Virus record (IMG/VR): IMGVR_UViG_3300025617_000013
Span: 1-64,000 of that record
Reading direction: 5' to 3' (one strand)
Length of the DNA: 64,000 bases
From: a virus
Shown: positions 1 through 64,000 of the stretch, piece by piece
Layout: each line of letters opens with the position of its first letter
How positions within the stretch are numbered: the stretch's first letter is position 1
The notes under the pieces: generated by a model
Told to the model about the DNA's origin: nothing
Seen by the model: the letters and a program-made list of their open reading frames with translations, nothing else
Databases searched by the model: none
Position numbers and translations under genes: made by a program

Positions 1-55
1 AAATAGGGGTTACCTATAGTGGTAATTTATACTGAGTATAGATAACGTTGGATAG

Positions 56-86
56 TTGCCTATATGAATTATATTTCTTATATTTA
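56..86 (+). promoter_or_regulatory. Host-type promoter, TTG-N20-TATATTTA
   Basis: TTG at 56-58, exactly 20 bases, then TATATTTA at 79-86, preceded by TTTCT. The same layout with identical spacing occurs seven more times in the window. It drives the small gene starting at 115. It fits both the Bacteroidota consensus (TTG, TAnnTTTG) and a sigma-70 pattern (TTGnnn-N17-TATATT). Confidence 0.75.
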
Positions 87-114
87 GGTATATTAATAAT
101 TAAAAGGTTATACT

Positions 115-258
115 ATGAATCAAACAACAATCATCTCCTCTCACTCAACCCTTCACACTATCATCTACAATCTATTAGACTCCGGATATATCACTCCGGA
201 AACAACCGACGATCTTATCTCGGCCGTAAACAACTCCCCTTCCCAAAATATTTACTAG
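115..258 (+). CDS. Small early protein, 47 aa, unknown
   Basis: An ATG at 115 opens 47 codons ending in TAG at 256-258. The start sits 28 bases after the TATATTTA box of a promoter and follows the leader AAAAGGTT, which also precedes other early starts in this window. The protein begins MNQTTIISSHSTLHTIIYNL and is polar, with a short hydrophobic patch and the stretch DSGYITPETTDDLI, which reads like a helical segment. A longer open frame at 48-266 in another frame begins upstream of the promoter and is a shadow. I recognise no family. The gene call rests on position and leader. Confidence 0.6.
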   Translation: MNQTTIISSHSTLHTIIYNLLDSGYITPETTDDLISAVNNSPSQNIY

Positions 259-311
259 GGGGGTAATTAACCATAGAGATATAAACAAAGATAAATTAAA
301 CAATAAAGGTT

Positions 312-473
312 ATGAACAAATCAAACAAGTACCCAAACGGTTATCTACCAAAGATCAATTTCTGGCAAGAGAGATATGAACAGGCTAAGAGTGATAACGA
401 TCTCAGTACAATGGAGTATTGTCTGGATAAGTTAATCTATTTTGTTAAACGTCAACAAGTGGTATATGCTTAA
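312..473 (+). CDS. Small early protein, 53 aa, unknown
   Basis: The ATG at 312 follows the leader AATAAAGGTT, the same start context as the genes at 115, 1774 and 40251. The 53-residue product (MNKSNKYPNGYLPKINFWQE...) is charged and probably helical, with no signal peptide or membrane segment. Its TAA at 471-473 overlaps the ATG at 466 of the next gene, so the two are probably translationally coupled. It belongs to the early transcript starting near 90. The family is unknown. Confidence 0.6.
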   Translation: MNKSNKYPNGYLPKINFWQERYEQAKSDNDLSTMEYCLDKLIYFVKRQQVVYA

Positions 474-672
474 TAAAGATAAACTAATTGATATATCTAT
501 AGTGGCTGGTATAGTATCAGCATTTATATTAATAGCTTTGATGGTAGGTCCGGCTATTAAGTTCTTCTTTAGAGGACTATTAGCTATGATGAACCATCCA
601 TTAGAGGCTCTATGCTTCTTTGGCCTACTAACAATTTTATGGTCGGCTGCGGTATGGGTGAGTGAAAAGTGA
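466..672 (+). CDS. Small inner-membrane protein, 68 aa
   Basis: The start is taken as the ATG at 466, which overlaps the stop of the preceding gene, rather than an in-frame codon at 442 inside that gene. The protein has two hydrophobic helices, roughly residues 8-32 (ISIVAGIVSAFILIALMVG) and 46-64 (EALCFFGLLTILWSAAVWV), separated by a short basic loop. It probably sits in the host inner membrane. It could be a superinfection-exclusion or lysis-related protein, but nothing in the sequence decides this. Confidence 0.6.
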   Translation: MLNKDKLIDISIVAGIVSAFILIALMVGPAIKFFFRGLLAMMNHPLEALCFFGLLTILWSAAVWVSEK

Positions 673-807
673 GATAAGCTAGACATCACCTTGATATAAC
701 ACTGACAGTAAAGTTCCCTAAAGGGTTGGTAATCTGCAGGCTGCTGCCATACGTATTCGCATAATTCCTATAACTTTCACTATATAGTAATATATATTTA
801 TATATTG

Positions 808-993
808 TTATGAGGTATCCTCTTCCTTAACATCGTCTATATATGTGTTCGAAGGGTTAAGTACGTATAAAACCATTAGTATAGACCATAATACAGGTAT
901 AATAGCTAATATAGGCTTATATACTATGATATAATACCATATTGAAGCAGTAATTAATGCTATTAATGTATATGTCAGTGCTTTTATATTCAT
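808..993 (-). CDS. Small membrane protein, 61 aa, minus strand
   Basis: This gene is read leftward and starts one base after the stop of the upstream minus gene (995-1147). The product has two membrane helices, about residues 6-25 (LTYTLIALITASIWYYIIV) and 29-46 (ILAIIPVLWSILMVLYVL), and an acidic tail ending VKEEDTS. The pair is served by the minus-strand promoter at 1169-1199. These are the only minus-strand genes I accept. The function is unknown. Confidence 0.65.
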   Translation of the reverse strand: MNIKALTYTLIALITASIWYYIIVYKPILAIIPVLWSILMVLYVLNPSNTYIDDVKEEDTS

Positions 994-994
994 A

Positions 995-1147
995 TTATGT
1001 ATTCATTACCTCGGTATATGCTTTATCATATATGTCCTCTAGTTTCATCCTGGGATGATTTTCTCTTAGTTCTCCTACTCTTTGGAGTAAAACTGTTCTC
1101 TTTCCGTGTTCTTCGGCAGAATATAACATTTCTTCTAATCTAGACAT
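995..1147 (-). CDS. Small charged protein, 50 aa, minus strand
   Basis: Read leftward from the ATG complement at 1145-1147 to TAA at 995-997, giving 50 codons. The product (MSRLEEMLYSAEEHGKRTVL...) looks like one or two amphipathic helices rich in Glu, Arg and Lys. It is the first gene after the minus-strand promoter, whose TATATTAT box lies 22 bases upstream of the start. It is followed directly by the small membrane protein gene. Many T4-like phages carry similar short helical proteins, but I cannot name this one. Confidence 0.65.
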   Translation of the reverse strand: MSRLEEMLYSAEEHGKRTVLLQRVGELRENHPRMKLEDIYDKAYTEVMNT

Positions 1148-1168
1148 ATCTCAATTAATACTATTGTA

Positions 1169-1199
1169 ATAATATAAGAACTTTTTGGGTAAAAAGCAA
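1169..1199 (-). promoter_or_regulatory. Host-type promoter on the minus strand
   Basis: Read leftward: TTG (1199-1197), 20 bases, TATATTAT (1176-1169), preceded by GTTCT. Spacing is identical to the plus-strand copies. It forms a divergent pair with the promoter at 1231-1261. Confidence 0.7.
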
Positions 1200-1230
1200 G
1201 AAAACCCGGGGAAATTTTTCGGAAACTTTT

Positions 1231-1261
1231 TTGTATATAGGGAATATATTCCGTATATTTA
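1231..1261 (+). promoter_or_regulatory. Host-type promoter, TTG-N20-TATATTTA
   Basis: TTG at 1231-1233, 20 bases, TATATTTA at 1254-1261, preceded by TTCCG. The TTG has the form of an alternative start codon of the downstream frame, but its exact promoter spacing argues that it is the upstream promoter element. The downstream ATG at 1276 is only 14 bases after the box, so the leader is very short. Confidence 0.7.
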
Positions 1262-1275
1262 TTATAAATGTAAAT

Positions 1276-1710
1276 ATGCATAAGTTAGACCCACATACTC
1301 TCTTTAGTATCTTTGAGCAAGGAGATGAAGAAGTATATAAAGAGCATGGCCAAGAGGAGGTTCTAAAGAATCCTTTTGTTCTAATGCAAATGGTAATGAG
1401 AGGTCTTGAAAACTACCAGCTTATGTGTATGATGTACTATAAGAACTACCCTAAGGAATTTGAAAAGGTAGAACATACTATTAAAAAGAAGTATTACACC
1501 AATCTTTACGGTTATTTACTACGTATAAACCTAAAATCCATTGAGACTATATTTACTATTGGGGATTCTTATGAAAAGAAACAAGTAGGTGAAGCTTTAA
1601 ATACGTTACTTTCTTATTTTGAAAATATAGAGGAATATGAAAAATGTGCTCAAATAGTACCTTATATTCAAATGCTTGTATTAGAAGAGGTTAAGAATCT
1701 TATTAAATAA
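1276..1710 (+). CDS. Unknown helical protein, 144 aa
   Basis: The start is placed at the ATG at 1276 (MHKLDPHTLF...), because the frame upstream of it is occupied by a promoter. The product is all-helical by appearance, with charged stretches (EQGDEEVYKEHGQEEVL, YPKEFEKVEHTIKKKYY) and no membrane segment. It is monocistronic: a promoter lies directly before it and a terminator-like hairpin follows at 1721-1745. It is probably an early protein. I recognise no domain. Confidence 0.7.
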   Translation: MHKLDPHTLFSIFEQGDEEVYKEHGQEEVLKNPFVLMQMVMRGLENYQLMCMMYYKNYPKEFEKVEHTIKKKYYTNLYGYLLRINLKSIETIFTIGDSYEKKQVGEALNTLLSYFENIEEYEKCAQIVPYIQMLVLEEVKNLIK

Positions 1711-1720
1711 AGTTACTTAA

Positions 1721-1745
1721 TTAGTTGCCTAACTAACTTTTTTTT
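1721..1745 (+). terminator. Rho-independent terminator overlapping a promoter
   Basis: Stem TTAGTT (1721-1726), loop GCCT, AACTAA (1731-1736), then C and eight T (1738-1745). It lies 10 bases after the stop at 1710. The TTG of the next promoter (1725-1727) is inside the stem-loop. Confidence 0.6.
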
Positions 1746-1755
1746 CGTATATTTA
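1725..1755 (+). promoter_or_regulatory. Host-type promoter, TTG-N20-TATATTTA
   Basis: TTG at 1725-1727, 20 bases that include the terminator T-run, TATATTTA at 1748-1755, preceded by TTTCG. A T4-like TATAAATA is also present at 1758-1765. It drives the gene at 1774. Confidence 0.75.
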
Positions 1756-1773
1756 AGTATAAATAAAAAGGTT

Positions 1774-2172
1774 ATGGCAGATTCAAATTCAAACATTCAT
1801 TCAATCAACAATCAAGAGCAATTCGAAGATACCCTTATGTGGGTTTCGGATTTATATAAAGACGTTAATGGTTTTAGACCTAGAGGTTATAACTTCCATA
1901 AATGGACTTTTCAAGAATTAGCTGATTTCGTTACTGATCTTATGGCTTTAAGTGCTGAACAGGCAGAGGAAGAGAGGGTATACGTTAATAAAGCTATAGA
2001 TGATGTGGTATCAGTAGGAGCTGGTGATAAAGAAACGGCATTAAGATGGTTAGATCAAGCTGATGCTTACTTCATGTATGGAGATGATGAGTTCTATGAA
2101 GATAGTATAGAGAAGTATGGATGGGTAGCTAGTCATATGGAGAAGAATACTAATTTAAAATCTGTAGCGTAA
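1774..2172 (+). CDS. Acidic early protein, 132 aa, unknown
   Basis: The ATG at 1774 follows the leader AATAAAAAGGTT and the promoter at 1725-1755. The product is acidic. Its middle, around residues 20-45, reads LMWVSDLYKDVNGFRPRGYN, a pattern I associate with small conserved proteins of T4-like phages but cannot name. The remainder is helical, rich in Glu and Asp, with no signal peptide or membrane segment. Its stop overlaps the ATG of the GIY-YIG gene (TAATG), so the two are co-transcribed and probably translationally coupled. Confidence 0.7.
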   Translation: MADSNSNIHSINNQEQFEDTLMWVSDLYKDVNGFRPRGYNFHKWTFQELADFVTDLMALSAEQAEEERVYVNKAIDDVVSVGAGDKETALRWLDQADAYFMYGDDEFYEDSIEKYGWVASHMEKNTNLKSVA

Positions 2173-2657
2173 TGAGTATAGGGAGAATAACAATAGAAGA
2201 AGCTGAAGGTCTAATCAAAATCACTAACGACTTAGACAATGCTAAGTACTTTACAATAACACCATCTATAGATCCTCAGCAAGCATCCGAAGGATGGGAA
2301 TCAGTAACTTACTATAGTGATAAGAAACGTACGTACCAGATACCGACTAACGTTCCTAACGCTCAATGGGTATATGTACTTTCTAATCCTTCAATGCCTG
2401 GAATGGTTAAGATAGGGTATACTAATAATGAACCTGATGTACGTGTAAAGGAAATAAATCGTGCTACGGGTATACCTACTGATTTTATAGTAGAGTTTGC
2501 TCTACCGTGTGTTAATGGATATGAGGTTGAACAATTAGTTCATGAAGAGTTAGAGGACTTACGAGTAAATAATAGAAAAGAGTTTTTTAAAATAAGTGTC
2601 GAAGATGCAGTATACCTAATTCAAGAGATAGGAGAAGATTATGAAATCAAAGAATAA
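2172..2657 (+). CDS. GIY-YIG family protein, T5orf172-like
   Basis: The 161-residue protein carries a C-terminal domain of the T5orf172 type, a branch of the GIY-YIG nuclease superfamily. The signature is Y68-V-L (WVYVLSNPSMPG), then V79-K-I-G82 (MVKIGYTNNEPDVR), then a helix with R91, and later E-Q-L-V-H-E-E-L followed by NNRKEFFKI. In the family this fold cuts DNA or acts in DNA modification. Residues 1-60 are a separate N-terminal part I do not recognise. The start overlaps the preceding stop. It could be a stand-alone nuclease acting on host DNA or a domestic regulatory protein. Confidence 0.75.
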   Translation: MSIGRITIEEAEGLIKITNDLDNAKYFTITPSIDPQQASEGWESVTYYSDKKRTYQIPTNVPNAQWVYVLSNPSMPGMVKIGYTNNEPDVRVKEINRATGIPTDFIVEFALPCVNGYEVEQLVHEELEDLRVNNRKEFFKISVEDAVYLIQEIGEDYEIKE

Positions 2658-3027
2658 TTCGCGATGCAACTTGCGCGCGTTTCGCGCGGCGGCCTTCGGC
2701 TTAGTTGTTTTTATTAATTTATTATATGTTGCACCTGTTGCTGCTCAAAGTTTATATGTAGTTGAGTCTTTTTTTAAAGCGGATTTAGTAATTCATGAAG
2801 TTAAATATGCTAGCCAAGCAGATGTATTGGTGTGTAGAGTTAAGTATCCTTACAGAGCTAAGGGGAATATAGGACATTGGCACTTTACAGATAATATATT
2901 TTTAGCATCTAAATCGATTTTTTTCACTAAATATAGTTATCGAGCAGATATAAACGTGTATTATGTTAAATATCCAAGTCAGTCAAAGTGGATTACTAAA
3001 GAAAAAAAGAAATTATTTGAATATTAG
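2641..3027 (+). CDS. Secreted DUF6150-like repeat protein
   Basis: The 128-residue product has a plausible signal peptide: basic start (MKSKNNSRCNLRAFR), hydrophobic core (FGLVVFINLLYVAPV) and cleavage after about residue 36 (VAAQS). The mature part is built of short repeats around (K/Y)Y-x-S-Q-A-D, for example ADLVIHEVKYASQADV and ADINVYYVKYPSQS, ending in WITKEKKKLFEY. This matches my memory of DUF6150, a small Bacteroidota family of unknown function, and suggests a periplasmic or surface-exposed protein acquired from a host. The signal-peptide codons contain a strong GC palindrome unlike the rest of the genome. The gene overlaps the GIY-YIG gene by 17 bases. Confidence 0.7.
   Translation: MKSKNNSRCNLRAFRAAAFGLVVFINLLYVAPVAAQSLYVVESFFKADLVIHEVKYASQADVLVCRVKYPYRAKGNIGHWHFTDNIFLASKSIFFTKYSYRADINVYYVKYPSQSKWITKEKKKLFEY
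2673..2700 (+). repeat. GC-rich palindromes inside a signal-peptide coding region
   Basis: CGCGCG-TTT-CGCGCG at 2674-2688 followed by GCC-TTC-GGC at 2692-2700. These form two consecutive GC-only stems in a very AT-rich genome. The codons CGC and GCG used here are rare elsewhere in the window. This could be a transferred segment, a protein-binding site or an RNA hairpin controlling the gene. Confidence 0.6.
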
Positions 3028-3058
3028 TTGTTATTCTGCAAAATTTTTAATATCTTCG
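3028..3058 (+). promoter_or_regulatory. Host-type promoter, TTG-N20-TATCTTCG
   Basis: TTG at 3028-3030, 20 bases, TATCTTCG at 3051-3058, which matches TAnnTTTG at five of the six specified positions. It lies 110 bases upstream of the HD gene at 3169. The leader between is almost pure A and T and contains TATAAATA at 3115-3122. Confidence 0.55.
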
Positions 3059-3168
3059 ATATATGTTATATAAGATAATTAATAAGATATAATAAAAAAT
3101 ATATTTTAAATAAATATAAATAAGTAATTAATAATATAGATATAATATCTTAATAAATAATAAAGTAT

Positions 3169-3903
3169 ATGTCATTAACAGCCGAGCTTATAGCTAAAAA
3201 TTACGAAAAACACTTAAAGATTATAGAAACTTACATAGGAGAGCGTAAAGATTCTATATTTAATATGTTAAAACATATGGAGGAAGTTTATATGATGGCG
3301 CCTGCAAGTGGGAAAACTTGGTACCATAATGCTTTTCCTGGTGGATATGTAGATCATGTTAATAGAGTGGTTCAATATGCTATAGAACAACATAGATTAT
3401 ATATTAAGATGGGAGGGATTGCTGATTATACTGAGGAACAGTTAGTGTTTTCTGCTCTTTTCCATGATTTAGGTAAGATAGGTGATGGAGATAAACCAAA
3501 TTATATACCTCAGACTGATAAATGGCGTCAAGATAAGTTATCAGAAATGTATACATATAATCCAGAATTAGATTTTATGTTAATACCGGATAGATCTTTA
3601 TTCATTCTACAAAAATTTCAAATACCGGTAGATCAGAAGGAGTTTTTAGGTATTAGATGTCATGATGGAGTGTTCGATAAAGCAAATGAAGCATATTTTT
3701 TTAGTAATGTAGAGTCTTCTAGACAAAAAACAGCATTAATTTCAGTTCTACACAGTGCAGACTTCTTAGCTTCAAAGGTTGAGTACGATATATGGAAAAC
3801 TAACGGTGGAACCACTATTCAAAAGACTAAAAAAACAGAAACCTCAACTGGTAAACGAGTAAATGCCTCAGAAGGCTTAACAAATATGTTAAAAAACCTA
3901 TAA
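3169..3903 (+). CDS. HD-domain phosphohydrolase
   Basis: The 244-residue protein carries the metal-binding pattern of the HD superfamily: H63 (GGYVDHVNRV), H99-D100 in FHDLGKIGD, H165-D166 (RCHDG) and H195/D198 (LHSADFLA). The superfamily hydrolyses phosphate esters of nucleotides, including dNTPs, (p)ppGpp and cyclic dinucleotides. The substrate here cannot be read from sequence. The last 40 residues are Lys/Thr-rich and look flexible. The gene heads an operon with a membrane protein and the late sigma factor. A role in nucleotide supply or in blocking a host alarmone signal is plausible but inferred. Confidence 0.85.
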   Translation: MSLTAELIAKNYEKHLKIIETYIGERKDSIFNMLKHMEEVYMMAPASGKTWYHNAFPGGYVDHVNRVVQYAIEQHRLYIKMGGIADYTEEQLVFSALFHDLGKIGDGDKPNYIPQTDKWRQDKLSEMYTYNPELDFMLIPDRSLFILQKFQIPVDQKEFLGIRCHDGVFDKANEAYFFSNVESSRQKTALISVLHSADFLASKVEYDIWKTNGGTTIQKTKKTETSTGKRVNASEGLTNMLKNL

Positions 3904-3907
3904 AATC

Positions 3908-4222
3908 ATGAATACTATTACTTTTTACATTATTTCCGGAATTTTAGTTGGAGTTTTAGTTATTTTATCGTATATTATTAGAAACCTACTAATGAAGGTA
4001 GAGAAATACGAAGATGTAACTATTAACCAAACACAGTACCTTCAAAATATCTCTGATTTAATAGGTAGATCACAAAAGCACCTTGCCAAACTAGATGAAA
4101 GAGGGGTCTTTCAATCAGACGATGAGGTCGGTTATTTTTTTGAACAAATGAAACTAGTACAAAAAGAGCTAGACCGATATATGCTCCCTGAAAATTATGG
4201 CAAGAAAGAAAAGCAAAGCTAA
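3908..4222 (+). CDS. Membrane-anchored coiled-coil protein, 104 aa
   Basis: One N-terminal membrane helix, about residues 5-27 (TFYIISGILVGVLVILSYII), is followed by a cytoplasmic helical region (VEKYEDVTINQTQYLQNISD ... FEQMKLVQKELDRYM). The layout resembles small spanin-like or signal-anchor proteins, but no lipobox or second gene supports a spanin. The 3' end overlaps the late sigma gene by 26 bases, so the two are co-expressed. The function is unknown. Confidence 0.7.
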   Translation: MNTITFYIISGILVGVLVILSYIIRNLLMKVEKYEDVTINQTQYLQNISDLIGRSQKHLAKLDERGVFQSDDEVGYFFEQMKLVQKELDRYMLPENYGKKEKQS

Positions 4223-4901
4223 TTACTTTACAGCAGAGACAGAAGACTTTATTAACAAGTATAACTCCTCTACCGACAACGAGTATAGGAATAAAGTATT
4301 TACCGAACATATATACCTCCCTTTTTATAAGTTAGCAGAGAATATTATTCATACTTTTAAATTCTACTATACAGATGTAGATAAAATAGAAGATTTAAAG
4401 CATGAGATAGTCTCTATGTTATTAGAAGAGAAGATTATGAAGTTTGACGCCAATAATGGTGCAAAAGCTTATTCCTATTTTGGTACTATAGTTAAAAGGT
4501 GGTTGATTAACTACAACAATAAGAATTATAAAAAGCTTAAAAAGATAGGTACGTTCGATGAAATGTACGATAGCTACGAAACTGATTTTAATGTAGACGA
4601 TGAAAATGCTATTACCCTAGGTAAATTCTTAGATAATTATGTAGAGGAGATGTATACAGATCTTGATGAACTGTTTCCCAAAGATAGTGAAAGAAAGATA
4701 GCTGATGCGATTCTTACTATATTTAAAACGAGACAAGATTTAGACATATTTAAGAAAAAAGCACTCTACATATATATACGCGAAATGACAGATTGTGAAA
4801 CTCCACACCTTACTAAAGTAGTAAACAGACTTAAAGAAGAGTTTTATGCACTGTATAGTGAATATAATAATATAGGACTAATTAAAACAAAGTTAGTTTA
4901 A
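4197..4901 (+). CDS. 55: Late transcription sigma factor, gp55-like
   Basis: The 234-residue protein resembles the gp55 sigma family of T4-like phages. The core is a region-2-like segment: YTDVDKIEDLKHEIVSMLLE, KFDANNGAKAYSYFGTIVKR and WLINYNNKNYKKLKK, which in the family binds RNA polymerase core and the late -10 box. I do not see the C-terminal sliding-clamp-binding motif of T4 gp55; the protein ends IGLIKTKLV. Directly after the stop, at 4904-4912, lies the first copy of the CTATTTATA motif that recurs before structural genes. This arrangement supports the sigma factor as its reader. Confidence 0.8.
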   Translation: MARKKSKANYFTAETEDFINKYNSSTDNEYRNKVFTEHIYLPFYKLAENIIHTFKFYYTDVDKIEDLKHEIVSMLLEEKIMKFDANNGAKAYSYFGTIVKRWLINYNNKNYKKLKKIGTFDEMYDSYETDFNVDDENAITLGKFLDNYVEEMYTDLDELFPKDSERKIADAILTIFKTRQDLDIFKKKALYIYIREMTDCETPHLTKVVNRLKEEFYALYSEYNNIGLIKTKLV

Positions 4902-4903
4902 AA

Positions 4904-4912
4904 CTATTTATA
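4904..4912 (+). promoter_or_regulatory. Late promoter motif CTATTTATA
   Basis: Two bases after the late sigma stop and 15 bases before the ATG at 4928. First of 14 copies in the window. Confidence 0.65.
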
Positions 4913-4927
4913 AGAAAAAGATCTACC

Positions 4928-5293
4928 ATGGACAGTAGTAAAGAAATATTTAAGGGTAAATCTCTTTCTGATCTATTCGGTGAAATATACGATAACTCTA
5001 AAGAAACGAAATCACAAGTAAAAGCATTAATTGGTGAATTAAAACCATTAATTGAAAATATAGGAGACGCTACTTTGATAGTACCTATGATTAAAGAGTA
5101 TATGGAGATAGGTGTAAAAAATGATGAACACCTAATTAAACTAGCCACAGTAATACAACGTATTGAAGCGATTCAAGCTAAAGGGAGTGATAGTGAAATG
5201 TTTGATTTTGAATCGTTACAAGACCTTCTAGAAGAATCTCAAGAGATACAAGAAGAAGTAAAAAACGTTTCTGAAGAAGAAAACGAAGAATGA
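4928..5293 (+). CDS. Acidic late protein, 121 aa, unknown
   Basis: This is the first gene behind a late promoter motif. The product is helical with an acidic C-terminal end (ESLQDLLEESQEIQEEVKNVSEEENEE). T4 gp33, the late co-activator, is of similar length and acidic, but I see no motif that proves equivalence. Position just ahead of the gp5-like gene (ATGA overlap at 5290) fits a tail assembly factor equally well. The identity remains open. Confidence 0.7.
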   Translation: MDSSKEIFKGKSLSDLFGEIYDNSKETKSQVKALIGELKPLIENIGDATLIVPMIKEYMEIGVKNDEHLIKLATVIQRIEAIQAKGSDSEMFDFESLQDLLEESQEIQEEVKNVSEEENEE

Positions 5294-6474
5294 GCTTTAT
5301 AGACTATAACTTTCGTACCAGATCTACACCTTCTAGTGTTAAAGACATCCAAAAGGACTTCCTAGGCCCAGCTAGAGTTATCGATATTATTATGGACGAT
5401 ACTCACCCTGACTATAGTAAATACGACGGTCCTAGTAGTATAGGTATGATTTTTTATAGACTAATCTCCGAAACCGGTCTCGATACGACAGAAGACGGTG
5501 AACAGGAATTTACAGGTCAAGCATACCCTATAAGTAGTTATCAAAAACTTTTACCTCTTAAAAATGAAATAGTGTTCTTAACCAAAGGACCAGACCCACT
5601 AGTAGACGAAGGATCAGGAGAAGGTAGATTTTACTATATAACACCGTACGCTATTTGGAACCACCCTCATCATAACGCTATACCTGTACGTACAGAAGAT
5701 AAACCTGAGAACGTTAATATAGGTAAAGGTATAGAAGCTAATAATAAAATAGCTCCCCTTCTACCATTTCCCGGTGATATGTTACTAGAAGGCAGGCTAG
5801 GACAGTCAATAAGGTTTACAGGTAATGCAGCAGGAAAATCGCCTTTTACAGATAGTTCTAATACTAATAAACCGTTACTAATTATAAGCAATGGACAGAA
5901 AGAAACAAGTAATGGATTTGAACACATAGTAGAGGATATAAACGAAGACCCTTCTTCCATATATTTTACCTCAGATAATACTATTCAATTAAATTTAGCA
6001 AATAATAAAAGAGACTCATATAATGAACTCCCTGATAATCCATCTAACTATAAAGGATCCCAATTACTTTTTAATAGCGATAGGTTAACTTTAAATGCAA
6101 GAGAGAGCGACATTTTATTATCAAGTGCTATATCTATAGGTTTAAACTCTAACACAGTAAATATAGATGGAAATGAATACATGTGTATTGATGCAGATAA
6201 AATCTATCTAGGAGTTAAAGCTAGAACTAATCAAGGAGCTAATAAACAACCAGCTGTCTTAGGACATAGAATGGAAGCATTTATGCAAGATGTGCTAGAT
6301 CAACTTATAGGATTAGCAAAATCAATGGGTAAAGCAAAAACAGTTAAAGGCGATCCTATCCCTACTATTAACCTAAGAGGTAACTCTGCTCAAATAGTAT
6401 TAAATCAACTTAAAAGACAATTAAATCCAAAAGGAAATAGTAATCTTAAGTCTAAAAAATTATATATTGAATAA
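5290..6474 (+). CDS. 5: Baseplate hub/central spike protein, gp5-like
   Basis: A 394-residue tail protein. Residues 1-110 resemble the N-terminal OB-fold region of gp5-like hub proteins, with a GRFYYITPYAIW segment. A middle segment (LPFPGDMLLEGRLGQSIRFTG) and later strands (FTSDNTIQLNL, LTLNARESDILLSS, KIYLGVKA) look like the start of a spike beta-structure. There is no lysozyme domain as in T4 gp5, so cell-wall cutting must come from another protein. It overlaps its neighbours by 4 and 1 bases within the baseplate operon. The family assignment is moderate, the structural role good. Confidence 0.65.
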   Translation: MSFIDYNFRTRSTPSSVKDIQKDFLGPARVIDIIMDDTHPDYSKYDGPSSIGMIFYRLISETGLDTTEDGEQEFTGQAYPISSYQKLLPLKNEIVFLTKGPDPLVDEGSGEGRFYYITPYAIWNHPHHNAIPVRTEDKPENVNIGKGIEANNKIAPLLPFPGDMLLEGRLGQSIRFTGNAAGKSPFTDSSNTNKPLLIISNGQKETSNGFEHIVEDINEDPSSIYFTSDNTIQLNLANNKRDSYNELPDNPSNYKGSQLLFNSDRLTLNARESDILLSSAISIGLNSNTVNIDGNEYMCIDADKIYLGVKARTNQGANKQPAVLGHRMEAFMQDVLDQLIGLAKSMGKAKTVKGDPIPTINLRGNSAQIVLNQLKRQLNPKGNSNLKSKKLYIE

Positions 6475-7295
6475 TGCCGTGTAGTATACCTCCATCGAAT
6501 CTTGCGGCGTTTATAGCCAAATATTTAGCAAAGCTAGAAGCTTACGTTATAGCTAAAGTTTACGAAGAAGTAAATAAAATAATAGAACAGCTCCTAGGAC
6601 AAGTATGTCCACCTGTAGAAGAACTTAAAAGGTTAGTAGCAGTTAGAGATAACCTACTTAATATGATAAACGGGCTAGAAAAAAAAATAGAACCCGTAAA
6701 AAAATTTGCTAATGCTCTTAACCCGCCCATACAGGCAGCAAAAGCTACCGTACTGGTATTAGAACAGATGCCCCTACCTACCACCATAGGTACCCCACCA
6801 GGCCCAGCAGGTGGTGTTATATTTTCCATCACAACTGGTGCACAGAATAGATTTGCTCAATTGCTTAACTTAGCATGTCAGATAGTAGACCTGTTAGAAA
6901 AAGATGTTAAGGCAATAAAAGATTTAACTGAGATTAGTTTTGACGGTCTTGAACCAGTAAAACAAAAGCTGCAGAGTATAGATCTACAACTTTTTGAATG
7001 TATAGATAAATTACCGCAAATCCAAAAAGACGAGATACTAAGCTTAATAAAAAACTTACCGTCTAACGCAGGGATTGGATTAGGTGATACCGACGGTAAA
7101 GGCAAATATTTTTATAAAAACTATACCATAACAATTCAGGAAGATAAAAACTCACCTGGTTTTGCAAAAAGAAGGTACGCTCAAGTAGAAAATGAAAACG
7201 GAGTTGTATTAATGAGAGGACCTTCATCGTTTAGTTCATCAACTAAAGTGTTGATAGACGAAATAAAATTTAGAATTAATAATCAACTTCCATAA
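6474..7295 (+). CDS. Baseplate-region structural protein, 273 aa
   Basis: The first 200 residues are helical and coiled-coil-like (YEEVNKIIEQLLGQ, LKRLVAVRDNLLNMINGLEK). They include a Pro/Gly-rich hydrophobic loop (MPLPTTIGTPPGPAGG) and a segment AAKATVLVLEQM. The last 70 residues form a probable beta domain (YFYKNYTITIQEDKNSPGF...RRYAQVENENGVVLM). The coding sequence sits between the gp5-like hub and gp25, which suggests a hub or tape-attachment role. I do not recognise a family. Confidence 0.7.
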   Translation: MPCSIPPSNLAAFIAKYLAKLEAYVIAKVYEEVNKIIEQLLGQVCPPVEELKRLVAVRDNLLNMINGLEKKIEPVKKFANALNPPIQAAKATVLVLEQMPLPTTIGTPPGPAGGVIFSITTGAQNRFAQLLNLACQIVDLLEKDVKAIKDLTEISFDGLEPVKQKLQSIDLQLFECIDKLPQIQKDEILSLIKNLPSNAGIGLGDTDGKGKYFYKNYTITIQEDKNSPGFAKRRYAQVENENGVVLMRGPSSFSSSTKVLIDEIKFRINNQLP

Positions 7296-7300
7296 CTTAA

Positions 7301-7309
7301 CTATTTATT
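7301..7309 (+). promoter_or_regulatory. Late promoter motif CTATTTATT
   Basis: Ends only three bases before the ATG at 7313. If it works as a -10 box, the transcript would begin at or inside the start codon. Confidence 0.5.
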
Positions 7310-7312
7310 AAT

Positions 7313-7753
7313 ATGAAACTAGATCAATTACGTAAAATTATACGAGAAGAAGTAAGATCAGCCGTTAAGGAAGAGTTACAGGATATCCTTAACGAAGCGG
7401 TTAAACACGCTAGTACACCAAGTGTTCAAAAAGTAGCCGAACATAAGCAAGTAAACCCTACAGTACCAAAACCCTCTCCTACTAATCCGGTAGCGAGCAT
7501 TAAAACCGGTACTAAAAGCTTAGATGAAATGCTAAGACAAACTCAAGCTAGTATGACTAATGAGGAATACAAAAACGTATTTGCAGGCACATCAGACATG
7601 GTACAGGGAATGCCAAATATGGCATCTACTATGATGAATCAAATGAGTATGAATGCAGGAAGACAGTCTGGATTAGATATTTCTAATTTAGACTTTGTAA
7701 GTAAAGCTAAAGCAGTATTAGACGCTTCTAATAAAAAACAACAATTAGTATAA
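7313..7753 (+). CDS. Late protein with head-targeting-like N-terminus, 146 aa
   Basis: The protein opens with MKLDQLRKIIREEVRSAVKE, an amphipathic helix ending in an I-x-E type site like the capsid-targeting peptides of T4 internal proteins. The middle is Pro/Thr-rich and flexible (NPTVPKPSPTNPVASIKTG), followed by a Met/Gln-rich segment with helices. It sits between the hub protein and gp25, an unusual place for a head protein. It could instead be a baseplate assembly factor using the same docking helix. No enzymatic motif is seen. Confidence 0.65.
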   Translation: MKLDQLRKIIREEVRSAVKEELQDILNEAVKHASTPSVQKVAEHKQVNPTVPKPSPTNPVASIKTGTKSLDEMLRQTQASMTNEEYKNVFAGTSDMVQGMPNMASTMMNQMSMNAGRQSGLDISNLDFVSKAKAVLDASNKKQQLV

Positions 7754-7754
7754 A

Positions 7755-8165
7755 ATGGCATTTGAAGCGAAGAAAATAAACCCACTAGACCTACAACCAA
7801 GAAAAGCTGTAGGAGTATCTATACCTTTTTCGGGTAAAGCTGTGTTTAATTCTACGTATCAAACTAAGGATGCTATAAAAGCTAATTTAATTAATTATAT
7901 TTTAACAGGTAAAGGAGAAAGGTATTTTAACCCTACATTTGGATCCGGTTTAAGAAATTTAATCTTTGAAAATATTAATCGAGATAATCTAACTGAACTC
8001 GAATTCTTAATAAGAGACGCTTTACAGAAATATTTTCCTAAATTAGAGATTTTAAACTTAAACGTACAAGGAGCACCAGACTCTAACTTAGTAAGTTTTA
8101 CTCTTAATTTCAGAGTTGTAGATACTCAAGTAGAGGACGAAATAACAATAAACTTTGAACAATAA
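7755..8165 (+). CDS. 25: Baseplate wedge protein, gp25 family
   Basis: A 136-residue protein of the GPW/gp25 family. The characteristic segment is GKGERYFNPTFGSGLRNLIF, followed by LEFLIRDALQKYFPKLEIL and the closing strands VSFTLNFRVVDTQVEDEITI. In T4, gp25 joins the inner baseplate to gp53 and the sheath and is one of the most conserved contractile-tail proteins. Length is typical. The stop overlaps the gp6 start (TAATG), the usual gene order. Confidence 0.92.
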   Translation: MAFEAKKINPLDLQPRKAVGVSIPFSGKAVFNSTYQTKDAIKANLINYILTGKGERYFNPTFGSGLRNLIFENINRDNLTELEFLIRDALQKYFPKLEILNLNVQGAPDSNLVSFTLNFRVVDTQVEDEITINFEQ

Positions 8166-9967
8166 TGGCTCAAGATATTAAAATACAGTATACAGACAAG
8201 AATTTTTCTAATCTACGTAATCAATTAGTAGAACTAGCAAAAAATTACTTTCCTGATACCTATAACGATTTTTCACCAACATCACCAGGGATGATGTTTA
8301 TGGAAATGTCTGCATACGTTGGGGACATTCTTTCTTTCTACCAAGATAGCCAGCTACAGGAAACTTTTTTACAGTACGCACAAGACCCAGGAAACTTATA
8401 CGCAATGGCGTATATGATGGGATATAAACCTCGAGTTACTACAGCTGCTGCTGTTGATGTAGAAATAACACAAAGAGTAGCCTCAACCGGCGCCTCCTTT
8501 GTTCCTAATTTTAACCAGGCAATAACCGTAAATGAAAACGGAGTACTATCAGCAGGAGAACAGAAGTTTATATTACAAGATAGGGTTGACTTTTCTTTCT
8601 CAAGTTCTTATTCTCCTACCCTTGCCACAATATACAGTATAGATGCTAACGGTAATCCCACAGAGTACGAATTAAAAAAATCAGTAAAAGCACAATCTGG
8701 TGAGATTATTACAAAATCTTTTAATATTGATACTGCGAGTAAGTTCTTAACCTTGACTGTAGACGATTCGGATATTATAGGAGTTTTAGATATTAAAGAC
8801 GGAGACGACAATACATGGTATGAAGTACCGTATTTAGGACAAGATACAGTCTTTACAGAAGCCATAAATACTGGGAATAATTCAGACTCAGTACCCTATC
8901 TACTTACATCTATTAGAACCCCTAATAGGTTCGTTACTAGGTTTAATTCTACAGGACAACTGCAAATTCAATTTGGAGCAGGTATGTCAACTTCCGACGA
9001 CGATGTATTTTTACCAAACCCGACTATAGTAGGATCCGGAACTAACCAAGGGGTAAAAAGAGCAGATCATGCATACGATCCCTCTAACTTTTTATTTAGC
9101 GCAGCTTACGGTAATGCTCCTTCCAACACAACCTTGACGGTAAGGTATATTAAAGGTGGCGGTATTGCATCGAATATAGAAGCAAATACTTTAATTGGAC
9201 AGGAAGCAATTTCTATATCAGCAACAGATAACACGTATGTAAGCACTGTAACATTTAACAATCCTCAACCAGCCGTAGGAGGTAAAGACGGAGATACAGT
9301 AGAAGAAATTAGACAGAACTCTTTAAGATCTTTTAACGAACAGGGTAGAATTGTAACTAAGCAGGATTACGCATTTAGAGCAATGACACTCCCCACCACA
9401 TTAGGTTCTATCGCTAAAACATATGTAACAACAGACGCTGATATTCCAACTGCTGATACAAATGTATATAACCCGCTTGGAGTATGTATATACGTGTTAG
9501 CATACGATAATAATAAAAAAGTAGTAAAAGCAACACCTGAACTAAAAACTAACCTTAAAACATACATCTCAGAATTCAAACCTTTAACAGATGGATGTAC
9601 CATAAAAGACGCATATATAATTAATTTTGGCGTGAAGTTTGATATTGTAACTCTACCTAGTTATAATTCAAGAGAAGTAATATTTAACTGTACCAATGCT
9701 TTAAAAGATCATTTTAATATTGATAAATGGTCTATTAATCAACCTGTAAATTTATCTTCGATTTATACTCTGTTAGATAGGGTAAAAGGAGTACAAACAG
9801 TTCAAAGTGTGAAACTAGAAACTAAAGTTGGCGGTAATTATTCTAGTTTTGATTACGACATAGAAGGGGCAACCAGGAGTAATATAGTATACCCGTCATT
9901 AGACCCAATGATATTTGAATTAAAATACCCGAACATCGATATACAGGGTAGAGTAACAACATTATAA
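8165..9967 (+). CDS. 6: Baseplate wedge protein, gp6 (baseplate J family)
   Basis: A 600-residue protein with the gp6/J signature. The N-terminal segment YNDFSPTSPGMMFMEMSAYV...GDILSFYQD is typical of the family, followed by LYAMAYMMGYKPR. The central part includes YIKGGGIASNIEANTL and a J-like segment ending GRIVTKQDYAFRAMTL. The C-terminal part has a ferredoxin-like region (YILAYDN-like strand ICIYVLAYDNNKK). In T4, gp6 forms the ring that links baseplate wedges. It directly follows gp25. Confidence 0.92.
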   Translation: MAQDIKIQYTDKNFSNLRNQLVELAKNYFPDTYNDFSPTSPGMMFMEMSAYVGDILSFYQDSQLQETFLQYAQDPGNLYAMAYMMGYKPRVTTAAAVDVEITQRVASTGASFVPNFNQAITVNENGVLSAGEQKFILQDRVDFSFSSSYSPTLATIYSIDANGNPTEYELKKSVKAQSGEIITKSFNIDTASKFLTLTVDDSDIIGVLDIKDGDDNTWYEVPYLGQDTVFTEAINTGNNSDSVPYLLTSIRTPNRFVTRFNSTGQLQIQFGAGMSTSDDDVFLPNPTIVGSGTNQGVKRADHAYDPSNFLFSAAYGNAPSNTTLTVRYIKGGGIASNIEANTLIGQEAISISATDNTYVSTVTFNNPQPAVGGKDGDTVEEIRQNSLRSFNEQGRIVTKQDYAFRAMTLPTTLGSIAKTYVTTDADIPTADTNVYNPLGVCIYVLAYDNNKKVVKATPELKTNLKTYISEFKPLTDGCTIKDAYIINFGVKFDIVTLPSYNSREVIFNCTNALKDHFNIDKWSINQPVNLSSIYTLLDRVKGVQTVQSVKLETKVGGNYSSFDYDIEGATRSNIVYPSLDPMIFELKYPNIDIQGRVTTL

Positions 9968-9968
9968 G

Positions 9969-11072
9969 ATGGCAATATATAAATTATTTAGTTCAAAAGA
10001 CAGCTTTGTTTACACCGAAAAGCCTCTAGCTAATGTAGGTAGAGATGAACTACTAGAAGTAGGCGGCTATAAGACTTCTGGAGGAGGTCAAACAATTCGT
10101 ACTTTCATACAATTTGACTCTACAGAACTAGCAAATATTTTAGATAATAAGGCTAATGGACAATCGGTTAAGACAGACTTGCATCTATATCTTAGCTATG
10201 CAAACGAATTGCCAATAGAGTTTAACCTTAACTGTTATCCCTTGGCAGAAGACTGGGATGAAGGCACGGGTAAGTTCGGAGACTCACCAGATAATAAGAC
10301 AGGGTGTAGTTGGAGATACAGACTAGCCGGTACTACAGAAAGATGGAAATCAGGTAGTTTTGATGCTTATACAACAGCATCTTTCTTAGAAAGTAATAAA
10401 GGCGGAGGAACTTGGTATACAGGTTCAGCAAACGGTGACGTAGAAGTTACTCAATCGTTTAATAAAAACTCAGATCTAGACGTTAATTTAAACGTAACTC
10501 CGATAGTCCTTCAACACTATAGCGGTAGCCTTGACAACTACGGTATGGTAGTAAAACTACCGGATAATTTAGAGTTTAACACGTCTGCCTCTATAAGATT
10601 AAAGTATTACGGGAACGATACTAATACAATTTACCCACCTAGTTTAGATATTAAATGGGACGATTATACTCATTCATCTACATTGACTGAAATTACAGAC
10701 CCTGAAGTTGTAATAAGTATAAAAAATAACAAAGGAAGCTATACAGACGAAGGTAAACAGAGATTTAGAATACACTCTAGACCTAAATATCCAACAAGAA
10801 CATTTACAACTTCATCTGCCTATTTAACCAACTATACATTACCTACAGCTTCCTACTGGGGATTGAGAGATGAGAATACCGAAGAAATGGTATTTGATTT
10901 TGATACGACGTATACTAAAATTAGTGCTGATAATACTTCTAATTACTTTGATGTATATATGGAAGGATTACAGCCTGAAAGATATTATAGATTATTAATT
11001 AAGACTGAAATTGACGGATCTACGTCTATCGTAGACACAGACCAGGTTTTTAAGGTAGTAAGAAATGGCTAA
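9969..11072 (+). CDS. Baseplate-associated beta protein, DNRLRE-like
   Basis: A 367-residue protein beginning MAIYKLFSSKDSFVYTEKPL. The first 230 residues carry the pattern of DNRLRE-type beta-sandwich domains: DSFVYTE..LANVGRDELLEVG, then TIRTFIQFDSTELANI and LHLYLSYAN, later WDEGTGKFGDSP. Such domains usually bind carbohydrate or form structural sandwiches. The last 100 residues resemble a fibronectin-like beta domain ending DTDQVFKVVRNG. Lying between gp6 and the large wedge protein, it probably decorates the baseplate or holds fibres. Confidence 0.7.
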   Translation: MAIYKLFSSKDSFVYTEKPLANVGRDELLEVGGYKTSGGGQTIRTFIQFDSTELANILDNKANGQSVKTDLHLYLSYANELPIEFNLNCYPLAEDWDEGTGKFGDSPDNKTGCSWRYRLAGTTERWKSGSFDAYTTASFLESNKGGGTWYTGSANGDVEVTQSFNKNSDLDVNLNVTPIVLQHYSGSLDNYGMVVKLPDNLEFNTSASIRLKYYGNDTNTIYPPSLDIKWDDYTHSSTLTEITDPEVVISIKNNKGSYTDEGKQRFRIHSRPKYPTRTFTTSSAYLTNYTLPTASYWGLRDENTEEMVFDFDTTYTKISADNTSNYFDVYMEGLQPERYYRLLIKTEIDGSTSIVDTDQVFKVVRNG

Positions 11073-12069
11073 GAAAGTAGAAATAAAAAAAACCGTATTT
11101 GATCGAAAAGGATACAGAGGAGTTATCGACAGTAAGTTTAAGTTTTTCAAAGAACTTGAACCTGTTGTTGATCCTGATACTATAGAAGAGCTTTTCAGAT
11201 TATACGATAAACTCTACGCTTTAATTCCAATAGAAGGAGAAGAACAGTCTCATCAATACTTAGTAGAAAGAAGCTCAGAATTATACAAAATAGATACCCA
11301 GCTGGAAAGTATTCAACCTCTATTAGATGAAGTAGCATCTTTAAGAGGGCAGATATTGGAGAGCAACAGACGTATATTAGAGCTAGAAACTCAACTTGCA
11401 GGTGGCGGAGAACTTGATTTTGCCTCTGCTGAACAAATGGAACTATTAAGAACACAGCTTGAAACAGCTAACGCTACTATCGCAACACTCGAGCAAGCTA
11501 ATACACTAGCTAATAGGGCAACCGAACAAGCAACCGCAGCCGCAACCGCAGCCGCAACAAAAGCCGCTGAAGAAGCAAAACAAGCAGCAGCAGCAGCTTC
11601 TGCAGCAGCAGCATCTGAAGCTACAACATCAACAACCCCAACTACTCCACCAGCAGTTCAAGATATTATAAACCAGTTTAATAAGAAAAGAAGCCAATTA
11701 TACTACGCTATGAAAGCTTTAGAAAAACCGGGTTACATATCAATAAACGTATTTCAACGTGGCAGAGGGTCAACTGGCTACTACAGTAGGTACGGACGTC
11801 GATTCTTTCCATGGCTGTACGAAGATACAGGTGATGATCGATATAACGGCCAATATAGGTATAAACTATTAGCAGATAATACCTCAGAAGCAGGCTCTAT
11901 AACTATAGAATTTGTAGTAACAGAATTAGAAAAAGGTGGATATACTGCTGAAGAAATAGTGCAAGCTATAAATTTAAAAAAGAGGTTTAATGGAAACGTT
12001 AGCGTTAGAGTTATAAAGTATAAAGATGAAGATAGAGAAGATAAAGTAGGATACAGATATACTAAATAA
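11065..12069 (+). CDS. Baseplate-region protein with Ala-rich linker, 334 aa
   Basis: Residues 1-100 are mixed helical (SKFKFFKELEPVVDPDTIEE). Residues 105-190 are a long coiled coil with an Ala-rich, low-complexity stretch (ATAAATAAATKAAEEAKQ) ending in a Thr/Pro linker. Residues 200-334 form a compact domain with RGRGSTGYYSRYGRRFFPWL. The gene overlaps its predecessor by 8 bases. The layout, a head and foot joined by a rod, suggests a connector in the baseplate or a fibre attachment protein. I cannot name the family. Confidence 0.7.
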   Translation: MAKKVEIKKTVFDRKGYRGVIDSKFKFFKELEPVVDPDTIEELFRLYDKLYALIPIEGEEQSHQYLVERSSELYKIDTQLESIQPLLDEVASLRGQILESNRRILELETQLAGGGELDFASAEQMELLRTQLETANATIATLEQANTLANRATEQATAAATAAATKAAEEAKQAAAAASAAAASEATTSTTPTTPPAVQDIINQFNKKRSQLYYAMKALEKPGYISINVFQRGRGSTGYYSRYGRRFFPWLYEDTGDDRYNGQYRYKLLADNTSEAGSITIEFVVTELEKGGYTAEEIVQAINLKKRFNGNVSVRVIKYKDEDREDKVGYRYTK

Positions 12070-12071
12070 GT

Positions 12072-15000
12072 ATGGCAAAGATAACATATACATTATTAGA
12101 TAGAGAATTTAACTCTATACCGGAGAACGAGAACTACTCTTCGGCTGATCTTAATTTGATCGATTCTTTCGAAATAAATAAAAACTATAAACCGGAACGA
12201 CATTATATAGAAAGTCATTTCTATTCATTAAATAATAAAAAAATATTTTCGGTTTATGATTACAAGCTTAATACTTCTACAGAAACATCAGCTGAGGGAG
12301 ATATTACAAGCCTTTCATTAGAACCAGAAAAACTCTCAATTGAAAACGGTTTCACAGGTGTTGATCATAAAATAGTATTCCATTTTCTAAACGATCTATA
12401 TACATACACCTCTGATAAACAACGTTTTTATATTAATAGTATATCTCAAGATAGAACAGAAATACTTCTTTATTCTGATAAAATAGATGTTAACAGAATT
12501 ATTAACATAACAGAAGATTTAAAAGAGAAAATTTCTAATGAATCTTATTTTGAAGAATATTGGCTTAATTTAGGAGATAACGATTTATTTATCGTAACTA
12601 ATATAGATGTATTTGAATTAGACGATAAATATACCGTAGCTTTAAAACTATACGAACCTTTACCGGAACGTTTTGAACTAAAATATGAAGCACAGCTAGT
12701 AGAGAAAATAAGCGACTCTTTAGTTGTAGAAGTACAAGTTGATGTAGAAGAGGAACCGGAAGTATTCCCAAAGTTGAGACAAGCAAACTTTGACGTAGAG
12801 TTAGACTTAAATACTCCTACTCCTACTCAATACTTTAATTATGACGAGCTATTTAGTTATTCTAATTTAAATTCAAATAGAGAAATATTTTCTTACATAA
12901 ATGAGAATAGTGTAGATATAAACATTAACTATTCTAATTATGAAAACTTTATCAATTTTTCCTCAGCAAAAGAAAGATTAGAAAATTTTAAATATAAAGT
13001 ACAACTACTTCAAACATATCAAAGCAGTAAAGATCAAATCTCTAACTCTACCAACAATTCAGGGAGTTCCGCTCACTACGACAACCTTATTAAAGGTGTA
13101 GTAGATAACTTTGATCATTACGAAAAGTTTTTATACTTTGAAAGCGGCTCCAACAGTTGGCCGAAAAGCACATCAGTTAAACCCCACGTTAACCTGCACT
13201 CAACTTCAACTGAAGCTATAAGTTGGTATGCAAATCAATTAACAAGCGCCTCTAATTATGATGTATCCAATTATGATTTATTAGCTAATGCATTACCCTC
13301 TTATATAGCAGAAGATACTAACAACAGTAGTGCAGTTCTGTTTACTCACATGATAGGGCAGCATTTTGATAACTTATGGATATATACTAAAGCAGTAACA
13401 GATAAGTACAATAACGATAATAGAGTTGATGTAGGTATATCAAAGGATTTAGTAAGAGATGCTTTAACTAGCTTAGGTACTAAGTTGTATAATTCTGCCG
13501 AAGGCACTAACGACTTATTTAGGTATATAATTTCCGATACTTATGATAGCGGTAGTATAGAAGAGATAGTTAATACTTTTATAGAAGTACCGAATATACC
13601 AACAGACCGCCAACCTATTTCCAGAAAAAACTACGAAGGCGAACTTTATAAAAGGATATACCACAACCTTCCCTTTCTATTAAAAAGTAAAGGTACAGAA
13701 AGAGGCCTACGAGCACTTATAAACTGTTTTGGTATACCTTCTGACTTTTTAACTATTAAGCAATACGGAGGTCAAATAATAGGCTCAGATAAGTTTTTAG
13801 GGTATGAAGGAGAATCTACCAGCTCTATAGGTAAAGTACGATATGAAACTAGAGCTAGCGGTTCAGTAGGTAGAGTCTTAACTCAAGATAAATCTATACA
13901 GAAAACAGAGGAAGATAAAACACAGGATATTCATAGATTAGAGGTAGGCTTTTCCCCTTCCGATAATATCAATGATTATATACTATCTCAACTACCCTCT
14001 TCATTTAATATAGACGACTATATAGGAGATCCAAGAGATTTAAATAAAAACTCCTATACAGACTTATTTAAAGAAGCCCATAGAGTATTGCACGCTAGTG
14101 TAGAGCGAACTCAACTAAATGATTTCGTTAGAATATTAAAGTTTTATGATAACGTATTATTTAAGATGATCAAAGACTTTATACCCGCAAAAGCAACTTT
14201 AGATGCAGGTATAATTATTAAACCGCACATTCTTAATAGATCAAAAGTTAAATCACCTGATTTATCTGGAACTAGACCAGAATACACCGGTAGTATAGAT
14301 ACAGCATTCGTCTCTGGGTCTCAAGGAGGTGTGTACGATACAACAAGTATAACAAATACAACTGCTCATACACTAACTATCCCCACTCTTTTAGGTTCTA
14401 CAACTTTTGCAGTAGATAGAGAAGAACCTATGTTTAACGGCGAACTTAGCGGTAGCCATATAGAAATTACCGATGGCGAACTAAACTCAGGTAATAAATT
14501 TAAAACAGTTAATATTCCTAATCTAAAGTATGACATCATACCTGTTGACCAAAGTGTGGGTGCAGTCTACACATCTTTCAATGCCTCTACAGCAAACGAA
14601 TCAACAGACGAATTAGCATGTGGAATGTCGTATACCTTACAAACATACTACCATGATGGAGAATTACAGTACCCTGAATTAGGAGATCGTGTTTTCCCAA
14701 CTATAAACTCAGCAGTAGGATTAGACGGAAACGGTAGATGGTATAGAGTTCCTCAAGCAGGTATAGTAATAGCTATATCTGGTTCTGCAGACCTCGGTAA
14801 AGTCTATGCAGTTACTCCTTGTAGTAATTTCGACAGTACACCACCTTCTGGATATACAGCTGCCTGGTCTATCCCCTCTTACATAAACGCTGCTACATCA
14901 GCATCTAAAGGATTCTATATTTATGGAGCAACAGAATCTGATGCAACATATCATGCAACAGCTTCCCTAGAATCTGATCCAAGCACTAAAGTGTACGCTA

Positions 15001-16211
15001 CCGGTACTGTAGGTATGAATAGCGGAGCACCGAATTACATTGTGACAAAAACTATAAATACCACAGCACTAGCAGACGGTGAGAATGTATTTTTAGATGT
15101 TACTTTAGCAGATGCTAACGGTAATATGGGAGCATTTGCTCCTAATGTATCTAGCTTACTAACATTAACAGCTAGTTTAAAAGATACTAATATACCTACA
15201 GGTTATACTACTAGGTTCACAACATCTAATTATAACACTAACGAAACCTCTAATACAACAGGTAATTTCTATTTTGTTTTAGAGAATATACCTCCTAACA
15301 CAGTCGGTACATGGTACTTTAACCTAACCTCTACAGGTGGTGGAACTAGTTACAGTAATAGTGGAAACCTATATAATAGCTCTACAAGGATTTTTGGTAT
15401 AGGTAATAATACCCACCAACTTACTGCTGGTACAGTTACACTCACATCTTACATAGTAGATAGCGCAGGTAATCAAGGACCTAACGTAACTGATCAAATA
15501 CAGTTCTCTCCACAAAGTGGTAATTTATACGTGATAGGTAATACAAATACATCACAACTTACATCCGGTTATCAACAGTTCTCTATAGGGGTAAATGTTG
15601 AACCAAACTACTTAAATTGGAGCTTGATAAAATCCAGCTGGATTAGCATATCAGGAGCTAGTGGTACAGGTGATGATAGTTCAATCAATGTCTATATATC
15701 CGCCAATACTAGTTCAAATAATAGGTTCGGTTCTATAACATTAAGAGATTCTAACAATACTTCATTGGATGCCATTTTAATCGTACAGGCAGGAGAGAAT
15801 TGTATCGCTCCTCATACCCTTATAACGATGGGGGACGGTACATCAAAACCAGCTGGAGAATTACAAGTAGGAGATGAAATAAGAACTAAACATGAAAAAA
15901 CATTAGAGAAAACTTATGATAGAATAACCAGGAAAGAAGTTTATACCTCTCCAAGAGTTAAGGTATACATAGGTGATAAAGAAATAGTATGTTCACCTGG
16001 GCATAGATTCTATGTAGATAATGCTTCCGATTGGGTAGCAGTTACAGACTTAAAAGAAGGAGATACCTTATCAGGTAAAACATATATAAAAACAGAGGAG
16101 CATAGTGACGGAGATGTAATTAAACTTTCTGTTGCTAACTCTAAAACATATATTTCAGAAGGTATATTATCACATAATGTGAAAGGCGACGACTATTATT
16201 ATTGGAATTAA
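12072..16211 (+). CDS. Giant baseplate protein with BACON-like and C-terminal Hint domains
   Basis: A 1379-residue protein. About residues 500-600 contain LYKRIYHNLPFLLKSKGTER and ALINCFGIPSDFL, a pattern of wedge or tail-protein-I-like proteins. Residues about 1155-1241 resemble a BACON domain (NWSLIKSSWISISG, NNRFGSITL, ILIVQAGE). Residues 1244-1369 are a complete Hint domain: C1244 (CIAPHTLI), AGELQVGDEI, CSPGHRFYV, WVAVTDLKEGDTL and the terminal H1368-N1369. Ten residues follow, beginning with Val. With no Cys, Ser or Thr after the Asn, this resembles bacterial intein-like domains that cut themselves rather than splice cleanly. It probably processes the baseplate protein after synthesis. 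Confidence 0.8.
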   Translation: MAKITYTLLDREFNSIPENENYSSADLNLIDSFEINKNYKPERHYIESHFYSLNNKKIFSVYDYKLNTSTETSAEGDITSLSLEPEKLSIENGFTGVDHKIVFHFLNDLYTYTSDKQRFYINSISQDRTEILLYSDKIDVNRIINITEDLKEKISNESYFEEYWLNLGDNDLFIVTNIDVFELDDKYTVALKLYEPLPERFELKYEAQLVEKISDSLVVEVQVDVEEEPEVFPKLRQANFDVELDLNTPTPTQYFNYDELFSYSNLNSNREIFSYINENSVDININYSNYENFINFSSAKERLENFKYKVQLLQTYQSSKDQISNSTNNSGSSAHYDNLIKGVVDNFDHYEKFLYFESGSNSWPKSTSVKPHVNLHSTSTEAISWYANQLTSASNYDVSNYDLLANALPSYIAEDTNNSSAVLFTHMIGQHFDNLWIYTKAVTDKYNNDNRVDVGISKDLVRDALTSLGTKLYNSAEGTNDLFRYIISDTYDSGSIEEIVNTFIEVPNIPTDRQPISRKNYEGELYKRIYHNLPFLLKSKGTERGLRALINCFGIPSDFLTIKQYGGQIIGSDKFLGYEGESTSSIGKVRYETRASGSVGRVLTQDKSIQKTEEDKTQDIHRLEVGFSPSDNINDYILSQLPSSFNIDDYIGDPRDLNKNSYTDLFKEAHRVLHASVERTQLNDFVRILKFYDNVLFKMIKDFIPAKATLDAGIIIKPHILNRSKVKSPDLSGTRPEYTGSIDTAFVSGSQGGVYDTTSITNTTAHTLTIPTLLGSTTFAVDREEPMFNGELSGSHIEITDGELNSGNKFKTVNIPNLKYDIIPVDQSVGAVYTSFNASTANESTDELACGMSYTLQTYYHDGELQYPELGDRVFPTINSAVGLDGNGRWYRVPQAGIVIAISGSADLGKVYAVTPCSNFDSTPPSGYTAAWSIPSYINAATSASKGFYIYGATESDATYHATASLESDPSTKVYATGTVGMNSGAPNYIVTKTINTTALADGENVFLDVTLADANGNMGAFAPNVSSLLTLTASLKDTNIPTGYTTRFTTSNYNTNETSNTTGNFYFVLENIPPNTVGTWYFNLTSTGGGTSYSNSGNLYNSSTRIFGIGNNTHQLTAGTVTLTSYIVDSAGNQGPNVTDQIQFSPQSGNLYVIGNTNTSQLTSGYQQFSIGVNVEPNYLNWSLIKSSWISISGASGTGDDSSINVYISANTSSNNRFGSITLRDSNNTSLDAILIVQAGENCIAPHTLITMGDGTSKPAGELQVGDEIRTKHEKTLEKTYDRITRKEVYTSPRVKVYIGDKEIVCSPGHRFYVDNASDWVAVTDLKEGDTLSGKTYIKTEEHSDGDVIKLSVANSKTYISEGILSHNVKGDDYYYWN

Positions 16212-16219
16212 ATATTATT

Positions 16220-16309
16220 ATGTTTTACTATAAAGTTGAAGACCGGTATAATAAGAAAATGTATAGTGGTAATAATCATATCAAACTAGAGAAGTATCTC
16301 TATTTATAA
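16220..16309 (+). CDS. Possible 29-residue peptide
   Basis: An ATG at 16220 opens 29 codons (MFYYKVEDRYNKKMYSGNNH...) ending at TAA 16307-16309, in the gap after the giant baseplate gene. The end overlaps the late promoter motif at 16300-16308. No leader motif or homologue supports it. It may be chance in an AT-rich spacer. Confidence 0.25.
   Translation: MFYYKVEDRYNKKMYSGNNHIKLEKYLYL
16300..16308 (+). promoter_or_regulatory. Late promoter motif CTATTTATA
   Basis: 13 bases before the ATG at 16322, in a 110-base gap after the giant baseplate gene. Confidence 0.65.
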
Positions 16310-16321
16310 TAAAAGTATAAT

Positions 16322-17998
16322 ATGCCAACGCAAGGAGTATTTTCAAATATTGCAGTACCAAGTGGTTCTATAAATGTACTATATAGAACTATAAACGGTG
16401 AAGACCATATTAAAGCCATAACCGTTTCGGATAAAGACATATTAGATAATGACCCGGCAACCGATATCGGTGTATCACTAGAGCAGTTAGAAACTATAAG
16501 ATTACCATTATCATCATCTGGAGAACTTACAACACTAACTGTACTGTCTGTTACCAAAAAAAATGGATACCACTTCCTAGATGTGCAAGATACTGTAGTT
16601 GATAACATCAGCGGGTTTACTACTGCTAGTATCGCCATCACTCCATTTCTACAGGAATCCTTCTTCTATAACGACTTTAATGCTTTACTAAGTAACGCAT
16701 CAGAACCAGAAGAATCTAGTTTAAGGTTTGATGTAGATAGAACAGGAGGTCAAGCACACCCAAATAACTTTAACGCTTTAGCGGGTGTTGGTACCCTAAC
16801 AATGGGTGAAATGAGGTATTCATCTGTAGGTCCTGAAAGCACCCCCGAACCAGTAATAAGTTACTCAAATGGAGATTATATAGCCTCTGTAACTTCCTCT
16901 GTTAAGAGTTTCCATGTAAACAGAGACTTAGATTTAAAAGTACTTGAACCTGAAATAATTAATAACCTAGGAATACCTCAGGAATCTGTAATTAACATTA
17001 ATCCTAATTTATATAATAACCCTTTCTTCAGTTTTAACGCCACCGCAAGTTTAAGTATAGAGATAGACGATAATCCTAATTTTAATAATGTAACTAATAA
17101 CTTTATATCTGGTGCTATTGCTGAACAGCTATACTATAACGGTGTTATAAACGCTAAGTATATACCGTTTAGTACCTTTATAGAGTCTGGAAGCTTCTCA
17201 GGAGGATACGCATACGTAAGACTTAAACAGAGAAATAGAGTAGGGTATATATCTGACACAAGTACAACAATAGAAGTTACACCTTTTCTTTCAAGTAACC
17301 CACAAACCCCTAGCTTCCTTAATGTCAGTTTATTTTATTTAGATCAACAACCTTACGCTAAACCAGCACTCGTTCAAGATTCTAATTATACTAGTACAGG
17401 TTATATTAACGCTAGATATAACGGTACTAAAACCAGTGAAGCTGACTTTTCAGGAATTTCACCAGCAGTAGCAGCCAAACTTTTAGAAGTTGCTATATAT
17501 AGATCTGATGAGGATAATGGATTTATATGCTCACAGTCTTTACAAGATAGAACTGTGAGTAGTATACTATTTGAAGGTCCAACCGAATTACCAACTGTTT
17601 CCACAGTTGCTATAGGAACTGTTAATACAGCTGTAAATTCTACGGACTCTACAACAATAAATGTTAAAGGAGTTAACAATAGGATTCCTCAACCCGGTGA
17701 TATAATTAGTATACAAGCAGAACAAATGCAAATACTTACAGTAACTAAGCTACCTAGTACCGATGGTAGGCCTTTCTACGACTTATTTGTTAATAGAGGC
17801 TTTGGAGGAACTACAGCAACTACACACCCTCAATACTACAATGTATTTAGACTTTCAGGTGCAAAATTACTCACTATTGATAAAAGCCGTTTAGTGGCTG
17901 TTTCTAATAAGAAAGTATGGATTAAAGCTAATAGAAATATAATAAGAACTAATGACAGAGGTTTCGTGGTAGAAGTATCCGAAGTATGCTCTGTATAA
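16322..17998 (+). CDS. Tail/baseplate structural protein, 558 aa
   Basis: A beta-rich 558-residue protein without signal or membrane segments. It contains fibronectin-like strand patterns (YAYVRLKQRNRVGYISDTST) and an Asp/Asn-rich region (IDDNPNFNNVTNN). A late segment (PQPGDIISIQAEQMQILTV, FYDLFVNRGFGGTTATTHPQ) resembles phage structural proteins that recognise a repeated tail surface. It starts a transcription unit with its own late motif and precedes the conserved 219-residue protein. I do not recognise the family. Confidence 0.7.
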   Translation: MPTQGVFSNIAVPSGSINVLYRTINGEDHIKAITVSDKDILDNDPATDIGVSLEQLETIRLPLSSSGELTTLTVLSVTKKNGYHFLDVQDTVVDNISGFTTASIAITPFLQESFFYNDFNALLSNASEPEESSLRFDVDRTGGQAHPNNFNALAGVGTLTMGEMRYSSVGPESTPEPVISYSNGDYIASVTSSVKSFHVNRDLDLKVLEPEIINNLGIPQESVININPNLYNNPFFSFNATASLSIEIDDNPNFNNVTNNFISGAIAEQLYYNGVINAKYIPFSTFIESGSFSGGYAYVRLKQRNRVGYISDTSTTIEVTPFLSSNPQTPSFLNVSLFYLDQQPYAKPALVQDSNYTSTGYINARYNGTKTSEADFSGISPAVAAKLLEVAIYRSDEDNGFICSQSLQDRTVSSILFEGPTELPTVSTVAIGTVNTAVNSTDSTTINVKGVNNRIPQPGDIISIQAEQMQILTVTKLPSTDGRPFYDLFVNRGFGGTTATTHPQYYNVFRLSGAKLLTIDKSRLVAVSNKKVWIKANRNIIRTNDRGFVVEVSEVCSV

Positions 17999-18013
17999 AA
18001 AGAATAAACCAAG

Positions 18014-18022
18014 ATATTTATA
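18014..18022 (+). promoter_or_regulatory. Late promoter motif ATATTTATA
   Basis: 22 bases before the ATG at 18045, in the 46-base gap between two structural genes. Confidence 0.55.
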
Positions 18023-18044
18023 TAATATAAAACAAAGTTAGAAA

Positions 18045-18704
18045 ATGGGATACTTAAATAATTCAGTCGTAACAGTCGACGCAATCTTAACCAAAAAAGG
18101 AAGAGAGTTGTTAGCTAGAGGAGATGGCTCTTTCCGTATTACACAGTTTGCTTTAGGAGATGACGAGATTGATTATACTCTTTATAATACATCACATCCA
18201 TCTGGTTCTGCTTACTATGGAGAAGCTATAGAGAATATGCCGCTTTTAGAAGCCTTTCCTGATGAAAATCAAATAATGAAGTACAAATTAACAACTCTAC
18301 CTAGAGGTACTGCTAAGCTACCTATACTAGAGGCTGGTTTTGCTTCTATTACATTAAAACAAGGTGCTTCCTTAACTATTACTCCTCAAACACTTAACTT
18401 TTTAGGTACATCACAAGCTTATGAATCAAGCGGGTATACTGCTACTATTGCAGATGTAAGACTCCTTTCTAACTTTACCGGTGTCGGCGTTAACTCAGCA
18501 GAAGCAGAAAGATTAAATCAAACTACTTCACTAGGAACTAATGTATCCAAGACAGTAATAGGAACATCAATAAACCTTACAGGAACTACAATTAACACAT
18601 TATACGGTTCTTCTAGTAGTGTTCTTACAAGCACACTAACATTAATAGGTAGAGATAGTGGAGCTAGAATTACTATTCCTATAAACATAACCAAAGTAAA
18701 CTAA
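18045..18704 (+). CDS. Conserved T4-like structural protein, 219 aa
   Basis: The N-terminus VVTVDAILTKKGRELLARGD followed by FRITQFALGDDEIDYTLYN is a pattern I recall from uncharacterised proteins of marine T4-like phages. The rest is beta-rich and Thr/Ser-rich (LTITPQTLNFLGTSQ). It is the first of a run of tail-fibre-region genes (18045-22406) with gaps of only 3-6 bases. A role as fibre connector or tail collar is inferred. Confidence 0.75.
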   Translation: MGYLNNSVVTVDAILTKKGRELLARGDGSFRITQFALGDDEIDYTLYNTSHPSGSAYYGEAIENMPLLEAFPDENQIMKYKLTTLPRGTAKLPILEAGFASITLKQGASLTITPQTLNFLGTSQAYESSGYTATIADVRLLSNFTGVGVNSAEAERLNQTTSLGTNVSKTVIGTSINLTGTTINTLYGSSSSVLTSTLTLIGRDSGARITIPINITKVN

Positions 18705-18710
18705 TAAAAG

Positions 18711-19715
18711 ATGTCATTTAAACAATTTGAAAACGAAGACGTAATAGTAAGTGCAGATTCTGTATCATCCACAGTATGGTCTACTGATACTTACGAATTA
18801 ACCACATTCTTTACATCCTCTACCCAAGAAGCAGCTTCAAGTGGTGAGTACTATTTAAATGTATATCAAACAGGTTCAGATCTAGCTAATTCATCAACTC
18901 AATTTTCTATTGCATATGGTCATCAAAATGGATTAGGATCTACCGTATATAATAGTAACGTTGAGGGTAAATCACCTACTTCTACTATTTTCGGACAGTA
19001 TAGGTCTTTAGTATTAGGAGATGAAGAAAGAGATTTACTTTTTGGAGGAGTTACATCTACTAAAGGATTTTATGCTATATCAGTAGATCGAGCAAGATAT
19101 AAAGAAAAACTTTTACCAGGTACATTTAATATTACATTAGACGATGGTTCTAGTACACCACTAACACTTACAGATAACAGTGGACAAGTATCTACAGTAA
19201 CCTTTAACGATGCAGGAAGAGTTTACGATATTATTACCGGTTCAAACGGTACAGCTTATGATAGCGGAACAGGCTATACAGAAGGATCTTATGTAGCTTC
19301 TTACGGTAAATTCTTACCAGATATTGGAGTTATTATTCTAAACGGTCAAGCTCTAGATCATAGATTAACCGGTTTAAACTTTAATACTGGATCTGCAGTT
19401 ACTAATGGAGTTAATAATGCAACGCTTTTTAAAACACTAACAAGCTTTAAATTAAATTCTGAAGAAACTATTTCATCAAATTATGTTTTTGTAAGAGTGA
19501 GAAATAGTGAATTTAATTACTCTAATAACCCATCCAATATTACAGGTTCAGGAGAGCTTAGACATAATGCAATGGTGAACAATCCACAGGCTTATATTAC
19601 TTCTGTCGGTCTTTATAATGATAATAACGATTTATTAGGTGTTGCAAAATTATCTAAACCGCTATTAAAAGACTTTACAAAAGAAGCCCTAATAAGAATC
19701 AAACTTGATTATTAA
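18711..19715 (+). CDS. Fibre-region structural protein, paralogue A
   Basis: A 334-residue beta-rich protein. Its last 70 residues (EFNYSNNPSNI ... AYITSVGLYNDNNDLLGVAK ... IRIKLDY) closely match the end of the next gene product (EFNFSSNPSSI ... FTTVGLYNDAHELVAVGK ... VVKLDM). The two are therefore tandem paralogues with different N-terminal parts. They probably form neighbouring rings or fibre bases that share a docking end. No enzymatic motif is visible. Confidence 0.7.
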   Translation: MSFKQFENEDVIVSADSVSSTVWSTDTYELTTFFTSSTQEAASSGEYYLNVYQTGSDLANSSTQFSIAYGHQNGLGSTVYNSNVEGKSPTSTIFGQYRSLVLGDEERDLLFGGVTSTKGFYAISVDRARYKEKLLPGTFNITLDDGSSTPLTLTDNSGQVSTVTFNDAGRVYDIITGSNGTAYDSGTGYTEGSYVASYGKFLPDIGVIILNGQALDHRLTGLNFNTGSAVTNGVNNATLFKTLTSFKLNSEETISSNYVFVRVRNSEFNYSNNPSNITGSGELRHNAMVNNPQAYITSVGLYNDNNDLLGVAKLSKPLLKDFTKEALIRIKLDY

Positions 19716-19718
19716 TGA

Positions 19719-20768
19719 ATGGCTGCCTACAAAAAATTAAAAAGAGAAGACTCATACTTAACCACGTATGTAGCTCATAAATCCTTCACAGTAAGTGGTA
19801 GTCAACACGACGATTTAGGAGTAGAAACTTATATAGGTATATCAGGTTCTGGAGCATGGCTGCCAAGTGGCAGTGATTCTAGACTAGTAGGTACAGATTT
19901 TGAACATGATACTAGATTAGTATACAACAGTATACACCACCTATACTACTCGGGGTACGACAGTACAGGTTTACCTTCTACAGGATCAGATTCAGTTTCA
20001 GGGTCTGCTTATGAAAACTACTTACAGAGTTCCTATACAGCTTATCAAAGAAGAGCTCAAGAAGATTTTACTGTCATCTCTATACCTAGAGAATTATTTG
20101 GTACATACATTAAACCAGGCAGCGTAAGACTACATCCAGCAGAGATTATATCTAGCTCAAATTATGCTTTTGACTCTAGCAACCCATCTGATGAATTTGT
20201 ATCACAGAGTTTTGTCGATACTGTTGGTACAGTTTATGGCGGTACTCAAGTACTTCAAGACGGAGATTATGTAGAAAACGAAGGTAACTATGTAAATGAA
20301 TTAGTAGAGGAATTTGTTACACCCGGCTTTGACGACTATAGCACAGTTCTAATAGATGATAAAAACGGTAACTTAATTCTCTCAGCTTCTAACCCACAAA
20401 GGATTGTCGGTAATGTTATTTACTCACATGGTATGATAGTTATAACTAACCCTCAGGTTGGTGCCTACTACTCATATTATTTCTCAGGTAGCTTATCTTG
20501 GCAATCTTCCCATCCTATTTATACATATAACTACCATTGTCCTATTAAGGAAAATGAATTTAACTTTAGTTCAAACCCGTCTTCTATAAAAAATGGTACT
20601 TCCGGAAGTATAGCAGACAATATAACAGGAAGTTACTTCAAACCTTATTTTACGACAGTAGGGTTATATAATGATGCTCATGAATTAGTTGCTGTCGGTA
20701 AATTGGCACAACCAACACCAGTATCAGATAATAATGAAACAACAGTAGTCGTAAAACTAGATATGTAA
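19719..20768 (+). CDS. Fibre-region structural protein, paralogue B
   Basis: A 349-residue protein that shares its C-terminal module with the preceding gene product. The N-terminal 200 residues are Ser/Gly/Tyr-rich (VSGSQHDDLGVETYIGISGS, YENYLQSSYTAYQRRAQEDF), followed by a strand-rich middle (VLIDDKNGNLILSASNPQRI). It ends three bases before the collar fibre gene. The tandem copies and position point to a fibre-attachment role. Confidence 0.7.
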   Translation: MAAYKKLKREDSYLTTYVAHKSFTVSGSQHDDLGVETYIGISGSGAWLPSGSDSRLVGTDFEHDTRLVYNSIHHLYYSGYDSTGLPSTGSDSVSGSAYENYLQSSYTAYQRRAQEDFTVISIPRELFGTYIKPGSVRLHPAEIISSSNYAFDSSNPSDEFVSQSFVDTVGTVYGGTQVLQDGDYVENEGNYVNELVEEFVTPGFDDYSTVLIDDKNGNLILSASNPQRIVGNVIYSHGMIVITNPQVGAYYSYYFSGSLSWQSSHPIYTYNYHCPIKENEFNFSSNPSSIKNGTSGSIADNITGSYFKPYFTTVGLYNDAHELVAVGKLAQPTPVSDNNETTVVVKLDM

Positions 20769-20771
20769 ACC

Positions 20772-22406
20772 ATGGCAATAACATTAAGAAATAATAAAGG
20801 AGCTTCTTTAACATATGAAGAATTAGATTTAAATTTTCATAATTTCTTCTATTCAGCTTCTGTTAGTAGCGATAGTAAGCAATTAACCTTACACTATACC
20901 GGTAGTGCACTCCAATCAGCAGGCGGTATCAATATAGCTTTAAACACATATACAGGATCTTCAGAAGTAGCAGGTAATGTAAATGAATTTCAATATAACC
21001 TAGACGGTACTAACTTTGCAGGAGCATCCGGACTAGTATATGACTCAGCTGTTAATGGAGTAGGTATCGGAACTACTTCTTTAAATACTGGAGAAAAATT
21101 TAGAATAGAGGGCGGTAATGTAGTCTTAGAAGACAGTAGCTTATATATTTCTCAAGGAAATCTTTCAGGTAGTATTTCATACGGAGGCACAACCAGAGAT
21201 ATGAGTATTAGAAACTGGCATGTTGATAACAACTCAGATATAGTATTTTTTGCAGGTGGAGAAGAAAGATTCCGTATTAAAGGAGATGGTACTTTAACTC
21301 AAAATGGAGCTGACAGTAGTTTAGGTAATACTGTATTAAGTGGAAGTATAGTTTTCGGTAAGACACATGAAGATACTTACCGTAGCAAGTTGATGACTTG
21401 GGATTCAGCTAACCTTAGAATAGAAAATAATAACACATACAACCTACTAAGAGGTAACGAAAGAGGAATTATATTAGAAGGACCACAAACAGGACAAGTC
21501 GTAGTAGGTGTACAATCAACCTCAGGTAATGAAGGATTCTCAATCATTTCAGCTCCTCCTACATCATCTGACGAACCTACCTATAATAAATTAGTAGCAA
21601 ATTTTGCAGCTAATGGAAGCGTTGGAATAGGTACTTCTGATACTCCGAATGGATATTTACTAACTGTTTCAGGTAGTATCTCTGGTTCAGCCGGAATGTA
21701 TATAGCAGGCAATACAGTTGTATCAGGATCACTAACTTCTAGATCAAACTTGTTTGTTGATCAAGCAACCACTTTATCAGGTTCTGTCACATTAAACACA
21801 GTAAACAATGCAGCAAGTGCAACTAATTATGATTTCTTAGTTAGGGAAACTAATGGAAACGTAGCTAAACAAGTTAACGCAGCTCCAATTCCTGTAGGAG
21901 GTATTATAATGTGGTCTGGTACTATAGCAACTATTCCATCAGGCTGGTCTCTTTGTGACGGGACAAATAGTACACCAGATTTAAGAAATAAATTCATAGT
22001 AGGTGCACATTCAGATTTAAGTGGAACCGCTAAATCTAATATCGAAGGAGCTTCTAACTTTAATCAAACTGGTGGTGATATTTCTCACAATCATGGAGGC
22101 AATACAGGTAATCATACATTAAGTTCTTCTCAAATACCTTCTCATAATCATACATATAAAGATTCTTACTTTATAGAATACAATAACCCAGGAGTAGGAG
22201 CTGGTGGTGCTATAGGAGGAGTAGATTACGTCGGACCTACTAAGTACAAAGGTAGTGGAGATAGTGACGGAGACAACAGATGGGTATACTGGAGATCCGG
22301 AACTACAAACAATAAAGGATCAGGACAAGGACATAATCACAGTATTTCAACCGATAATCATTTACCTCCATATTTCGCCTTAGCTTATATTATGTATACG
22401 GGCTAA
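20772..22406 (+). CDS. Tail collar fibre protein with HxH tip
   Basis: A 544-residue fibre. The N-terminus (MAITLRNNKGASLTYEELDL) matches that of the next, giant fibre. The middle is a repetitive Ser/Gly beta shaft. About residues 375-410 form a phage tail collar domain (PVGGIIMWSGTIATIPSGWS, CDGTNSTPDLRNKFIVGA). The end has metal-binding-like H-x-H pairs (SHNHGGN, GNHTL, SHNHTY, GHNHS) before LPPYFALAYIMYTG. In T4 short and long fibre tips (gp12, gp37), HxH pairs hold iron and the tip binds the receptor. It is therefore a probable host-recognition fibre. Confidence 0.85.
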   Translation: MAITLRNNKGASLTYEELDLNFHNFFYSASVSSDSKQLTLHYTGSALQSAGGINIALNTYTGSSEVAGNVNEFQYNLDGTNFAGASGLVYDSAVNGVGIGTTSLNTGEKFRIEGGNVVLEDSSLYISQGNLSGSISYGGTTRDMSIRNWHVDNNSDIVFFAGGEERFRIKGDGTLTQNGADSSLGNTVLSGSIVFGKTHEDTYRSKLMTWDSANLRIENNNTYNLLRGNERGIILEGPQTGQVVVGVQSTSGNEGFSIISAPPTSSDEPTYNKLVANFAANGSVGIGTSDTPNGYLLTVSGSISGSAGMYIAGNTVVSGSLTSRSNLFVDQATTLSGSVTLNTVNNAASATNYDFLVRETNGNVAKQVNAAPIPVGGIIMWSGTIATIPSGWSLCDGTNSTPDLRNKFIVGAHSDLSGTAKSNIEGASNFNQTGGDISHNHGGNTGNHTLSSSQIPSHNHTYKDSYFIEYNNPGVGAGGAIGGVDYVGPTKYKGSGDSDGDNRWVYWRSGTTNNKGSGQGHNHSISTDNHLPPYFALAYIMYTG

Positions 22407-22421
22407 TTAGCGAATTGGAGC

Positions 22422-22430
22422 GTATTTATA
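22422..22430 (+). promoter_or_regulatory. Late promoter motif GTATTTATA
   Basis: 16 bases before the ATG at 22447 of the giant fibre gene. Confidence 0.6.
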
Positions 22431-22446
22431 ATAAAGGACAGACAGA

Positions 22447-25400
22447 ATGGCTATAACGTTTAGAGACGAAAAGGGTGCTCCTCTAACTCATGAGGAATTA
22501 GATGCTAATTTTAGGTCGTTTTTCTTTACTGCATCCTTTGGAGATAACAACTTAACTCTTCAAAGAAAAGACGGAGTAACAGTAAACGTACCAGTTGGTG
22601 GAGAAGCATTTGCTGACTTTCAAGCAAATGGTGGATCTATTGGTGATGTATTTATAGCTAACAGTCAAATGACTGGTAGTAGAATTATTATAGATCTACT
22701 ACAAGGTCAATTCTACGACAAAACAAAAGCAATGAACTCCGATGGAGGAGGTCTGAGCTCGGATGAATGGTATATAGATTTTGAACCGGCAGCATCTGCT
22801 CCTTACTATGTACATTTTGGTTCTAATTTTGCAATTTCTTCTAGTGGACATCTGTATGCTTCTGGAGCTGTAATAGAAGGGGATATAACTGCATCTGGCG
22901 GACTTATTGGAGGTTTCTCTGTTAATAGAGATGCAATTTCCGGTCCTCTAACACTCGGTACTCCTTCCTTCTTTATCTCAGGTTCAGCAGGTAATGATGA
23001 TCACTTTATATCAGCTTCTAACTTTAATATAAAAGGAAGCGGGGATATTACAGGTTCAGCTGTATTATTCTCCGGAGGTACTATTGCCGGTTGGGATATA
23101 ACTAACTCTCAAATACGTAAAGGGTCAAATATAGTGTTAGATGCTACGAACGAAAGTATCTACATTAATAACTCTACTTTCGGTAATGAAGGTATTCAAT
23201 TAGAATACAATAGTGGAGCACCAAGATTTTATGTTGGAGACGGTTCAAGTAGTTTTGTTAAGTATGACGGAACTAATGTCACTGTAGCAACAAGCCTGCT
23301 AGAAATCTCAGCATCTAATATAGAAATATCATCTACCGAAGCTTCTATGTCTTTAGGTAACGGAAATATTGAGCTTTTAGGTCAGGATGGTAAAATTATA
23401 GCAGGTACTACTAATAAGGTAACTCTACAAGGAAATGCTACAGATGCATTTTTAGTAGCAGGTACAAAAACAGGATTTGCAACAGATGATGCCGGTATTA
23501 TAATCGGTATGGATGCTACTGTTCCTACATTGGATCTTACGAAAGATGCAAGTAACTATGTAAGGTTCGATACAACAAGTGGTGTTGATATTAAGACAGA
23601 TACGTTTAAGTTAGATACAACTTATTTCGACATTGATACAAGTACACAAAGACTTAATATATTTGATACTGCTTCTGCAGAAATTATTAGATTAGGAGAA
23701 ATATCAGATGATGCTTCTGATCTATACGGTTTAAAAATTTATAACGGCTCTGGTACCGGTAGTGCTGATACGATAGCAATGTTCGGCCAACAGGGTAATA
23801 AAATCGGAGGTTGGGAAATAACCGACTCTCAGATAAGAACAGTACCTAGTTCTGGTTTTGGAGGTTCTTACGGAGCTGATGAAACAGGACTTATAATACA
23901 TTCAGATGGTAAGTTAGAATCTTCTAATTTTGTTACCAATGTTAAAGGGTGGAGAATAGATACCGCCGGTAATGGTTCTGCTGAATTTGAAAATATGAGA
24001 ATACGTGGTACTTTAAGAACCACAGTATTTGAAAAAGAAAGTGTAAACGTAGTCGGAGGACAATTAATGGTTGCTAATGCAACTACTATTGAACCTCTAC
24101 GAGATGCTGATGGAACTATTATAGCTGGTTCATCTTCGTATGCAGATACAGCTGTTACTTTTTCTGTAGCTAATGTTTCTGGATTTGCAGAAGGAGAAAT
24201 TATAAAAGCAAAATCAGTAGATGCAACAGGTTTTTCAGTAGAGTACTTCTACGTATCAGGTAGCTCTAGATATTCAGAACATGGTAACTTATCCTACAAT
24301 ACAGGTTCCATAGACCCTGATGGATTAGCTGGAGAGATATACGTTGAAAGATCGTTTGGAGGAGCACCAGCTGCTTCTTCATCTCTAACTACCCTATCTT
24401 CCGAAATACCAGATGATATAGTTACTACTATTGATGTAACTTCTGCTACAGGTATTACCACTCAGAATATTTTAAAAATAGGTGATGAGAGGTTAAAAGT
24501 TACCGCTATCAACGGCACTACTTTTACTGTAATAAGAGGGTACCATGACACAGCTCCTAATTCTCATATAAACGGTAGCACAGTCTTTTTAGTAAATACA
24601 GATAATGAATTTTTAGCAGGACTAGTATCCTCAGCTAAACCATACAATGAAGGTCAAGTATTAGTTTCTACCGGTGTATATAATCCTTCTGAAAATATAT
24701 CTTCTGGGTATATCCTAATGAATGCTAATCCTAGAGATGTTTCTACTCCATATATGGATATAGTAGAAAGAACAGGATCAGGAGTATATGATTTAGAATT
24801 AAGATCTAGATTAGGTGACCTATCAGGTTTATCATCAGGCTACTTATACGGTAATAACGAACCAGGATTTGGTTTATATACTGAGAATGGATTCTTTAAA
24901 GGTGCTATTACTGCTGATACAGGATCTATAGCAGGTATACTTCATGTAGCAACAGTACAAGGAGGTTTAGAAACTGGACAGAAGATATCTATCGGTAGAG
25001 ATGTTTCTGGTACCAATGATGGTATATATGTAAACAACAATAACTACTGGTACACAGACGGTGCTTGGAAAGTAGGCGGTGCAACTAATTTTATATCTCT
25101 AGATAATTTTACTGATGGTAATCTAGTAGTAAGAACTGAAACCTTTACTTTAGATACTCCTAATATGATAATTTCTAGTTCCCTTAATAACGGAACTATG
25201 ACATTAGGTGCTAATGCTGATACTATTACAGAAACAGCAGAAGCAGGTATATACATGGACGGTAACGGCAAGTTTAGAGTCGGAACCGGAACTACAGGCA
25301 ACAATTACATATATTGGGATGGTAGTACTTTAAATATTAAAGGTGCTATCGATATAACAGGAGGTACGGGTGTTAATACAGACGAACTTAATGCTGCTAC

Positions 25401-28400
25401 TAGCTCAGCCATAACTACAGCTAATGAATTTACTAATCAGTCTACAGCATCACTATCAGGTTCTATATCCGATGTAACAGATGAACTTGATGATAAAATA
25501 TTTACTGACAGTACCGGTAGAGCAGTAAAAGCACCAACAGCTAACACAGAAGGATTATATTTAGCATCTACTAATATAGGATTCTATAAAGACGGAGAAT
25601 GGAAAACCTACATGGATAATGAAGGGGATTTCTTTTTAACTGGATCGGCAGGAAATAAATTAGCATGGGATTCTTCAACAGGAGTCTTAGAAATAGCTGG
25701 TGCAATTAACATAACCGGAGGTAATGCAGCAACACAAGATTACGTAACTGGCAGTATTGACAGTATATCAGGTTCTTTAGCTAGCTCTATATCATCTTCT
25801 AATTCTGAATTATCTAGTTCTATTAGTTCTTCTAATGCTACACTAGTTAGTCAACTTAATGCAGTAGAATCTTTAGCGGAAGGAAAAACATCTATATTCA
25901 AACAAGCCACTGCTCCTGCTACTGAAAGTAGAATTAATGGAGATATGTGGATCGACTCTGACGATCAAAACAGAGTATACATTTTTGATATAGGTACTGA
26001 AACCTGGGTAACTACACCAGACGGCACTTACGATCAAACAGACCTTATAAATCAAACATCTTCTTCTTTATCTGGCTCTATAGCTTTAGATATATTCACA
26101 GATGCAACCGGTAAATTAGTCAGAACACCAGATACTTCTTCAGCAGGACTTTACTTAGGAGATACTAACTTAGGGTTTTACGATGATGGTGAGTGGAAAA
26201 CATACATGGCCAATAATGGTAATTTCTACCTAACAGGTAGTGATTCAAATTACCTATTTTGGGATGGTACTAGTTTAAATATAGCAGGTTCAATAAATAT
26301 TACTTCTGGAAATGCAGCAACAACAAGCTCAGTTTCAGATGCACAAATAGCAGCTCAGAATTTCGCAGCAACAGCTTCTGCTAATGCAGTAACAAGTGGT
26401 AGTAATGCAGCAGATGCAGCTTTAACCTCATCTATAGATTACGCTAATCAAGCTACTGCTTCTTTATCAGGCTCTATAGCAACAGATATTTCTGCTTCTA
26501 ATCTAAATGTTAATCAAATATCAGCATCACAAGCATTAATAAATGACGGAGTAACAGGATTCTTAGACGGTAAGAACTCTGTATTTAGACAACAAACAGA
26601 ACCTAGTTCAACTGGAAGAGTAGATGGTGATATTTGGATAGATACCAATAGTGATCCTGCAAATAAAGTATACGTATGGGCAACTGATACATTTGTAGCA
26701 ACACCAGACGGTACCTACGATCAATCAGGACTTATAAGTCAAACATCAGGTTCGATAGCTGCTGACATATTTACAGACTCTACTGGTAAATTAGTAAAAA
26801 CACCTAATCTATCAGGAGCAGGTTTATTCTTAGGAGATTCTAACTTAGGATTTTACGGTGACGGTAAGTGGAAAACTTACATGGCTAACAACGGTAACTT
26901 CTTCCTTACAGGTAGTGATGGCGGTTTCCTAAAATGGCAAAACGGAGCACTTGAAATCAAAGGTTCTATTAATATAGTCGGTGGAAATGCTGCAACACAA
27001 GATTTCGTAAATTCAGCAACAGGCTCAATTTCAAGTTCTTTATCAAGCTCTATAAGTGATAGTTTTATAGCTAACTCATCTTCAGCTGCAAACGCTCAAC
27101 AAACCGCTGTTATAGCATCCGGAGAAGCAGCATTAGCTGAACAAACAGCTTTAACCGCTTCTGCTTTAGCAACAACTGCTACAGAAAGAACAGTAGATGC
27201 AGATGGTAAAATAACATTTAATCCAACACCTTCAGGTACTGGATTATTTATGAGTGCTGATAACTTAGGTTATTATGATACTAATACTTGGAAAACTTAC
27301 ATGTCTGCATCAGGTGATTTTTATCTTGCTGGAGACGGAAATAACGGACTTTCATGGGATGGTTCTGATTTAAGTATTGATGGTACGATAGTAGCTAGAG
27401 ACGGTTCAATAGGAGGTATAACATTAGAAAGTAATAAACTATACAACGGAACAGGTACACACGGTAACTCTAATACAGGTTTCTATATAGATTCTTCTAG
27501 TAAGTTTTCATTAGGAGATAAATTAGTTTGGGACGGAACAACCCTTACAGTTTCAGGTAATATAACAGTTACTAATTCAAATGATTTTGCTTCTCAAGCG
27601 GAGTTAGATGCAGCAACAGGCTCATTACAAAATAGTATAGACGGTATTAATAGTTCTACTAGCTCATTAGTAAATCCATCTTCTTATGCATTTGGAGGCG
27701 GTGGGTTTAGTTTAGGTAACGTACCAAGTCCTTCTGCCGGTCTACATTTAGGAGCAGATAAATTAGGATACCACAATGGTACCTCTTGGCTAACTTACAT
27801 GGATAACTCAGGACACTTCTTACTATCAGGTTCAGGAGATGATTCATTATCTTGGAATGGAGCTACTTTAAGAATAGGTTCACCAGGTGTAGGTCCTTCA
27901 TTAGCATATCAATTTGTCGGATCTTTAGATACCAACGTATTTGATATATCTTCAAACTTAACAGTAACATCAGTAACATCACCAGTAGTTGGAGTCAAAT
28001 TACGAACTCCTTCAGACGGATGGAATAATGGATTACACTCCAAAGCTCTTTTTGACAGACAAGACGGAGGTATATTTGAATGGGATATTGTAGTAGGACC
28101 TCTTAACGCTAGAATGATGTTTGGTCTTTATAAGGAAAATCCATCATCCTTTTCTTACAGTCAGTTACCACATGCAATCTATATCGATACTTCAGGTAAT
28201 ATATCGATATACGAAAACGGAGGTAGCCCTTCAGGAATCTTAGCATCAAATGATTATACAGCAGATAACGACTATTCAGAAAATCAACAGTATAGGCTTA
28301 GAATTCAACCTCTACCGACAGGTGCAAGATATGAAATATTTAAAGATGGTGATTTCACAACACCTCATTCTACCTATGATTCATCTGCAAATGGAGTTAC

Positions 28401-31400
28401 AGAGAGATATCTAAGACCAGGTATTTCAGTATATGAATCTGATCCTAATGCCGGAGTTATAGTACAAGCTATAGCTGGAGGTTCTAGTTTAGGAATAGCA
28501 ACTAAAATATCAGGTAATACGATTCAAACAGGTGTATTAGAATCATCTAACTTATCTACTACTTTAGGTTCACAATTTAACTTAAATGACGGTACATTTA
28601 AATTAGGAGGTACTTCTTCACCTAAATTAAATTGGAACGGCAGTACATTATCAGTTGTTGGTAATATAACAGTTACAAACCCTGATAGCTTTGCAACACC
28701 TGCAGAAAAGAATAAAGAAGACTTTAAGATTATTCTTTTAGCTACAGGTAGTATAGGTTCTACCAATACAGACTCAGTAGCGTATCTAGCAAGTCAAGGA
28801 TATACAGGTGGTAACGGCAGTACTCACTTCTACGATAATAATAATGACTCAGACGGCAACACCAACCCTGCTAATATTTCAGGATACGATACTCAAGACT
28901 ACGATCTGTACATATTTGACTGTAGAAACTGGGCTATAAATGGTACAGAAATAAAGCTAGCTCTTGATTTATTTGATAACGGTAAATCGGTTCTTATAGC
29001 AGGTAATGATAACACAGTAGCAAACTATACAGGTTCTTATAATACAGAGTGGCCGATTAAAGCAACAGTAGCACGAAGCGGTACAGGCTGGATGGTAGGA
29101 CCATCAGCTTCGGGTAAAGGTTTACCTGCTTCTCATCCTATACTAGCAGGCATATCAGGTAATGTAGCAACTACAACTAGTGGTGATGGCGGTACAATAA
29201 TCACACAGTTAAAAGCATTTCCTAAAGGTGGAACAGTAGTACAGCCATTTTCTATCACAGATGAAACAACATCTGTAACAAATACAAATGATGTATTTAC
29301 AACTAGTGGAACTGGTCAAGGTATTACAAGTTTTATTGCCACTAACCCTAGAGGTGGTAGGATGGTTAATCTTAACTTATTCGCTTTAAATACCACAGGT
29401 GGGTATAGATCTCTATCAGAACAAGCAGCTAAAAACTTAACAAGTTTCTTACTTAGAACAGACCCTGCTATCGAAGCACACTATATGCAGGTTACTTCTA
29501 TTACCGGTGAAATGGTAACAACAGGTAAGATTAATTCTTCTAACTTAAATGAAGGATCTGGTACATACACTACTGCCGGTACATTATTTGATTTAGATAA
29601 TGGCGCAATAAAAAGTAAATCTTTTGCAATCGATAGTTCAGGTAATGCATTCTTCAAAGGTAATCTTTCAGGTGCTTCCGGTACATTCTCAGGAACATTG
29701 TCAGCTACAGCTGGTACTATTGGAGGTTGGACTTTAGGTAGTAATACTTTATCTAGTACTGGTATTGCTGATACTTCCGGGTATACCACAGGAGGTATTA
29801 CCTTAAATGCAAACGGTAACGGAAGTATACATAGTAAAAACTTCTATATAGATACATCAGGTGATGCATTCTTTAGAGGAAGTTTGAGCGGTGCAGATAT
29901 TACAGGAGCTACAGGTACTTTTGCCGGTCAAATAGAAGTTGGAGGTCAAAACCTAGATTCGGTAATCACTCAAACCTCTACAAATCAAAACTCATTATTC
30001 CCTAATCCTGACTTTGGAGAAATAGATCCTATATACACCTACAGACCATTTGGTGTATTTGCTACATATGGAAGTAATGTACGAGAAAATATCAGCTATT
30101 CAGGCTCTAATGCGGAATCAGGAATATTAGAACTACAAAGTGATAGTGACACCTCTATAGGTATGGCATTCTCAGCATTTACAGTAATACCTGGTCAAAC
30201 ATATAAGTTCTATATACGTATAGCTCATGAAGTTAATACGTCATCTAATGGAATGTATATTAGAGTTTATGAATCAACTAGCACATTAAGTTCAACTGAA
30301 TTTTTTGTATCACAAAATGGTGCAAGTACAACCTGGGAAACCGGAGGTAAAGCTGGAACTGCTAGACCTCTTGAGAATAGAACTATAGATGGTGTAGCAT
30401 CTTTTAGTGCTTTTGAAGACATTGCTTTCCATACTGATTATAAAATTTATCAATTTACTTATACAGCAACTTCTACTGCTAAAGCAGCATCTGTAAATAT
30501 TTTAAACTGGACTGGAGGCGGAACAAACGGACTATACGTATCTAGAATGTCTGTTATCCCGGTATCACAAGATGTTTATACCGGTATCATAGGGGGTTGG
30601 ACTATGGATAGCACAGGTATATTTGCCGGACCAAAAGATTCAAATGGATATGCAGACGCCGGCGGTATTACTCTATCGGCAGGTGGTTCTATACATGCCA
30701 AACAGTTCTACATAGATACCACAGGTGATGCATTCTTTAAAGGTACTTTAGCTATCGGTACAGGTAATAATATATTTAAAGCTACACCTGGTACAGGTAT
30801 ACAAGTTGGACATGCAACATTTGCATCTGCACCATTTAGAGTTACCGAAGCAGGATCAGTATCAGCAACCTTAGGAAATATAGGGAACTGGATTATTAGT
30901 TCTGGTGAATTGAGAGACAGTACTGGAAGAATTGAATTAGATCCTACAGATAGAGCTATTAGGATAAATGACAGTGGCGGTACTAATAGAGTAGAGATAA
31001 GCTCAGAGAATCTAAGCGCAGTATCCCCTACTAGAGCATTAGATGCAGGGTATGCTACTTTTGAAACCAGCATGTATACTAGAAGAGATTCTTCCTCTGT
31101 CGCAGCAACCGTTGCTTTTGATCAATCTAGTACAACTACTGTAAACCAGAAACTCTTCCAATTGGCTCAGTATACATCTTGGGGACCAGGTTATAGCGGT
31201 AGAGATATAAGTGCTTACAAATATACATCTGGATATACACACAGCGGTGGAGATCTACCTGTCATTCTTCCTATCGCAAGTAACCCAAGCACAGGTAGAC
31301 TAACTGTACAAGTACCAGACCTATCAGACACTGGATATCCGACTAACACTTGGTACGATAAGTTTTCTGCAGCTTTTCTCCAACCAAACCAGATGAATCT

Positions 31401-32313
31401 AAAGTACGTTCTTCAAAGAGAAGAATCAGGAGGAACAAGCGGTCCTGCCTACTGGGCAGACGTATATGGTACTTTTACTTCAGTTAAGCTAGCTGAAACA
31501 TTTACACCTAATTATGTTGGAGTAGGTAAAAATGACCTAAGACCTTTATCCCCAGGATCCTCAACATATGTAGGCTACGCATATTATTCATCAGATGAGA
31601 ATGACTGGAATTGGAATGCTACTACTATAAGCAGAACATTCACGAATTTAACTGCAGGTACGTATAGATTAGGGGTAAAGTATGAGTTAGACTATAGTTT
31701 AAACCTAAACCTTACACAAGGTAATAACACTACAGGAGCATCAACGTATTCGCCTGCAATTTCTATAGATTTAAGACTGTATGAATTTCACGCAGAAAAC
31801 ACCCCAGTAACCTTCGGAACTTTCTCTCAAAAAGTAAACGTTGGATTAAACGGAGTACAGGTATCCGGTGTTTCCGGATCTGTAGTACTAGGAGAGGTAA
31901 ATGATACCGGAGTAGCTTCAATTTACGGAGATGCATTAATTACCGGTAAACTTACTGCTAATACTACTGCATTCTCGGATGTAAGGTTAAAAGACAATAT
32001 ACAAGATATAGAGAACCCTCTAGAATTAATTGGTGGTCTACAACCTCGTTCATTCAATTGGAACCGTACTGTTAACCCATATGAAACTAGAGGTAACTCG
32101 TACGGATTTATTGCACAAGAAATAACAGGCAGTTTACCTGAATTAGTAGGTGTTGAATTAAGAGAGGTAGGGCATACACGTAACTTACTTACCTTAGATC
32201 AAATGCCAATTATAGCTCTAAATACAGCAGGAATAAAGGCTCTTTTAGAGAAAGTAGAAAGTCTAGAAACGAAAGTGCAACAGTTAGAAACTGAAGCAAG
32301 CGGCTCACAATAA
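22447..32313 (+). CDS. Giant tail fibre, 3288 aa, with S74 chaperone
   Basis: The N-terminus (MAITFRDEKGAPLTHEELDA) is shared with the collar fibre and probably anchors both at the same site. Residues 1019-1820 hold five diverged copies of a shaft repeat (DGEWKTYM ... GNFYLTGS ... LSWDG). About residues 1819-2018 look like a lectin-type jelly roll, 2089-2341 an alpha/beta globular domain (YDLYIFDCRNWAINGTEIKL), and 2519-2707 a carbohydrate-binding-like sandwich. The last 112 residues are an S74 intramolecular chaperone (FSDVRLKDN, catalytic S3177 and K3182 by analogy) that trims itself after trimer folding. It is the probable main receptor-binding fibre. Confidence 0.9.
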   Translation: MAITFRDEKGAPLTHEELDANFRSFFFTASFGDNNLTLQRKDGVTVNVPVGGEAFADFQANGGSIGDVFIANSQMTGSRIIIDLLQGQFYDKTKAMNSDGGGLSSDEWYIDFEPAASAPYYVHFGSNFAISSSGHLYASGAVIEGDITASGGLIGGFSVNRDAISGPLTLGTPSFFISGSAGNDDHFISASNFNIKGSGDITGSAVLFSGGTIAGWDITNSQIRKGSNIVLDATNESIYINNSTFGNEGIQLEYNSGAPRFYVGDGSSSFVKYDGTNVTVATSLLEISASNIEISSTEASMSLGNGNIELLGQDGKIIAGTTNKVTLQGNATDAFLVAGTKTGFATDDAGIIIGMDATVPTLDLTKDASNYVRFDTTSGVDIKTDTFKLDTTYFDIDTSTQRLNIFDTASAEIIRLGEISDDASDLYGLKIYNGSGTGSADTIAMFGQQGNKIGGWEITDSQIRTVPSSGFGGSYGADETGLIIHSDGKLESSNFVTNVKGWRIDTAGNGSAEFENMRIRGTLRTTVFEKESVNVVGGQLMVANATTIEPLRDADGTIIAGSSSYADTAVTFSVANVSGFAEGEIIKAKSVDATGFSVEYFYVSGSSRYSEHGNLSYNTGSIDPDGLAGEIYVERSFGGAPAASSSLTTLSSEIPDDIVTTIDVTSATGITTQNILKIGDERLKVTAINGTTFTVIRGYHDTAPNSHINGSTVFLVNTDNEFLAGLVSSAKPYNEGQVLVSTGVYNPSENISSGYILMNANPRDVSTPYMDIVERTGSGVYDLELRSRLGDLSGLSSGYLYGNNEPGFGLYTENGFFKGAITADTGSIAGILHVATVQGGLETGQKISIGRDVSGTNDGIYVNNNNYWYTDGAWKVGGATNFISLDNFTDGNLVVRTETFTLDTPNMIISSSLNNGTMTLGANADTITETAEAGIYMDGNGKFRVGTGTTGNNYIYWDGSTLNIKGAIDITGGTGVNTDELNAATSSAITTANEFTNQSTASLSGSISDVTDELDDKIFTDSTGRAVKAPTANTEGLYLASTNIGFYKDGEWKTYMDNEGDFFLTGSAGNKLAWDSSTGVLEIAGAINITGGNAATQDYVTGSIDSISGSLASSISSSNSELSSSISSSNATLVSQLNAVESLAEGKTSIFKQATAPATESRINGDMWIDSDDQNRVYIFDIGTETWVTTPDGTYDQTDLINQTSSSLSGSIALDIFTDATGKLVRTPDTSSAGLYLGDTNLGFYDDGEWKTYMANNGNFYLTGSDSNYLFWDGTSLNIAGSINITSGNAATTSSVSDAQIAAQNFAATASANAVTSGSNAADAALTSSIDYANQATASLSGSIATDISASNLNVNQISASQALINDGVTGFLDGKNSVFRQQTEPSSTGRVDGDIWIDTNSDPANKVYVWATDTFVATPDGTYDQSGLISQTSGSIAADIFTDSTGKLVKTPNLSGAGLFLGDSNLGFYGDGKWKTYMANNGNFFLTGSDGGFLKWQNGALEIKGSINIVGGNAATQDFVNSATGSISSSLSSSISDSFIANSSSAANAQQTAVIASGEAALAEQTALTASALATTATERTVDADGKITFNPTPSGTGLFMSADNLGYYDTNTWKTYMSASGDFYLAGDGNNGLSWDGSDLSIDGTIVARDGSIGGITLESNKLYNGTGTHGNSNTGFYIDSSSKFSLGDKLVWDGTTLTVSGNITVTNSNDFASQAELDAATGSLQNSIDGINSSTSSLVNPSSYAFGGGGFSLGNVPSPSAGLHLGADKLGYHNGTSWLTYMDNSGHFLLSGSGDDSLSWNGATLRIGSPGVGPSLAYQFVGSLDTNVFDISSNLTVTSVTSPVVGVKLRTPSDGWNNGLHSKALFDRQDGGIFEWDIVVGPLNARMMFGLYKENPSSFSYSQLPHAIYIDTSGNISIYENGGSPSGILASNDYTADNDYSENQQYRLRIQPLPTGARYEIFKDGDFTTPHSTYDSSANGVTERYLRPGISVYESDPNAGVIVQAIAGGSSLGIATKISGNTIQTGVLESSNLSTTLGSQFNLNDGTFKLGGTSSPKLNWNGSTLSVVGNITVTNPDSFATPAEKNKEDFKIILLATGSIGSTNTDSVAYLASQGYTGGNGSTHFYDNNNDSDGNTNPANISGYDTQDYDLYIFDCRNWAINGTEIKLALDLFDNGKSVLIAGNDNTVANYTGSYNTEWPIKATVARSGTGWMVGPSASGKGLPASHPILAGISGNVATTTSGDGGTIITQLKAFPKGGTVVQPFSITDETTSVTNTNDVFTTSGTGQGITSFIATNPRGGRMVNLNLFALNTTGGYRSLSEQAAKNLTSFLLRTDPAIEAHYMQVTSITGEMVTTGKINSSNLNEGSGTYTTAGTLFDLDNGAIKSKSFAIDSSGNAFFKGNLSGASGTFSGTLSATAGTIGGWTLGSNTLSSTGIADTSGYTTGGITLNANGNGSIHSKNFYIDTSGDAFFRGSLSGADITGATGTFAGQIEVGGQNLDSVITQTSTNQNSLFPNPDFGEIDPIYTYRPFGVFATYGSNVRENISYSGSNAESGILELQSDSDTSIGMAFSAFTVIPGQTYKFYIRIAHEVNTSSNGMYIRVYESTSTLSSTEFFVSQNGASTTWETGGKAGTARPLENRTIDGVASFSAFEDIAFHTDYKIYQFTYTATSTAKAASVNILNWTGGGTNGLYVSRMSVIPVSQDVYTGIIGGWTMDSTGIFAGPKDSNGYADAGGITLSAGGSIHAKQFYIDTTGDAFFKGTLAIGTGNNIFKATPGTGIQVGHATFASAPFRVTEAGSVSATLGNIGNWIISSGELRDSTGRIELDPTDRAIRINDSGGTNRVEISSENLSAVSPTRALDAGYATFETSMYTRRDSSSVAATVAFDQSSTTTVNQKLFQLAQYTSWGPGYSGRDISAYKYTSGYTHSGGDLPVILPIASNPSTGRLTVQVPDLSDTGYPTNTWYDKFSAAFLQPNQMNLKYVLQREESGGTSGPAYWADVYGTFTSVKLAETFTPNYVGVGKNDLRPLSPGSSTYVGYAYYSSDENDWNWNATTISRTFTNLTAGTYRLGVKYELDYSLNLNLTQGNNTTGASTYSPAISIDLRLYEFHAENTPVTFGTFSQKVNVGLNGVQVSGVSGSVVLGEVNDTGVASIYGDALITGKLTANTTAFSDVRLKDNIQDIENPLELIGGLQPRSFNWNRTVNPYETRGNSYGFIAQEITGSLPELVGVELREVGHTRNLLTLDQMPIIALNTAGIKALLEKVESLETKVQQLETEASGSQ
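25501..27890 (+). repeat. Five diverged coding repeats in the fibre shaft
   Basis: Copies begin near 25501, 26095, 26770, 27193 and 27721. Each encodes a GLYL...LGFYDDGEWKTYM-like strand pair, a GxFxLTGS loop and an L-W-D-G segment, most followed by INITGGNAAT. Spacing is about 420-680 bases, with variable coiled linkers between copies. Confidence 0.75.
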
Positions 32314-32321
32314 TAGAGAAT

Positions 32322-33347
32322 ATGAAAATCTTACAAACATTAGCGACAGAATATTTAGAAGATACTCCCTATAGAGAGTATACTCAAAAACTACTCTACC
32401 ATTTAGTAAGTGCATTAAGTATACGTCAAGCTTACGGTAAAGACCAAGAGTTTATATTGATAACTGATACTCAAGGAAAAAGTATAATTGAAGATTTAGG
32501 TATATTTCCCTATACTACTATTACTACAGATCTAGATAATTGGCCTTATGCTAGACCATTTAGAAAGGTTGGATACAAGTTATACGGATTTGAACTTTAC
32601 CCTGATGATGATATAATACATTTTGATAATGATGTTTTCATAAAAAATACTTTACCAGAATTTACTGATGTACTAGTACAAGGACATGAAGGTAATTTCC
32701 TTGAAATGCTTTGGGACGATTCAGACTATGTCTACGAAGGATGGGTATACCCACCTGCTGCAATGTCAGGCAGTGAGCATAAATTAACCAACAACTATAA
32801 CCCTGGAGTATTAGGATTTAAAGCTAATAGTAGTATTAGAGAGCAGTTTGTTAACGACTACAACCAATATCTAAACACAAACACACTTAACCTCTTACAA
32901 TTAAAAGAAGACAATCCCGCTCAATTTAACTCAATTTCAGGAGAAGAACACCAGTGGATAAATACAGCTTTAGAAGAATCATACCTATACCATTTATGTC
33001 AGGATAATGGTGTTAATGTTGTAGAAGCCCTAAACCCAGAAGTAGTTCCAACACCTTTAAAGTACGTCCGTGAAGAACGTAAACAAGGAGAGTTTATAGT
33101 TAGGCTTACAGAAAGACACTATGACTACTGGCAAGAGTTAGGGTATATACATCCATTTAATCGTAAAAGAAAACAAAAATCATTTATGGTGGATTTATTA
33201 GGAAATATAGAGACAGACCCAGTTGCTACTTTTATTCCTAATATGACCGAAGAAATAACTACCTTCTTAAAAAAGAGATACGGTACGTCTGAAAATCCTT
33301 CTAATGAAGAAATCGCAATGTGCCTTAAGAAAATCTGCTTACAGTAA
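32322..33347 (+). CDS. Glycosyltransferase-like protein with DxD motif
   Basis: A 341-residue protein with the look of a GT-A glycosyltransferase: an N-terminal Rossmann-type half (FILITDTQGKSIIEDLG), the metal-binding D-x-D in IIHFDNDVFI (about residues 99-104), then LVQGHEGNFLEM and a late NNYNPGVLGFKANSS segment. Such enzymes transfer a sugar from a nucleotide donor. Lying eight bases behind the giant fibre gene and co-transcribed with it, it may glycosylate the fibre or capsid. Modifying DNA is an alternative. Confidence 0.6.
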   Translation: MKILQTLATEYLEDTPYREYTQKLLYHLVSALSIRQAYGKDQEFILITDTQGKSIIEDLGIFPYTTITTDLDNWPYARPFRKVGYKLYGFELYPDDDIIHFDNDVFIKNTLPEFTDVLVQGHEGNFLEMLWDDSDYVYEGWVYPPAAMSGSEHKLTNNYNPGVLGFKANSSIREQFVNDYNQYLNTNTLNLLQLKEDNPAQFNSISGEEHQWINTALEESYLYHLCQDNGVNVVEALNPEVVPTPLKYVREERKQGEFIVRLTERHYDYWQELGYIHPFNRKRKQKSFMVDLLGNIETDPVATFIPNMTEEITTFLKKRYGTSENPSNEEIAMCLKKICLQ

Positions 33348-33354
33348 GTAGTAG

Positions 33355-33385
33355 TTGCTTTTCTGGAATTAATTTCTTAAATTTA
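33355..33385 (+). promoter_or_regulatory. Host-type promoter, TTG-N20-TAAATTTA
   Basis: TTG at 33355-33357, 20 bases, TAAATTTA at 33378-33385, preceded by TTTCT. Six bases before the ATG at 33392. It opens the accessory block. Confidence 0.65.
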
Positions 33386-33391
33386 TTAACT

Positions 33392-33871
33392 ATGGTAACA
33401 GTACCCGGATGGACATATAAAGGACATCTCATAACAGATATTGCCGACATGCCAGAAGGTACGTACGGCTTTATATACGAGACATTTCATAAACCTACAG
33501 GTCAAAAGTACTTAGGTAAAAAAGTACTATACTTTGAACGTAATAAAAGATTAGGTAAAAGAGCCTTAGAAGCTTTGAGAGAAGAAAGAAAAGCTAAAGG
33601 TATAGGAGGTAGAGTTCCTCTTAAACAAAAAGTAATAACAGAATCAGACTGGAAAGATTACTACGGATCTCATAAAGATATACTTAAATTAGTAAAAGAA
33701 GATGGACCTACAAATTTTCAGAGAAAAATTCTTTGCTACGTTCCTAATAAGAAGCTACTAACATATTATGAATGTAAATACCTATTTATAAATGAAGTAC
33801 TAGAAAACCGTGATAACTATATTAACGATAATATTCTAGGAAAATTTTATAGAAAAGACTTCGACTTATGA
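33392..33871 (+). CDS. SegE-like GIY-YIG endonuclease
   Basis: The 159-residue protein carries a GIY-YIG pair as G26-F-I-Y29 and Y40-L-G42 (YGFIYETFHKP, QKYLGKKVLYF). It then has a basic region with SDWKDYYGSHKDI and KLVKEDGPTNFQRKIL, and ends YECKYLFINEVLENR, where the Glu fits the metal site. This is the pattern of SegE-type enzymes found in T4-like phages, several of which are homing endonucleases. It could be a free-standing homing nuclease between fibre and accessory genes. It overlaps the next gene by 4 bases. Confidence 0.78.
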   Translation: MVTVPGWTYKGHLITDIADMPEGTYGFIYETFHKPTGQKYLGKKVLYFERNKRLGKRALEALREERKAKGIGGRVPLKQKVITESDWKDYYGSHKDILKLVKEDGPTNFQRKILCYVPNKKLLTYYECKYLFINEVLENRDNYINDNILGKFYRKDFDL

Positions 33872-34656
33872 TACAAATAAAAGAAATTATCGGATATCCG
33901 TCATTAGAATACCATTTAGATAATAATCTAACCTTATCTGAACATGTCTATCGTTATAGCTCGAAAGCGTTTATACAACTATTTAAAGAAGCAAGAGAGG
34001 CTTGGAGAGACGGTAAAATCGAATTGAATGAACAAGATACTCTTTTACTAGAGACTACCGATATAGGAGAATACGCAGAGTATAATGGAATGAGAGTTCC
34101 TTTAGACTTACCAATGGTATCTCCAAACTACAATCCAATGTTTGAAATTGGTAACTTAATCGATGAAATGATCGAAAATGAAGATACTATCGACGAAGCT
34201 ACTACAATAGAGGAGATGATTGATTTTGATATGATTAAAGAACTAGTAGAATCTATCGGCGGTCAAATTGATATGGATAAGTTTAGAAAAGCAGTATCAC
34301 TACAAAACGAAACTTTTGATTACAACGGCTTTGAAATGCTTAAAGCAGCTGTTAATTACATACCTGAAGCAGAGTATAAAGGTAAAAAAGTGCAACTTAA
34401 TAAACCAAAACGTGGTGGTTCTAAAAAATTCTACGTTTATGTTAAGAATCCAAAAACAGGGAACGTAAAGAAAGTATCTTTCGGTGATACCGGACTTTCA
34501 GTTAAATTTAAACAAAAAGGAGCTAGAGCCTCATTTGCTGCACGTCACAAATGTGCACAGAAAAAAGATAAGACTAAAGCAGGATACTGGTCATGTAACA
34601 TTGGACGTTATTGGAAGAGTCTTGGCGGTAGTTCTAACTTCTCTGGATACTGGTAG
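33868..34656 (+). CDS. Accessory protein with C-terminal basic module, 262 aa
   Basis: The N-terminal half is acidic and helical (IGNLIDEMIENEDTIDEATT). The C-terminal 100 residues form a basic module: AEYKGKKVQLNKPKRG, SKKFYVYVKNPKTGNVKKVS, FGDTGLSVKFKQ, then ARASFAARHKCAQKKDKTKA and GYWSCNIGRYWKSLGG. I recall this module from many phage proteins of unknown function. Two Cys residues (HKC, WSC) may bind metal. It overlaps the GIY-YIG gene by ATGA. Confidence 0.7.
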   Translation: MIQIKEIIGYPSLEYHLDNNLTLSEHVYRYSSKAFIQLFKEAREAWRDGKIELNEQDTLLLETTDIGEYAEYNGMRVPLDLPMVSPNYNPMFEIGNLIDEMIENEDTIDEATTIEEMIDFDMIKELVESIGGQIDMDKFRKAVSLQNETFDYNGFEMLKAAVNYIPEAEYKGKKVQLNKPKRGGSKKFYVYVKNPKTGNVKKVSFGDTGLSVKFKQKGARASFAARHKCAQKKDKTKAGYWSCNIGRYWKSLGGSSNFSGYW

Positions 34657-34659
34657 AAA

Positions 34660-34797
34660 ATGGAATTAACTTGGCTACAGTTTAAAAATAAAGATAATAT
34701 TCGTATCTTAACAGAAAGTGAGCAGATGCGTCAATATAGATTTTATCTTGAAGCTCTGTCAAATGAACTAAGAAGACAAAACATTAAAATAGGTTAA
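34660..34797 (+). CDS. Small protein, 45 aa, paralogue of the gene at 62037
   Basis: An ATG at 34660 opens 45 codons ending TAA at 34795-34797. The product (MELTWLQFKNKDNIRILTES...) aligns residue by residue with the first 38 residues of the 75-residue protein encoded at 62037 (MELTWPQFRNQNHIRILNEN...). Conservation between two distant copies shows it is a real gene. The downstream gene starts one base later. The function is unknown. The short helical chain with conserved YRFYLE suggests a structural cement or docking peptide. Confidence 0.75.
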   Translation: MELTWLQFKNKDNIRILTESEQMRQYRFYLEALSNELRRQNIKIG

Positions 34798-34798
34798 T

Positions 34799-35383
34799 AT
34801 GGGAGTATTATATTTTAATACAGCAGGGAGACCTCATAGCCTCAGTACACTAAAAACTTTTTCCGCTGCCGCATCTGCTTATTTCTTAGGCAATGGAACT
34901 GGGGAAGCAAACATCAGCTTGAGAGACATATCAATCCAAGGGTTCATGCCCAGCGTCACTACAAATGTAGGCATGGAGAGTACCTTTGCTAGAGGCACCA
35001 CAACCGTACCAGGTGCCGGTTATAGGCACTTATTAGTAGATGCATCCAATTGTCAAGTAAATATAGCTTACCCAAGCAATATGTATAGCACTCTATATAA
35101 TAGTTCTACCGATACCGCCTTATCATATTCTAGAACTTATATAACTACCTCTGAGACAACCAACGGATACGCACTTTACTGTAGAGCTGTAAGTTATACC
35201 GACTACCAATATATTCAAATTTCAGCTAATAATTTTAATTATGGATACTCTACAGGTACTTGGGTATGGTATAATTCCTCAGGTAACTTTGTTACTACAG
35301 CAGGTTTCGGATCAACCTTAACTCTATATGTTAATTCATACACAGGCACTGAGTACTACAGACTAAGACATGTAGCATCTTAA
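34799..35383 (+). CDS. Beta-rich structural-like protein, 194 aa
   Basis: The product is rich in Ser, Thr, Tyr and Gly with alternating strands (AYFLGNGTGEANISLRDISI, YQYIQISANNFNYGYSTG, TLTLYVNSYTGTEYYRLRH). It has no signal peptide and few charged residues, and looks like a jelly-roll virion decoration or fibre-tip protein. It follows the small MELTW protein directly. The other MELTW copy (62037) is likewise followed by a structural-like gene (62271). The family is not recognised. Confidence 0.65.
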   Translation: MGVLYFNTAGRPHSLSTLKTFSAAASAYFLGNGTGEANISLRDISIQGFMPSVTTNVGMESTFARGTTTVPGAGYRHLLVDASNCQVNIAYPSNMYSTLYNSSTDTALSYSRTYITTSETTNGYALYCRAVSYTDYQYIQISANNFNYGYSTGTWVWYNSSGNFVTTAGFGSTLTLYVNSYTGTEYYRLRHVAS

Positions 35384-35386
35384 AAT

Positions 35387-35650
35387 ATGAACAAACCATA
35401 TACAGAATTCACATTACAAGATTATGTTATTAGAGAATTTTCCTCTAATACAACCGCTTTTGAGTTTGTTTGGCATAGAGATAAAGAAGATAGAATCGTA
35501 CAAGCAATGCATAACACAGATTGGAAGTTTCAATTAGACAATAAAACACCAAAGGTATTATCAGAAAACAAACTATTTATACCAAAGGAAACCTATCACC
35601 GTTTAATTAAAGGTACAGGTAATCTAAAAGTTAAAATATACAAATTATGA
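35387..35650 (+). CDS. Small cupin-like protein, 87 aa
   Basis: The product begins MNKPYTEFTLQDYVIREFSS. It has the strand sequence FEFVWHRDKEDRIVQAM, WKFQLDNKTPKVL and NKLFIPKETYHRLIKGTGNL. The last segment resembles the second half of a cupin motif (P, then H, then G), and the first has WHRD, so a small beta-barrel is plausible. Metal ligands are incomplete compared with enzymes of the cupin family. It overlaps the next gene by 4 bases. The function is unknown. Confidence 0.65.
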   Translation: MNKPYTEFTLQDYVIREFSSNTTAFEFVWHRDKEDRIVQAMHNTDWKFQLDNKTPKVLSENKLFIPKETYHRLIKGTGNLKVKIYKL

Positions 35651-35952
35651 AGTTAAGTCAAATCATATTAGAATCTAAACCTGATTTTAAAGTTAAAGGT
35701 ATTAACCTTGGGTATACCGACCGTGGTCGTTTCTATAGTGCTAAACTTTACCCTATAGCACAAACTGTTAACTTACCTTTAGGAACAAGAAGACATAAAC
35801 TTCCTTATCAAGAAGCTGAAAAATATATCAAGGATTTAACAGGAATGGATCTACCAGATAGATACTTACCTGATGTATTAGACGGTATTGTGTCTGCATT
35901 AAAGAAGAAAGGTATTTATGCTGATCATGATGATGCAATGGATGTAAGTTAA
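35647..35952 (+). CDS. Small protein with head-targeting-like N-terminus, 101 aa
   Basis: The N-terminus MKLSQIILE-SKPDFKV matches the repeated M-K-L-x-x-I-I-L-E peptide of this phage. A gp21-type cut after Glu9 would leave a 92-residue protein (SKPDFKVKGINLGYTDRGRF...). The mature part mixes strands and helices (KYIKDLTGMDLPDRYLPDVL), with an acidic end. It lies directly before the kinase-like gene. No enzymatic motif is visible. Confidence 0.65.
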   Translation: MKLSQIILESKPDFKVKGINLGYTDRGRFYSAKLYPIAQTVNLPLGTRRHKLPYQEAEKYIKDLTGMDLPDRYLPDVLDGIVSALKKKGIYADHDDAMDVS

Positions 35953-35957
35953 AATGT

Positions 35958-36386
35958 ATGAGACTGTCACATGTCATATTAGGAGAGATACTTTACTACG
36001 ATCCTGGTTTTGAAAGGGAAGTAGATAAAATAAAAGACCAAGGAGGTAAATACTTAGGCTCTGGAGACTATGGATCAGCCTACCTACTCAATGGTAGAGT
36101 CTATAAAGTTACTACAGACGAAATCGAATTAGAACACGCACAAATTCTTAAAGGTAAAAAGACAAATAACTTTGCTGCAATATATGATGTAGAGGTTATT
36201 AATCCTAAATTAGGAATTATACAAATGGAGGTTTTAGGAGAATACAAAGGAGAAATACCAGAAGAATGGGTTGAAGCTGTTAATAGAGAAGCAGAACAAC
36301 ACGGTATAGATCCTGACGAACTAGACATTAGACCTTCTAACATTATGGTGAATCAAAAAAATCACCTTAAATTAGTTGACATTTAG
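35958..36386 (+). CDS. Minimal protein-kinase-like protein with head-targeting-like N-terminus
   Basis: A 142-residue protein holding the key residues of protein kinases in order. There is a Gly loop at 34-42 (GSGDYGSAY), K50 (VYK), E57 or E59, a catalytic-loop-like D123-I-R-P-S-N128, and D141 at the very end. The spacing D-to-N 5 and N-to-D 13 equals that of classical kinases. It stops one residue after D141, so the activation loop and C-lobe helices are missing. The start MRLSHVILGE resembles a capsid-targeting peptide. It could be a degenerate kinase, a compact active enzyme or a nucleotide-binding decoy. It overlaps the primase promoter at its 3' end. Confidence 0.7.
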   Translation: MRLSHVILGEILYYDPGFEREVDKIKDQGGKYLGSGDYGSAYLLNGRVYKVTTDEIELEHAQILKGKKTNNFAAIYDVEVINPKLGIIQMEVLGEYKGEIPEEWVEAVNREAEQHGIDPDELDIRPSNIMVNQKNHLKLVDI

Positions 36387-36406
36387 GAATATTTTTCTTA
36401 TATTAA
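36376..36406 (+). promoter_or_regulatory. Host-type promoter, TTG-N20-TATATTAA
   Basis: TTG at 36376-36378 lies inside the last codons of the kinase-like gene. It is followed by 20 bases and TATATTAA at 36399-36406, preceded by TTTCT. It also reads as TTGACA-N17-TATATT. It drives the primase operon. Confidence 0.75.
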
Positions 36407-36432
36407 ACTAATAACTAGTTACAGAACATAGT

Positions 36433-37356
36433 ATGGATTATACATTCCTACTCGGCTCTATTGAGAATATATTAGGGAAGTCTCATAAAAGAGCTAGAGC
36501 AAACCACGCCTTTCATTGCCCTTTCTGCAATCACAGAAAGCCAAAGTTAGAGATCAACATGGAGACTAATGAAAAAGGTCATAATCCATGGGAATGCTGG
36601 GTTTGCCAGACTAGAGGACGAACAATCAGATCTTTACTAAAGCAGTTAAAAACTCCTAGAGAACAAGCAGCCGAAGTCCTCAAATACCTTCCTAAAGGTT
36701 CGCAAATAGAGTATAAACAGCTATCTATAGTAGAACTACCAAAGGAATACCAAGAATTATATTCTGCTTCACCAACATCAGTTATAGCTAATATAGTAAA
36801 ACAATACCTATATGAACGAGGACTTACCGACAATGATTTTATTAAATACAGTGTTGGATACTGCACAACTGGAGAATATGGAGGAAGAGTCATTATCCCA
36901 AGTTATACTTCATCCGGTACGCTCAACTTTTTTATTGCAAGAACTTTTGACGGAAGCTATTATAAGTACAAGAATCCAGAAGCTTCCAAAGACATAATAT
37001 TTTTTGAGAATCTAATTAACTGGAATGCACCTATTATACTATGTGAAGGAGTATTTGACGCTATAGCAATACGTCGAAATGCTATACCGATTTTAGGTAA
37101 AAGCATATCTAACGAACTTTATAAAAAGATTATAACAAGCAAAGTAAGAGATATCTACATTGCTTTAGATAATGATGCTAAAGATAGAGCATTACAAATA
37201 GCAGAACAATTTTTAAATAACGGTAAAAGAGTTTTTATAGTTGAGATGGAGGATAAAGATCCTTCCGAAATGGGTTTTCGAACTTTTACCAAATATATAC
37301 AATCAGCAGAAGAATTAGATTTATCTCGTCTAATGATGCATAAACTAGATCTATGA
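36433..37356 (+). CDS. DNA primase, zinc-finger plus TOPRIM
   Basis: A 307-residue DnaG/gp61-type primase. The zinc ribbon is C29-x2-C32 (HCPFCNHRKPK) and C55-x2-C58 (WECWVCQTRG). The catalytic TOPRIM fold shows E205 (LCEGVFDAIAI) and D246-x-D248 (IALDNDAKDRA). It would make RNA primers for lagging-strand replication with a helicase encoded elsewhere. It is shorter than host DnaG (about 600 residues), as usual for phages. It is co-transcribed with the following nuclease through an ATGA overlap. Confidence 0.9.
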   Translation: MDYTFLLGSIENILGKSHKRARANHAFHCPFCNHRKPKLEINMETNEKGHNPWECWVCQTRGRTIRSLLKQLKTPREQAAEVLKYLPKGSQIEYKQLSIVELPKEYQELYSASPTSVIANIVKQYLYERGLTDNDFIKYSVGYCTTGEYGGRVIIPSYTSSGTLNFFIARTFDGSYYKYKNPEASKDIIFFENLINWNAPIILCEGVFDAIAIRRNAIPILGKSISNELYKKIITSKVRDIYIALDNDAKDRALQIAEQFLNNGKRVFIVEMEDKDPSEMGFRTFTKYIQSAEELDLSRLMMHKLDL

Positions 37357-38135
37357 TCAAACAAGGAATGAATATTCTCGAACAAAACGAGAAGAAAAGA
37401 TTAGACTTTCAACCACAGTTGAAACAAATTAATTTTTTAGACAGAAGAGTTTACAAAAGATCGGAAGGAGTATACTATCCCTCTGTAACTACCATACTCC
37501 AATATATGCCCAAGAATAAGTTTTTTGAGTCTTGGCTCAAAGACGTTGGGCATAATGCCGATCTTATTATGAGAAGAGCAGGTAAACAAGGTACTCAAGT
37601 ACATGAAGCTTGTGAAAAACTAATCTTAGGAGAAGAGGTTTCTTGGATGGACGATTATGGTAATGCTAAATATTCCCAAATAGTATGGGAAATGATTTTA
37701 AAGTTCCATGATTTCTGGACCACACATAAACCAGAACTTATTTCTGCCGAAGAATTTGTATGGTCAGATGAACATAAGTATGCAGGTACAGCTGATATTG
37801 TATGTAAAATGAACGGTGAGATTTGGTTATTAGATATTAAGACCTCCAACTCTATCCATAAATCTTATGATTTACAGTTAGCTTCTTATGCTAAGGCATT
37901 AGGAGAATCTAAAGGAGTTAATATTGAAAGAACTGGTATTATCTGGTTGAAAGCTCAATCTAGAGGTCCATCTAAACAGAAGAACGTTATTCAAGGTAAA
38001 GGATGGAAACTATTACAGATAGATGAAATCGATAAAAACTTTGAACTGTTTCAAATGATTTATAAGCTATACAGTTTAGAGAACCCTAATACAGAACCTA
38101 TTTATAATAGTTATCCAACTACTCTAAAACTATAA
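37353..38135 (+). CDS. PD-(D/E)XK exonuclease, RecB/Cas4-like
   Basis: A 260-residue nuclease. Visible motifs are H84 (GTQVHEACEKL), E133-E134 (SAEEFVW), D148 (YAGTADIVCKM), D161-I-K163 (WLLDIKTSNS) and the Q175-L-A-S-Y helix. Together these are the RecB-family PD-(D/E)XK active site and its helper helix. Substrates in the family are DNA ends or single strands. Its place behind the primase suggests replication or recombination, possibly processing replication intermediates. The first residues (MIKQGMNILEQ) loosely resemble the head-targeting peptide. Confidence 0.88.
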   Translation: MIKQGMNILEQNEKKRLDFQPQLKQINFLDRRVYKRSEGVYYPSVTTILQYMPKNKFFESWLKDVGHNADLIMRRAGKQGTQVHEACEKLILGEEVSWMDDYGNAKYSQIVWEMILKFHDFWTTHKPELISAEEFVWSDEHKYAGTADIVCKMNGEIWLLDIKTSNSIHKSYDLQLASYAKALGESKGVNIERTGIIWLKAQSRGPSKQKNVIQGKGWKLLQIDEIDKNFELFQMIYKLYSLENPNTEPIYNSYPTTLKL

Positions 38136-38187
38136 GAGCAAAGGTTAAGATTATAGAGTATAGGGAAAATTAAAATTATAAACAGAT

Positions 38188-39129
38188 ATGATAAAACTAT
38201 CAGACATAATCTTAGAACAAAACAGTAGGCCAAAAGCTGTAATTATGGCAGGAGGAGCAGGTTCAGGTAAGACCTACCTACTCAACCAGTTAGGACTAGA
38301 CAGTCTACTCAATCTCAACCCAGACAAGTACATAGAGGATCCCAACCATCCTTACTATAATAAACTAGGTCCAGCAGCCAGCCAAGTAGCCAAAGACGCA
38401 GCAGCAGCAGCAGAAGAAGGTACTAGCTTTGTATGGGATACCACTGCATCTGGTGCTAGATTTGAAAAGCAGCTAGATGACCTGCTTGCAAAAGGATACG
38501 ATGTATATATGGTAATGGTGTATGCACACCCAATGATATCTTATGTTTCTAATTTTATGGCTAGAGACAGAAATATACCTGCAGATGCTGTATTCTCTAC
38601 TTGGAGAAATATCTACCAGAAAATAGAAGATTATAATAGAAAACTTAAAGGTAACTTATCTATTTTTGTTTCTGATAGAGGAGGTAAATATAAGAAAGAA
38701 ATAGAAGGATTCGATACTGCAGCCAAAAGTGGTTTAAGTGGAGTAAAAGACTACTTAGAAAAATTTAACGAAAAAAACAGTATTGGAGGTTCGTCTTTCT
38801 TTAAACCAGTAGAAATGTCTACTGAAGAAGAAGAGGAGTTTAAAAAAGAAGTAGGAAGTATAGACTGGAATAAAGATAATAGATCTGAAGATAAAGCTAT
38901 AAAAACAGCATTCTTAAAAGCTTACCGAAAAAATGGTGTAGGACCTGGTCAAGATAAACTTAGAGATGCAGTTAAAAAGTATAGAGTAAGTAGTGAAAAA
39001 AGAAAGCAATCTGCTGATGAAGTATTAGATAATATTATCGATATGATATATAATCCTACTTTTCAAGAAAAACTTAAACACTCTACCCCTAAGGAAATAG
39101 ATCAAAAAGTACAAACATTCTTAGCATGA
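38188..39129 (+). CDS. Zeta-toxin-like P-loop kinase with head-targeting-like N-terminus
   Basis: The start MIKLSDIILE-QNSRP is the clearest copy of the capsid-targeting-like peptide. A P-loop follows at 22-29 (GGAGSGKT), then LNPDKYIEDPNHPYY, AAAAAEEGTSFVWDTTASGA and a KGYDVYMVMVYAHP strand, the order seen in zeta-toxin and polynucleotide-kinase-like enzymes. Zeta toxins phosphorylate UDP-N-acetylglucosamine, while related enzymes act on nucleic-acid ends. The substrate here cannot be told. The C-terminal third is charged and helical and may be a separate domain. It overlaps the next gene by ATGA. Confidence 0.75.
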   Translation: MIKLSDIILEQNSRPKAVIMAGGAGSGKTYLLNQLGLDSLLNLNPDKYIEDPNHPYYNKLGPAASQVAKDAAAAAEEGTSFVWDTTASGARFEKQLDDLLAKGYDVYMVMVYAHPMISYVSNFMARDRNIPADAVFSTWRNIYQKIEDYNRKLKGNLSIFVSDRGGKYKKEIEGFDTAAKSGLSGVKDYLEKFNEKNSIGGSSFFKPVEMSTEEEEEFKKEVGSIDWNKDNRSEDKAIKTAFLKAYRKNGVGPGQDKLRDAVKKYRVSSEKRKQSADEVLDNIIDMIYNPTFQEKLKHSTPKEIDQKVQTFLA

Positions 39130-40181
39130 TAGCATTATACCCAGGAGCTTACAAACCACCTCATAGAGGACATTTCAACGTAGTAAAATCTTTACTTGAC
39201 GGTTCATATAATGGTGCTGTATATAATAAAGATAATTATAAAGAAACCGGAGCTGAACTTCTTAAAGGTAAAAGAGAGAATAAACCTAAGATAAATAAAG
39301 TTATTATATTTGTAGGAGGCGGTGAGAGAAACGGTATAACTAAGGAAGAGTCGATGTCTATATGGAACATTTACGCTAAGTATTTAGGTAATGTTGAAAT
39401 TGTAGATGGACAGAAAAATCCAATGTTTGCTGCTAAGGATCACGCACAAGCAAATCCGAAAGAAGAATTTGTAGCGGTAACAGGGATTAGAGGTGAAAAA
39501 GATTTTGTAGATTTAAAAAGAGTTACCACTTTTAAGAATGCACCTAACGTTCAAGGATTAGCTTTAACAGCAGCACCGGGATCCGGAGTAAGAGCAACAG
39601 ATTTTAGGAATAATATACTCTCAGGTAATTTAGATAAAATTACCGACTTCTTTCCTGAAGAATTATCTAGAGAAGAAATACTTAATATATTAACAGATTT
39701 GAAAGACAAGATAGTAGCTGAAATTTTAGCTTCTAATATTGAAGGATTTGTAGAAGGTTATTTTAAAGAAACTGAAAGTATTGAAGAAGTTATACAAGAA
39801 CAACAGTCCGGCCCTCAATTAAAAGACTATATTACTTCTTTAACAGAGTATATGTTAGAATTAGGGATGAATATTACTCCACTACCGGAAGTTAAATTAA
39901 GAAGAGATGAAGCCAATGCTGCTAACTTTTTCGGTAGAACAGCATACTATGACCCTAATGCAAGAGAAGTAGTACTTTATATAACAGGTAGACACGATAA
40001 GGATATAGTAAGATCATATGCTCATGAAATGATTCATCATATGCAAAACCTTCAAGGTACCTTACACAATATACAAACTCAGGATACTAACGAAGATGAT
40101 AAGCTTTTAGAATTAGAAAAAGAAGCATATACGTTAGGTAATATTACTTTCCGTAACTGGGAAGATGGTTTAAAAAACTGA
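39126..40181 (+). CDS. Nucleotidyltransferase-zinc metallopeptidase fusion
   Basis: Residues 1-190 are a cytidylyltransferase-like fold: YPGAYKPPHRGHFNVV with H13-x-x-H16, GGGERNGITKEESMSIW, and a late GSGVRATDFRNNIL segment. In the superfamily these residues bind NTP and form an activated product. Residues 230-351 end in a zincin motif H300-E301-x2-H304 (SYAHEMIHHMQN) and E333 as a probable third ligand (LEKEAYTLG). The two domains are joined around residue 224 by IEEVIQEQQSGP, which contains a possible prohead-protease site. Such a pairing is unusual. Substrates are unknown. Confidence 0.75.
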   Translation: MIALYPGAYKPPHRGHFNVVKSLLDGSYNGAVYNKDNYKETGAELLKGKRENKPKINKVIIFVGGGERNGITKEESMSIWNIYAKYLGNVEIVDGQKNPMFAAKDHAQANPKEEFVAVTGIRGEKDFVDLKRVTTFKNAPNVQGLALTAAPGSGVRATDFRNNILSGNLDKITDFFPEELSREEILNILTDLKDKIVAEILASNIEGFVEGYFKETESIEEVIQEQQSGPQLKDYITSLTEYMLELGMNITPLPEVKLRRDEANAANFFGRTAYYDPNAREVVLYITGRHDKDIVRSYAHEMIHHMQNLQGTLHNIQTQDTNEDDKLLELEKEAYTLGNITFRNWEDGLKN

Positions 40182-40189
40182 TAAAAAAG

Positions 40190-40220
40190 TTGGAAAATTG
40201 CATAAAAGTTCGTATATTAA
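40190..40220 (+). promoter_or_regulatory. Host-type promoter, TTG-N20-TATATTAA
   Basis: TTG at 40190-40192, 20 bases, TATATTAA at 40213-40220, preceded by GTTCG. Its leader ends in AAAGGTTTT before the ATG at 40251. Confidence 0.75.
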
Positions 40221-40250
40221 GTATGTTAATTAACGCTAAATAAAGGTTTT

Positions 40251-40841
40251 ATGAATACAAGTATTGTAGATTTATTAGAAGCTTATCCGCTTCCTGAACA
40301 AAAAGAAACTCCTCCATATAAGATTTACTGTGATATGGACGGTGTATTAACTGATTTCGAAAAAAGATTTCATGAAAAACTTAATGAAGTAGGTCCTGAT
40401 TATTATCCATTAAAAGATATTAAAAAGGTAGTTAAACCTAAAGACTTTGAAGCTATATTTGGTATTGAAGAATTTTGGAACTTTATAGACGGTATAGTAG
40501 GAATTGGTTTTTGGGTAGGTATGGATTGGATGCCTCAAGGAAAAGCACTATGGAACTTCATCTCTCCTTACAAACCAGAACTACTTACTTCTCCTTCAAG
40601 AGATAATGCTTCTAGATTAGGTAAAAATTTATGGGCTAAAAACCAACTAAGCCCTAAACCAAGAGTAATTTTCGCCTACTCTAAAGATAAACAGAGATAT
40701 GCTAATGCTAATAGTATATTAATAGACGACAAAAAATCAAATATTGAACAGTGGATAGCAAAAGGAGGAATCGCTTTTAGAGTTAAAGACGGTGACATCG
40801 GTCCTGTTATTCAAGGACTAAAAGAACTAGGTTATGAATGA
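40251..40841 (+). CDS. HAD-superfamily phosphatase, 5'-nucleotidase-like
   Basis: A 196-residue HAD enzyme: motif I D28-M-D30 (YCDMDGVLTDF), motif II T113 (LLTSPSRDNA), motif IV D159-D160 (SILIDDKKSNIEQW). It resembles phage and bacterial 5'(3')-deoxyribonucleotidases and may balance nucleotide pools. The first ten residues (MNTSIVDLLE-AYPLPEQ) end in an L-L-E site like the head-targeting peptides. It has its own host-type promoter and the AAAGGTT leader, so it is probably expressed early or throughout. It overlaps the next gene by 8 bases. Confidence 0.8.
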   Translation: MNTSIVDLLEAYPLPEQKETPPYKIYCDMDGVLTDFEKRFHEKLNEVGPDYYPLKDIKKVVKPKDFEAIFGIEEFWNFIDGIVGIGFWVGMDWMPQGKALWNFISPYKPELLTSPSRDNASRLGKNLWAKNQLSPKPRVIFAYSKDKQRYANANSILIDDKKSNIEQWIAKGGIAFRVKDGDIGPVIQGLKELGYE

Positions 40842-41409
40842 AAGCGCTCTTAAAAAAGAGTTTAACAGATCAGATGTAGAGAGGATAAGAAACTTAGTTA
40901 ATAAGGATTTTACGTCTGGTACTAAATCTCAATCTGGATATAAGAAAACTTCTAAAAGATATAAAGAAGGTGATGTTTGGGAAGAAGGTGGAAAACAATG
41001 GACCATTAAGAACGGCCTTAGACAGAACATTACTAAATTAGATGCAGCTAAAAAAGCAGCACAAGTACCATTAAAATGCCCTAAATGTAGCGGCTCAATG
41101 TCTTACCATCTCAGTAAAAAGATTTATAAGATAAACAAGATGTGTTTTAATTGTTTTATAGATTATGAAGCTGAATTAAGAAGAAATGGTCTTTACGAGG
41201 ATTACTTAATACACGCTAGAAAAGGTAACCTTAAATACTTTATTAAGGAACTAGAAGAAAAGTTTGCAGAAGCTTTAGAATACGACGATACTTTCGTAAC
41301 TGAACAAGGTGATATAGAGTCATGGAATACAAATAAAAGTATTAATCGAAATCAGATGACCGAAAAGTTTAAAGAATATATAAGTTACCTGAGAAGTAAG
41401 CTTGATTAG
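40834..41409 (+). CDS. Zinc-ribbon protein, 191 aa, unknown
   Basis: A central zinc-ribbon is visible: C-x2-C (LKCPKCSGSM, about residues 87-90) and C-x2-C (MCFNCFIDYE, about 107-110). The N-terminal part is basic with EGDVWEEGGKQWTIKNGLRQ, a beta hairpin that I associate with small conserved proteins of T4-like phages. The C-terminal third is helical (EDYLIHARKGNLKYFIKELE). Zinc-ribbon proteins often bind DNA or a packaging partner. It overlaps the HAD gene by 8 bases. Confidence 0.72.
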   Translation: MNESALKKEFNRSDVERIRNLVNKDFTSGTKSQSGYKKTSKRYKEGDVWEEGGKQWTIKNGLRQNITKLDAAKKAAQVPLKCPKCSGSMSYHLSKKIYKINKMCFNCFIDYEAELRRNGLYEDYLIHARKGNLKYFIKELEEKFAEALEYDDTFVTEQGDIESWNTNKSINRNQMTEKFKEYISYLRSKLD

Positions 41410-41412
41410 TAT

Positions 41413-41427
41413 ATATTTATATTTATA
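41413..41427 (+). promoter_or_regulatory. Two overlapping late motifs (ATATTTATA/TATTTATA)
   Basis: ATATTTATA at 41413-41421 and TATTTATA at 41420-41427, 25 bases before the ATG at 41453. Confidence 0.5.
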
Positions 41428-41452
41428 TACTACTTTATATTTTTAAAGCCTT

Positions 41453-41812
41453 ATGACACAAAAAGAACTGCTAGAATCAGTATTATCTGAGCTTGTACAT
41501 ATTAAGAAGCATATGCCAAACGGCGAGCTTAAAGCAATGCTTATAGATGTAAAAGACCTAAAAGAAGATATGTCTGACCTTAAATTTACACTACTTAACC
41601 CAGAAAATGGTGTGATAGTTAAGACAAATCAAAATACTGAATTCAGAAAATTCATGCAAGGAAACGAGAAAGAGTTTCAAGCCAAAATGATAGAGTTAGC
41701 AGAATTCAAAAGATGGAAAGAAGGAGTAAATAAAGCCCTTTGGATATTATTTACAGTACTTGCAGGTGTTGTAATTAAACTTTTATCTGAAGTCCTTAAA
41801 TCAGGAGCATAA
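41453..41812 (+). CDS. Coiled-coil protein with C-terminal membrane helix, 119 aa
   Basis: Residues 1-90 are helical and charged (ELLESVLSELVHIKKHMPNG, MSDLKFTLLNPENGVIVKTN). Residues 95-113 are a membrane helix (LWILFTVLAGVVIKLLSEV). This layout resembles XhlA-type holin helpers, which anchor by a C-terminal helix, but there is no lysin gene nearby. The N-terminus (MTQKELLESVLSE) also has an L-L-E site. It shares a TAATG overlap with the next gene. A lysis or membrane-docking role is a guess. Confidence 0.65.
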   Translation: MTQKELLESVLSELVHIKKHMPNGELKAMLIDVKDLKEDMSDLKFTLLNPENGVIVKTNQNTEFRKFMQGNEKEFQAKMIELAEFKRWKEGVNKALWILFTVLAGVVIKLLSEVLKSGA

Positions 41813-42366
41813 TGTCAAACACTAAAAAGAAGATACCTGCAGATATACAAGCTTTTATGAGGGAACTCATACAGGAATCTTTACGTGATTGGTTTAAAAA
41901 AGAAAAGTGGGTTAGAATATCGTCATCTGGTAATATAGCAGGTCCTTGCGGAACATCTAAAAATAAGAAGAATCCAGATAGATGCTTACCCAAAGCAAAG
42001 GCACAGAGTTTAACTAAAGGCCAAAGAGCCGCTACTGCAGCTAAGAAAAAGAAAGCAGGAGCTAAAGGTAAACAGGTAGTACCGAATACAAAAAAAGGAA
42101 AAGTAACAAAAGCATATGTTAGAGAAATGATACATCAAGTTATCATGGAAAAAGATGATAGATGTACTCGCATTGCTAAACGTAAATACGATACCTGGCC
42201 ATCAGCTTATGCTTCAGGAGCAGTAGTTAGATGTAGAAGAGGTGAAATCTGGAAAGGAGTAAAAGAAGAAACTCTTGATGAAATGAATTGCAAGTACGGT
42301 AAGTATTACTGCACAACCGATAAAAAATATAAGTGTAGAAAAGGACCTAAAAAGTCCAAAAATTAA
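41812..42366 (+). CDS. Basic Cys-containing protein, 184 aa
   Basis: A very basic protein of two parts. The first begins FMRELIQESLRDWFKKEKW, with a possible cut after IQE, and includes RISSSGNIAGPCGTSKNKKN and a Lys/Ala-rich stretch. The second starts with KAYVREMIHQVIMEKDDRCT and contains DTWPSAYASGAVVRC and CKYGKYYCTTDKKYKCRKG, with several Cys that may bind zinc. The composition suggests DNA binding inside the head. I recall the GPCGTSK and WPSAYASG motifs from marine phage proteins of unknown function. Confidence 0.72.
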   Translation: MSNTKKKIPADIQAFMRELIQESLRDWFKKEKWVRISSSGNIAGPCGTSKNKKNPDRCLPKAKAQSLTKGQRAATAAKKKKAGAKGKQVVPNTKKGKVTKAYVREMIHQVIMEKDDRCTRIAKRKYDTWPSAYASGAVVRCRRGEIWKGVKEETLDEMNCKYGKYYCTTDKKYKCRKGPKKSKN

Positions 42367-42374
42367 ATAAAGAA

Positions 42375-42572
42375 ATGCCCGTAAAACTAAAACCCAGCAT
42401 TAAGCAGTACTTAAAAGATAAAAATGGTAAACAGACTAGTACCTGGGTGTGGGTACATTATACGGTGAAAAATACACCTACAGTTGAGTTGAAAAAGTAT
42501 TATGAAAATCCATCTTTTTCAAGAAAAAAACAAGTAATTAAAAGAGAATTAGAAAGAAGAAATGCCATTTAA
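42375..42572 (+). CDS. Small basic protein, 65 aa
   Basis: A 65-residue Lys-rich protein (MPVKLKPSIKQYLKDKNGKQ ... STWVWVHYTVKNTPTVELKK) with a beta hairpin core and a helical end. It overlaps the next gene by 11 bases. Basic size and neighbours suggest a nucleic-acid-binding internal protein. I recognise no family. Confidence 0.65.
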   Translation: MPVKLKPSIKQYLKDKNGKQTSTWVWVHYTVKNTPTVELKKYYENPSFSRKKQVIKRELERRNAI

Positions 42573-42768
42573 AAAGTCACAATTAAGAGAGTTAGTATTA
42601 GAAGTTATGTACGAAGGAGTACATGACCCTGTTAAACCTGGCATTCTTAAAAAAAGACTCGGCAAACTTTCTTGCTCAAAAGTAAGATCAGCTAAATCTG
42701 GTCTCAAGAATAAAGGAACGCATTATGCTAAAGCGTTACAACGTTATTTAAATTATCATTGTCAATGA
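42562..42768 (+). CDS. Small basic protein with head-targeting-like N-terminus, 68 aa
   Basis: The product opens MPFKKSQLRELVLEVMYEG, with a V-L-E site at residues 12-14. It continues as a basic helical domain (LKKRLGKLSCSKVRSAKSGL, THYAKALQRYLNYHCQ). I recall the latter part from marine T4-like phages as a conserved protein of unknown function. If cut after the VLE site, a 54-residue basic protein would remain in the head, similar in size to T4 internal proteins. It overlaps the following gene by ATGA. Confidence 0.7.
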   Translation: MPFKKSQLRELVLEVMYEGVHDPVKPGILKKRLGKLSCSKVRSAKSGLKNKGTHYAKALQRYLNYHCQ

Positions 42769-43394
42769 AATTAACCAACAATAAGTTACACAGAAATGCA
42801 TATTTTTTAGATCCCACAGAAGAGATAGAGACTCTAAAAAATCCAAAGAGTGTAGACTTATTTGATCAAAACGGTTACCATTTGACAAAAGCAGAACAAG
42901 CTTTCTTAACTTACAACGGATATACCCCTATTGAAAGAAGACATGAAGATTGTCTAAGATACGATTGGCTAACTTGGGATAAGAGAGAAGGTGCACATAT
43001 TAATCATTCTGATTTATTCGAAAGAAAAGGATTCTACTCAACAGCTCTAGAACAAATTACAGCCATCGCTGAAGAATTTAATCCTATGTTATGGAAATTA
43101 GTTAAAATGAAACCTAAATGGGGAATAGATATTTCTATAGATTACACTTCTAAGGATGCTGTATTTGAAGTATTTCACTACGAATGGGATTCTTTTGACT
43201 TCTGTAAAGTTATGGAAAAAAAACAAGAGATCGAACAATTTGTTTTAAATCAAGATTGGGATGATGTAGCAAAAAAACTATGGAAGAAAAGAAATCAATG
43301 GTATGATTTAAATTTCTTTGAACAAACACAATGGAGAACAGATTATTTTGGATTATCCCCTGAAAAGTTTAAAAACGTTATTTGGGAAGATTAA
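42765..43394 (+). CDS. Acidic/aromatic protein, 209 aa, unknown
   Basis: The start is set at the ATG at 42765, which overlaps the preceding stop (ATGA), rather than a TTG two codons earlier. The product is rich in Trp, Phe, Asp and Glu (CLRYDWLTWDKREGAHINHS, VFEVFHYEWDSFDFCKVMEK). It shows no catalytic pattern I recognise, no signal peptide and no membrane segment. It is the last gene before the late promoter at 43396. Confidence 0.68.
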   Translation: MKLTNNKLHRNAYFLDPTEEIETLKNPKSVDLFDQNGYHLTKAEQAFLTYNGYTPIERRHEDCLRYDWLTWDKREGAHINHSDLFERKGFYSTALEQITAIAEEFNPMLWKLVKMKPKWGIDISIDYTSKDAVFEVFHYEWDSFDFCKVMEKKQEIEQFVLNQDWDDVAKKLWKKRNQWYDLNFFEQTQWRTDYFGLSPEKFKNVIWED

Positions 43395-43395
43395 T

Positions 43396-43410
43396 CTATT
43401 TATTTATATA
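43396..43410 (+). promoter_or_regulatory. Late promoter motif CTATTTATTTATATA
   Basis: Two overlapping TATTTAT copies 23 bases before the ATG at 43434, directly after the preceding stop. Confidence 0.65.
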
Positions 43411-43433
43411 GCTATACAATAAAACACACTACG

Positions 43434-46400
43434 ATGACGTACGATGAAATTAAGCAACGGCTAGCACAGGTTGAAAACACATTGCAAACTATCAGCAATA
43501 CAGGAAAACCGGTATTAGTTAATTCATACACCGCTAAATCTTTAGAAAAACTAACTACTCTAAAAGAATCACTACAAAAACAATTAGCAGAAAAAGACGA
43601 GACTATGTTCATTTCTACCAAAGGAGGCGATACTAAAGCCGTTAAAATGGATAGAAAGACTGCCATGGATCTTAAAAAAGATCCTAACATTACAGGAATC
43701 GATACAGCAAAAGGTCAATCCTTAAAAGAAGTAGACAGATTAATTAAAAACTCAGGTGTAGAGTTTGATAAAAAGGAAGTAGCAATTGTTGCTAAATCTA
43801 CCGGTAAAGCATTAGCCATTGCATTAAAGAAAGCAGGTGATGAAATCGCTAGAATGAAAGCTATAAGATTGGATGTTAATAGTTTTGATGTAGAGGTAAC
43901 GTATAAAGGTGAAAACAGAGGCTATGATGAGTTTTCTTTTTATATTACCGATAACGAGTTACATCTAGTAGATTTTTCATTCGACAAAACACTAGTCCAA
44001 GTAGGTGTTAAGCCTTCAGGAGAACCAATCGTAAACGTGGATGTACTAGCAAATGAACTCTTAAAACACTTCAAATCTTTAAATGAGCAAGTAAACGAAG
44101 TAAACTACGATTATTACACTACCCCAAAACATTTTGATATCTGCCCAGGAGCTGAAACATTAAGAGATGAAGTTTTAGCAAGCGGTAAATCACCTGAAGA
44201 ATTAGGAGAATGGACCTTTAAACATGACGAATTATTTAGATTAGAAAAAGCAGTCTTAAAAGCAAATAAAGCTGACGAAAGACATGTTAAAGTAGCTAAA
44301 CAATTAGCAGGAGAAATTACTCACCTTTCTAGAGATTTAGGAATTGAAGCCAATAAAATAGGGTACTTAAAAGGGCACGTTAAGAAAATCGAAGATGTAG
44401 CTAACAAGACTGATGGACGTGGTGATAATATGTCATTAAGAAGCAGAGACATTTATGAAGGTGAAGGAGATGACCATCATTACATTAAAGTAAAATCACA
44501 TGATTATAAGAAGGCTATGGCTATCTTAGATCAAAACATAGATCCAACTTACGTAAAAACAGAAGTAGTTGACGACGACGGAGCAGGTAACGTAATTATT
44601 TACTTTATATTCAGACATGAATACGGATTCGACGATATGTACGATGATCCAGAAGGTAAAGAAAACCCAGAATTTTATCAAGAACCAGACGAAGATCCAA
44701 ATGCGTTTGTGTATGATGTAGTAATGGATTTACGAGCAAACGATATTGAACTAGCAGATCATTCAGCTGAAATGGATGAAGATTACGATCCAGATCAAGA
44801 GCAGAAACACGACGAAGAAGATCATGGAGTAGCATACGATGACGACGGAAGACCTCTAGGAGAGGATTTAGACGTTGGACATCAAGATGATGAGCCTAGT
44901 ATGTTAAAATCTTCTGCTTTCGAAACAGCTACCTATGCTGCTAAATTAGCAAAGAAATTAGCTCAATATGATCAAGTAGACGGAGAAGTAGATTTTCCTA
45001 ACTGGTGGCAAAAGAAATTAATATTAGCTAGAGACTATATGTCTGCAGCATATCACTACTTAGAATCAGAAGAAAAACAACCTCTTATTGATAAGTTAGC
45101 TTTAGAATCTGTTAGTGAAGTTTCTTTAAATAAGATACAAAAATCTTACGACCAGACAATTAGTATAATGAAAGATCTTGCTAAAAAATATAAGGCAGGA
45201 GACAAATCAGTAGTTGATCAATTAAAAACTTTAACTATAACAAAGAAAAAGTTAGAAAAGCAATTAGATGATAAAATATCTGGCTCAGGAAGGGATCAAG
45301 AATTAACTATTAATGAATCAGCATCTAGAGATTTAGATGAAATATTTGGAGCATTAGGATATAGACAGGGGTTTGATGAATTTATTGAAGATAACCCAGG
45401 ATGTGTAGAAGTAATAATGGAATGGATCGGAGGAATATCTGATTTTCAAGAAAAATTATCTCAAGAATACGATAATGAAGAGTTAGAAAATTTAGGATTT
45501 TACTTTGGCGATGATGATTATAACGAAGTAATTAGAGAGTCACTAAACCCAGAAGTATCCCAAGCAGTAAATCGTTTTATTAAAGCAATGGCTAAACGAT
45601 ATAGCTACAGCGAACAAGATGCTGTATTTGCTATCATGGCTGCTTTAAAACAAAGAAAATTTGATGGTTTAAATGAAGCTAATAATTTACTTAAACAAGA
45701 CGCATTATCACCTGCAGAATATCAAAAAGCTAAAAAATTAAAGGGATTTGATTCTAAAAATTATAAATGGGATAAAGATCAAGAACTTCATTTAATTAGA
45801 AAAATGAGTGAAGATTTAGATGTAGGTAAAAAACCTCTGAAAGAATTTACTGATAATAGTTTCAAAGGTTCAGAACTAATCGACGATGCTAATAGTAACG
45901 CACCTGATATGTTTGGTAAACAAATATTTGCAGATCTATTACCTAAAGGAGTAGCTAGTGAAAACGATGCAATTGAAGCTTTAAAGAAACATGATAAGAG
46001 TGGTATCAAAGCTAGAATGGGACAGTATGCTCCTATGTTTGTTCACGTTCAATACCATGAATTAGAGCATGAAGGTGAATACTATAGAATGCATCAAAGA
46101 CAATACTATAACAGTAACTTTAAAGATAGAGACCCAGACTTTAATCCTGCAGTATCTAAAATTACATTATTTAAGATTACTAAGAAAGCAGCAGATAGAC
46201 GTGATAAAGAAGAAAAAGAAGTGTTAGGAACTATACTAGTTAAAACAGATCAGTACGTACAAGATCTAAGAAACTTACCTGGATTAGGTAAGAGACATAT
46301 GGAAGAAGCTACTAGACAAGATTTAGGAATGGTATCATCTATATCTAAACGTAGAGCTAAAGCACACTTAAAGAACCCATCTAATGATGGATCTAAAGTA

Positions 46401-46784
46401 TACGGTTTAGATAAGGACGGCAAAAGAGTTCATATTAAAAATATCAACGACGTAGATAAATTTACAAAATTCGAAATTGATGCTGATTTAAAAGAAGCTA
46501 AAGGAGGTCAAATAATGCCTGGAGATTATGTTAAAAATCAACACGGTAATATTTACCAAAGAGTAGATGGAAAAGTCGGTAGACATGATGCTTATGTTAG
46601 AGTTACTAACGGCAAACCAGGTAAAAAGAAAACTGGCTTACATGACTCTTTTAAATTAACTTTAGTTAAGAAAGACGAATTAACTGAAGGAGCAACATGC
46701 TGCGGTAAATGCGGTAGAGTACATGTTAAAGGAAACTGTAAAAGACCTTTTTTAAAAGGAAAGTCTCACTGTAGAAATAAATAA
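43434..46784 (+). CDS. Large modular internal-protein candidate A, 1116 aa
   Basis: A 1116-residue acidic multidomain protein without membrane segments. About residues 145-260 form a mixed domain (VEVTYKGENRGYDEFSFYIT). The segment DLDVGHQDDEPSMLK and YDQVDGEVDFPNWWQKKL (about residues 478-540) has a close copy in the next protein. A further part has KGGQIMPGDYVKNQHGNIYQ, an SH3-like strand set. The end is a Cys/His-rich tail (CCGKCGRVHVKGNCKRP, then C) that probably binds zinc and is also repeated in the next protein. Many L-x-E sites occur. It may be packed in the head and cut, but this is inference. Confidence 0.65.
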   Translation: MTYDEIKQRLAQVENTLQTISNTGKPVLVNSYTAKSLEKLTTLKESLQKQLAEKDETMFISTKGGDTKAVKMDRKTAMDLKKDPNITGIDTAKGQSLKEVDRLIKNSGVEFDKKEVAIVAKSTGKALAIALKKAGDEIARMKAIRLDVNSFDVEVTYKGENRGYDEFSFYITDNELHLVDFSFDKTLVQVGVKPSGEPIVNVDVLANELLKHFKSLNEQVNEVNYDYYTTPKHFDICPGAETLRDEVLASGKSPEELGEWTFKHDELFRLEKAVLKANKADERHVKVAKQLAGEITHLSRDLGIEANKIGYLKGHVKKIEDVANKTDGRGDNMSLRSRDIYEGEGDDHHYIKVKSHDYKKAMAILDQNIDPTYVKTEVVDDDGAGNVIIYFIFRHEYGFDDMYDDPEGKENPEFYQEPDEDPNAFVYDVVMDLRANDIELADHSAEMDEDYDPDQEQKHDEEDHGVAYDDDGRPLGEDLDVGHQDDEPSMLKSSAFETATYAAKLAKKLAQYDQVDGEVDFPNWWQKKLILARDYMSAAYHYLESEEKQPLIDKLALESVSEVSLNKIQKSYDQTISIMKDLAKKYKAGDKSVVDQLKTLTITKKKLEKQLDDKISGSGRDQELTINESASRDLDEIFGALGYRQGFDEFIEDNPGCVEVIMEWIGGISDFQEKLSQEYDNEELENLGFYFGDDDYNEVIRESLNPEVSQAVNRFIKAMAKRYSYSEQDAVFAIMAALKQRKFDGLNEANNLLKQDALSPAEYQKAKKLKGFDSKNYKWDKDQELHLIRKMSEDLDVGKKPLKEFTDNSFKGSELIDDANSNAPDMFGKQIFADLLPKGVASENDAIEALKKHDKSGIKARMGQYAPMFVHVQYHELEHEGEYYRMHQRQYYNSNFKDRDPDFNPAVSKITLFKITKKAADRRDKEEKEVLGTILVKTDQYVQDLRNLPGLGKRHMEEATRQDLGMVSSISKRRAKAHLKNPSNDGSKVYGLDKDGKRVHIKNINDVDKFTKFEIDADLKEAKGGQIMPGDYVKNQHGNIYQRVDGKVGRHDAYVRVTNGKPGKKKTGLHDSFKLTLVKKDELTEGATCCGKCGRVHVKGNCKRPFLKGKSHCRNK
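44862..45080 (+). repeat. Module shared with the next gene (DLDVGHQDDEP module)
   Basis: Coding module of about 70 residues (EDLDVGHQDDEP ... VDFPNWWQKKL ... YHYLESEE) whose near-copy lies at about 48556-48770 in the neighbouring gene. Confidence 0.7.
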
Positions 46785-46787
46785 GAT

Positions 46788-49496
46788 ATGCATAAGTTAG
46801 AAAAACTCATATTAGAGTCTTACGTCGAACTACTTAACGAAATGGATGGTGGTCGATTATTTGATTATTTTGCTAATAAAGGATACAAAGTAACAGAACG
46901 TAGACCAGATGGTTATCCACCAAAACCAGGAGTAGAAGGATATCAGGTAAATAGGGGCAGTGGTAGATATCCTCAATCAGTAATATTTCAACATAATAAG
47001 GATACTGATGAATTTACAATCAGTAGAATGAGTGGATATAGAATTGATCAAAAAAATGCTATAAAAGCAGGAATGAGAGAAGCAGGCAGTTCAGGAGCAG
47101 CCGGTATGGATTCTTATATGACAGATGGTAACTACACACCAGTAGGTATTTCAGCTGAAGGCTTAAAAGATATAGTAGACCATGTTATGACTGGTTTAGA
47201 TCGAGAAGCTAAAGCACAAGGTGACTTTTATAAAGCTAGAGGACGTACATCAGGTACTATAGATGAAATGGCTAAAGCTGATATGGAAAAAAAAGCCGGC
47301 AGTAATGTTATCCAGTGGGAAGATCTTACAGATAAACAAAGAGCCGGGATCGTTAAAAGGTACGGTGAACCAATGTTTAACGGAGAGCATGATTTCTTTA
47401 GTAAAGACATGACTACCTACTTTAAGACTAATAGTAAAAGTAAAGAAACAGGTAGTATAGGTCATTCAATCATTACATTACCTTCATTCTCCTCCCTATA
47501 TAAGAACTTCTCAGACATTATTAACGATATTAAAAAGTTAATGGGTTCTGATGATGTAAGGGGAGATGAAGCAGCTAGAGAGCTTTTTGATATCACTAAA
47601 ACTAACTTTAGAAAACTACAAAGATACCTAAGAACAGAAAGACCTGAGCAATATAGAATGCTTAAAATGCAGAGAATGATGGAGGGTATCAAATCGTCTT
47701 TTTCTAAGATAGAAGAGAAGATGGATATTAATGATCCAGTTATGCTAAAAGTAAGACGAGCTAAAATGCATTCAGATAGAATGAAAAAATTAGATGCTTA
47801 TTTAAAATCTCCTGAAGGTAAAGCTGCTGCACGAGCACAAGCTAGTGCTGAAAGAAAAGAACAAAAAGCTAGAGAGATAGTTCGTAAATTAAAGATCAAG
47901 AGAGCCCAAGTAGAAAGAGAGATGGAGAACGATCCAGACATCGAACCTCAAGGAGGCCCAGTATCTGATATGTACGGAGACCAATTAAATAAAATTGACA
48001 ATGCTATTGAAAAAGCAGCATCTGTATACAATAAACCTATGGACTACGATACAGCAGTCGGTAAAATAAATGAATTTGTAGGTGATGCTTGGGAAAAAAG
48101 AAATGGAATTCTTTATGACAAACTTGTTAAAGGTTCTGGAAAATCAGATACTGTAGAAGGAGAAATTTTGAGAGCAGTAAATAGAATTATATATAGATGG
48201 GGTAATGATGGAGATTACTTTTGGAAAGGGTACGGAACAGAAACAGTAGGTCCTGCTATATCATACTTAGTTAATAGCTCAATGATACCACAAATAATCC
48301 AAAGTAAATTTAATGCTTGGGAAAGTAATAATGAAGGTAAAAATTACGGTATAAAAGAATTAGAAGATCTTCTTGCAATAGCTTTAGAGTATATAGAAAG
48401 GAAAGACGAAAGTGAATATTCTAAGAATACAGAAGATATGTTTGATTACGAATCTGAGTATCAAGATGAAGAAGAAGATGATTACGATGATTATGATGAT
48501 TACGATGAAGAAGATGATGAATATTTTCAAGAAGGTTCTGCAACACATGATGATGGTGGAGATTTAGATGTAGGACATCAAGATGATGAGCCTGCAATGC
48601 TAAAAAATAAAATGTATAGAGCAGCCAAACTTGCAAACATGCTATATGACAAGTTAGATGCTTATGACCAAATGCCTCAAGAAGTAGACTTTCCAGATTG
48701 GTGGCAAACAAAGCTATCAAAAGCCAAAGATATGATTCAATCCTGCTATGATTACTTAGATGGAGAAGAAGGAATGGCTGAAAAAGATGCTGAGAATACA
48801 CAACCAGATATCGCAGCACTAGCTTTAGAGAATGTAAATGAAGACAAATCAGACGCTATTAGATGGTTCGGTAACTTAAAGTATTATTACCAAAAAGCCT
48901 TTACAGAACTTAAAGGTGAAGACAGAGAAACTTATAAGCAATTAACTAAAGACTTCTTTTCTAAACTAAAAATTGATAAACACGTACGCCCAGTAGGGTT
49001 ATCTGAAAGTGAAGGACAAGACTTATCAGAATTAAAACCTGGAGATAAGTTTGAATTCAACGGAAAAACATTTACCTTAATACAACATATAGAAGGAAAT
49101 ATCGCTAAAGTAATACGACCAAACGGAGATACTTCAACAGTTTCTTTTGGAGGTAAAGTAAACACTGGAAAGAAAGCCGGTATTGGACCTGATGCTTTCG
49201 GACAAGGAAAAGGCCATCACATAGATGAAGATCATTCTAAAAACCCAAACGACAAATATGTTGTACGTCCATGTAAGAATAAGAAAGAGCCTTGGGCGGT
49301 ATGGGAAGGTGAAAAGAGAGTTAAAGGATTTGCTGAAAAGAAAGATGCTCAGGCATATGCAGACAAGCAAAATAAGGAACAGGGGCTAAACGAAGAAAAA
49401 TCAACTTGTTGCGGTAAATGTGGTAGAAAACACGTTAAAGGAACAAAATGTAAAACTCCTTACTTAAAAGGAAAAGATCACTGTAGAACTAAATAG
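46788..49496 (+). CDS. Large modular internal-protein candidate B, 902 aa
   Basis: The start MHKLEKLILE-SYVELLNE is a good copy of the head-targeting-like peptide. About residues 215-295 form a module (KETGSIGHSIITLPSFSS ... AARELFDITKTNFRKLQRYL) that recurs in the next gene. About 590-660 hold the DLDVGHQDDEP module shared with the previous gene. Residues around 750-790 are SH3-like (LKPGDKFEFNGKTFTL). Near 825-865 is a KYVVRPCKNKKEPWAVWEGE segment resembling the DUF2188 type. The end is a Cys/His zinc tail (CCGKCGRKHVKGTKCKT). A plausible injected polyprotein, but the role is unproven. Confidence 0.68.
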   Translation: MHKLEKLILESYVELLNEMDGGRLFDYFANKGYKVTERRPDGYPPKPGVEGYQVNRGSGRYPQSVIFQHNKDTDEFTISRMSGYRIDQKNAIKAGMREAGSSGAAGMDSYMTDGNYTPVGISAEGLKDIVDHVMTGLDREAKAQGDFYKARGRTSGTIDEMAKADMEKKAGSNVIQWEDLTDKQRAGIVKRYGEPMFNGEHDFFSKDMTTYFKTNSKSKETGSIGHSIITLPSFSSLYKNFSDIINDIKKLMGSDDVRGDEAARELFDITKTNFRKLQRYLRTERPEQYRMLKMQRMMEGIKSSFSKIEEKMDINDPVMLKVRRAKMHSDRMKKLDAYLKSPEGKAAARAQASAERKEQKAREIVRKLKIKRAQVEREMENDPDIEPQGGPVSDMYGDQLNKIDNAIEKAASVYNKPMDYDTAVGKINEFVGDAWEKRNGILYDKLVKGSGKSDTVEGEILRAVNRIIYRWGNDGDYFWKGYGTETVGPAISYLVNSSMIPQIIQSKFNAWESNNEGKNYGIKELEDLLAIALEYIERKDESEYSKNTEDMFDYESEYQDEEEDDYDDYDDYDEEDDEYFQEGSATHDDGGDLDVGHQDDEPAMLKNKMYRAAKLANMLYDKLDAYDQMPQEVDFPDWWQTKLSKAKDMIQSCYDYLDGEEGMAEKDAENTQPDIAALALENVNEDKSDAIRWFGNLKYYYQKAFTELKGEDRETYKQLTKDFFSKLKIDKHVRPVGLSESEGQDLSELKPGDKFEFNGKTFTLIQHIEGNIAKVIRPNGDTSTVSFGGKVNTGKKAGIGPDAFGQGKGHHIDEDHSKNPNDKYVVRPCKNKKEPWAVWEGEKRVKGFAEKKDAQAYADKQNKEQGLNEEKSTCCGKCGRKHVKGTKCKTPYLKGKDHCRTK

Positions 49497-49497
49497 T

Positions 49498-50550
49498 ATG
49501 GATAAAATACAAAAACTTATTTTAGAAGCATATAGTAAGGTATCTGAAAGAACTGAAGGTACTAAAAAACTCAAAGAACTACCAGATGCCTTTGTAAAAG
49601 CTCTAAGTAAAAAGTACGGAGAAGTAGATATGGAAAATGATTTCGTATCTCCCAACCTAGATACATACTATAAACATACAAGTACTAATAAAAAAACCGG
49701 TAGTATCGATCATAAGATTTATGAACTACCTTCTTTTTATAAACTGTACGGTGAATTTGAATCTATTATAAGTGATATAAAAACTTTAATGGGAAACGAA
49801 GATGTACGAAACGATCAAGCAGCCCGTGAATTATTTGAACTTATCAAAACTAACTTTAGAAAACTTCAAAGCTACTTAAGAAAGGAAAGACCAGATCAAT
49901 ATGCTATCATAAGAGGTAGAGCAGAATTAAAAGAACTACATGAATCTTTTTTAAAAACCGCTTCACTTATTAACGAGTCTTTAATTGATGAGTTAGAAGA
50001 TAAACCAGAACCTGAAGAGGAACCTGATACTGATGCTCCAAAAGAAACTGTTCTTGAAGATGCTACAGATAAAATTTTAGGTAAATTTCCAACTTTAAAA
50101 GCTGCTATAACTAAACTTCAAACAGAAGACTTTAAAGAGTTTGTAGACAGTATAGATTGGATTTCACCCCGACCTACTTCTTTTCGTATTAATTTAAAAA
50201 ACGGACAAGATTACGTTTTAAAATGGACAGGTAAATCATTTCAAGCTCAAATTTTAGGTAAAAGGTATTTACTTTCTAATATAGCAGACTATCAACAAGC
50301 TCTTGATAAATTAGCCATACTCTATAAAGAAGCACCTTTAAAAGGAGCAGGAGAAGGAGAAGGCGGAGAAACAGGAGATGAATTTACCGGAGGTGGAGGA
50401 GGAGATTTTCCTGGCGAAGAAGGTGGAGCAACAGGAGGTGAAGATGACTTTGCAGCAGACGATACCGGAGGCGGTGATGAAGGTGGCGGAGAAGATTTAT
50501 CCGGTGAACCAATAGATTTTGAAGACACAGCAGAAGAACCAGAAGCATAG
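49498..50550 (+). CDS. Modular internal-protein candidate C, 350 aa
   Basis: The start MDKIQKLILE-AYSKVSE carries the head-targeting-like peptide. Residues 60-140 are the KTGSIDHKIYELPSFYKL module, matching the previous protein (LMGNEDVRNDQAARELFELI). The middle domain contains WISPRPTSFRINLKNGQDYV. The last 70 residues are a low-complexity Gly/Glu/Asp tail (EGEGGETGDEFTGGGGGDFP). It starts one base after the preceding stop and ends just before the next gene. Confidence 0.68.
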   Translation: MDKIQKLILEAYSKVSERTEGTKKLKELPDAFVKALSKKYGEVDMENDFVSPNLDTYYKHTSTNKKTGSIDHKIYELPSFYKLYGEFESIISDIKTLMGNEDVRNDQAARELFELIKTNFRKLQSYLRKERPDQYAIIRGRAELKELHESFLKTASLINESLIDELEDKPEPEEEPDTDAPKETVLEDATDKILGKFPTLKAAITKLQTEDFKEFVDSIDWISPRPTSFRINLKNGQDYVLKWTGKSFQAQILGKRYLLSNIADYQQALDKLAILYKEAPLKGAGEGEGGETGDEFTGGGGGDFPGEEGGATGGEDDFAADDTGGGDEGGGEDLSGEPIDFEDTAEEPEA

Positions 50551-51630
50551 ATGGATATTATAGATAAATTATATACGGAATGGGCTTGGAGAACTAAAAA
50601 TGGTACCCCAGATATTAATAACCCTGAAGATAAAGGTATTTTAGATTCTTTAATTAAGGAATTATCCGGTAACGAAGGAGGAGTATCTAAAAAAGAAGTA
50701 CTTACAGCTATTAATCAAGGAGATTTTACACCAGAACAGTTAAAATCTATACTTAATACTGTGTCCGGTCTTGCTTATAAAGCAGATATAATTAAATATC
50801 TTAATACAAAAGGGAAAGGTGTAAGTTCTATATCTAATAGAATTTATAACATTATGGTAGAAAATGGTGATATTAAAACTTACCATGATGCAGTAACAGG
50901 AAACAAGTTACCTTCCTATAATGCTTTAGGAAGTGAAGGTAATTTAAAAAATCTTTTTTCAAAGTATTATTCCGCTGATACGATTAATTTCTTATTTGAT
51001 ATTAAACCTCAAATAGGTAACGTAGCTACCGGAAAAGGAGAAATATTACTTAGCGTATTATGTTCAGACGTCACTGGAGATACCAGAGCCGGTGATATAG
51101 AAGCTTCAGGAAAACCAGTAGAAGTAAAAAATAGAGGAGCAAAACCCTACGGACAGAAAGCACAGTATGGAACTAATAGCGATAAAACGTTTATTGATTC
51201 TAGTGTAAAAAATACTCAAAGAATTGTTGGAGAGTTAGATCAGGTAGTAACTAAAGGTAGTAGACCTTTTCATAGGTTAAATATTATTTTAAAAGCTGCT
51301 CAAGAAGTAGATAATACAAAAACAGAAGAAGTTATTAACGGATTCACCGAAGCGTTGAAGACAAGCTATCCAGGATTAGATTTAACAAACTTTGATTTAA
51401 AATCATTTAAATCTGGTACAGTATTAGATGCAGACAAGATTGAACAAGAATTCGGTAAATTAGTTATAGACCATTATAGAACTTTAGAGGATTTTGAAGA
51501 AGTTTTATTTTTAGATGATAAATCTGGTAATTATGCTAAAGTACCTACTGATAAACTAGTTAGTTTGGTTGGTACTAAAATAGCTGTAGTACAAAAAGAC
51601 GGTCTTCCTCGATGGTCTTATAAATTTTAG
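50551..51630 (+). CDS. PD-(D/E)XK-like nuclease next to terminase
   Basis: A 359-residue protein. The segment G161-K-G-E164-I-L-L, D182 (RAGDIEASGKP) and E191-V-K193 (VEVKNRGAKPYG) has the order and spacing of a PD-(D/E)XK restriction-type active site. The flanking regions are helical. It lies two bases ahead of the large terminase gene, so a role in DNA packaging or in trimming packaged ends is possible. Alternatively it is an internal nuclease that is injected. The family is not firmly recognised. Confidence 0.6.
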   Translation: MDIIDKLYTEWAWRTKNGTPDINNPEDKGILDSLIKELSGNEGGVSKKEVLTAINQGDFTPEQLKSILNTVSGLAYKADIIKYLNTKGKGVSSISNRIYNIMVENGDIKTYHDAVTGNKLPSYNALGSEGNLKNLFSKYYSADTINFLFDIKPQIGNVATGKGEILLSVLCSDVTGDTRAGDIEASGKPVEVKNRGAKPYGQKAQYGTNSDKTFIDSSVKNTQRIVGELDQVVTKGSRPFHRLNIILKAAQEVDNTKTEEVINGFTEALKTSYPGLDLTNFDLKSFKSGTVLDADKIEQEFGKLVIDHYRTLEDFEEVLFLDDKSGNYAKVPTDKLVSLVGTKIAVVQKDGLPRWSYKF

Positions 51631-51632
51631 TT

Positions 51633-53207
51633 ATGGCACAAGACATAAAAAAAATAATTGCACAGGAGTATATCAAATGTGCAAAGGATCCGGCGTACTT
51701 TATGAAGAAGTATTGTCACATCCAGCATCCACAAAGAGGTAGGATATTATTTAACCTATACCCATTCCAAGATAAAGTACTCCACTTATTTAGAGACGAA
51801 CAATTTATTATAACTCTTAAATCTAGACAGTTAGGTATATCAACTCTTGCTGCTGGATACTCTCTATGGTTAATGTTATTCCATAAAGATAAAAACGTAC
51901 TTGCATTAGCAACCACACAGGCTACTGCTCGTAACCTTGTAACAAAGGTTATCTTTATGTATGACGAGTTACCAAGGTGGCTAAAACTACCTTCTGTAGA
52001 AAAAAATAAACTATCACTAAGACTTAAGAACGGTTCTAAGGTACAGGCTAAATCATCTAATGCTGATGCAGCTAGATCGGAAGCGGTATCATTATTATTA
52101 ATAGATGAGGCTGCTTTTATTGATAACATTGACGAAACCTTCGCAGCAGCACAGCAAACACTAGCTACCGGGGGTCAATGTATGGCCTTATCTACACCAA
52201 ATGGTATCGGTAACTGGTTTCACCAAACATGGGAAAAAGCTGAAACAGGGGAAAATTCATTTGTACCTGTAAGATTACCTTGGACTGTACACCCGGAAAG
52301 AAATCAAGATTGGAGAGATCAACAAGATAGAGATTTAGGACCTAGAATGGCAGGACAGGAATGTGACTGTGACTTCTTAGCTTCAGGGGATACTGTATTT
52401 GAACCAACCGACCTTATATTCTATGAAGAAACTTATCAAAAAGATCCGGTAGAGAAAAGAGGCGTTGATAGTAATTTATGGATATGGGAACCTGCTGATT
52501 ACACTAAATCATATATGGTTGTAGCGGATGTCTCTAGAGGAGATTCTGCGGATTATTCAGCATTTCATATATTTGACATAGAAACTTGTACTCAAGTCGG
52601 GGAATATAAAGGTAAAATATCTCCTAAAGATTTCGGTAACGTACTTGTAGGTATAGCAACTGAATACAATGAAGCACTTTTAGTGGTAGAAAACGCTAAT
52701 ATAGGTTGGGCTACTATAGAACAGGTATTGGAAAGAGAATATAGGAATATGTACTATAGCTCTACATCTAATATGGAGACAGTAGAATCCTATATGAATA
52801 AGTATGAAAGAGATAAACTTGTTCCTGGTTTTACCATGTCAATGAAAACACGACCATTAGTAATTGCCAAGATAATAGAGTATATCAGAGAAAGATCCGT
52901 TACTATACAATCTAAAAGATTGATGGCAGAAATGAGAGTATTCGTATGGAAAAACGGTAAACCTCAAGCACAAACTAACTACAATGATGATTTACTTATG
53001 GCTTGTGCAACTGCACTATATGTTAGAGATACAGCACTAAGATTACGTCAACAAGGTATGGATTTAGCAAGAGCACAATTATCTTCTTTTAGTAGTCTTA
53101 ATGCAAAGAACCAAGCAGTTATGAAAAATGTTGGTAGCCAACTAGAAAATCCGTATCTTACTAAGACACCGTACGGAGATGAAGATATCCGTTGGTTACT
53201 TAAATAG
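51633..53207 (+). CDS. 17: Terminase large subunit, gp17
   Basis: A 524-residue terminase. The ATPase half has a Walker A of the T4 type at 64-71 (SRQLGIST) and a Walker B at 155-159 (LLIDEA, with D158-E159). The nuclease half has D299 (VVADVSRGDSADYS) and later acidic residues (NDDLLMACATA). It pumps DNA into the prohead through the portal and cuts concatemers. Length and motif order are normal for T4-like gp17. The portal gene follows after 30 bases with its own late promoter. The small terminase gp16 is not seen in the window. Confidence 0.95.
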   Translation: MAQDIKKIIAQEYIKCAKDPAYFMKKYCHIQHPQRGRILFNLYPFQDKVLHLFRDEQFIITLKSRQLGISTLAAGYSLWLMLFHKDKNVLALATTQATARNLVTKVIFMYDELPRWLKLPSVEKNKLSLRLKNGSKVQAKSSNADAARSEAVSLLLIDEAAFIDNIDETFAAAQQTLATGGQCMALSTPNGIGNWFHQTWEKAETGENSFVPVRLPWTVHPERNQDWRDQQDRDLGPRMAGQECDCDFLASGDTVFEPTDLIFYEETYQKDPVEKRGVDSNLWIWEPADYTKSYMVVADVSRGDSADYSAFHIFDIETCTQVGEYKGKISPKDFGNVLVGIATEYNEALLVVENANIGWATIEQVLEREYRNMYYSSTSNMETVESYMNKYERDKLVPGFTMSMKTRPLVIAKIIEYIRERSVTIQSKRLMAEMRVFVWKNGKPQAQTNYNDDLLMACATALYVRDTALRLRQQGMDLARAQLSSFSSLNAKNQAVMKNVGSQLENPYLTKTPYGDEDIRWLLK

Positions 53208-53209
53208 AA

Positions 53210-53218
53210 CTATTTATA
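53210..53218 (+). promoter_or_regulatory. Late promoter motif CTATTTATA
   Basis: In the 30-base gap after terminase, 19 bases before the portal ATG at 53238. Confidence 0.65.
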
Positions 53219-53237
53219 TATATAAAATTACACCTTA

Positions 53238-55136
53238 ATGGCGGATACTTCCTTATTTGGTAGATTAAAGAGATTGTTTTCTAACGACGTAGTAGTACGT
53301 AACGTAGGAGGTGATCAATTAAAAATCGCAGATGTTAACCAGATACAGCAAACTGGTAAATTTCAAACTAATTCTTTAGTTGATAGATTTAGTAGATTAT
53401 ACATCTACAATAATAAAAATATATTTAACCCTAACCTTAATTATCAGACATTAAGGATACAGTTATATTCTGATTATGAGGCAATGGATACCGATCCTAT
53501 TATAGCTTCAGCCTTAGATATATTAGCAGATGAGGCTACTCTTAAGAATGATCAGAATGAGATTCTTACAATTAAATCCTCAGATGAAAATATACAACGT
53601 GTACTTTATAACTTATTTTACGATGTACTTAACATAGAATTTAACTTATGGTCATGGACACGTAATATGTGTAAGTATGGAGACTTCTTCCTAAAGTTAG
53701 AGGTAGCTGAAAAATTTGGTGTATATAATGTTCTACCTTATACAGTCTACCATATGGTAAGAGAAGAAGGGTTAGATCCTGAAAATCCTTCAAAAGTAGA
53801 ATTCGTACTTGATCCTGAAGGAATAGCAGCTTCACAGAATCCTAATTACCTCCCTAAAAGAGACGGTAAATCAAGAACAGTTAGATTTGATAATTACGAA
53901 ATAGCACATTTCAGATTAATCTCTGATACCAACTACTTACCTTATGGACGTTCTTATTTAGAACCTGCTAGAAAGATATTCAAACAAGTTACTTTAATGG
54001 AGGATGCAATGTTGATTCATAGAATCATGAGAGCTCCTGAAAAGAGAATGTTTTATATTAATGTAGGTTCTATTCCACCTAATGAGGTAGAGCAGTTTAT
54101 GCAAAAGACTATCAACCAAATGAAAAAAACTCCATATATTGGAGAAGATGGTCAATATAATTTACGTTTCAATATGCAGAACATGATGGAAGATTTCTAT
54201 CTACCAGTTCGTGGGGGTGATACTTCTACTCGTATTGATACTACAAAAGGATTAGAGTACGATGGTACAAACGATGTACAGTACCTACAAGCTAAAATGT
54301 TTGCAGCTCTTAAGATTCCTAAAGCATACTTTGGGTATGAAGGAGACTTAAGTGGTAAAGCAACCTTAGCAGCAGAAGATATACGTTTTGCTAGAACTGT
54401 AGAACGTATTCAAAAGATAATGGAATCCGAGCTTACTAAAATAGCTTTAGTTCATTTATATACACAAGGCTTTACAGGAGAATCTTTAACTAACTTTGAA
54501 ATTAAATTAACATCTCCATCAGTAATATTTGAGCAAGAAAAAGTTGCCCTATTAAAAGAGAAGATTGATTTAGCAGCTCAAATGAAAGATACTAAAATGT
54601 TTTCTACAGACTACATATATGAAAATATATTTGATATGTCAGAAGACAAGTATATGGAAATGAGAGATTTAGTTAGAGAGGATATCAAACGTAACTTTAG
54701 ATTAAATCAAATTGAATCAGAAGGTAATGACCCAGCTAAATCTGGAATTACTTACGGTACACCACATGATTTAGCATCTATGTACGGTAGACGATCAGTT
54801 GCTACACCTAAAGGTGGTGCACCAGGAGATGTACCAGTAGGTTATTCTGAAACCGAACCTGAATGGGGACAGCCAGGACCAGAAGGCGGTAGACCAAAAG
54901 AAAAAGCCTCCGTGTACGGTACTAATGATGATCCTATAGGAGGTCGTGATCCGTTAGGTATTCATGGTATGAGAGGTGGATATCCTTCCGATAACGATAA
55001 TGTATCAGAAAATATAGCTACACAAGCTGTTTTCCATAAAAACAAAGAATCTTTTAAAAATATAGTTTTCCAAAAGGAAAACAAGAAAGAATCAGATCTT
55101 CTTAATGAAGATAATATAAAAGATTTAGGAAAGTAA
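53238..55136 (+). CDS. 20: Portal protein, gp20
   Basis: A 632-residue portal protein of the T4 type. Recognisable segments are YSDYEAMDTDPIIASALDIL, CKYGDFFLKLEV, then RLISDTNYLPYGRSYLEPAR, EDAMLIHRIMRAPEKRMFYI and AYFGYEGDLSGKATLAAEDI. Twelve copies would form the DNA gate at the head vertex, bound by terminase during packaging and by neck proteins afterwards. The C-terminal 120 residues are Gly/Pro-rich and flexible. It follows gp17 as in T4. Confidence 0.93.
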   Translation: MADTSLFGRLKRLFSNDVVVRNVGGDQLKIADVNQIQQTGKFQTNSLVDRFSRLYIYNNKNIFNPNLNYQTLRIQLYSDYEAMDTDPIIASALDILADEATLKNDQNEILTIKSSDENIQRVLYNLFYDVLNIEFNLWSWTRNMCKYGDFFLKLEVAEKFGVYNVLPYTVYHMVREEGLDPENPSKVEFVLDPEGIAASQNPNYLPKRDGKSRTVRFDNYEIAHFRLISDTNYLPYGRSYLEPARKIFKQVTLMEDAMLIHRIMRAPEKRMFYINVGSIPPNEVEQFMQKTINQMKKTPYIGEDGQYNLRFNMQNMMEDFYLPVRGGDTSTRIDTTKGLEYDGTNDVQYLQAKMFAALKIPKAYFGYEGDLSGKATLAAEDIRFARTVERIQKIMESELTKIALVHLYTQGFTGESLTNFEIKLTSPSVIFEQEKVALLKEKIDLAAQMKDTKMFSTDYIYENIFDMSEDKYMEMRDLVREDIKRNFRLNQIESEGNDPAKSGITYGTPHDLASMYGRRSVATPKGGAPGDVPVGYSETEPEWGQPGPEGGRPKEKASVYGTNDDPIGGRDPLGIHGMRGGYPSDNDNVSENIATQAVFHKNKESFKNIVFQKENKKESDLLNEDNIKDLGK

Positions 55137-55139
55137 CAC

Positions 55140-55148
55140 ATATTTATA
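55140..55148 (+). promoter_or_regulatory. Late promoter motif ATATTTATA
   Basis: In the 28-base gap after the portal gene, 16 bases before the ATG at 55165. Confidence 0.6.
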
Positions 55149-55164
55149 ATAGTAAACGTGTATA

Positions 55165-56019
55165 ATGAAAATTAAGCATTCAAAATTCCGTAATACCGGT
55201 CTGATATTTGAACTACTAGTTAAGCAAGTAGCTTCAGATACTCTGAATAATAGAGATTCAGCAGCTGTAAGTATTATTAAAAAGTACTACGCTGGGAAGA
55301 CTAGTTTAGCGAAAGAATATAAACTTTACGAATTTATAACTAAAAATAAAAACGTATCTCAATCTAAAGCTGAAGCTATAGTTTCTACTATAACAGAGAT
55401 TTCTAGAAAACTTGATCAAAAACTTCTCAAAAAACAGAAGTATGAACTTATATCTGAAATTAAAGCTAATTACAATATAGATGAGTTTTTCAGTATACAG
55501 GTAAGGGATTACAAAGGTTTAGCTGCATTATACTGTTTACTAGAAGCACAAAATAATTCTAATTTAGTTAATCCGCAAACTTTAGTAGATAATAAGACTA
55601 CTATATTAGAGCATTTAACTGAAGAACCTCAAAAGGAAAAGAACGTTAAGGATACATTAATAGAAGATTATTCTAAATACGATAAAGACCTTAGGTTACT
55701 TACTTTTAAAATATTACTAGAGAAGTTTAACGATAACTATAAAGACTTACTCCCACAACAGAAAAGAATACTTAAAGAGTTTATAACCTCAGTTAATTCA
55801 GATACAAGATTACGTAATACTGTTAACGAAGAGTTAAGTATAATTCTTTCTGAAATTAAGTCACTAATAGGAAAAGTAGAGGATAAAGTAATAAAGATTA
55901 AATTAGACGAAATAACTAAGACTATTAAACCTTTATCTAATAAAGAAAAAGTTACAGATAGCCATTTAGTTAACCTGATGCAATATTACGACTTAATACA
56001 GGAACTAAAGAATATATGA
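55165..56019 (+). CDS. Head-module helical protein, 284 aa
   Basis: An all-helical, Lys-rich protein (FRNTGLIFELLVKQVASDTL, KKYYAGKTSLAKEYKLYEFI). It sits where T4 places the small prohead core genes 67 and 68. I recall similar proteins beside the portal gene in other marine T4-like phages but know no function. No catalytic motif or membrane segment is seen. It overlaps the next gene by ATGA, and all three linker genes to gp21 are coupled. Confidence 0.72.
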   Translation: MKIKHSKFRNTGLIFELLVKQVASDTLNNRDSAAVSIIKKYYAGKTSLAKEYKLYEFITKNKNVSQSKAEAIVSTITEISRKLDQKLLKKQKYELISEIKANYNIDEFFSIQVRDYKGLAALYCLLEAQNNSNLVNPQTLVDNKTTILEHLTEEPQKEKNVKDTLIEDYSKYDKDLRLLTFKILLEKFNDNYKDLLPQQKRILKEFITSVNSDTRLRNTVNEELSIILSEIKSLIGKVEDKVIKIKLDEITKTIKPLSNKEKVTDSHLVNLMQYYDLIQELKNI

Positions 56020-56255
56020 AACGATCTGAATTAGTTAATCTAGTTAAAGAAGTTTTAGGGGAGTTAGATGAAGCAAACGTAACCGGTGGATCAGCAACCT
56101 TTACACCAGGTACCGGAGCACAATATGCTACTCCTAACGCCTTTTCAAAAAATAAAAAAGGTAACAGAGCAACAAAATTATTAAAGAAATTAGGCTGGAA
56201 AAAGCAGGAACGCCCAAAACGGCCATCACATACTAAAATGTTTGACTACTTATGA
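56016..56255 (+). CDS. Small basic head-module protein, 79 aa
   Basis: The start MKRSELVNLVKEVLGELDEA is a helix with an L-G-E site, related to the head-targeting-like peptides. It is followed by a Gly/Thr/Pro segment (TFTPGTGAQYATPNAFSKNK) and a basic end (RATKLLKKLGWKKQERPKRP). The middle motif is familiar from phage head-region proteins. If cut by gp21, a small basic protein would stay with the DNA. It overlaps both neighbours by ATGA. Confidence 0.72.
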   Translation: MKRSELVNLVKEVLGELDEANVTGGSATFTPGTGAQYATPNAFSKNKKGNRATKLLKKLGWKKQERPKRPSHTKMFDYL

Positions 56256-58354
56256 GACAGGTAACTGCAACAGAAAAATATAGAGCCGTAAACGAAGGTA
56301 AGCTCGCTGAAGGCGAATTCGTACGTCAAATGCGCTTATCTTACCCTTCAGTTATTTCGCAATGGAGTAGCTTTAAGGATACTGTAACTATACTTAAAAA
56401 TAGAGGATATATCACAGAAAAATCAGGAGTTGATACTTATGATAGTCGAGTTAATTTAAACATCTCTCCTAATTCAATAGATAGAGGAGTTCGTTATGAA
56501 TTAAGTGGACAAGATGTTGATCCTACAACTACTACAGATAAAGAACTTGTAGCTAAAATCACCGACAGAGTAGTTAAGAACCTTAAGAAAGATCCACTTC
56601 ACTATATTAACTTATTATCAAAGGAATCTAATAAAGTAGATAAACATGATAAAGAAGTTGAAACTAAAAGAGGAGCAAAAGATAAAGACGTTATAAACGG
56701 TTTGAAGAAAGCAACCTTGAAGGAAGATTCTACTCCTAAACAGAAAGACTTTTATGCAGATTATACTGACATAGGTATGTTCTATATGGAGAAACATGGA
56801 AATATCTATAAAGGTAAAGAACAGGTACTATCAGATGCACAATATGAGGATTTAGGAAAGAAGATTGTTGATCAGCTGTATGATGGAGATATAGCAAAAG
56901 CATATGATGATTTAGCAGTTCCAGGATTAGACGCTGCCGCCAAGAGGTTAGCTGATGATGGTAAGCTTATCAATCCTCAAAAAGTAGACGGTACTCCTGT
57001 AGAAGAAGAAGACGGATACAATACAGATCCTAACCTTCAAATGCATATCGATGATGAAGAGTGGGAAAGAGAAATGGGAAGAGGCCCTAAAGAAGACGTA
57101 GTTAAAGAAGCAGGTAAAGCCGCTCTTATTCAAACTATGAACAATGCAATCTCAGCTATTAAAGGTAAATACGGTAAAATATCAGGTATTTCTGGTATCA
57201 TTAGAGATTTTTTAAAGACACATTTAGATGACTTAGCAAATGGAGCAGATCCATTAGATGAGTTTGAAAACTTTGTAGATATTAACTATGATTCATTATC
57301 AGAAACAGAAATATCTGAAGAAGATATAGATACAGATGGATATGTAGAATCAATGGGACCAGAATTTGATGTAGCAGTAGAACAATTAGTCGCTGCATTT
57401 GAAGATTGGAAATCGGGTCCAATGACTGAACCGGAAATGATTCCTTATGCAGTAAAAGATGTAATCGGATACCTGCAAGGCAAATTAGGAGGAACTTTAG
57501 CTGAAGCAGCTGGACCAGATCCAGAATCTATTTGCCCGGAATGTGATGGTTCAGGATGCGACCACTGTGACGGTACAGGAGCACACAAAATAAGAGAAGA
57601 AGATTATGTTCCAAAAAGAAGAGGTGCATTAGAAGAAAGAGTAGGAGGATTACAAGAATTTATTTCGTTAATAGAAGATAGAGCAGCAGAAAACGACACT
57701 ACAGAAGCTGATGAAGCAGAAGAAGTAGTTTATGCTATAGGTGACCATTACAACTTTGGTGTAGACATTATGCATGCTCCAAACGAAGCTAAAGGAAAAG
57801 ATCATGACGGAGATGGAGACATCGATGGAGATGATTATATGGCTGCTAAAGATAAAGCTATCAAAAAAGCCATGGGTAAAGATGAAGCTTTTTTAAAGGA
57901 AAATATTAAATCAATTATTACTAAAGTTCTTGAGGAAGAAGTAATCGTAGAAGCAGCTACAGGTAATCTTGCTAAATACTCAGAAGAGTATGGAGGATTT
58001 GAAGGTCTACCAAATGCTATTAATCAACTTGAGAATATAGTTACAGATGTAGAGTCTTACTATAACAAGGTTAGAGAGAAACTTCAAAAAGTATACAACG
58101 ATATAGGTAATATTACCAATGAAGAAGGTTTAAAAGTTGGAGGATTTATCGCACCATCAATTGAATCTGCTTTCCTTAAAGATCTTAAACCAGTAATTGC
58201 TAAAGGATTTACTAAAGGATTAGAAACTCCTAAAGTAAAAACTATTTCTCAAGCCGATATCATGTCAGCAAGAATGGAACAGGGATTAGATGAGAAAGAG
58301 ATAGAAGAGAAACAAACAATGTTTACTCCGGTTCACGAAACTAAAAAGAAATAA
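56252..58354 (+). CDS. Prohead-region protein with zinc and EF-hand motifs, 700 aa
   Basis: A 700-residue acidic protein lying between the portal and gp21. Residues 428-443 form a DnaJ-type zinc half-motif (CPECDGSGCDHCDGTG). Residues 517-528 make a complete EF-hand loop (DHDGDGDIDGDD), with ligands at positions 1, 3, 5 and 12. The rest is helical (ISSAI..., LENIVTDVESYYNKVREKLQ), with several L-x-E sites. T4 uses small core proteins here. This one may be an enlarged core or an internal protein that binds Zn and Ca. The function is not known. Confidence 0.7.
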   Translation: MRQVTATEKYRAVNEGKLAEGEFVRQMRLSYPSVISQWSSFKDTVTILKNRGYITEKSGVDTYDSRVNLNISPNSIDRGVRYELSGQDVDPTTTTDKELVAKITDRVVKNLKKDPLHYINLLSKESNKVDKHDKEVETKRGAKDKDVINGLKKATLKEDSTPKQKDFYADYTDIGMFYMEKHGNIYKGKEQVLSDAQYEDLGKKIVDQLYDGDIAKAYDDLAVPGLDAAAKRLADDGKLINPQKVDGTPVEEEDGYNTDPNLQMHIDDEEWEREMGRGPKEDVVKEAGKAALIQTMNNAISAIKGKYGKISGISGIIRDFLKTHLDDLANGADPLDEFENFVDINYDSLSETEISEEDIDTDGYVESMGPEFDVAVEQLVAAFEDWKSGPMTEPEMIPYAVKDVIGYLQGKLGGTLAEAAGPDPESICPECDGSGCDHCDGTGAHKIREEDYVPKRRGALEERVGGLQEFISLIEDRAAENDTTEADEAEEVVYAIGDHYNFGVDIMHAPNEAKGKDHDGDGDIDGDDYMAAKDKAIKKAMGKDEAFLKENIKSIITKVLEEEVIVEAATGNLAKYSEEYGGFEGLPNAINQLENIVTDVESYYNKVREKLQKVYNDIGNITNEEGLKVGGFIAPSIESAFLKDLKPVIAKGFTKGLETPKVKTISQADIMSARMEQGLDEKEIEEKQTMFTPVHETKKK

Positions 58355-58365
58355 TAATATAAATT

Positions 58366-58944
58366 ATGTCACAACTATTAGTAGACGTTACCCCTTTTAA
58401 ACCAACTATTAGAGAATCCAAAGAAAAACCCGGAGTCTTTGAAGTAGAAGGTGTATTACAAAGAGCAGTAGCTAAAAATCAGAATGGACGTACTTATAGT
58501 AAAGACATCCTAATGAGAGAAGCTAAGAGATATGTTGAAGAGTTCGTAAAGGTAGGTAATGCCTTTGGAGAACTCGACCACCCTGAATCCCCAGTTGTCT
58601 CTTTAAAGAACGCCTCCCATATAGTAAAGGATTTATGGTGGAAAGGAGACGACCTTATGGGACGTGTTGAACTATTAAATACACCAGCCGGTAATATTGT
58701 AAAAGAGATATGTAAAGCAGGTCATACAATAGGTATCTCATCTAGAGGAACCGGTTCAGTACAACAAACAAACGAAGGTACTTTAGAAGTACAAGACGAC
58801 TTTGAATTAGTATGTTGGGACTTTGTATCTAATCCATCTACACATGGAGCATTTATGAACCCAGTATCCTTAAATGAAGGTAAAGTTAAAGTATCTAAAT
58901 ATTCTAATTTAGATTCAATTATAAACGATATTTTAAGAGCCTAA
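58366..58944 (+). CDS. 21: Prohead core protease, gp21
   Basis: A 192-residue serine protease of the T4 gp21 family. The catalytic His lies in FGELDHPES (H72) and the Ser in GISSRGTGSV (S125 or S126). Around these are NGRTYSKDILMREAKRYVEE and VCWDFVSNPSTHGAFMNP, both typical of the family. The enzyme matures the prohead by cutting scaffold, capsid and internal proteins after (I/L)-x-E. Its presence makes the head-targeting peptide hypothesis testable. The length is close to T4 gp21. Confidence 0.92.
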   Translation: MSQLLVDVTPFKPTIRESKEKPGVFEVEGVLQRAVAKNQNGRTYSKDILMREAKRYVEEFVKVGNAFGELDHPESPVVSLKNASHIVKDLWWKGDDLMGRVELLNTPAGNIVKEICKAGHTIGISSRGTGSVQQTNEGTLEVQDDFELVCWDFVSNPSTHGAFMNPVSLNEGKVKVSKYSNLDSIINDILRA

Positions 58945-58984
58945 TAATAATTCCCTCGGACGCTACCGAAGGCAGGTGTAAGAG

Positions 58985-59014
58985 ACCTTTCAGAAATGAA
59001 AGGTTTTCTTGTTT
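58985..59014 (+). terminator. Terminator or attenuator hairpin upstream of gp22
   Basis: Stem ACCTTTC (58985-58991), loop AGAAAT, GAAAGGT (58998-59004), then TTTCTTGTTTT. It would end or weaken transcripts from gp21 before the next late promoter. Confidence 0.6.
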
Positions 59015-59027
59015 TAGTAAAACATAT

Positions 59028-59036
59028 ATATTTATA
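59028..59036 (+). promoter_or_regulatory. Late promoter motif ATATTTATA
   Basis: Directly behind the hairpin, 92 bases before the scaffold ATG at 59129. It has the longest leader among the late motifs. Confidence 0.5.
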
Positions 59037-59128
59037 TACATAATATAACGTCCTATACGTTATTAATAATTTTATAACTTCACATTACAGTTTACAGTAA
59101 CTGTACGAAATCACAAAACATTATTTAA

Positions 59129-60361
59129 ATGGCAAACAAAGATTTACTTAAGCAAGCTATTGCTGAAGCCAAATCCGTACGTGAAGCCGCTATTGCTAAC
59201 GCTAAAGAAGCTTTAGAAGAGACTTTAACTCCTCACCTAAAAGATATGTTAGCTGCTAAACTTCAAGAGATGGAAGATTCATCTGTAGAAGAAGAAGTAG
59301 TAAATGAATCTATAGAAGAAGAGATTGAAGAAACTGTAGAAGTAACTGAAGAAGAAACAGTAGAGGAAGAAGTACTAGAAGAGGTACCAGCAGCAGTAAA
59401 AGAAGCTGAGGATGACTCTGAAGAATCAGAGGACGAAGCTGAGGAAGAAATCGAAGAACCCGCTGAAGAAGAGGGTGAAGAAGAAACAGTTGAAGGTGAC
59501 GAGGATCTTGGAGACTTAACAGTAGACCAGTTCAAAGATATGATCCGTGACATAATCGCTCAAGAACTTGACCACGATGGTGGTGAAGAAGAACTTGGTG
59601 CTGATATGGACGCTGGGGATATTGAAGGAATGGGAGATGAAGAGTCTATGGAAGAACCTATGGAACTTGATGCTGCTTCTGACGAAGAAGAGATCGACTT
59701 AGACGAACTTTTAAGAGAGTTAGACGAAGTAGATGAATACGGCTCTACTAGACAAAGAGACCGTGCTGATTCTGCTGCATCAGGTCTAGAGAACATTGTA
59801 AAAGGATTAACAGCTCTTTCTAAAAAAGCAGGTCCAGCCGCTAAAAAAGCATATGCTGCTTTACAAGCTTTAGGAGCAGGAGCAGGTTATGCAATGCGTA
59901 ACGAAGGAGACCAAGATGGAGACGATGAAGCTCTATCACCAGAGGAGTTAGCAAATAAACATGCTGGTTCTCCAATGAAAGAAGATAGAGATAATTCTGA
60001 ATTATCAGAAGCGTTAGAGACTGTTGAAGCTCTACGTAAAGATCTTCAAGAAGTAAACCTTCTTAATTCTAAATTACTTTATGTGAACAAAATCTTCAAG
60101 GCTAATAGTCTTTCTGAATCACAAAAAGTAAATGTAATTGCTGCTTTTGATAAAGCAGAAACAGTAAAAGAAGTAAAATTAGTATTCGAAACAGTTTCTG
60201 AAAATGTAGCTACTCCTAAAAAGGAGAATGTAACTGAAGCTAAATTAGGCATGGCGTCTAAAGCAACAGGTACTACAGCAACAAAACCAGAAATCATTGC
60301 AGAAAATTCTGCAGTACATCGTATGCAAGTTTTAGCTGGTATTAAACCAAGACAATTTTAA
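59129..60361 (+). CDS. 22: Prohead scaffold (core) protein, gp22
   Basis: A 410-residue, very acidic scaffold. The N-terminus has IANAKEALEETLTPHLKDML, a pattern typical of gp22 in marine T4-like phages. It is followed by long Glu/Asp runs and then coiled coil (SEALETVEALRKDLQEVNLL). It ends RMQVLAGIKPRQF. The core fills the prohead and is degraded by gp21 at its many (I/L)-x-E sites. Its place between gp21 and gp23 is the T4 order. The strong acidic bias explains long Ser-rich shadow frames on the other strand. Confidence 0.88.
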   Translation: MANKDLLKQAIAEAKSVREAAIANAKEALEETLTPHLKDMLAAKLQEMEDSSVEEEVVNESIEEEIEETVEVTEEETVEEEVLEEVPAAVKEAEDDSEESEDEAEEEIEEPAEEEGEEETVEGDEDLGDLTVDQFKDMIRDIIAQELDHDGGEEELGADMDAGDIEGMGDEESMEEPMELDAASDEEEIDLDELLRELDEVDEYGSTRQRDRADSAASGLENIVKGLTALSKKAGPAAKKAYAALQALGAGAGYAMRNEGDQDGDDEALSPEELANKHAGSPMKEDRDNSELSEALETVEALRKDLQEVNLLNSKLLYVNKIFKANSLSESQKVNVIAAFDKAETVKEVKLVFETVSENVATPKKENVTEAKLGMASKATGTTATKPEIIAENSAVHRMQVLAGIKPRQF

Positions 60362-60372
60362 TTTAATTTAAC

Positions 60373-60381
60373 TTATTTATT
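60373..60381 (+). promoter_or_regulatory. Late promoter motif TTATTTATT
   Basis: Six bases before the gp23 ATG at 60388. A weaker variant of the motif. Confidence 0.45.
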
Positions 60382-60387
60382 TCAATC

Positions 60388-61971
60388 ATGGAAATTAATT
60401 CATTATTAGAAAGCTCAAACTCATATAAGAGTTTACAGGCTGACTCAGCAAAATTAGCTGACAAATGGTCTGCTTCAGGTTTACTTGAAGGTATTGAGGA
60501 TAATCGCTACAAAAACAACATGGCGATGATTCTTGAGAACCAAGCAAAACAAATCGTAGCAGAAGCAAATAGTACTAACGTAGGAGGAGGATCTTTCTCT
60601 GCTGGCTCTGGAGAGCAGTGGGCAGGAGTTGCTTTACCTTTAGTAAGAAAGGTATTCGCTCAAATCGTTGCACAAGATTTCGTATCTGTACAACCAATGA
60701 ACTTACCTTCAGGTCTAGTATTTTATCTAGATTTCAAATACGGTGATACTGCTAACGGTAGAACTGATAACGACAACATGTACGGTAACGTATCTACTGC
60801 TAACGATAAAATGGCAGTTAACGAAGCTGTAGCTGGTGGTCTTTATGGAGCTGGTCAATTTGGATACTCAATCAATGAAGTAGACGGTACTGCTGTATCT
60901 GCTTCTGTATCTAATGCAGATTCTGCTTCTGTAAACTATGAAGTAGGAATTTCTCCTGCATCTTACGATGAAGTAGCTGTACCAGTTTCTTCTATCTCTA
61001 ACTTTGACGCAGAAGGTATCCGTGCTTTCCGTTTAACATCTGCATCTGTTGCTGTAGCTACATTAAACCAGTATACGAAAGTAGAAGGTTCAAACGTAGT
61101 GTTTGTAACTGCTGATGGAGCTGTATCTACTGACGATACTGTAGTAGTAAAATACCACAAACAACCAGTTGATAACGACAGAGGAGACTTTGAAGCAACA
61201 GGAGCTAGAGCTGTAGAAAACTTAGCTATTCCAGAAATCGACGTAAAACTTGCTTCTGAAGCAATCGTTGCTAAAACTAGAAAGTTAAAAGCACAGTGGA
61301 CACCAGAGTTCGCACAAGATCTAAATGCTTACCATTCAATTGATGCTGAAGCTGAATTAACATCTTTATTATCTGAGTACATCTCTATGGAGATTGATTT
61401 AGAAATTTTAGATATGTTAATCTTAGGTGCACGTACAACTGAACACTGGTCAGCTGAGAACAACAAAGTATGGAGTGGAACTAACTGGACTACTGATACT
61501 TCTGATTTCTATAATACTCAAGGACAATGGTTCCAAACTTTAGGAACTAAAATCCAAAAAGTATCTAACAAGATTCACCAGAAAACTTTAAGAGGTGGTG
61601 CTAACTTCGTAGTAGTATCTCCAACAGTTGCTACAGTATTAGAGTCTATCCCAGGATTTGCTGCTTCTACTGACGGTGATCAAATGGACTTCAATATGGG
61701 AGTACAACGTGTAGGTTCTCTTGCAAACAGATTTAAAGTTTACAAGAATCCTTATATGACTGAGAACATTGCTCTTTTAGGATATAGAGGATCTCAATTC
61801 TTAGAAACAGGTGCAGTATATGCTCCTTACGTTCCATTAATGATGACTCCATTAGTATACGATCCGGAATCTTTCACACCAAGAAAAGGTTTGATGACTC
61901 GTTATGCTAAGAAGATGATCAGACCAGAATTCTACGGTAAAATTCATATCTCTGACTTAGATCAGATTTAA
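60388..61971 (+). CDS. 23: Major capsid protein, gp23
   Basis: A 527-residue T4-type capsid protein. Residues 1-59 are a delta region with QAKQIVAE-ANSTN, so gp21 should cut after E59. The body has FVSVQPMNLPSGLVFYLDFK, EVDVKLASEAIVAKTRKLKA-like strands, QWTPEFAQDLNAYHSIDAEA and the end VYDPESFTPRKGLMTRYAKK. The HK97-like fold forms the shell. Like the internal proteins, it starts with a short L-L-E peptide (MEINSLLE-SSNSY). It is followed by a strong terminator. Confidence 0.95.
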   Translation: MEINSLLESSNSYKSLQADSAKLADKWSASGLLEGIEDNRYKNNMAMILENQAKQIVAEANSTNVGGGSFSAGSGEQWAGVALPLVRKVFAQIVAQDFVSVQPMNLPSGLVFYLDFKYGDTANGRTDNDNMYGNVSTANDKMAVNEAVAGGLYGAGQFGYSINEVDGTAVSASVSNADSASVNYEVGISPASYDEVAVPVSSISNFDAEGIRAFRLTSASVAVATLNQYTKVEGSNVVFVTADGAVSTDDTVVVKYHKQPVDNDRGDFEATGARAVENLAIPEIDVKLASEAIVAKTRKLKAQWTPEFAQDLNAYHSIDAEAELTSLLSEYISMEIDLEILDMLILGARTTEHWSAENNKVWSGTNWTTDTSDFYNTQGQWFQTLGTKIQKVSNKIHQKTLRGGANFVVVSPTVATVLESIPGFAASTDGDQMDFNMGVQRVGSLANRFKVYKNPYMTENIALLGYRGSQFLETGAVYAPYVPLMMTPLVYDPESFTPRKGLMTRYAKKMIRPEFYGKIHISDLDQI

Positions 61972-61995
61972 GATTTACTTTAGTAATAAATTAAG

Positions 61996-62022
61996 AGAGG
62001 CCTTCGGGCCTCTTTTTTTTTT
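61996..62022 (+). terminator. Strong rho-independent terminator after gp23
   Basis: Stem AGAGGCC (61996-62002), loop TTCG, GGCCTCT (62007-62013), then nine further T to 62022. It is the strongest terminator in the window and lies 24 bases after the gp23 stop. A late motif begins two bases beyond it. Confidence 0.9.
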
Positions 62023-62023
62023 A

Positions 62024-62032
62024 CTATTTATT
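62024..62032 (+). promoter_or_regulatory. Late promoter motif CTATTTATT
   Basis: Placed between the gp23 terminator and the ATG at 62037, leaving four bases before the start codon. It restarts transcription after the terminator. Confidence 0.65.
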
Positions 62033-62036
62033 ATAT

Positions 62037-62264
62037 ATGGAATTAACTTGGCCACAGTTTCGGAATCAAAATCATATTCGTATCTTAAATGAAAACGAAC
62101 AGATACGACAGTATAGATTTTATTTAGACACAGTTTCAAATCAAATAGTAAATCAAAATAAAGGACCGCAATCCTCTAGACCAGTAATAGTGACTGGGCT
62201 TCTACTACAAGAAAATTTATTTCTAATACAGCAGGAAAACGGATCCAGAATATATATAACATAA
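62037..62264 (+). CDS. Small late protein, 75 aa, paralogue of the gene at 34660
   Basis: Residues 1-38 (MELTWPQFRNQNHIRILNEN..., IRQYRFYLDTVSNQ) match the 45-residue protein encoded at 34660. The extra C-terminal part (SSRPVIVTGLLLQENLFLIQ) adds beta strands. It has its own late motif and lies six bases before the next gene. The repetition next to structural genes suggests a shared virion partner. The function is unknown. Confidence 0.75.
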   Translation: MELTWPQFRNQNHIRILNENEQIRQYRFYLDTVSNQIVNQNKGPQSSRPVIVTGLLLQENLFLIQQENGSRIYIT

Positions 62265-62270
62265 TAAATT

Positions 62271-63059
62271 ATGCCGAACTTACCAATATCCTTATTACCA
62301 CAATCTACAGCTCTACAAGGAGATGAACTTTTTGTAGACGTTCAAGGAGGAGTAACTAAGTACACTACTCTAGGTAGTTTAGCAGCATTTACTACAAGTT
62401 CAATTCAAACAGAGGTAAATAATCTTACTGCAGCTACTTCTTCTTATTTAGCTTCACATCAAGATACCGGTTCACTTATGGTAACTGGATCTTTATCCGG
62501 TTCATCATTGGTATTTGAAAAAGGAGATACAACTACATTTGATATTGATTTATCTAGTACATTTATTACCCCTTCTCAAACAGGTTCTTTGGTAGAAGCA
62601 GCTCATATTTCACTTTACTCCTCAGCCTCACAGCAATTAGCTGTATCTGGAGCTGCACAGCCTGTAACATTTACATCAGTATGGACTGCAAGAGGAGTTA
62701 ACTTAGTAAGCGGTTCTCAAATTGTAATGGAGAAAGCAGGAACTTATCAATTTAATTTCGTTGCCCAAATTACAAATACTGAAAACGCGGTACATGATTC
62801 TTACTTTTGGATAAAGTATAATGGAAATAACTTTCCAAATTCAGCAACTCAAATGTCTTTACAACCAAGAAAGAACGAAAGTACTCCATCTGCTCAATTA
62901 ATGACAGTAAATATAGTTGGTGTTGCTCAAAACGATGGGGATTATATTGAATTATATTGGACAGGTGATAGTAATACTATAAAACTAAGTGAAACTCCTG
63001 GTGATGGAGTCAAACCAGAAACACCTTCGGTAATTGCAAATATAGTAAGAGTAGGATAA
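62271..63059 (+). CDS. Virion decoration or fibre-like protein, 262 aa
   Basis: The N-terminus (MPNLPISLLPQSTALQGDEL) is followed by the shaft-like VTGSLSGSSLVFEKGDTTTF. From about residue 120 there is a C1q/TNF-like jelly roll (VWTARGVNLVSGSQIVMEKA, GTYQFNFVAQITNTENAVHD, YIELYWTGDSNTIKLSE). Such trimeric domains decorate heads or end fibres. Its position after gp23 favours a head decoration or head fibre. No peptidase motif is seen. Confidence 0.7.
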   Translation: MPNLPISLLPQSTALQGDELFVDVQGGVTKYTTLGSLAAFTTSSIQTEVNNLTAATSSYLASHQDTGSLMVTGSLSGSSLVFEKGDTTTFDIDLSSTFITPSQTGSLVEAAHISLYSSASQQLAVSGAAQPVTFTSVWTARGVNLVSGSQIVMEKAGTYQFNFVAQITNTENAVHDSYFWIKYNGNNFPNSATQMSLQPRKNESTPSAQLMTVNIVGVAQNDGDYIELYWTGDSNTIKLSETPGDGVKPETPSVIANIVRVG

Positions 63060-63069
63060 TGAGTGCAGC

Positions 63070-63078
63070 CTATTTATA
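63070..63078 (+). promoter_or_regulatory. Late promoter motif CTATTTATA
   Basis: Lies 26 bases before the PhoH ATG at 63105, inside the in-frame extension to a GTG at 63063, which argues against the longer start. Confidence 0.65.
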
Positions 63079-63104
63079 GGTATAAACTTAAAGTTATTAA
63101 AATA

Positions 63105-63791
63105 ATGAGTTCAAACCATCATACGGACGATGTATTCGTTCAAAAGAGAAGACCAAAGAACCCAATTAAATTTAACGTTCAATTAAATAGCGAACAAAAA
63201 ACAGCAAAGCAATTAATTTTAGATAACCCGATTACTGTTATAAAAGGAATGGCAGGATCCGGTAAGACTTTAGTTTCTACACAAGTAGCATTAGATCTGT
63301 TATTTACAAAGCAGGTAGAAAAGATTATTATAACAAGACCTACTGTGTCTAAAGAAGATATAGGTTTCCTACCAGGAGATATAAGGGAAAAAATGGACCC
63401 TTGGTTAGCACCAATATATCATAACTTATACATGTTGTATAATAAAGAGAAGATAGATAAAGAATTAGAGAATGAAAATATAGAAATAGTACCTTTTGCT
63501 TTTATGAGAGGTAGGACTTTCTTAAATTCTTTTGTCATAGTAGATGAAGCTCAAAATGTTACCCATAATCAAATGGAAACTGTAATCGGTAGATTAGGTG
63601 TAAATTCCAAGATGGTAATATGCGGGGATATAGCACAGATAGACCTTAAAGATAAAAGAGAAACAGGATTTTCTTTTCTGTCTAGAGTAGAAGAACAAGT
63701 AGAAGGGTTTAGTACTATAGCATTAGAAAAGAATCACAGACATGATATAGTATCTCCTATACTAAAAGTATATCAAACCTTCAGAGATTAG
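63105..63791 (+). CDS. phoH: PhoH family ATPase
   Basis: The start is set at the ATG at 63105, since a GTG at 63063 would place a promoter inside the gene. The 228-residue protein has a Walker A at about residues 48-55 (GMAGSGKT), the PhoH segment IITRPTVSKEDIGFLPGD, and a Walker B (FVIVDEAQN) followed by THNQMETVIGRLG and a sensor region ICGDIAQIDL. PhoH ATPases, related to helicases, are common in marine phages and have an uncertain RNA or stress role. It has its own late motif. Confidence 0.93.
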   Translation: MSSNHHTDDVFVQKRRPKNPIKFNVQLNSEQKTAKQLILDNPITVIKGMAGSGKTLVSTQVALDLLFTKQVEKIIITRPTVSKEDIGFLPGDIREKMDPWLAPIYHNLYMLYNKEKIDKELENENIEIVPFAFMRGRTFLNSFVIVDEAQNVTHNQMETVIGRLGVNSKMVICGDIAQIDLKDKRETGFSFLSRVEEQVEGFSTIALEKNHRHDIVSPILKVYQTFRD

Positions 63792-63794
63792 TCA

Positions 63795-63803
63795 CTATTT
63801 ATA
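63795..63803 (+). promoter_or_regulatory. Late promoter motif CTATTTATA
   Basis: Starts three bases after the PhoH stop and ends 14 bases before the ATG at 63818. Confidence 0.65.
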
Positions 63804-63817
63804 TATAAACTAATACT

Positions 63818-64000
63818 ATGGCTGATATCTCTATATGGAACGGCAGTTCGACTTTTTCTCCCGGACAGACACCATTTGGTTTTTACGATACAGACTCAAC
63901 ATTTCAAGCTGAAGCCGATAAAGTAGCTCATTTTTGTGCTACTAGATTAGGTTATCCGTTAATGGATGTAGAATTACAATCAGGTTCATTCTATGCTTGC
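63818..64000 (+). CDS. Conserved virion structural protein, 5' part
   Basis: The gene is cut by the window end; 61 codons are visible from the ATG at 63818. The product begins MADISIWNGSSTFSPGQTPF and continues DTDSTFQAEADKVAHFCATR, LGYPLMDVELQSGSFYAC. I recall this opening from conserved structural proteins encoded near the capsid gene of marine T4-like phages, possibly a neck or completion protein. It has its own late motif. The role is inferred from position. Confidence 0.75.
   Translation, partial: MADISIWNGSSTFSPGQTPFGFYDTDSTFQAEADKVAHFCATRLGYPLMDVELQSGSFYAC

Follow-up and report, generated by a model that had tools for sequence, protein, structure and literature searches.

The window analysed here, bases 1-64,000 of a virus record of 87,663 bases, carries on its plus strand the gene of a tail or baseplate protein of 1379 residues, at whose end a BACON domain, a predicted Hint domain and a short tail follow one another. 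The features are:

12072..16211, plus strand: gene of the 1379-residue tail/baseplate protein (open reading frame; N-terminal identity to Flavobacterium phage immuto)
12072..14537, plus strand: conserved N-terminal region, residues 1-822 (191 viral relatives)
15633..15791, plus strand: BACON domain, residues 1188-1240 (Pfam PF13004 above its cut-off)
15801..16178, plus strand: Hint domain, Cys1244 to Asn1369 (Pfam, PDB sequence match, AlphaFold2, Foldseek, VIA, alignments)
15801..15803, plus strand: Cys1244, predicted nucleophile of an N-S acyl shift (invariant in 50/50 rows of alignment A3)
15993..16004, plus strand: Ser-x-x-His1311, presumed block B (His invariant in 50/50 rows of A3)
16173..16178, plus strand: His1368-Asn1369, predicted Asn cyclisation and C-terminal cleavage (alignments)
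16179..16208, plus strand: ten-residue C-terminal tail (varies between relatives except for Lys at +2)
16182..16184, plus strand: Lys1371, +2 after Asn (54 of 55 distinct short-tail domains; 50/50 rows of A3)

Residues 1-822 share 45% identity with the hypothetical protein immuto26A_162 of Flavobacterium phage immuto, and the genes 7755-8165 and 8165-9967, upstream of 12072-16211, match baseplate wedge families. With the N-terminal part of approximately 800 residues shared and the wedge genes upstream, the protein fits the immuto-like tail protein family, and the position of its gene suggests the label of a baseplate protein. A PHROGs scan of the protein gave weak matches to families of unknown function. 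The AlphaFold2 model of residues 1-822 is poor (pLDDT 57.8), and it found no PDB fold match at E 0.001. Elsewhere in the window, 22447-32313 encodes a protein of 3288 residues with a weak match, at its end, to the distal subunit of a long tail fibre.

The C-terminal Hint domain

An earlier note, made from the sequence alone, had described at the C-terminus an intein-like Hint domain with a first Cys, an SPGHRF segment and a final His-Asn, followed by Val and with ten residues left, and had placed a BACON-like domain in front of it. This layout was confirmed in frame 12072-16211: Cys1244 is followed by Ser-Pro-Gly-His-Arg-Phe at residues 1308-1313, which includes the segment that we take to be block B, by His1368-Asn1369, and then by Val1370, Lys1371 and eight more residues up to the end of the protein. 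PF13004 matches the BACON domain at residues 1188-1240 with 26.8 bits (cut-off 25).

Since both Pfam Hint models stay below their cut-offs, the case for a Hint domain rests on several lines of evidence. With the domain alone as query, Pfam gives Intein_splicing (E 9e-7) and PT-HINT (E 5e-5), the curated cut-offs being missed with 29.2 of 35.8 bits for PF14890 and 24.1 of 27.7 bits for PF07591; NCBIfam NF038136 also stays below its cut-off (34.4 of 700). The best match of a single-sequence search of the PDB is the BIL2 domain of Tetrahymena (E 4e-5), and a profile of 50 relatives matches the BIL domain of C. thermocellum best (E 4e-12) and BIL2 with E 1e-11. AlphaFold2 models the domain with pLDDT 91.9 and pTM 0.76. 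For this model BIL2 is also the best Foldseek match (E 3.6e-10), and VIA superimposes it on BIL2 (6y75) with Z 20.2 and rmsd 1.7 over 134 residues, the other Hint structures giving Z 20.1 (2lwy), 19.9 (1mi8) and 18.0 (1at0). From sequence matches and the predicted structure, a complete Hint fold of the BIL-like (intein-like) kind is well supported for the C-terminal domain.

The alignment A3 consists of the window and 49 of the 58 domains that were listed at that stage; nine were left out, among them four of a second type described below. Cys1, the block B His and the His-Asn pair are present in 50/50 rows at a mean column identity of 31%, the rows having been chosen for the Cys at the start and the His-Asn at the end, with the block B His as no criterion. 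All residues typical of A-type BIL domains are found in the window domain, namely Cys1, the block B His, the C-terminal His-Asn and a non-nucleophilic residue at +1. Since the domain keeps the residues required for cutting at either end and has no Cys, Ser or Thr at +1, it appears to be of the BIL type and not a splicing intein; in this respect sequence, predicted structure and catalytic positions agree with the earlier note. The note had further suggested that self-processing may set the domain free or attach it while the baseplate is assembled.

Comparison with known systems gives a similar picture. BIL2 from the Tetrahymena BUBL1 locus (6y75, 6tmm) is the closest in both single sequence and fold, and shares the first Cys, the C-terminal Asn (mutated in the crystals, C1A-N143A), a catalytic His69 (accessible part of PMC8616854) and a Gly-Gly motif (PMC9200820, likewise in part). 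However, BIL2 lies between ubiquitin-like domains of a ciliate, whereas the phage domains close tail proteins; the latter end in His-Asn-x-Lys, BIL2 having been compared up to its Asn. The A-type BIL domain of C. thermocellum (2lwy) is alike in fold (Z 20.1), His-Asn end and non-nucleophilic +1, but according to the accessible text of PMC7765530 A-type domains come from hypervariable regions of nonconserved bacterial proteins, and not from phage tail proteins with a kept Lys at +2. Splicing inteins (gp41-1, Npu and Ssp DnaB) share the fold (Z up to 19.9), the first Cys, the block B His and the His-Asn. A splicing intein was nevertheless rejected for the window, as Val1370 stands at +1 in place of Cys, Ser or Thr, which excludes ordinary transesterification, and the C-extein is missing, with ten residues remaining. 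The Hog domain of Hedgehog resembles the window domain in C-terminal position, fold (1at0, Z 18.0) and, as far as the accessible part of PMC7664689 goes, in the thioester step. It was rejected as well, since the window domain keeps His-Asn and has no sterol-recognition (sterol-binding) region, merely ten residues following Asn1369.

Within the record of 87,663 bases, no second Hint domain was detected besides that of the window with PF14890 and the window's own BACON-Hint part as queries; PF07591 returned nothing and missed the window's Hint domain too.

Distribution on phage tail proteins

From 191 viral relatives of the tail protein, 80 were kept, some of them nearly identical. They comprise 18 loci with a terminal Hint domain, 45 complete proteins without it and 17 broken at the contig end, of which one (L020) breaks off within the Hint domain. 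Fourteen of the 18 domains are of the window's type. The other four (L024, L025, L026, L045) represent a second type that begins with Cys-Cys, ends in His-Asn-Lys and lies in the C-terminal 180 residues, at the same place in homologous tail proteins. In a tree of 65 relatives, from which the ones broken at contig ends had been dropped, the second type occurs on three separate branches, and the window type is confined to one clade of 16 members with a support of 1.0, 15 of which carry the domain, the window included. L018 lies inside this clade yet has no Hint domain and stops 13 residues past its BACON match (25.7 bits with the last 200 residues alone, 20.4 with the whole protein, cut-off 25). 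In immuto26A_162, which resembles the window protein in residues 1-822 and in its upstream wedge genes, no Hint domain was found either.

The Hint domain is under purifying selection, with dN/dS values between 0 and about 0.43 (36 pairs from nine sequences, dS being above 1 in many). In a profile search at E 0.01 of all loci collected up to that stage, a check which depends less on the choice of rows than A3 does, 13 rows were missing the Cys or the His-Asn. Since none of these falls within the 45 complete Hint-less relatives, no worn-out Hint domain was found there.

Searching with an alignment of 14 Hint domains yielded 108 viral relatives, of which 80 were kept. Judged by sequence matches, at least five different kinds of phage tail protein end in the Hint module. 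We counted 55 distinct short-tail domains, defined as those that start with a Cys, end in His-Asn and are followed by no more than 20 residues. By blastp, 23 of them (the window's copy counted) sit on relatives of the window protein and 32 on other proteins, including L101, a short fragment that permits no judgement. Ten of the 12 short-tail loci scanned with PHROGs match tail families: the domain is attached to J-like tail fibres in L127 and L155, follows the N-terminal part of a phrog_376 tail protein in L129, L135, L136, L139, L141 and L157, and ends a tail fibre in L150 (with a Pfam Phage_Tail_Tip match, too) and a phrog_2048 tail protein in L132. The remaining two, L113 and L126, have no PHROGs match, and blastp places them, like L114, among the relatives of the window protein. 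At E 0.01, Pfam gave no Hint match in five of the seven Hint-bearing tail proteins scanned. A scan of bacterial genomes added five loci, according to their record titles from Sphingomonas (three), an uncultured Sphingomonadaceae bacterium and Stakelama.

There are also loci with two such genes. L132:2497-3504 and L132:3898-6351 are neighbouring genes of one phage locus that each end in a Hint domain, and the Hint-bearing genes L137 and L142 lie approximately 45 kb apart on one contig of 72 kb (IMGVR_UViG_3300048851_000184).

The phrog_376-type tail protein is annotated as a single chain in BPP-1 (681 residues), phiV10 (823) and HTVC010P (854), and it is split in the Hint-bearing loci. In all seven loci that were read (L129, L135, L136, L138, L139, L141, L157), a Pro/Gly-rich linker and the Hint domain stand at the split point, and the stop codon overlaps the ATG of the next gene. 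The second gene was tested against PHROGs in four of them (L129, L136, L141, L157); here, the match of the Hint protein stays within profile positions 2-108, and that of the next gene spans positions 102-710. The first protein of L136 aligns to residues 1-173 of HTVC010P and the second from residue 180, and the boundary between the two parts falls near residues 97-104 in BPP-1 and phiV10. These alignments to the single-chain proteins place the linker and the Hint domain exactly at the junction. HTVC010P has at the same place an extra domain, similar to the one preceding the linker, and no Hint domain.

Not all relatives are of the tail-end kind; by their sequences, some are inteins or Hint domains internal to longer proteins. 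L156 lies within a UvsX-like recombinase, and L161, L162, L167 and L168 lie within longer proteins and have Ser at +1. In L154, L164 and L165, the Cys is absent from its expected place in frames of 1933-2410 residues, and the His-Asn is followed by Val in L154 and by Ser in L164 and L165; the latter two may be true inteins in large proteins. In annotated phages, the window domain as query gave 69 records at E up to 10. Among the 40 of these matches that were listed, most concern terminase, helicase and other enzyme genes, and the best is the unannotated faecal phage MT835519, which is also the only record found with two other family members as queries at E 0.01.

The lysine after His-Asn

Before the 55 domains were counted, 13 rows without the expected Cys or His-Asn were dropped, and also L134, L111 (cut off) and ten complete domains with longer C-terminal parts. 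The tail after the Asn has 2-15 residues. At +1, Ile (21), Val (8), Leu (7), Asn (7), Thr (5), Gly (3), Ala (3) and Lys (1) are found. At +2, 54/55 domains possess Lys, although this residue accounts for 4.1% of these proteins overall and the neighbouring tail positions are variable. The one remaining domain, L172, belongs to the second type and has its Lys at +1; the same holds for three further distinct domains of this type, which were among the ten dropped for length. Grouped into clusters at 50% identity (the window copy and L008 left out), Lys at +2 is present in 14/15, a count which does not represent 15 independent events since the clusters share ancestry. The search patterns contained Ser-His-Asn and in no case the Lys, and Cys and His-Asn served as filters. 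The Lys count is therefore the only one of these statistics that is free of the choice of domains.

As a yardstick we used other Hint domains in 299 and 196 genomes, drawn from the phylum and the order of a Sphingomonas. Lys occurs at +2 in 1/14 (L203) and at +1 in 1/14 (L200) of the distinct non-tail-type domains with a readable His-Asn; in L202 and L203, which have two His-Asn pairs each, the second pair was used, and L190 and L205 (no His-Asn) as well as L195/L198 (doubtful) were left out. The bacterial tail-type domains, from the five genomes and L201, all have Lys at +2.

The internal Hint domains L103, L106, L109, L111, L119, L123 and L124 have Lys at +1. In L103, L104, L106, L109, L111, L119 and L123-L125, Lys-Ser or Lys-Thr starts at +1, with 190 to 1545 residues to follow; of the proteins scanned with PHROGs, L119 matches phrog_358 and L103 and L109 match nothing. 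That the internal relatives (L103, L119 and others) splice through this Lys would be a bold reading.

Within eight residues before the Cys, 37/55 domains possess a Gly-Gly pair, which is absent in 18/55. The window has Gln-Ala-Gly-Glu-Asn there and no poly-Gly.

Possible roles of the Hint domain

With moderate confidence, and on the grounds of sequence and modelled structure, we propose an autoprocessing function for this Hint domain of the BIL kind, which would free the end of the tail protein. Cys1244 would take over the acyl group of Asn1243 in an N-S shift aided by His1311, which would turn the BACON end of the tail protein into a thioester. Water or an amine would resolve the thioester and free the Hint domain, and cyclisation of Asn1369 would release the ten-residue tail. 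This would leave a mature tail protein that ends three residues past the BACON match, much like Hint-less L018. The analysis shows the predicted fold, the residues for both cleavages, the missing nucleophile at +1, the purifying selection and the recurrence on tail proteins; that the domain cleaves, when it does so, what becomes of the thioester and what the Lys does are what we infer within this scheme. As far as the accessible parts of the reports go, BIL domains yield predominantly cleaved products (PMC7664689; PMC7765530), and BIL2 forms an isopeptide bond to lysine and is able to attach its neighbour to further proteins (PMC8616854), which together favour autoprocessing. Against autoprocessing alone count the Lys kept at +2, which cleavage does not explain, and the scores of both Pfam Hint models below their cut-offs. 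Moreover, a domain that did no more than remove itself would bring no advantage compared with L018, where there is no such domain to remove; a further role of the domain is therefore likely.

One such role, and a form of autoprocessing rather than a reading exclusive of it, might be conjugation: by analogy with BIL2, the thioester could be passed to a lysine or another amine of the same or a second molecule, resulting in an isopeptide bond. We put this forward tentatively, and plain self-removal is the main alternative to it. Lys at +2 in nearly all tail-type domains, as opposed to one of the 14 other proteobacterial ones, speaks for conjugation, and so does the best structural match, BIL2, with its reported Lys isopeptide bond (PMC8616854, accessible part). 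The Gly-Gly before the Cys in most domains recalls the conserved RGG motif reported for BIL2 in the accessible part of PMC9200820, but the window is among the domains that do not have it. The Hint domain of the split tail proteins sits on a long Pro/Gly-rich arm, which would suit conjugation as well. Candidate acceptors are the Lys that follows His-Asn, a different protein of the virion and an amine on the host surface. With such short tails after the Asn, joining in cis would yield little product; furthermore, kinship between the clusters weakens the Lys count, and the Lys could simply aid Asn cyclisation.

An unlikely alternative is that the Hint domain assists the folding or oligomerisation of the tail protein and afterwards removes itself. 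Tailspikes possess self-cleaving C-terminal chaperone domains, to which such an aid could be likened, and the position of the Hint domain at the extreme C-terminus of tail proteins (ten of the 12 loci scanned with PHROGs) would be in line with it. However, L018 and 44 other complete relatives manage without the domain, the Lys at +2 is left unexplained, and we are not aware of any Hint domain that acts as a chaperone. It is quite improbable that the domain stays uncut on the virion in a binding or structural role beside the BACON domain. Pfam does call BACON a putative binding domain, but a displayed domain would not need its cleavage residues, and yet the block B His, for which the rows were not selected, is kept in every row of a rather diverse alignment. 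A decaying intein that lost its C-terminal host part is very improbable: in the split group the module lies between two parts of one ancestral protein, as inteins would, and splicing is possible for the five domains with Thr at +1, but purifying selection, a Lys kept past the end of the intein and the presence on several kinds of tail protein are unlike decay.

The strongest new evidence is the near-invariant Lys, the recurrence on tail proteins and the split tail gene, and because of these three we are inclined to favour a genuine role in processing or conjugation. It is conceivable, if somewhat less probable than conjugation as such, that in several kinds of phages the tail-tip Hint domain is an ATP-free conjugating device which passes its thioester to a lysine or another amine, with His-Asn-x-Lys as part of the chemistry. 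If this is true, a tail protein would be glued to another virion protein or bound covalently to the host cell.

The Hint fold and its chemistry are already known, as are inteins in phage enzymes, for instance the terminase intein of phiCbK (accessible part of PMC3556154). Hint domains in uncultured phages are not new in themselves either, since a library of predicted viral structures contains protein names with 'Hint domain' for such phages. In the literature searched, mainly outside subscription journals and represented in part, we found no description of a terminal Hint domain on phage tail proteins or of a His-Asn-x-Lys end. The accessible parts of PMC7664689, PMC7765530, PMC5259590, PMC3556154, PMC5526547, PMC8616854, PMC9200820, PMC8790156 and PMC2362128 contain no terminal Hint domain on a phage tail protein.

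The findings hint at a trimming or chemical linkage of the tail tip in some phages. If the Hint domain is active, it would be, as far as we know, the first case of intein-kind autoprocessing in phage tail assembly or adsorption, and the family would be a natural source of compact protein-ligating domains. With a kept Lys and BIL2 as best structural match, the old question of the purpose of BIL domains becomes a simple bench test.

Follow-up and report, generated by a model that had tools for sequence, protein, structure and literature searches.

Why a series of otherwise unrelated proteins should begin with one short common peptide is the question raised by a cassette encoding proteins both small and large at approximately 33.8 to 51 kb, upstream of the head cluster, in the stretch of DNA analysed here (the window, which covers bases 1-64000 of a virus record 87,663 bases long). 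The source is a marine bacterial virus, a Bacteroidota-type phage whose nearest isolate, as judged by the major capsid protein (67% identity), is the T4-type myovirus Flavobacterium phage immuto; the window genes lie on the + strand and mostly lack Shine-Dalgarno sequences. An initial annotation had listed eight such start peptides and proposed that they target proteins to the capsid as in phage T4. All eight are present, each starting at ATG, and seven have the (I/L)-x-E ending claimed for them, the exception being that of 42562 (proteins are named here by the first base of their genes), which ends V-L-E. The "dozen" carriers claimed were a generous count: we regard seven as probable in the window (35647, 35958, 38188, 40251, 46788, 49498 and, more loosely, 42562; Table 1), plus 56016 and 64960, the latter a further carrier just beyond the window end. 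The listed start of 7313 is probably merely helical; this gene sits among tail/baseplate genes and is matched in position and start (MKLDLLKKLIKEAV) by one of the immuto baseplate region. Also set aside were 41453, which fits the pattern but resembles a coiled-coil protein with a membrane helix at its C-terminus and is probably a false positive, and the nuclease 37353 (MIKQGMNILE/Q), not counted as a tag carrier because its E is not conserved within its family.

Table 1. Features of the cassette and head cluster, with tagged superoxide dismutases of relatives. Coordinates refer to the window unless preceded by a contig label; a slash marks the predicted cleavage position.
Coordinates	Strand	Feature	Start	Basis
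35647..35952	+	101-aa protein, function not known	MKLSQIILE/S	PhixxPhi[IL]xE match
35958..36386	+	142-aa mini protein-kinase-like protein	MRLSHVILGE/I	AF2 model, PDB matches, invariant residues
38188..39129	+	zeta-toxin-like P-loop kinase	MIKLSDIILE/Q	PF06414 1.8e-13
39126..40181	+	nucleotidyltransferase-like + metallopeptidase-like protein	no N-terminal tag	sequence; phrog_395 weak
40251..40841	+	HAD-type 5'(3')-deoxyribonucleotidase	MNTSIVDLLE/A (looser fit)	phrog_2643 1.4e-19
42562..42768	+	68-aa protein	MPFKKSQLRELVLE/V (looser second flavour)	sequence
43434..46784	+	1116-aa modular protein	no clear N-terminal tag	sequence; same cassette
46788..49496	+	902-aa modular protein	MHKLEKLILE/S	strict pattern; relatives MHKLEKLILEEY/ESY/EAY
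49498..50550	+	350-aa modular protein	MDKIQKLILE/A	strict pattern
56016..56255	+	head-cluster protein, 79 aa	MKRSELVNLVKE/V	PhixxPhi[IL]xE match; immuto counterpart MKKSQIVKAVQEVLEE
58366..58944	+	gp21-type prohead protease (peptidase family S77)		PF03420 1.3e-33; T4 gp21 structure 5JBL (5jbl_A) 1.8e-23
59129..60361	+	candidate gp22-type scaffold	MANKDLLKQAIAE/A	acidic; 14 [IL]xE sites; between gp21 and gp23
60388..61971	+	gp23-type major capsid protein		PF07068 2.9e-82, domain from residue 76
L074:5709-6353, L082:10495, L086:10402, L092:1828, L089/L090:9918		tagged Fe/Mn superoxide dismutase		relatives, absent from window

We consider it highly probable that the peptides are capsid-targeting sequences of the T4 type, here carried by enzymes. 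Every prediction of this proposal that can be tested in sequence (register, enrichment, conservation outside the protein fold, the add-on nature of the peptide and the co-occurrence of gp21) is borne out, and the support further includes the common peptide itself and its conservation at the protein level. In T4, the first 10 residues of IPIII suffice for targeting, with positions 4 and 7 involved in targeting and 8 and 10 in processing, and Asp at position 10 blocks cutting with targeting still possible (PMC9026906, a review); the leader is the sole part common to Ip1-3 (PMC12373910), and in the T4 record IPII and IPIII start MKTYQEFIAE/A. Like T4 IPI, IPII, IPIII and Alt, the carriers described here have one short N-terminal peptide on otherwise unrelated proteins, with hydrophobic residues at 4 and 7, I/L at 8 and E at 10, in a virus with an S77 protease and T4-type head genes. 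Unlike in T4, the consensus is MIKLSxIILE, accompanied by two further flavours, the carriers are more numerous and several are recognisable enzymes, the phage is of Bacteroidota type, and cutting and packaging are predictions. Scanning of the carriers against Pfam and PHROG gave no match to the mature T4 IPI-III or Alt families. The exact T4 register (hydrophobic 4 and 7) occurs in 38188, 46788 and 49498, with 35647 shifted by one; counting against this reading, the start of 35958 is displaced from the register by one residue, those of 40251 and 42562 deviate too, the residue following E varies widely among carriers, and 39126 and 43434 have no N-terminal tag. Our criterion for a T4-type capsid-targeting sequence was an N-terminal propeptide of about 10-19 residues; the length predicted is 9 or 10 residues for all seven main carriers except 42562, for which it is 14, and ranges over 9-16 in relatives. 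The P3 residue of 42562 is V, and I in a relative, and its relatives MPYNKAHIKELILEV and MKKSELTKIIKEVLE match our strict pattern, PhixxPhi[IL]xE within the first 16 residues, which was fixed beforehand from T4 IPIII genetics.

Conservation of the zeta-kinase tag follows the positions named by T4 genetics: among 17 homologues of 38188, diverging to 36% identity, M1, I2, L4 and E10 are invariant and residues 7 and 8 always I/L, and residues 11-14, directly after the invariant E10, are variable. Similarly, M1, L3 and E10 are invariant in 13 homologues of 35958, and 92% of the 13 members of the 35647 family in relatives have the pattern. In the AF2 models of 35958 and 38188 residues 1-11 lie outside the fold (pLDDT about 40 over these residues in 38188), though they are among the most conserved. 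Since the shared residues are encoded by differing codons and the DNA upstream of the starts is unrelated, the likeness is at the protein level, indicating selection on the peptide, and we reject common DNA or gene conversion at these starts as its source. As judged by comparison with untagged homologues, the peptide is an add-on to complete enzymes (superoxide dismutase and nucleotidase). Homologues of the 40251 nucleotidase in the jumbo phages Atu_ph07 and Phosso begin directly at the enzyme domain with no extension, and an Fe/Mn superoxide dismutase (SOD; PF02777 3e-36) of relatives has MIKMSDILLE/A, MKLSKLILE/N or MKIKDILFE/Q directly ahead of it, this tag of 9-10 residues being followed from residue 13-14 by a normal SOD, equivalent to residues 2-3 of many PDB SODs. 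The literature searched contained no report of SOD from phage heads, which is weak evidence given the scope of that search. SOD, acetyltransferase and some other cargo come from relatives, outside the window; the acetyltransferase is part of a tagged protein found at L112:10120-11370 and L078:4950, of which the L112 copy has GNAT acetyltransferase and nucleotidyltransferase domains.

In the mechanism that we propose, the M-x-x-L-x-x-(I/L)-(I/L)-x-E start would bind the scaffold core of the prohead as it grows, via the hydrophobic face of a short helix (residues 4, 7 and 8), a gp21-type protease would cleave after E10, or after E9 in the shorter form, with loss of the peptide, and the freed enzyme would remain in the head during DNA packaging, entering the next host cell alongside the genome. 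The window cargo would thereby comprise the mini protein-kinase-like protein, the zeta-like P-loop kinase, the HAD nucleotidase and large modular proteins, which relatives would exchange for others, Fe/Mn SOD among them. For the window phage we infer scaffold binding, cutting, virion presence, injection and a role in the host by analogy; the tag layout is that of T4 head-loading, so that these viruses probably deliver enzymes together with their DNA. The literature searched contained no virion proteome for immuto or the window phage, which counts against the proposal, though as weak evidence. The gp21 gene claimed by the initial annotation at 58366 is confirmed (Table 1), its product retaining the GELDHP and SSRG motifs of T4 gp21. 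The gp23-type protein is likely to be cut at QIVAE/ANST near residue 59, and 56016 is a candidate core protein; the scaffold candidate 59129 is placed by position and composition, and gave no convincing family match in Pfam.

A core- or head-docking tag that stays uncut, with E10 forming part of the binding surface, would produce identical conservation of L4, I/L7, I/L8 and E10, and the effect of Asp10 in T4 implies that targeting and cutting are separable. We nevertheless regard such a tag as unlikely, given that E10 is invariant and residues 11-14 are not, that gp21 is encoded in 12 of 12 long contigs of relatives carrying the cassette, and that two-domain fusions (L089/L090:9918 and immuto 114006) keep the full tag with E exactly at the junction. 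In the former, SOD is fused behind another tagged domain and the junction bears a second tag; the C-terminal domain of 49498 likewise occurs in immuto as a fusion following another protein, in which SKSELKEIMLE/AYIEVLQ lies internally.

Head-loading of the T4 type is also consistent with cassettes of other T4-like phages. Like the window, HTVC008M (a Pelagibacter phage) and Melnitz (a Methylophilales phage) have a HAD nucleotidase and a cytidylyltransferase near helicase and primase genes, and a zeta-like kinase is present in the HTVC008M cassette too; a tblastn search of isolate phages with 38188 returned no match. The cassettes of these two phages, with several MKxFxxFxxE (MKxFxxF/ILxE) starts, and that of the T4-like cyanophage S-SM1 have their own tag consensus, closer to that of T4, and their cytidylyltransferase is tagged, whereas 39126 of the window is not. 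In S-SM1 this enzyme (T4-GC190) was detected in purified virions by mass spectrometry (PMC3037559); it is syntenic with, and 39-44% identical to, the HTVC008M and Melnitz cytidylyltransferases, and its start, MKKFSAFLNE/A, has the exact IPIII register. S-SM1 is linked to the window through the context of the cassette and through the HAD and zeta homologies. Exchangeable non-homologous cargo behind one leader is likewise a feature of the hypervariable ip loci of T-even phages, whose genes are recognised by that leader, although T4 Ip1-3 are small restriction inhibitors and the cargo here includes a kinase, a nucleotidase and, in relatives, SOD. The ejection proteins of the giant phages SPN3US and phiKZ are likewise carried in the head, and a prohead protease cuts them after E, but their propeptides are mostly >100 residues and their sites A-x-E or S-x-E (PMC5694885).

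An amphipathic helix at a protein start is a general docking device, and could in principle serve docking elsewhere (to the tail, host membrane or host RNA polymerase) or a role in translation, as might be suggested by the late-type promoters missing for some carriers. A late-promoter-like motif, CTATTTATA, is enriched approximately 12-fold in intergenic gaps, and is absent from those before 33392, 34799, 36433, 38188 and 40251; the caveat in the initial annotation that some carriers lie behind host-type rather than late promoters is fair, and the lack of the motif for cassette genes 33392-40251 counts against the tag reading. In T4, genes for internal proteins are expressed early too, and absence of the motif up to 40251 would not exclude packaging. 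Examples of the motif stand before 41453, 43434, 53238, 55165 and 63818. Docking elsewhere appears very improbable on other grounds: the register is that of the T4 tag, the cassette by the terminase and head genes is enriched and tail genes are not, S-SM1 virions contain a related enzyme that starts in this way, and the differing codons imply that the peptide is not a translation element.

The genome-wide motif search suggested with the original proposal reveals enrichment above chance. When the motif is kept loose ([IL]xE with its E at residues 6-20, expectation from internal windows), the 87.7-kb record has 25 positives among its 70 proteins against 12.8 expected, and the excess lies nearly all in 33.8-65.3 kb (11/20 against 3.5 and 8/14 against 3.1), with 6/36 against 6.2 expected outside it. 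The strict pattern is found in 5 of 20 proteins of the window cassette (0.33 expected from internal windows), 2 of 14 in the window head region (0.13 expected) and 9 of 23 in the immuto cassette (0.16 expected), with no excess in the immuto early region (3 of 149 proteins, 4.2 expected). Candidate carriers in immuto include the kinase-like immuto26A_178 (MISIYNILKE/V), the nucleotidase immuto26A_184 (LLLE/E) and proteins with MKKSQLRxIIKE and DLKKFLVENK. For a wider sample, IMG/VR relatives were fetched with three cassette genes and families clustered on the sequence after residue 18. A first count gave 58 positive families of 326 (4.1 expected), a figure inflated because families were split; linking everything with any similarity yields the conservative one, 18 of 210 unrelated superfamilies with the strict pattern against 3.3 expected (maximum 11 in 20,000 simulations). 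Chance occurrence of N-terminal helices with abundant L, I, K and E probably accounts for 7313 and 41453, and loose [IL]xE is common, but as the source of the peptide set as a whole chance has a negligible probability and is rejected by internal windows, shuffles and unrelated-family counts, with strict-pattern excesses of approximately 15-fold (window) and 56-fold (immuto) in the cassettes, and by conservation across the deep divergence of the zeta kinases.

Capsid targeting is thus known in kind from T4; what is new is the tag consensus and its parallel flavours, the group of hosts, how many proteins carry the tag and the fact that enzymes are among them. We lean, though only somewhat, towards the wider view that T4-like marine phages (of Bacteroidota, SAR11, OM43 and cyanobacteria) share a modular head-loading system with lineage-specific, scaffold-matched tags that move from gene to gene, and that their virions inject an exchangeable enzyme kit (kinases, nucleotidase, cytidylyltransferase, SOD and others) at time zero. 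If so, the first 10 residues would mark injected effectors among marine-phage genes of unknown function, turning the large set of hypothetical proteins of these abundant phages into a testable list, and phages would be delivering enzymes, among them a minimal kinase and one with antioxidant function, ahead of any phage gene expression.

As regards individual cargo, the AF2 model of 35958 (pLDDT 89) has kinases as all its best PDB matches (Foldseek, E down to 4.5e-6, TMq 0.45-0.60), and K50, E57, D123, N128 and D141 are invariant, with kinase spacing, in the 13 homologues noted above, pointing to a predicted protein-kinase fold with the core catalytic residues. The chain stops right after the DFG-like Asp, and the remainder of the C-lobe is absent. 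By its Walker A motif (GGAGSGKT) and match to the Zeta_toxin profile, 38188 is a zeta-type P-loop kinase. The match of 39126 to the phrog_395 cytidyltransferase is weak (E 0.012), and a cleavage site, IQE/Q, is possible between its two parts. The large modular proteins 46788 and 49498 contain no known domains. We considered 43434 and 46788 as polyproteins with many internal gp21 sites, and rejected this, the (I/L)xE counts being within approximately 1.2 s.d. of shuffles; internal (I/L)xE is thus not clearly enriched, and it is the L089/L090 and immuto fusions that back internal sites. A domain (DLDVGHQDDEPxMLK...VDFPxWWQ) and a C-terminal Cys-rich module (CCGKCGRxHVKG, usually after L-N-E or L-T-E) are common to 43434-46784, 46788-49496 and immuto 114006-116531. 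The C-terminal domain of 33868-34656 shares 64% identity with the C-terminus of the cytidylyltransferase protein from Melnitz, indicating domain shuffling between cassettes. Finally, the RMQxLAGI motif at the C-terminus of the scaffold candidate (59129-60361) also occurs close to the N-terminus in two proteins of immuto (MW353175, at 25061 and 111675; MKKQILSEQF[KR]RMQxLAGIITES), for which it is perhaps another route to joining the scaffold.
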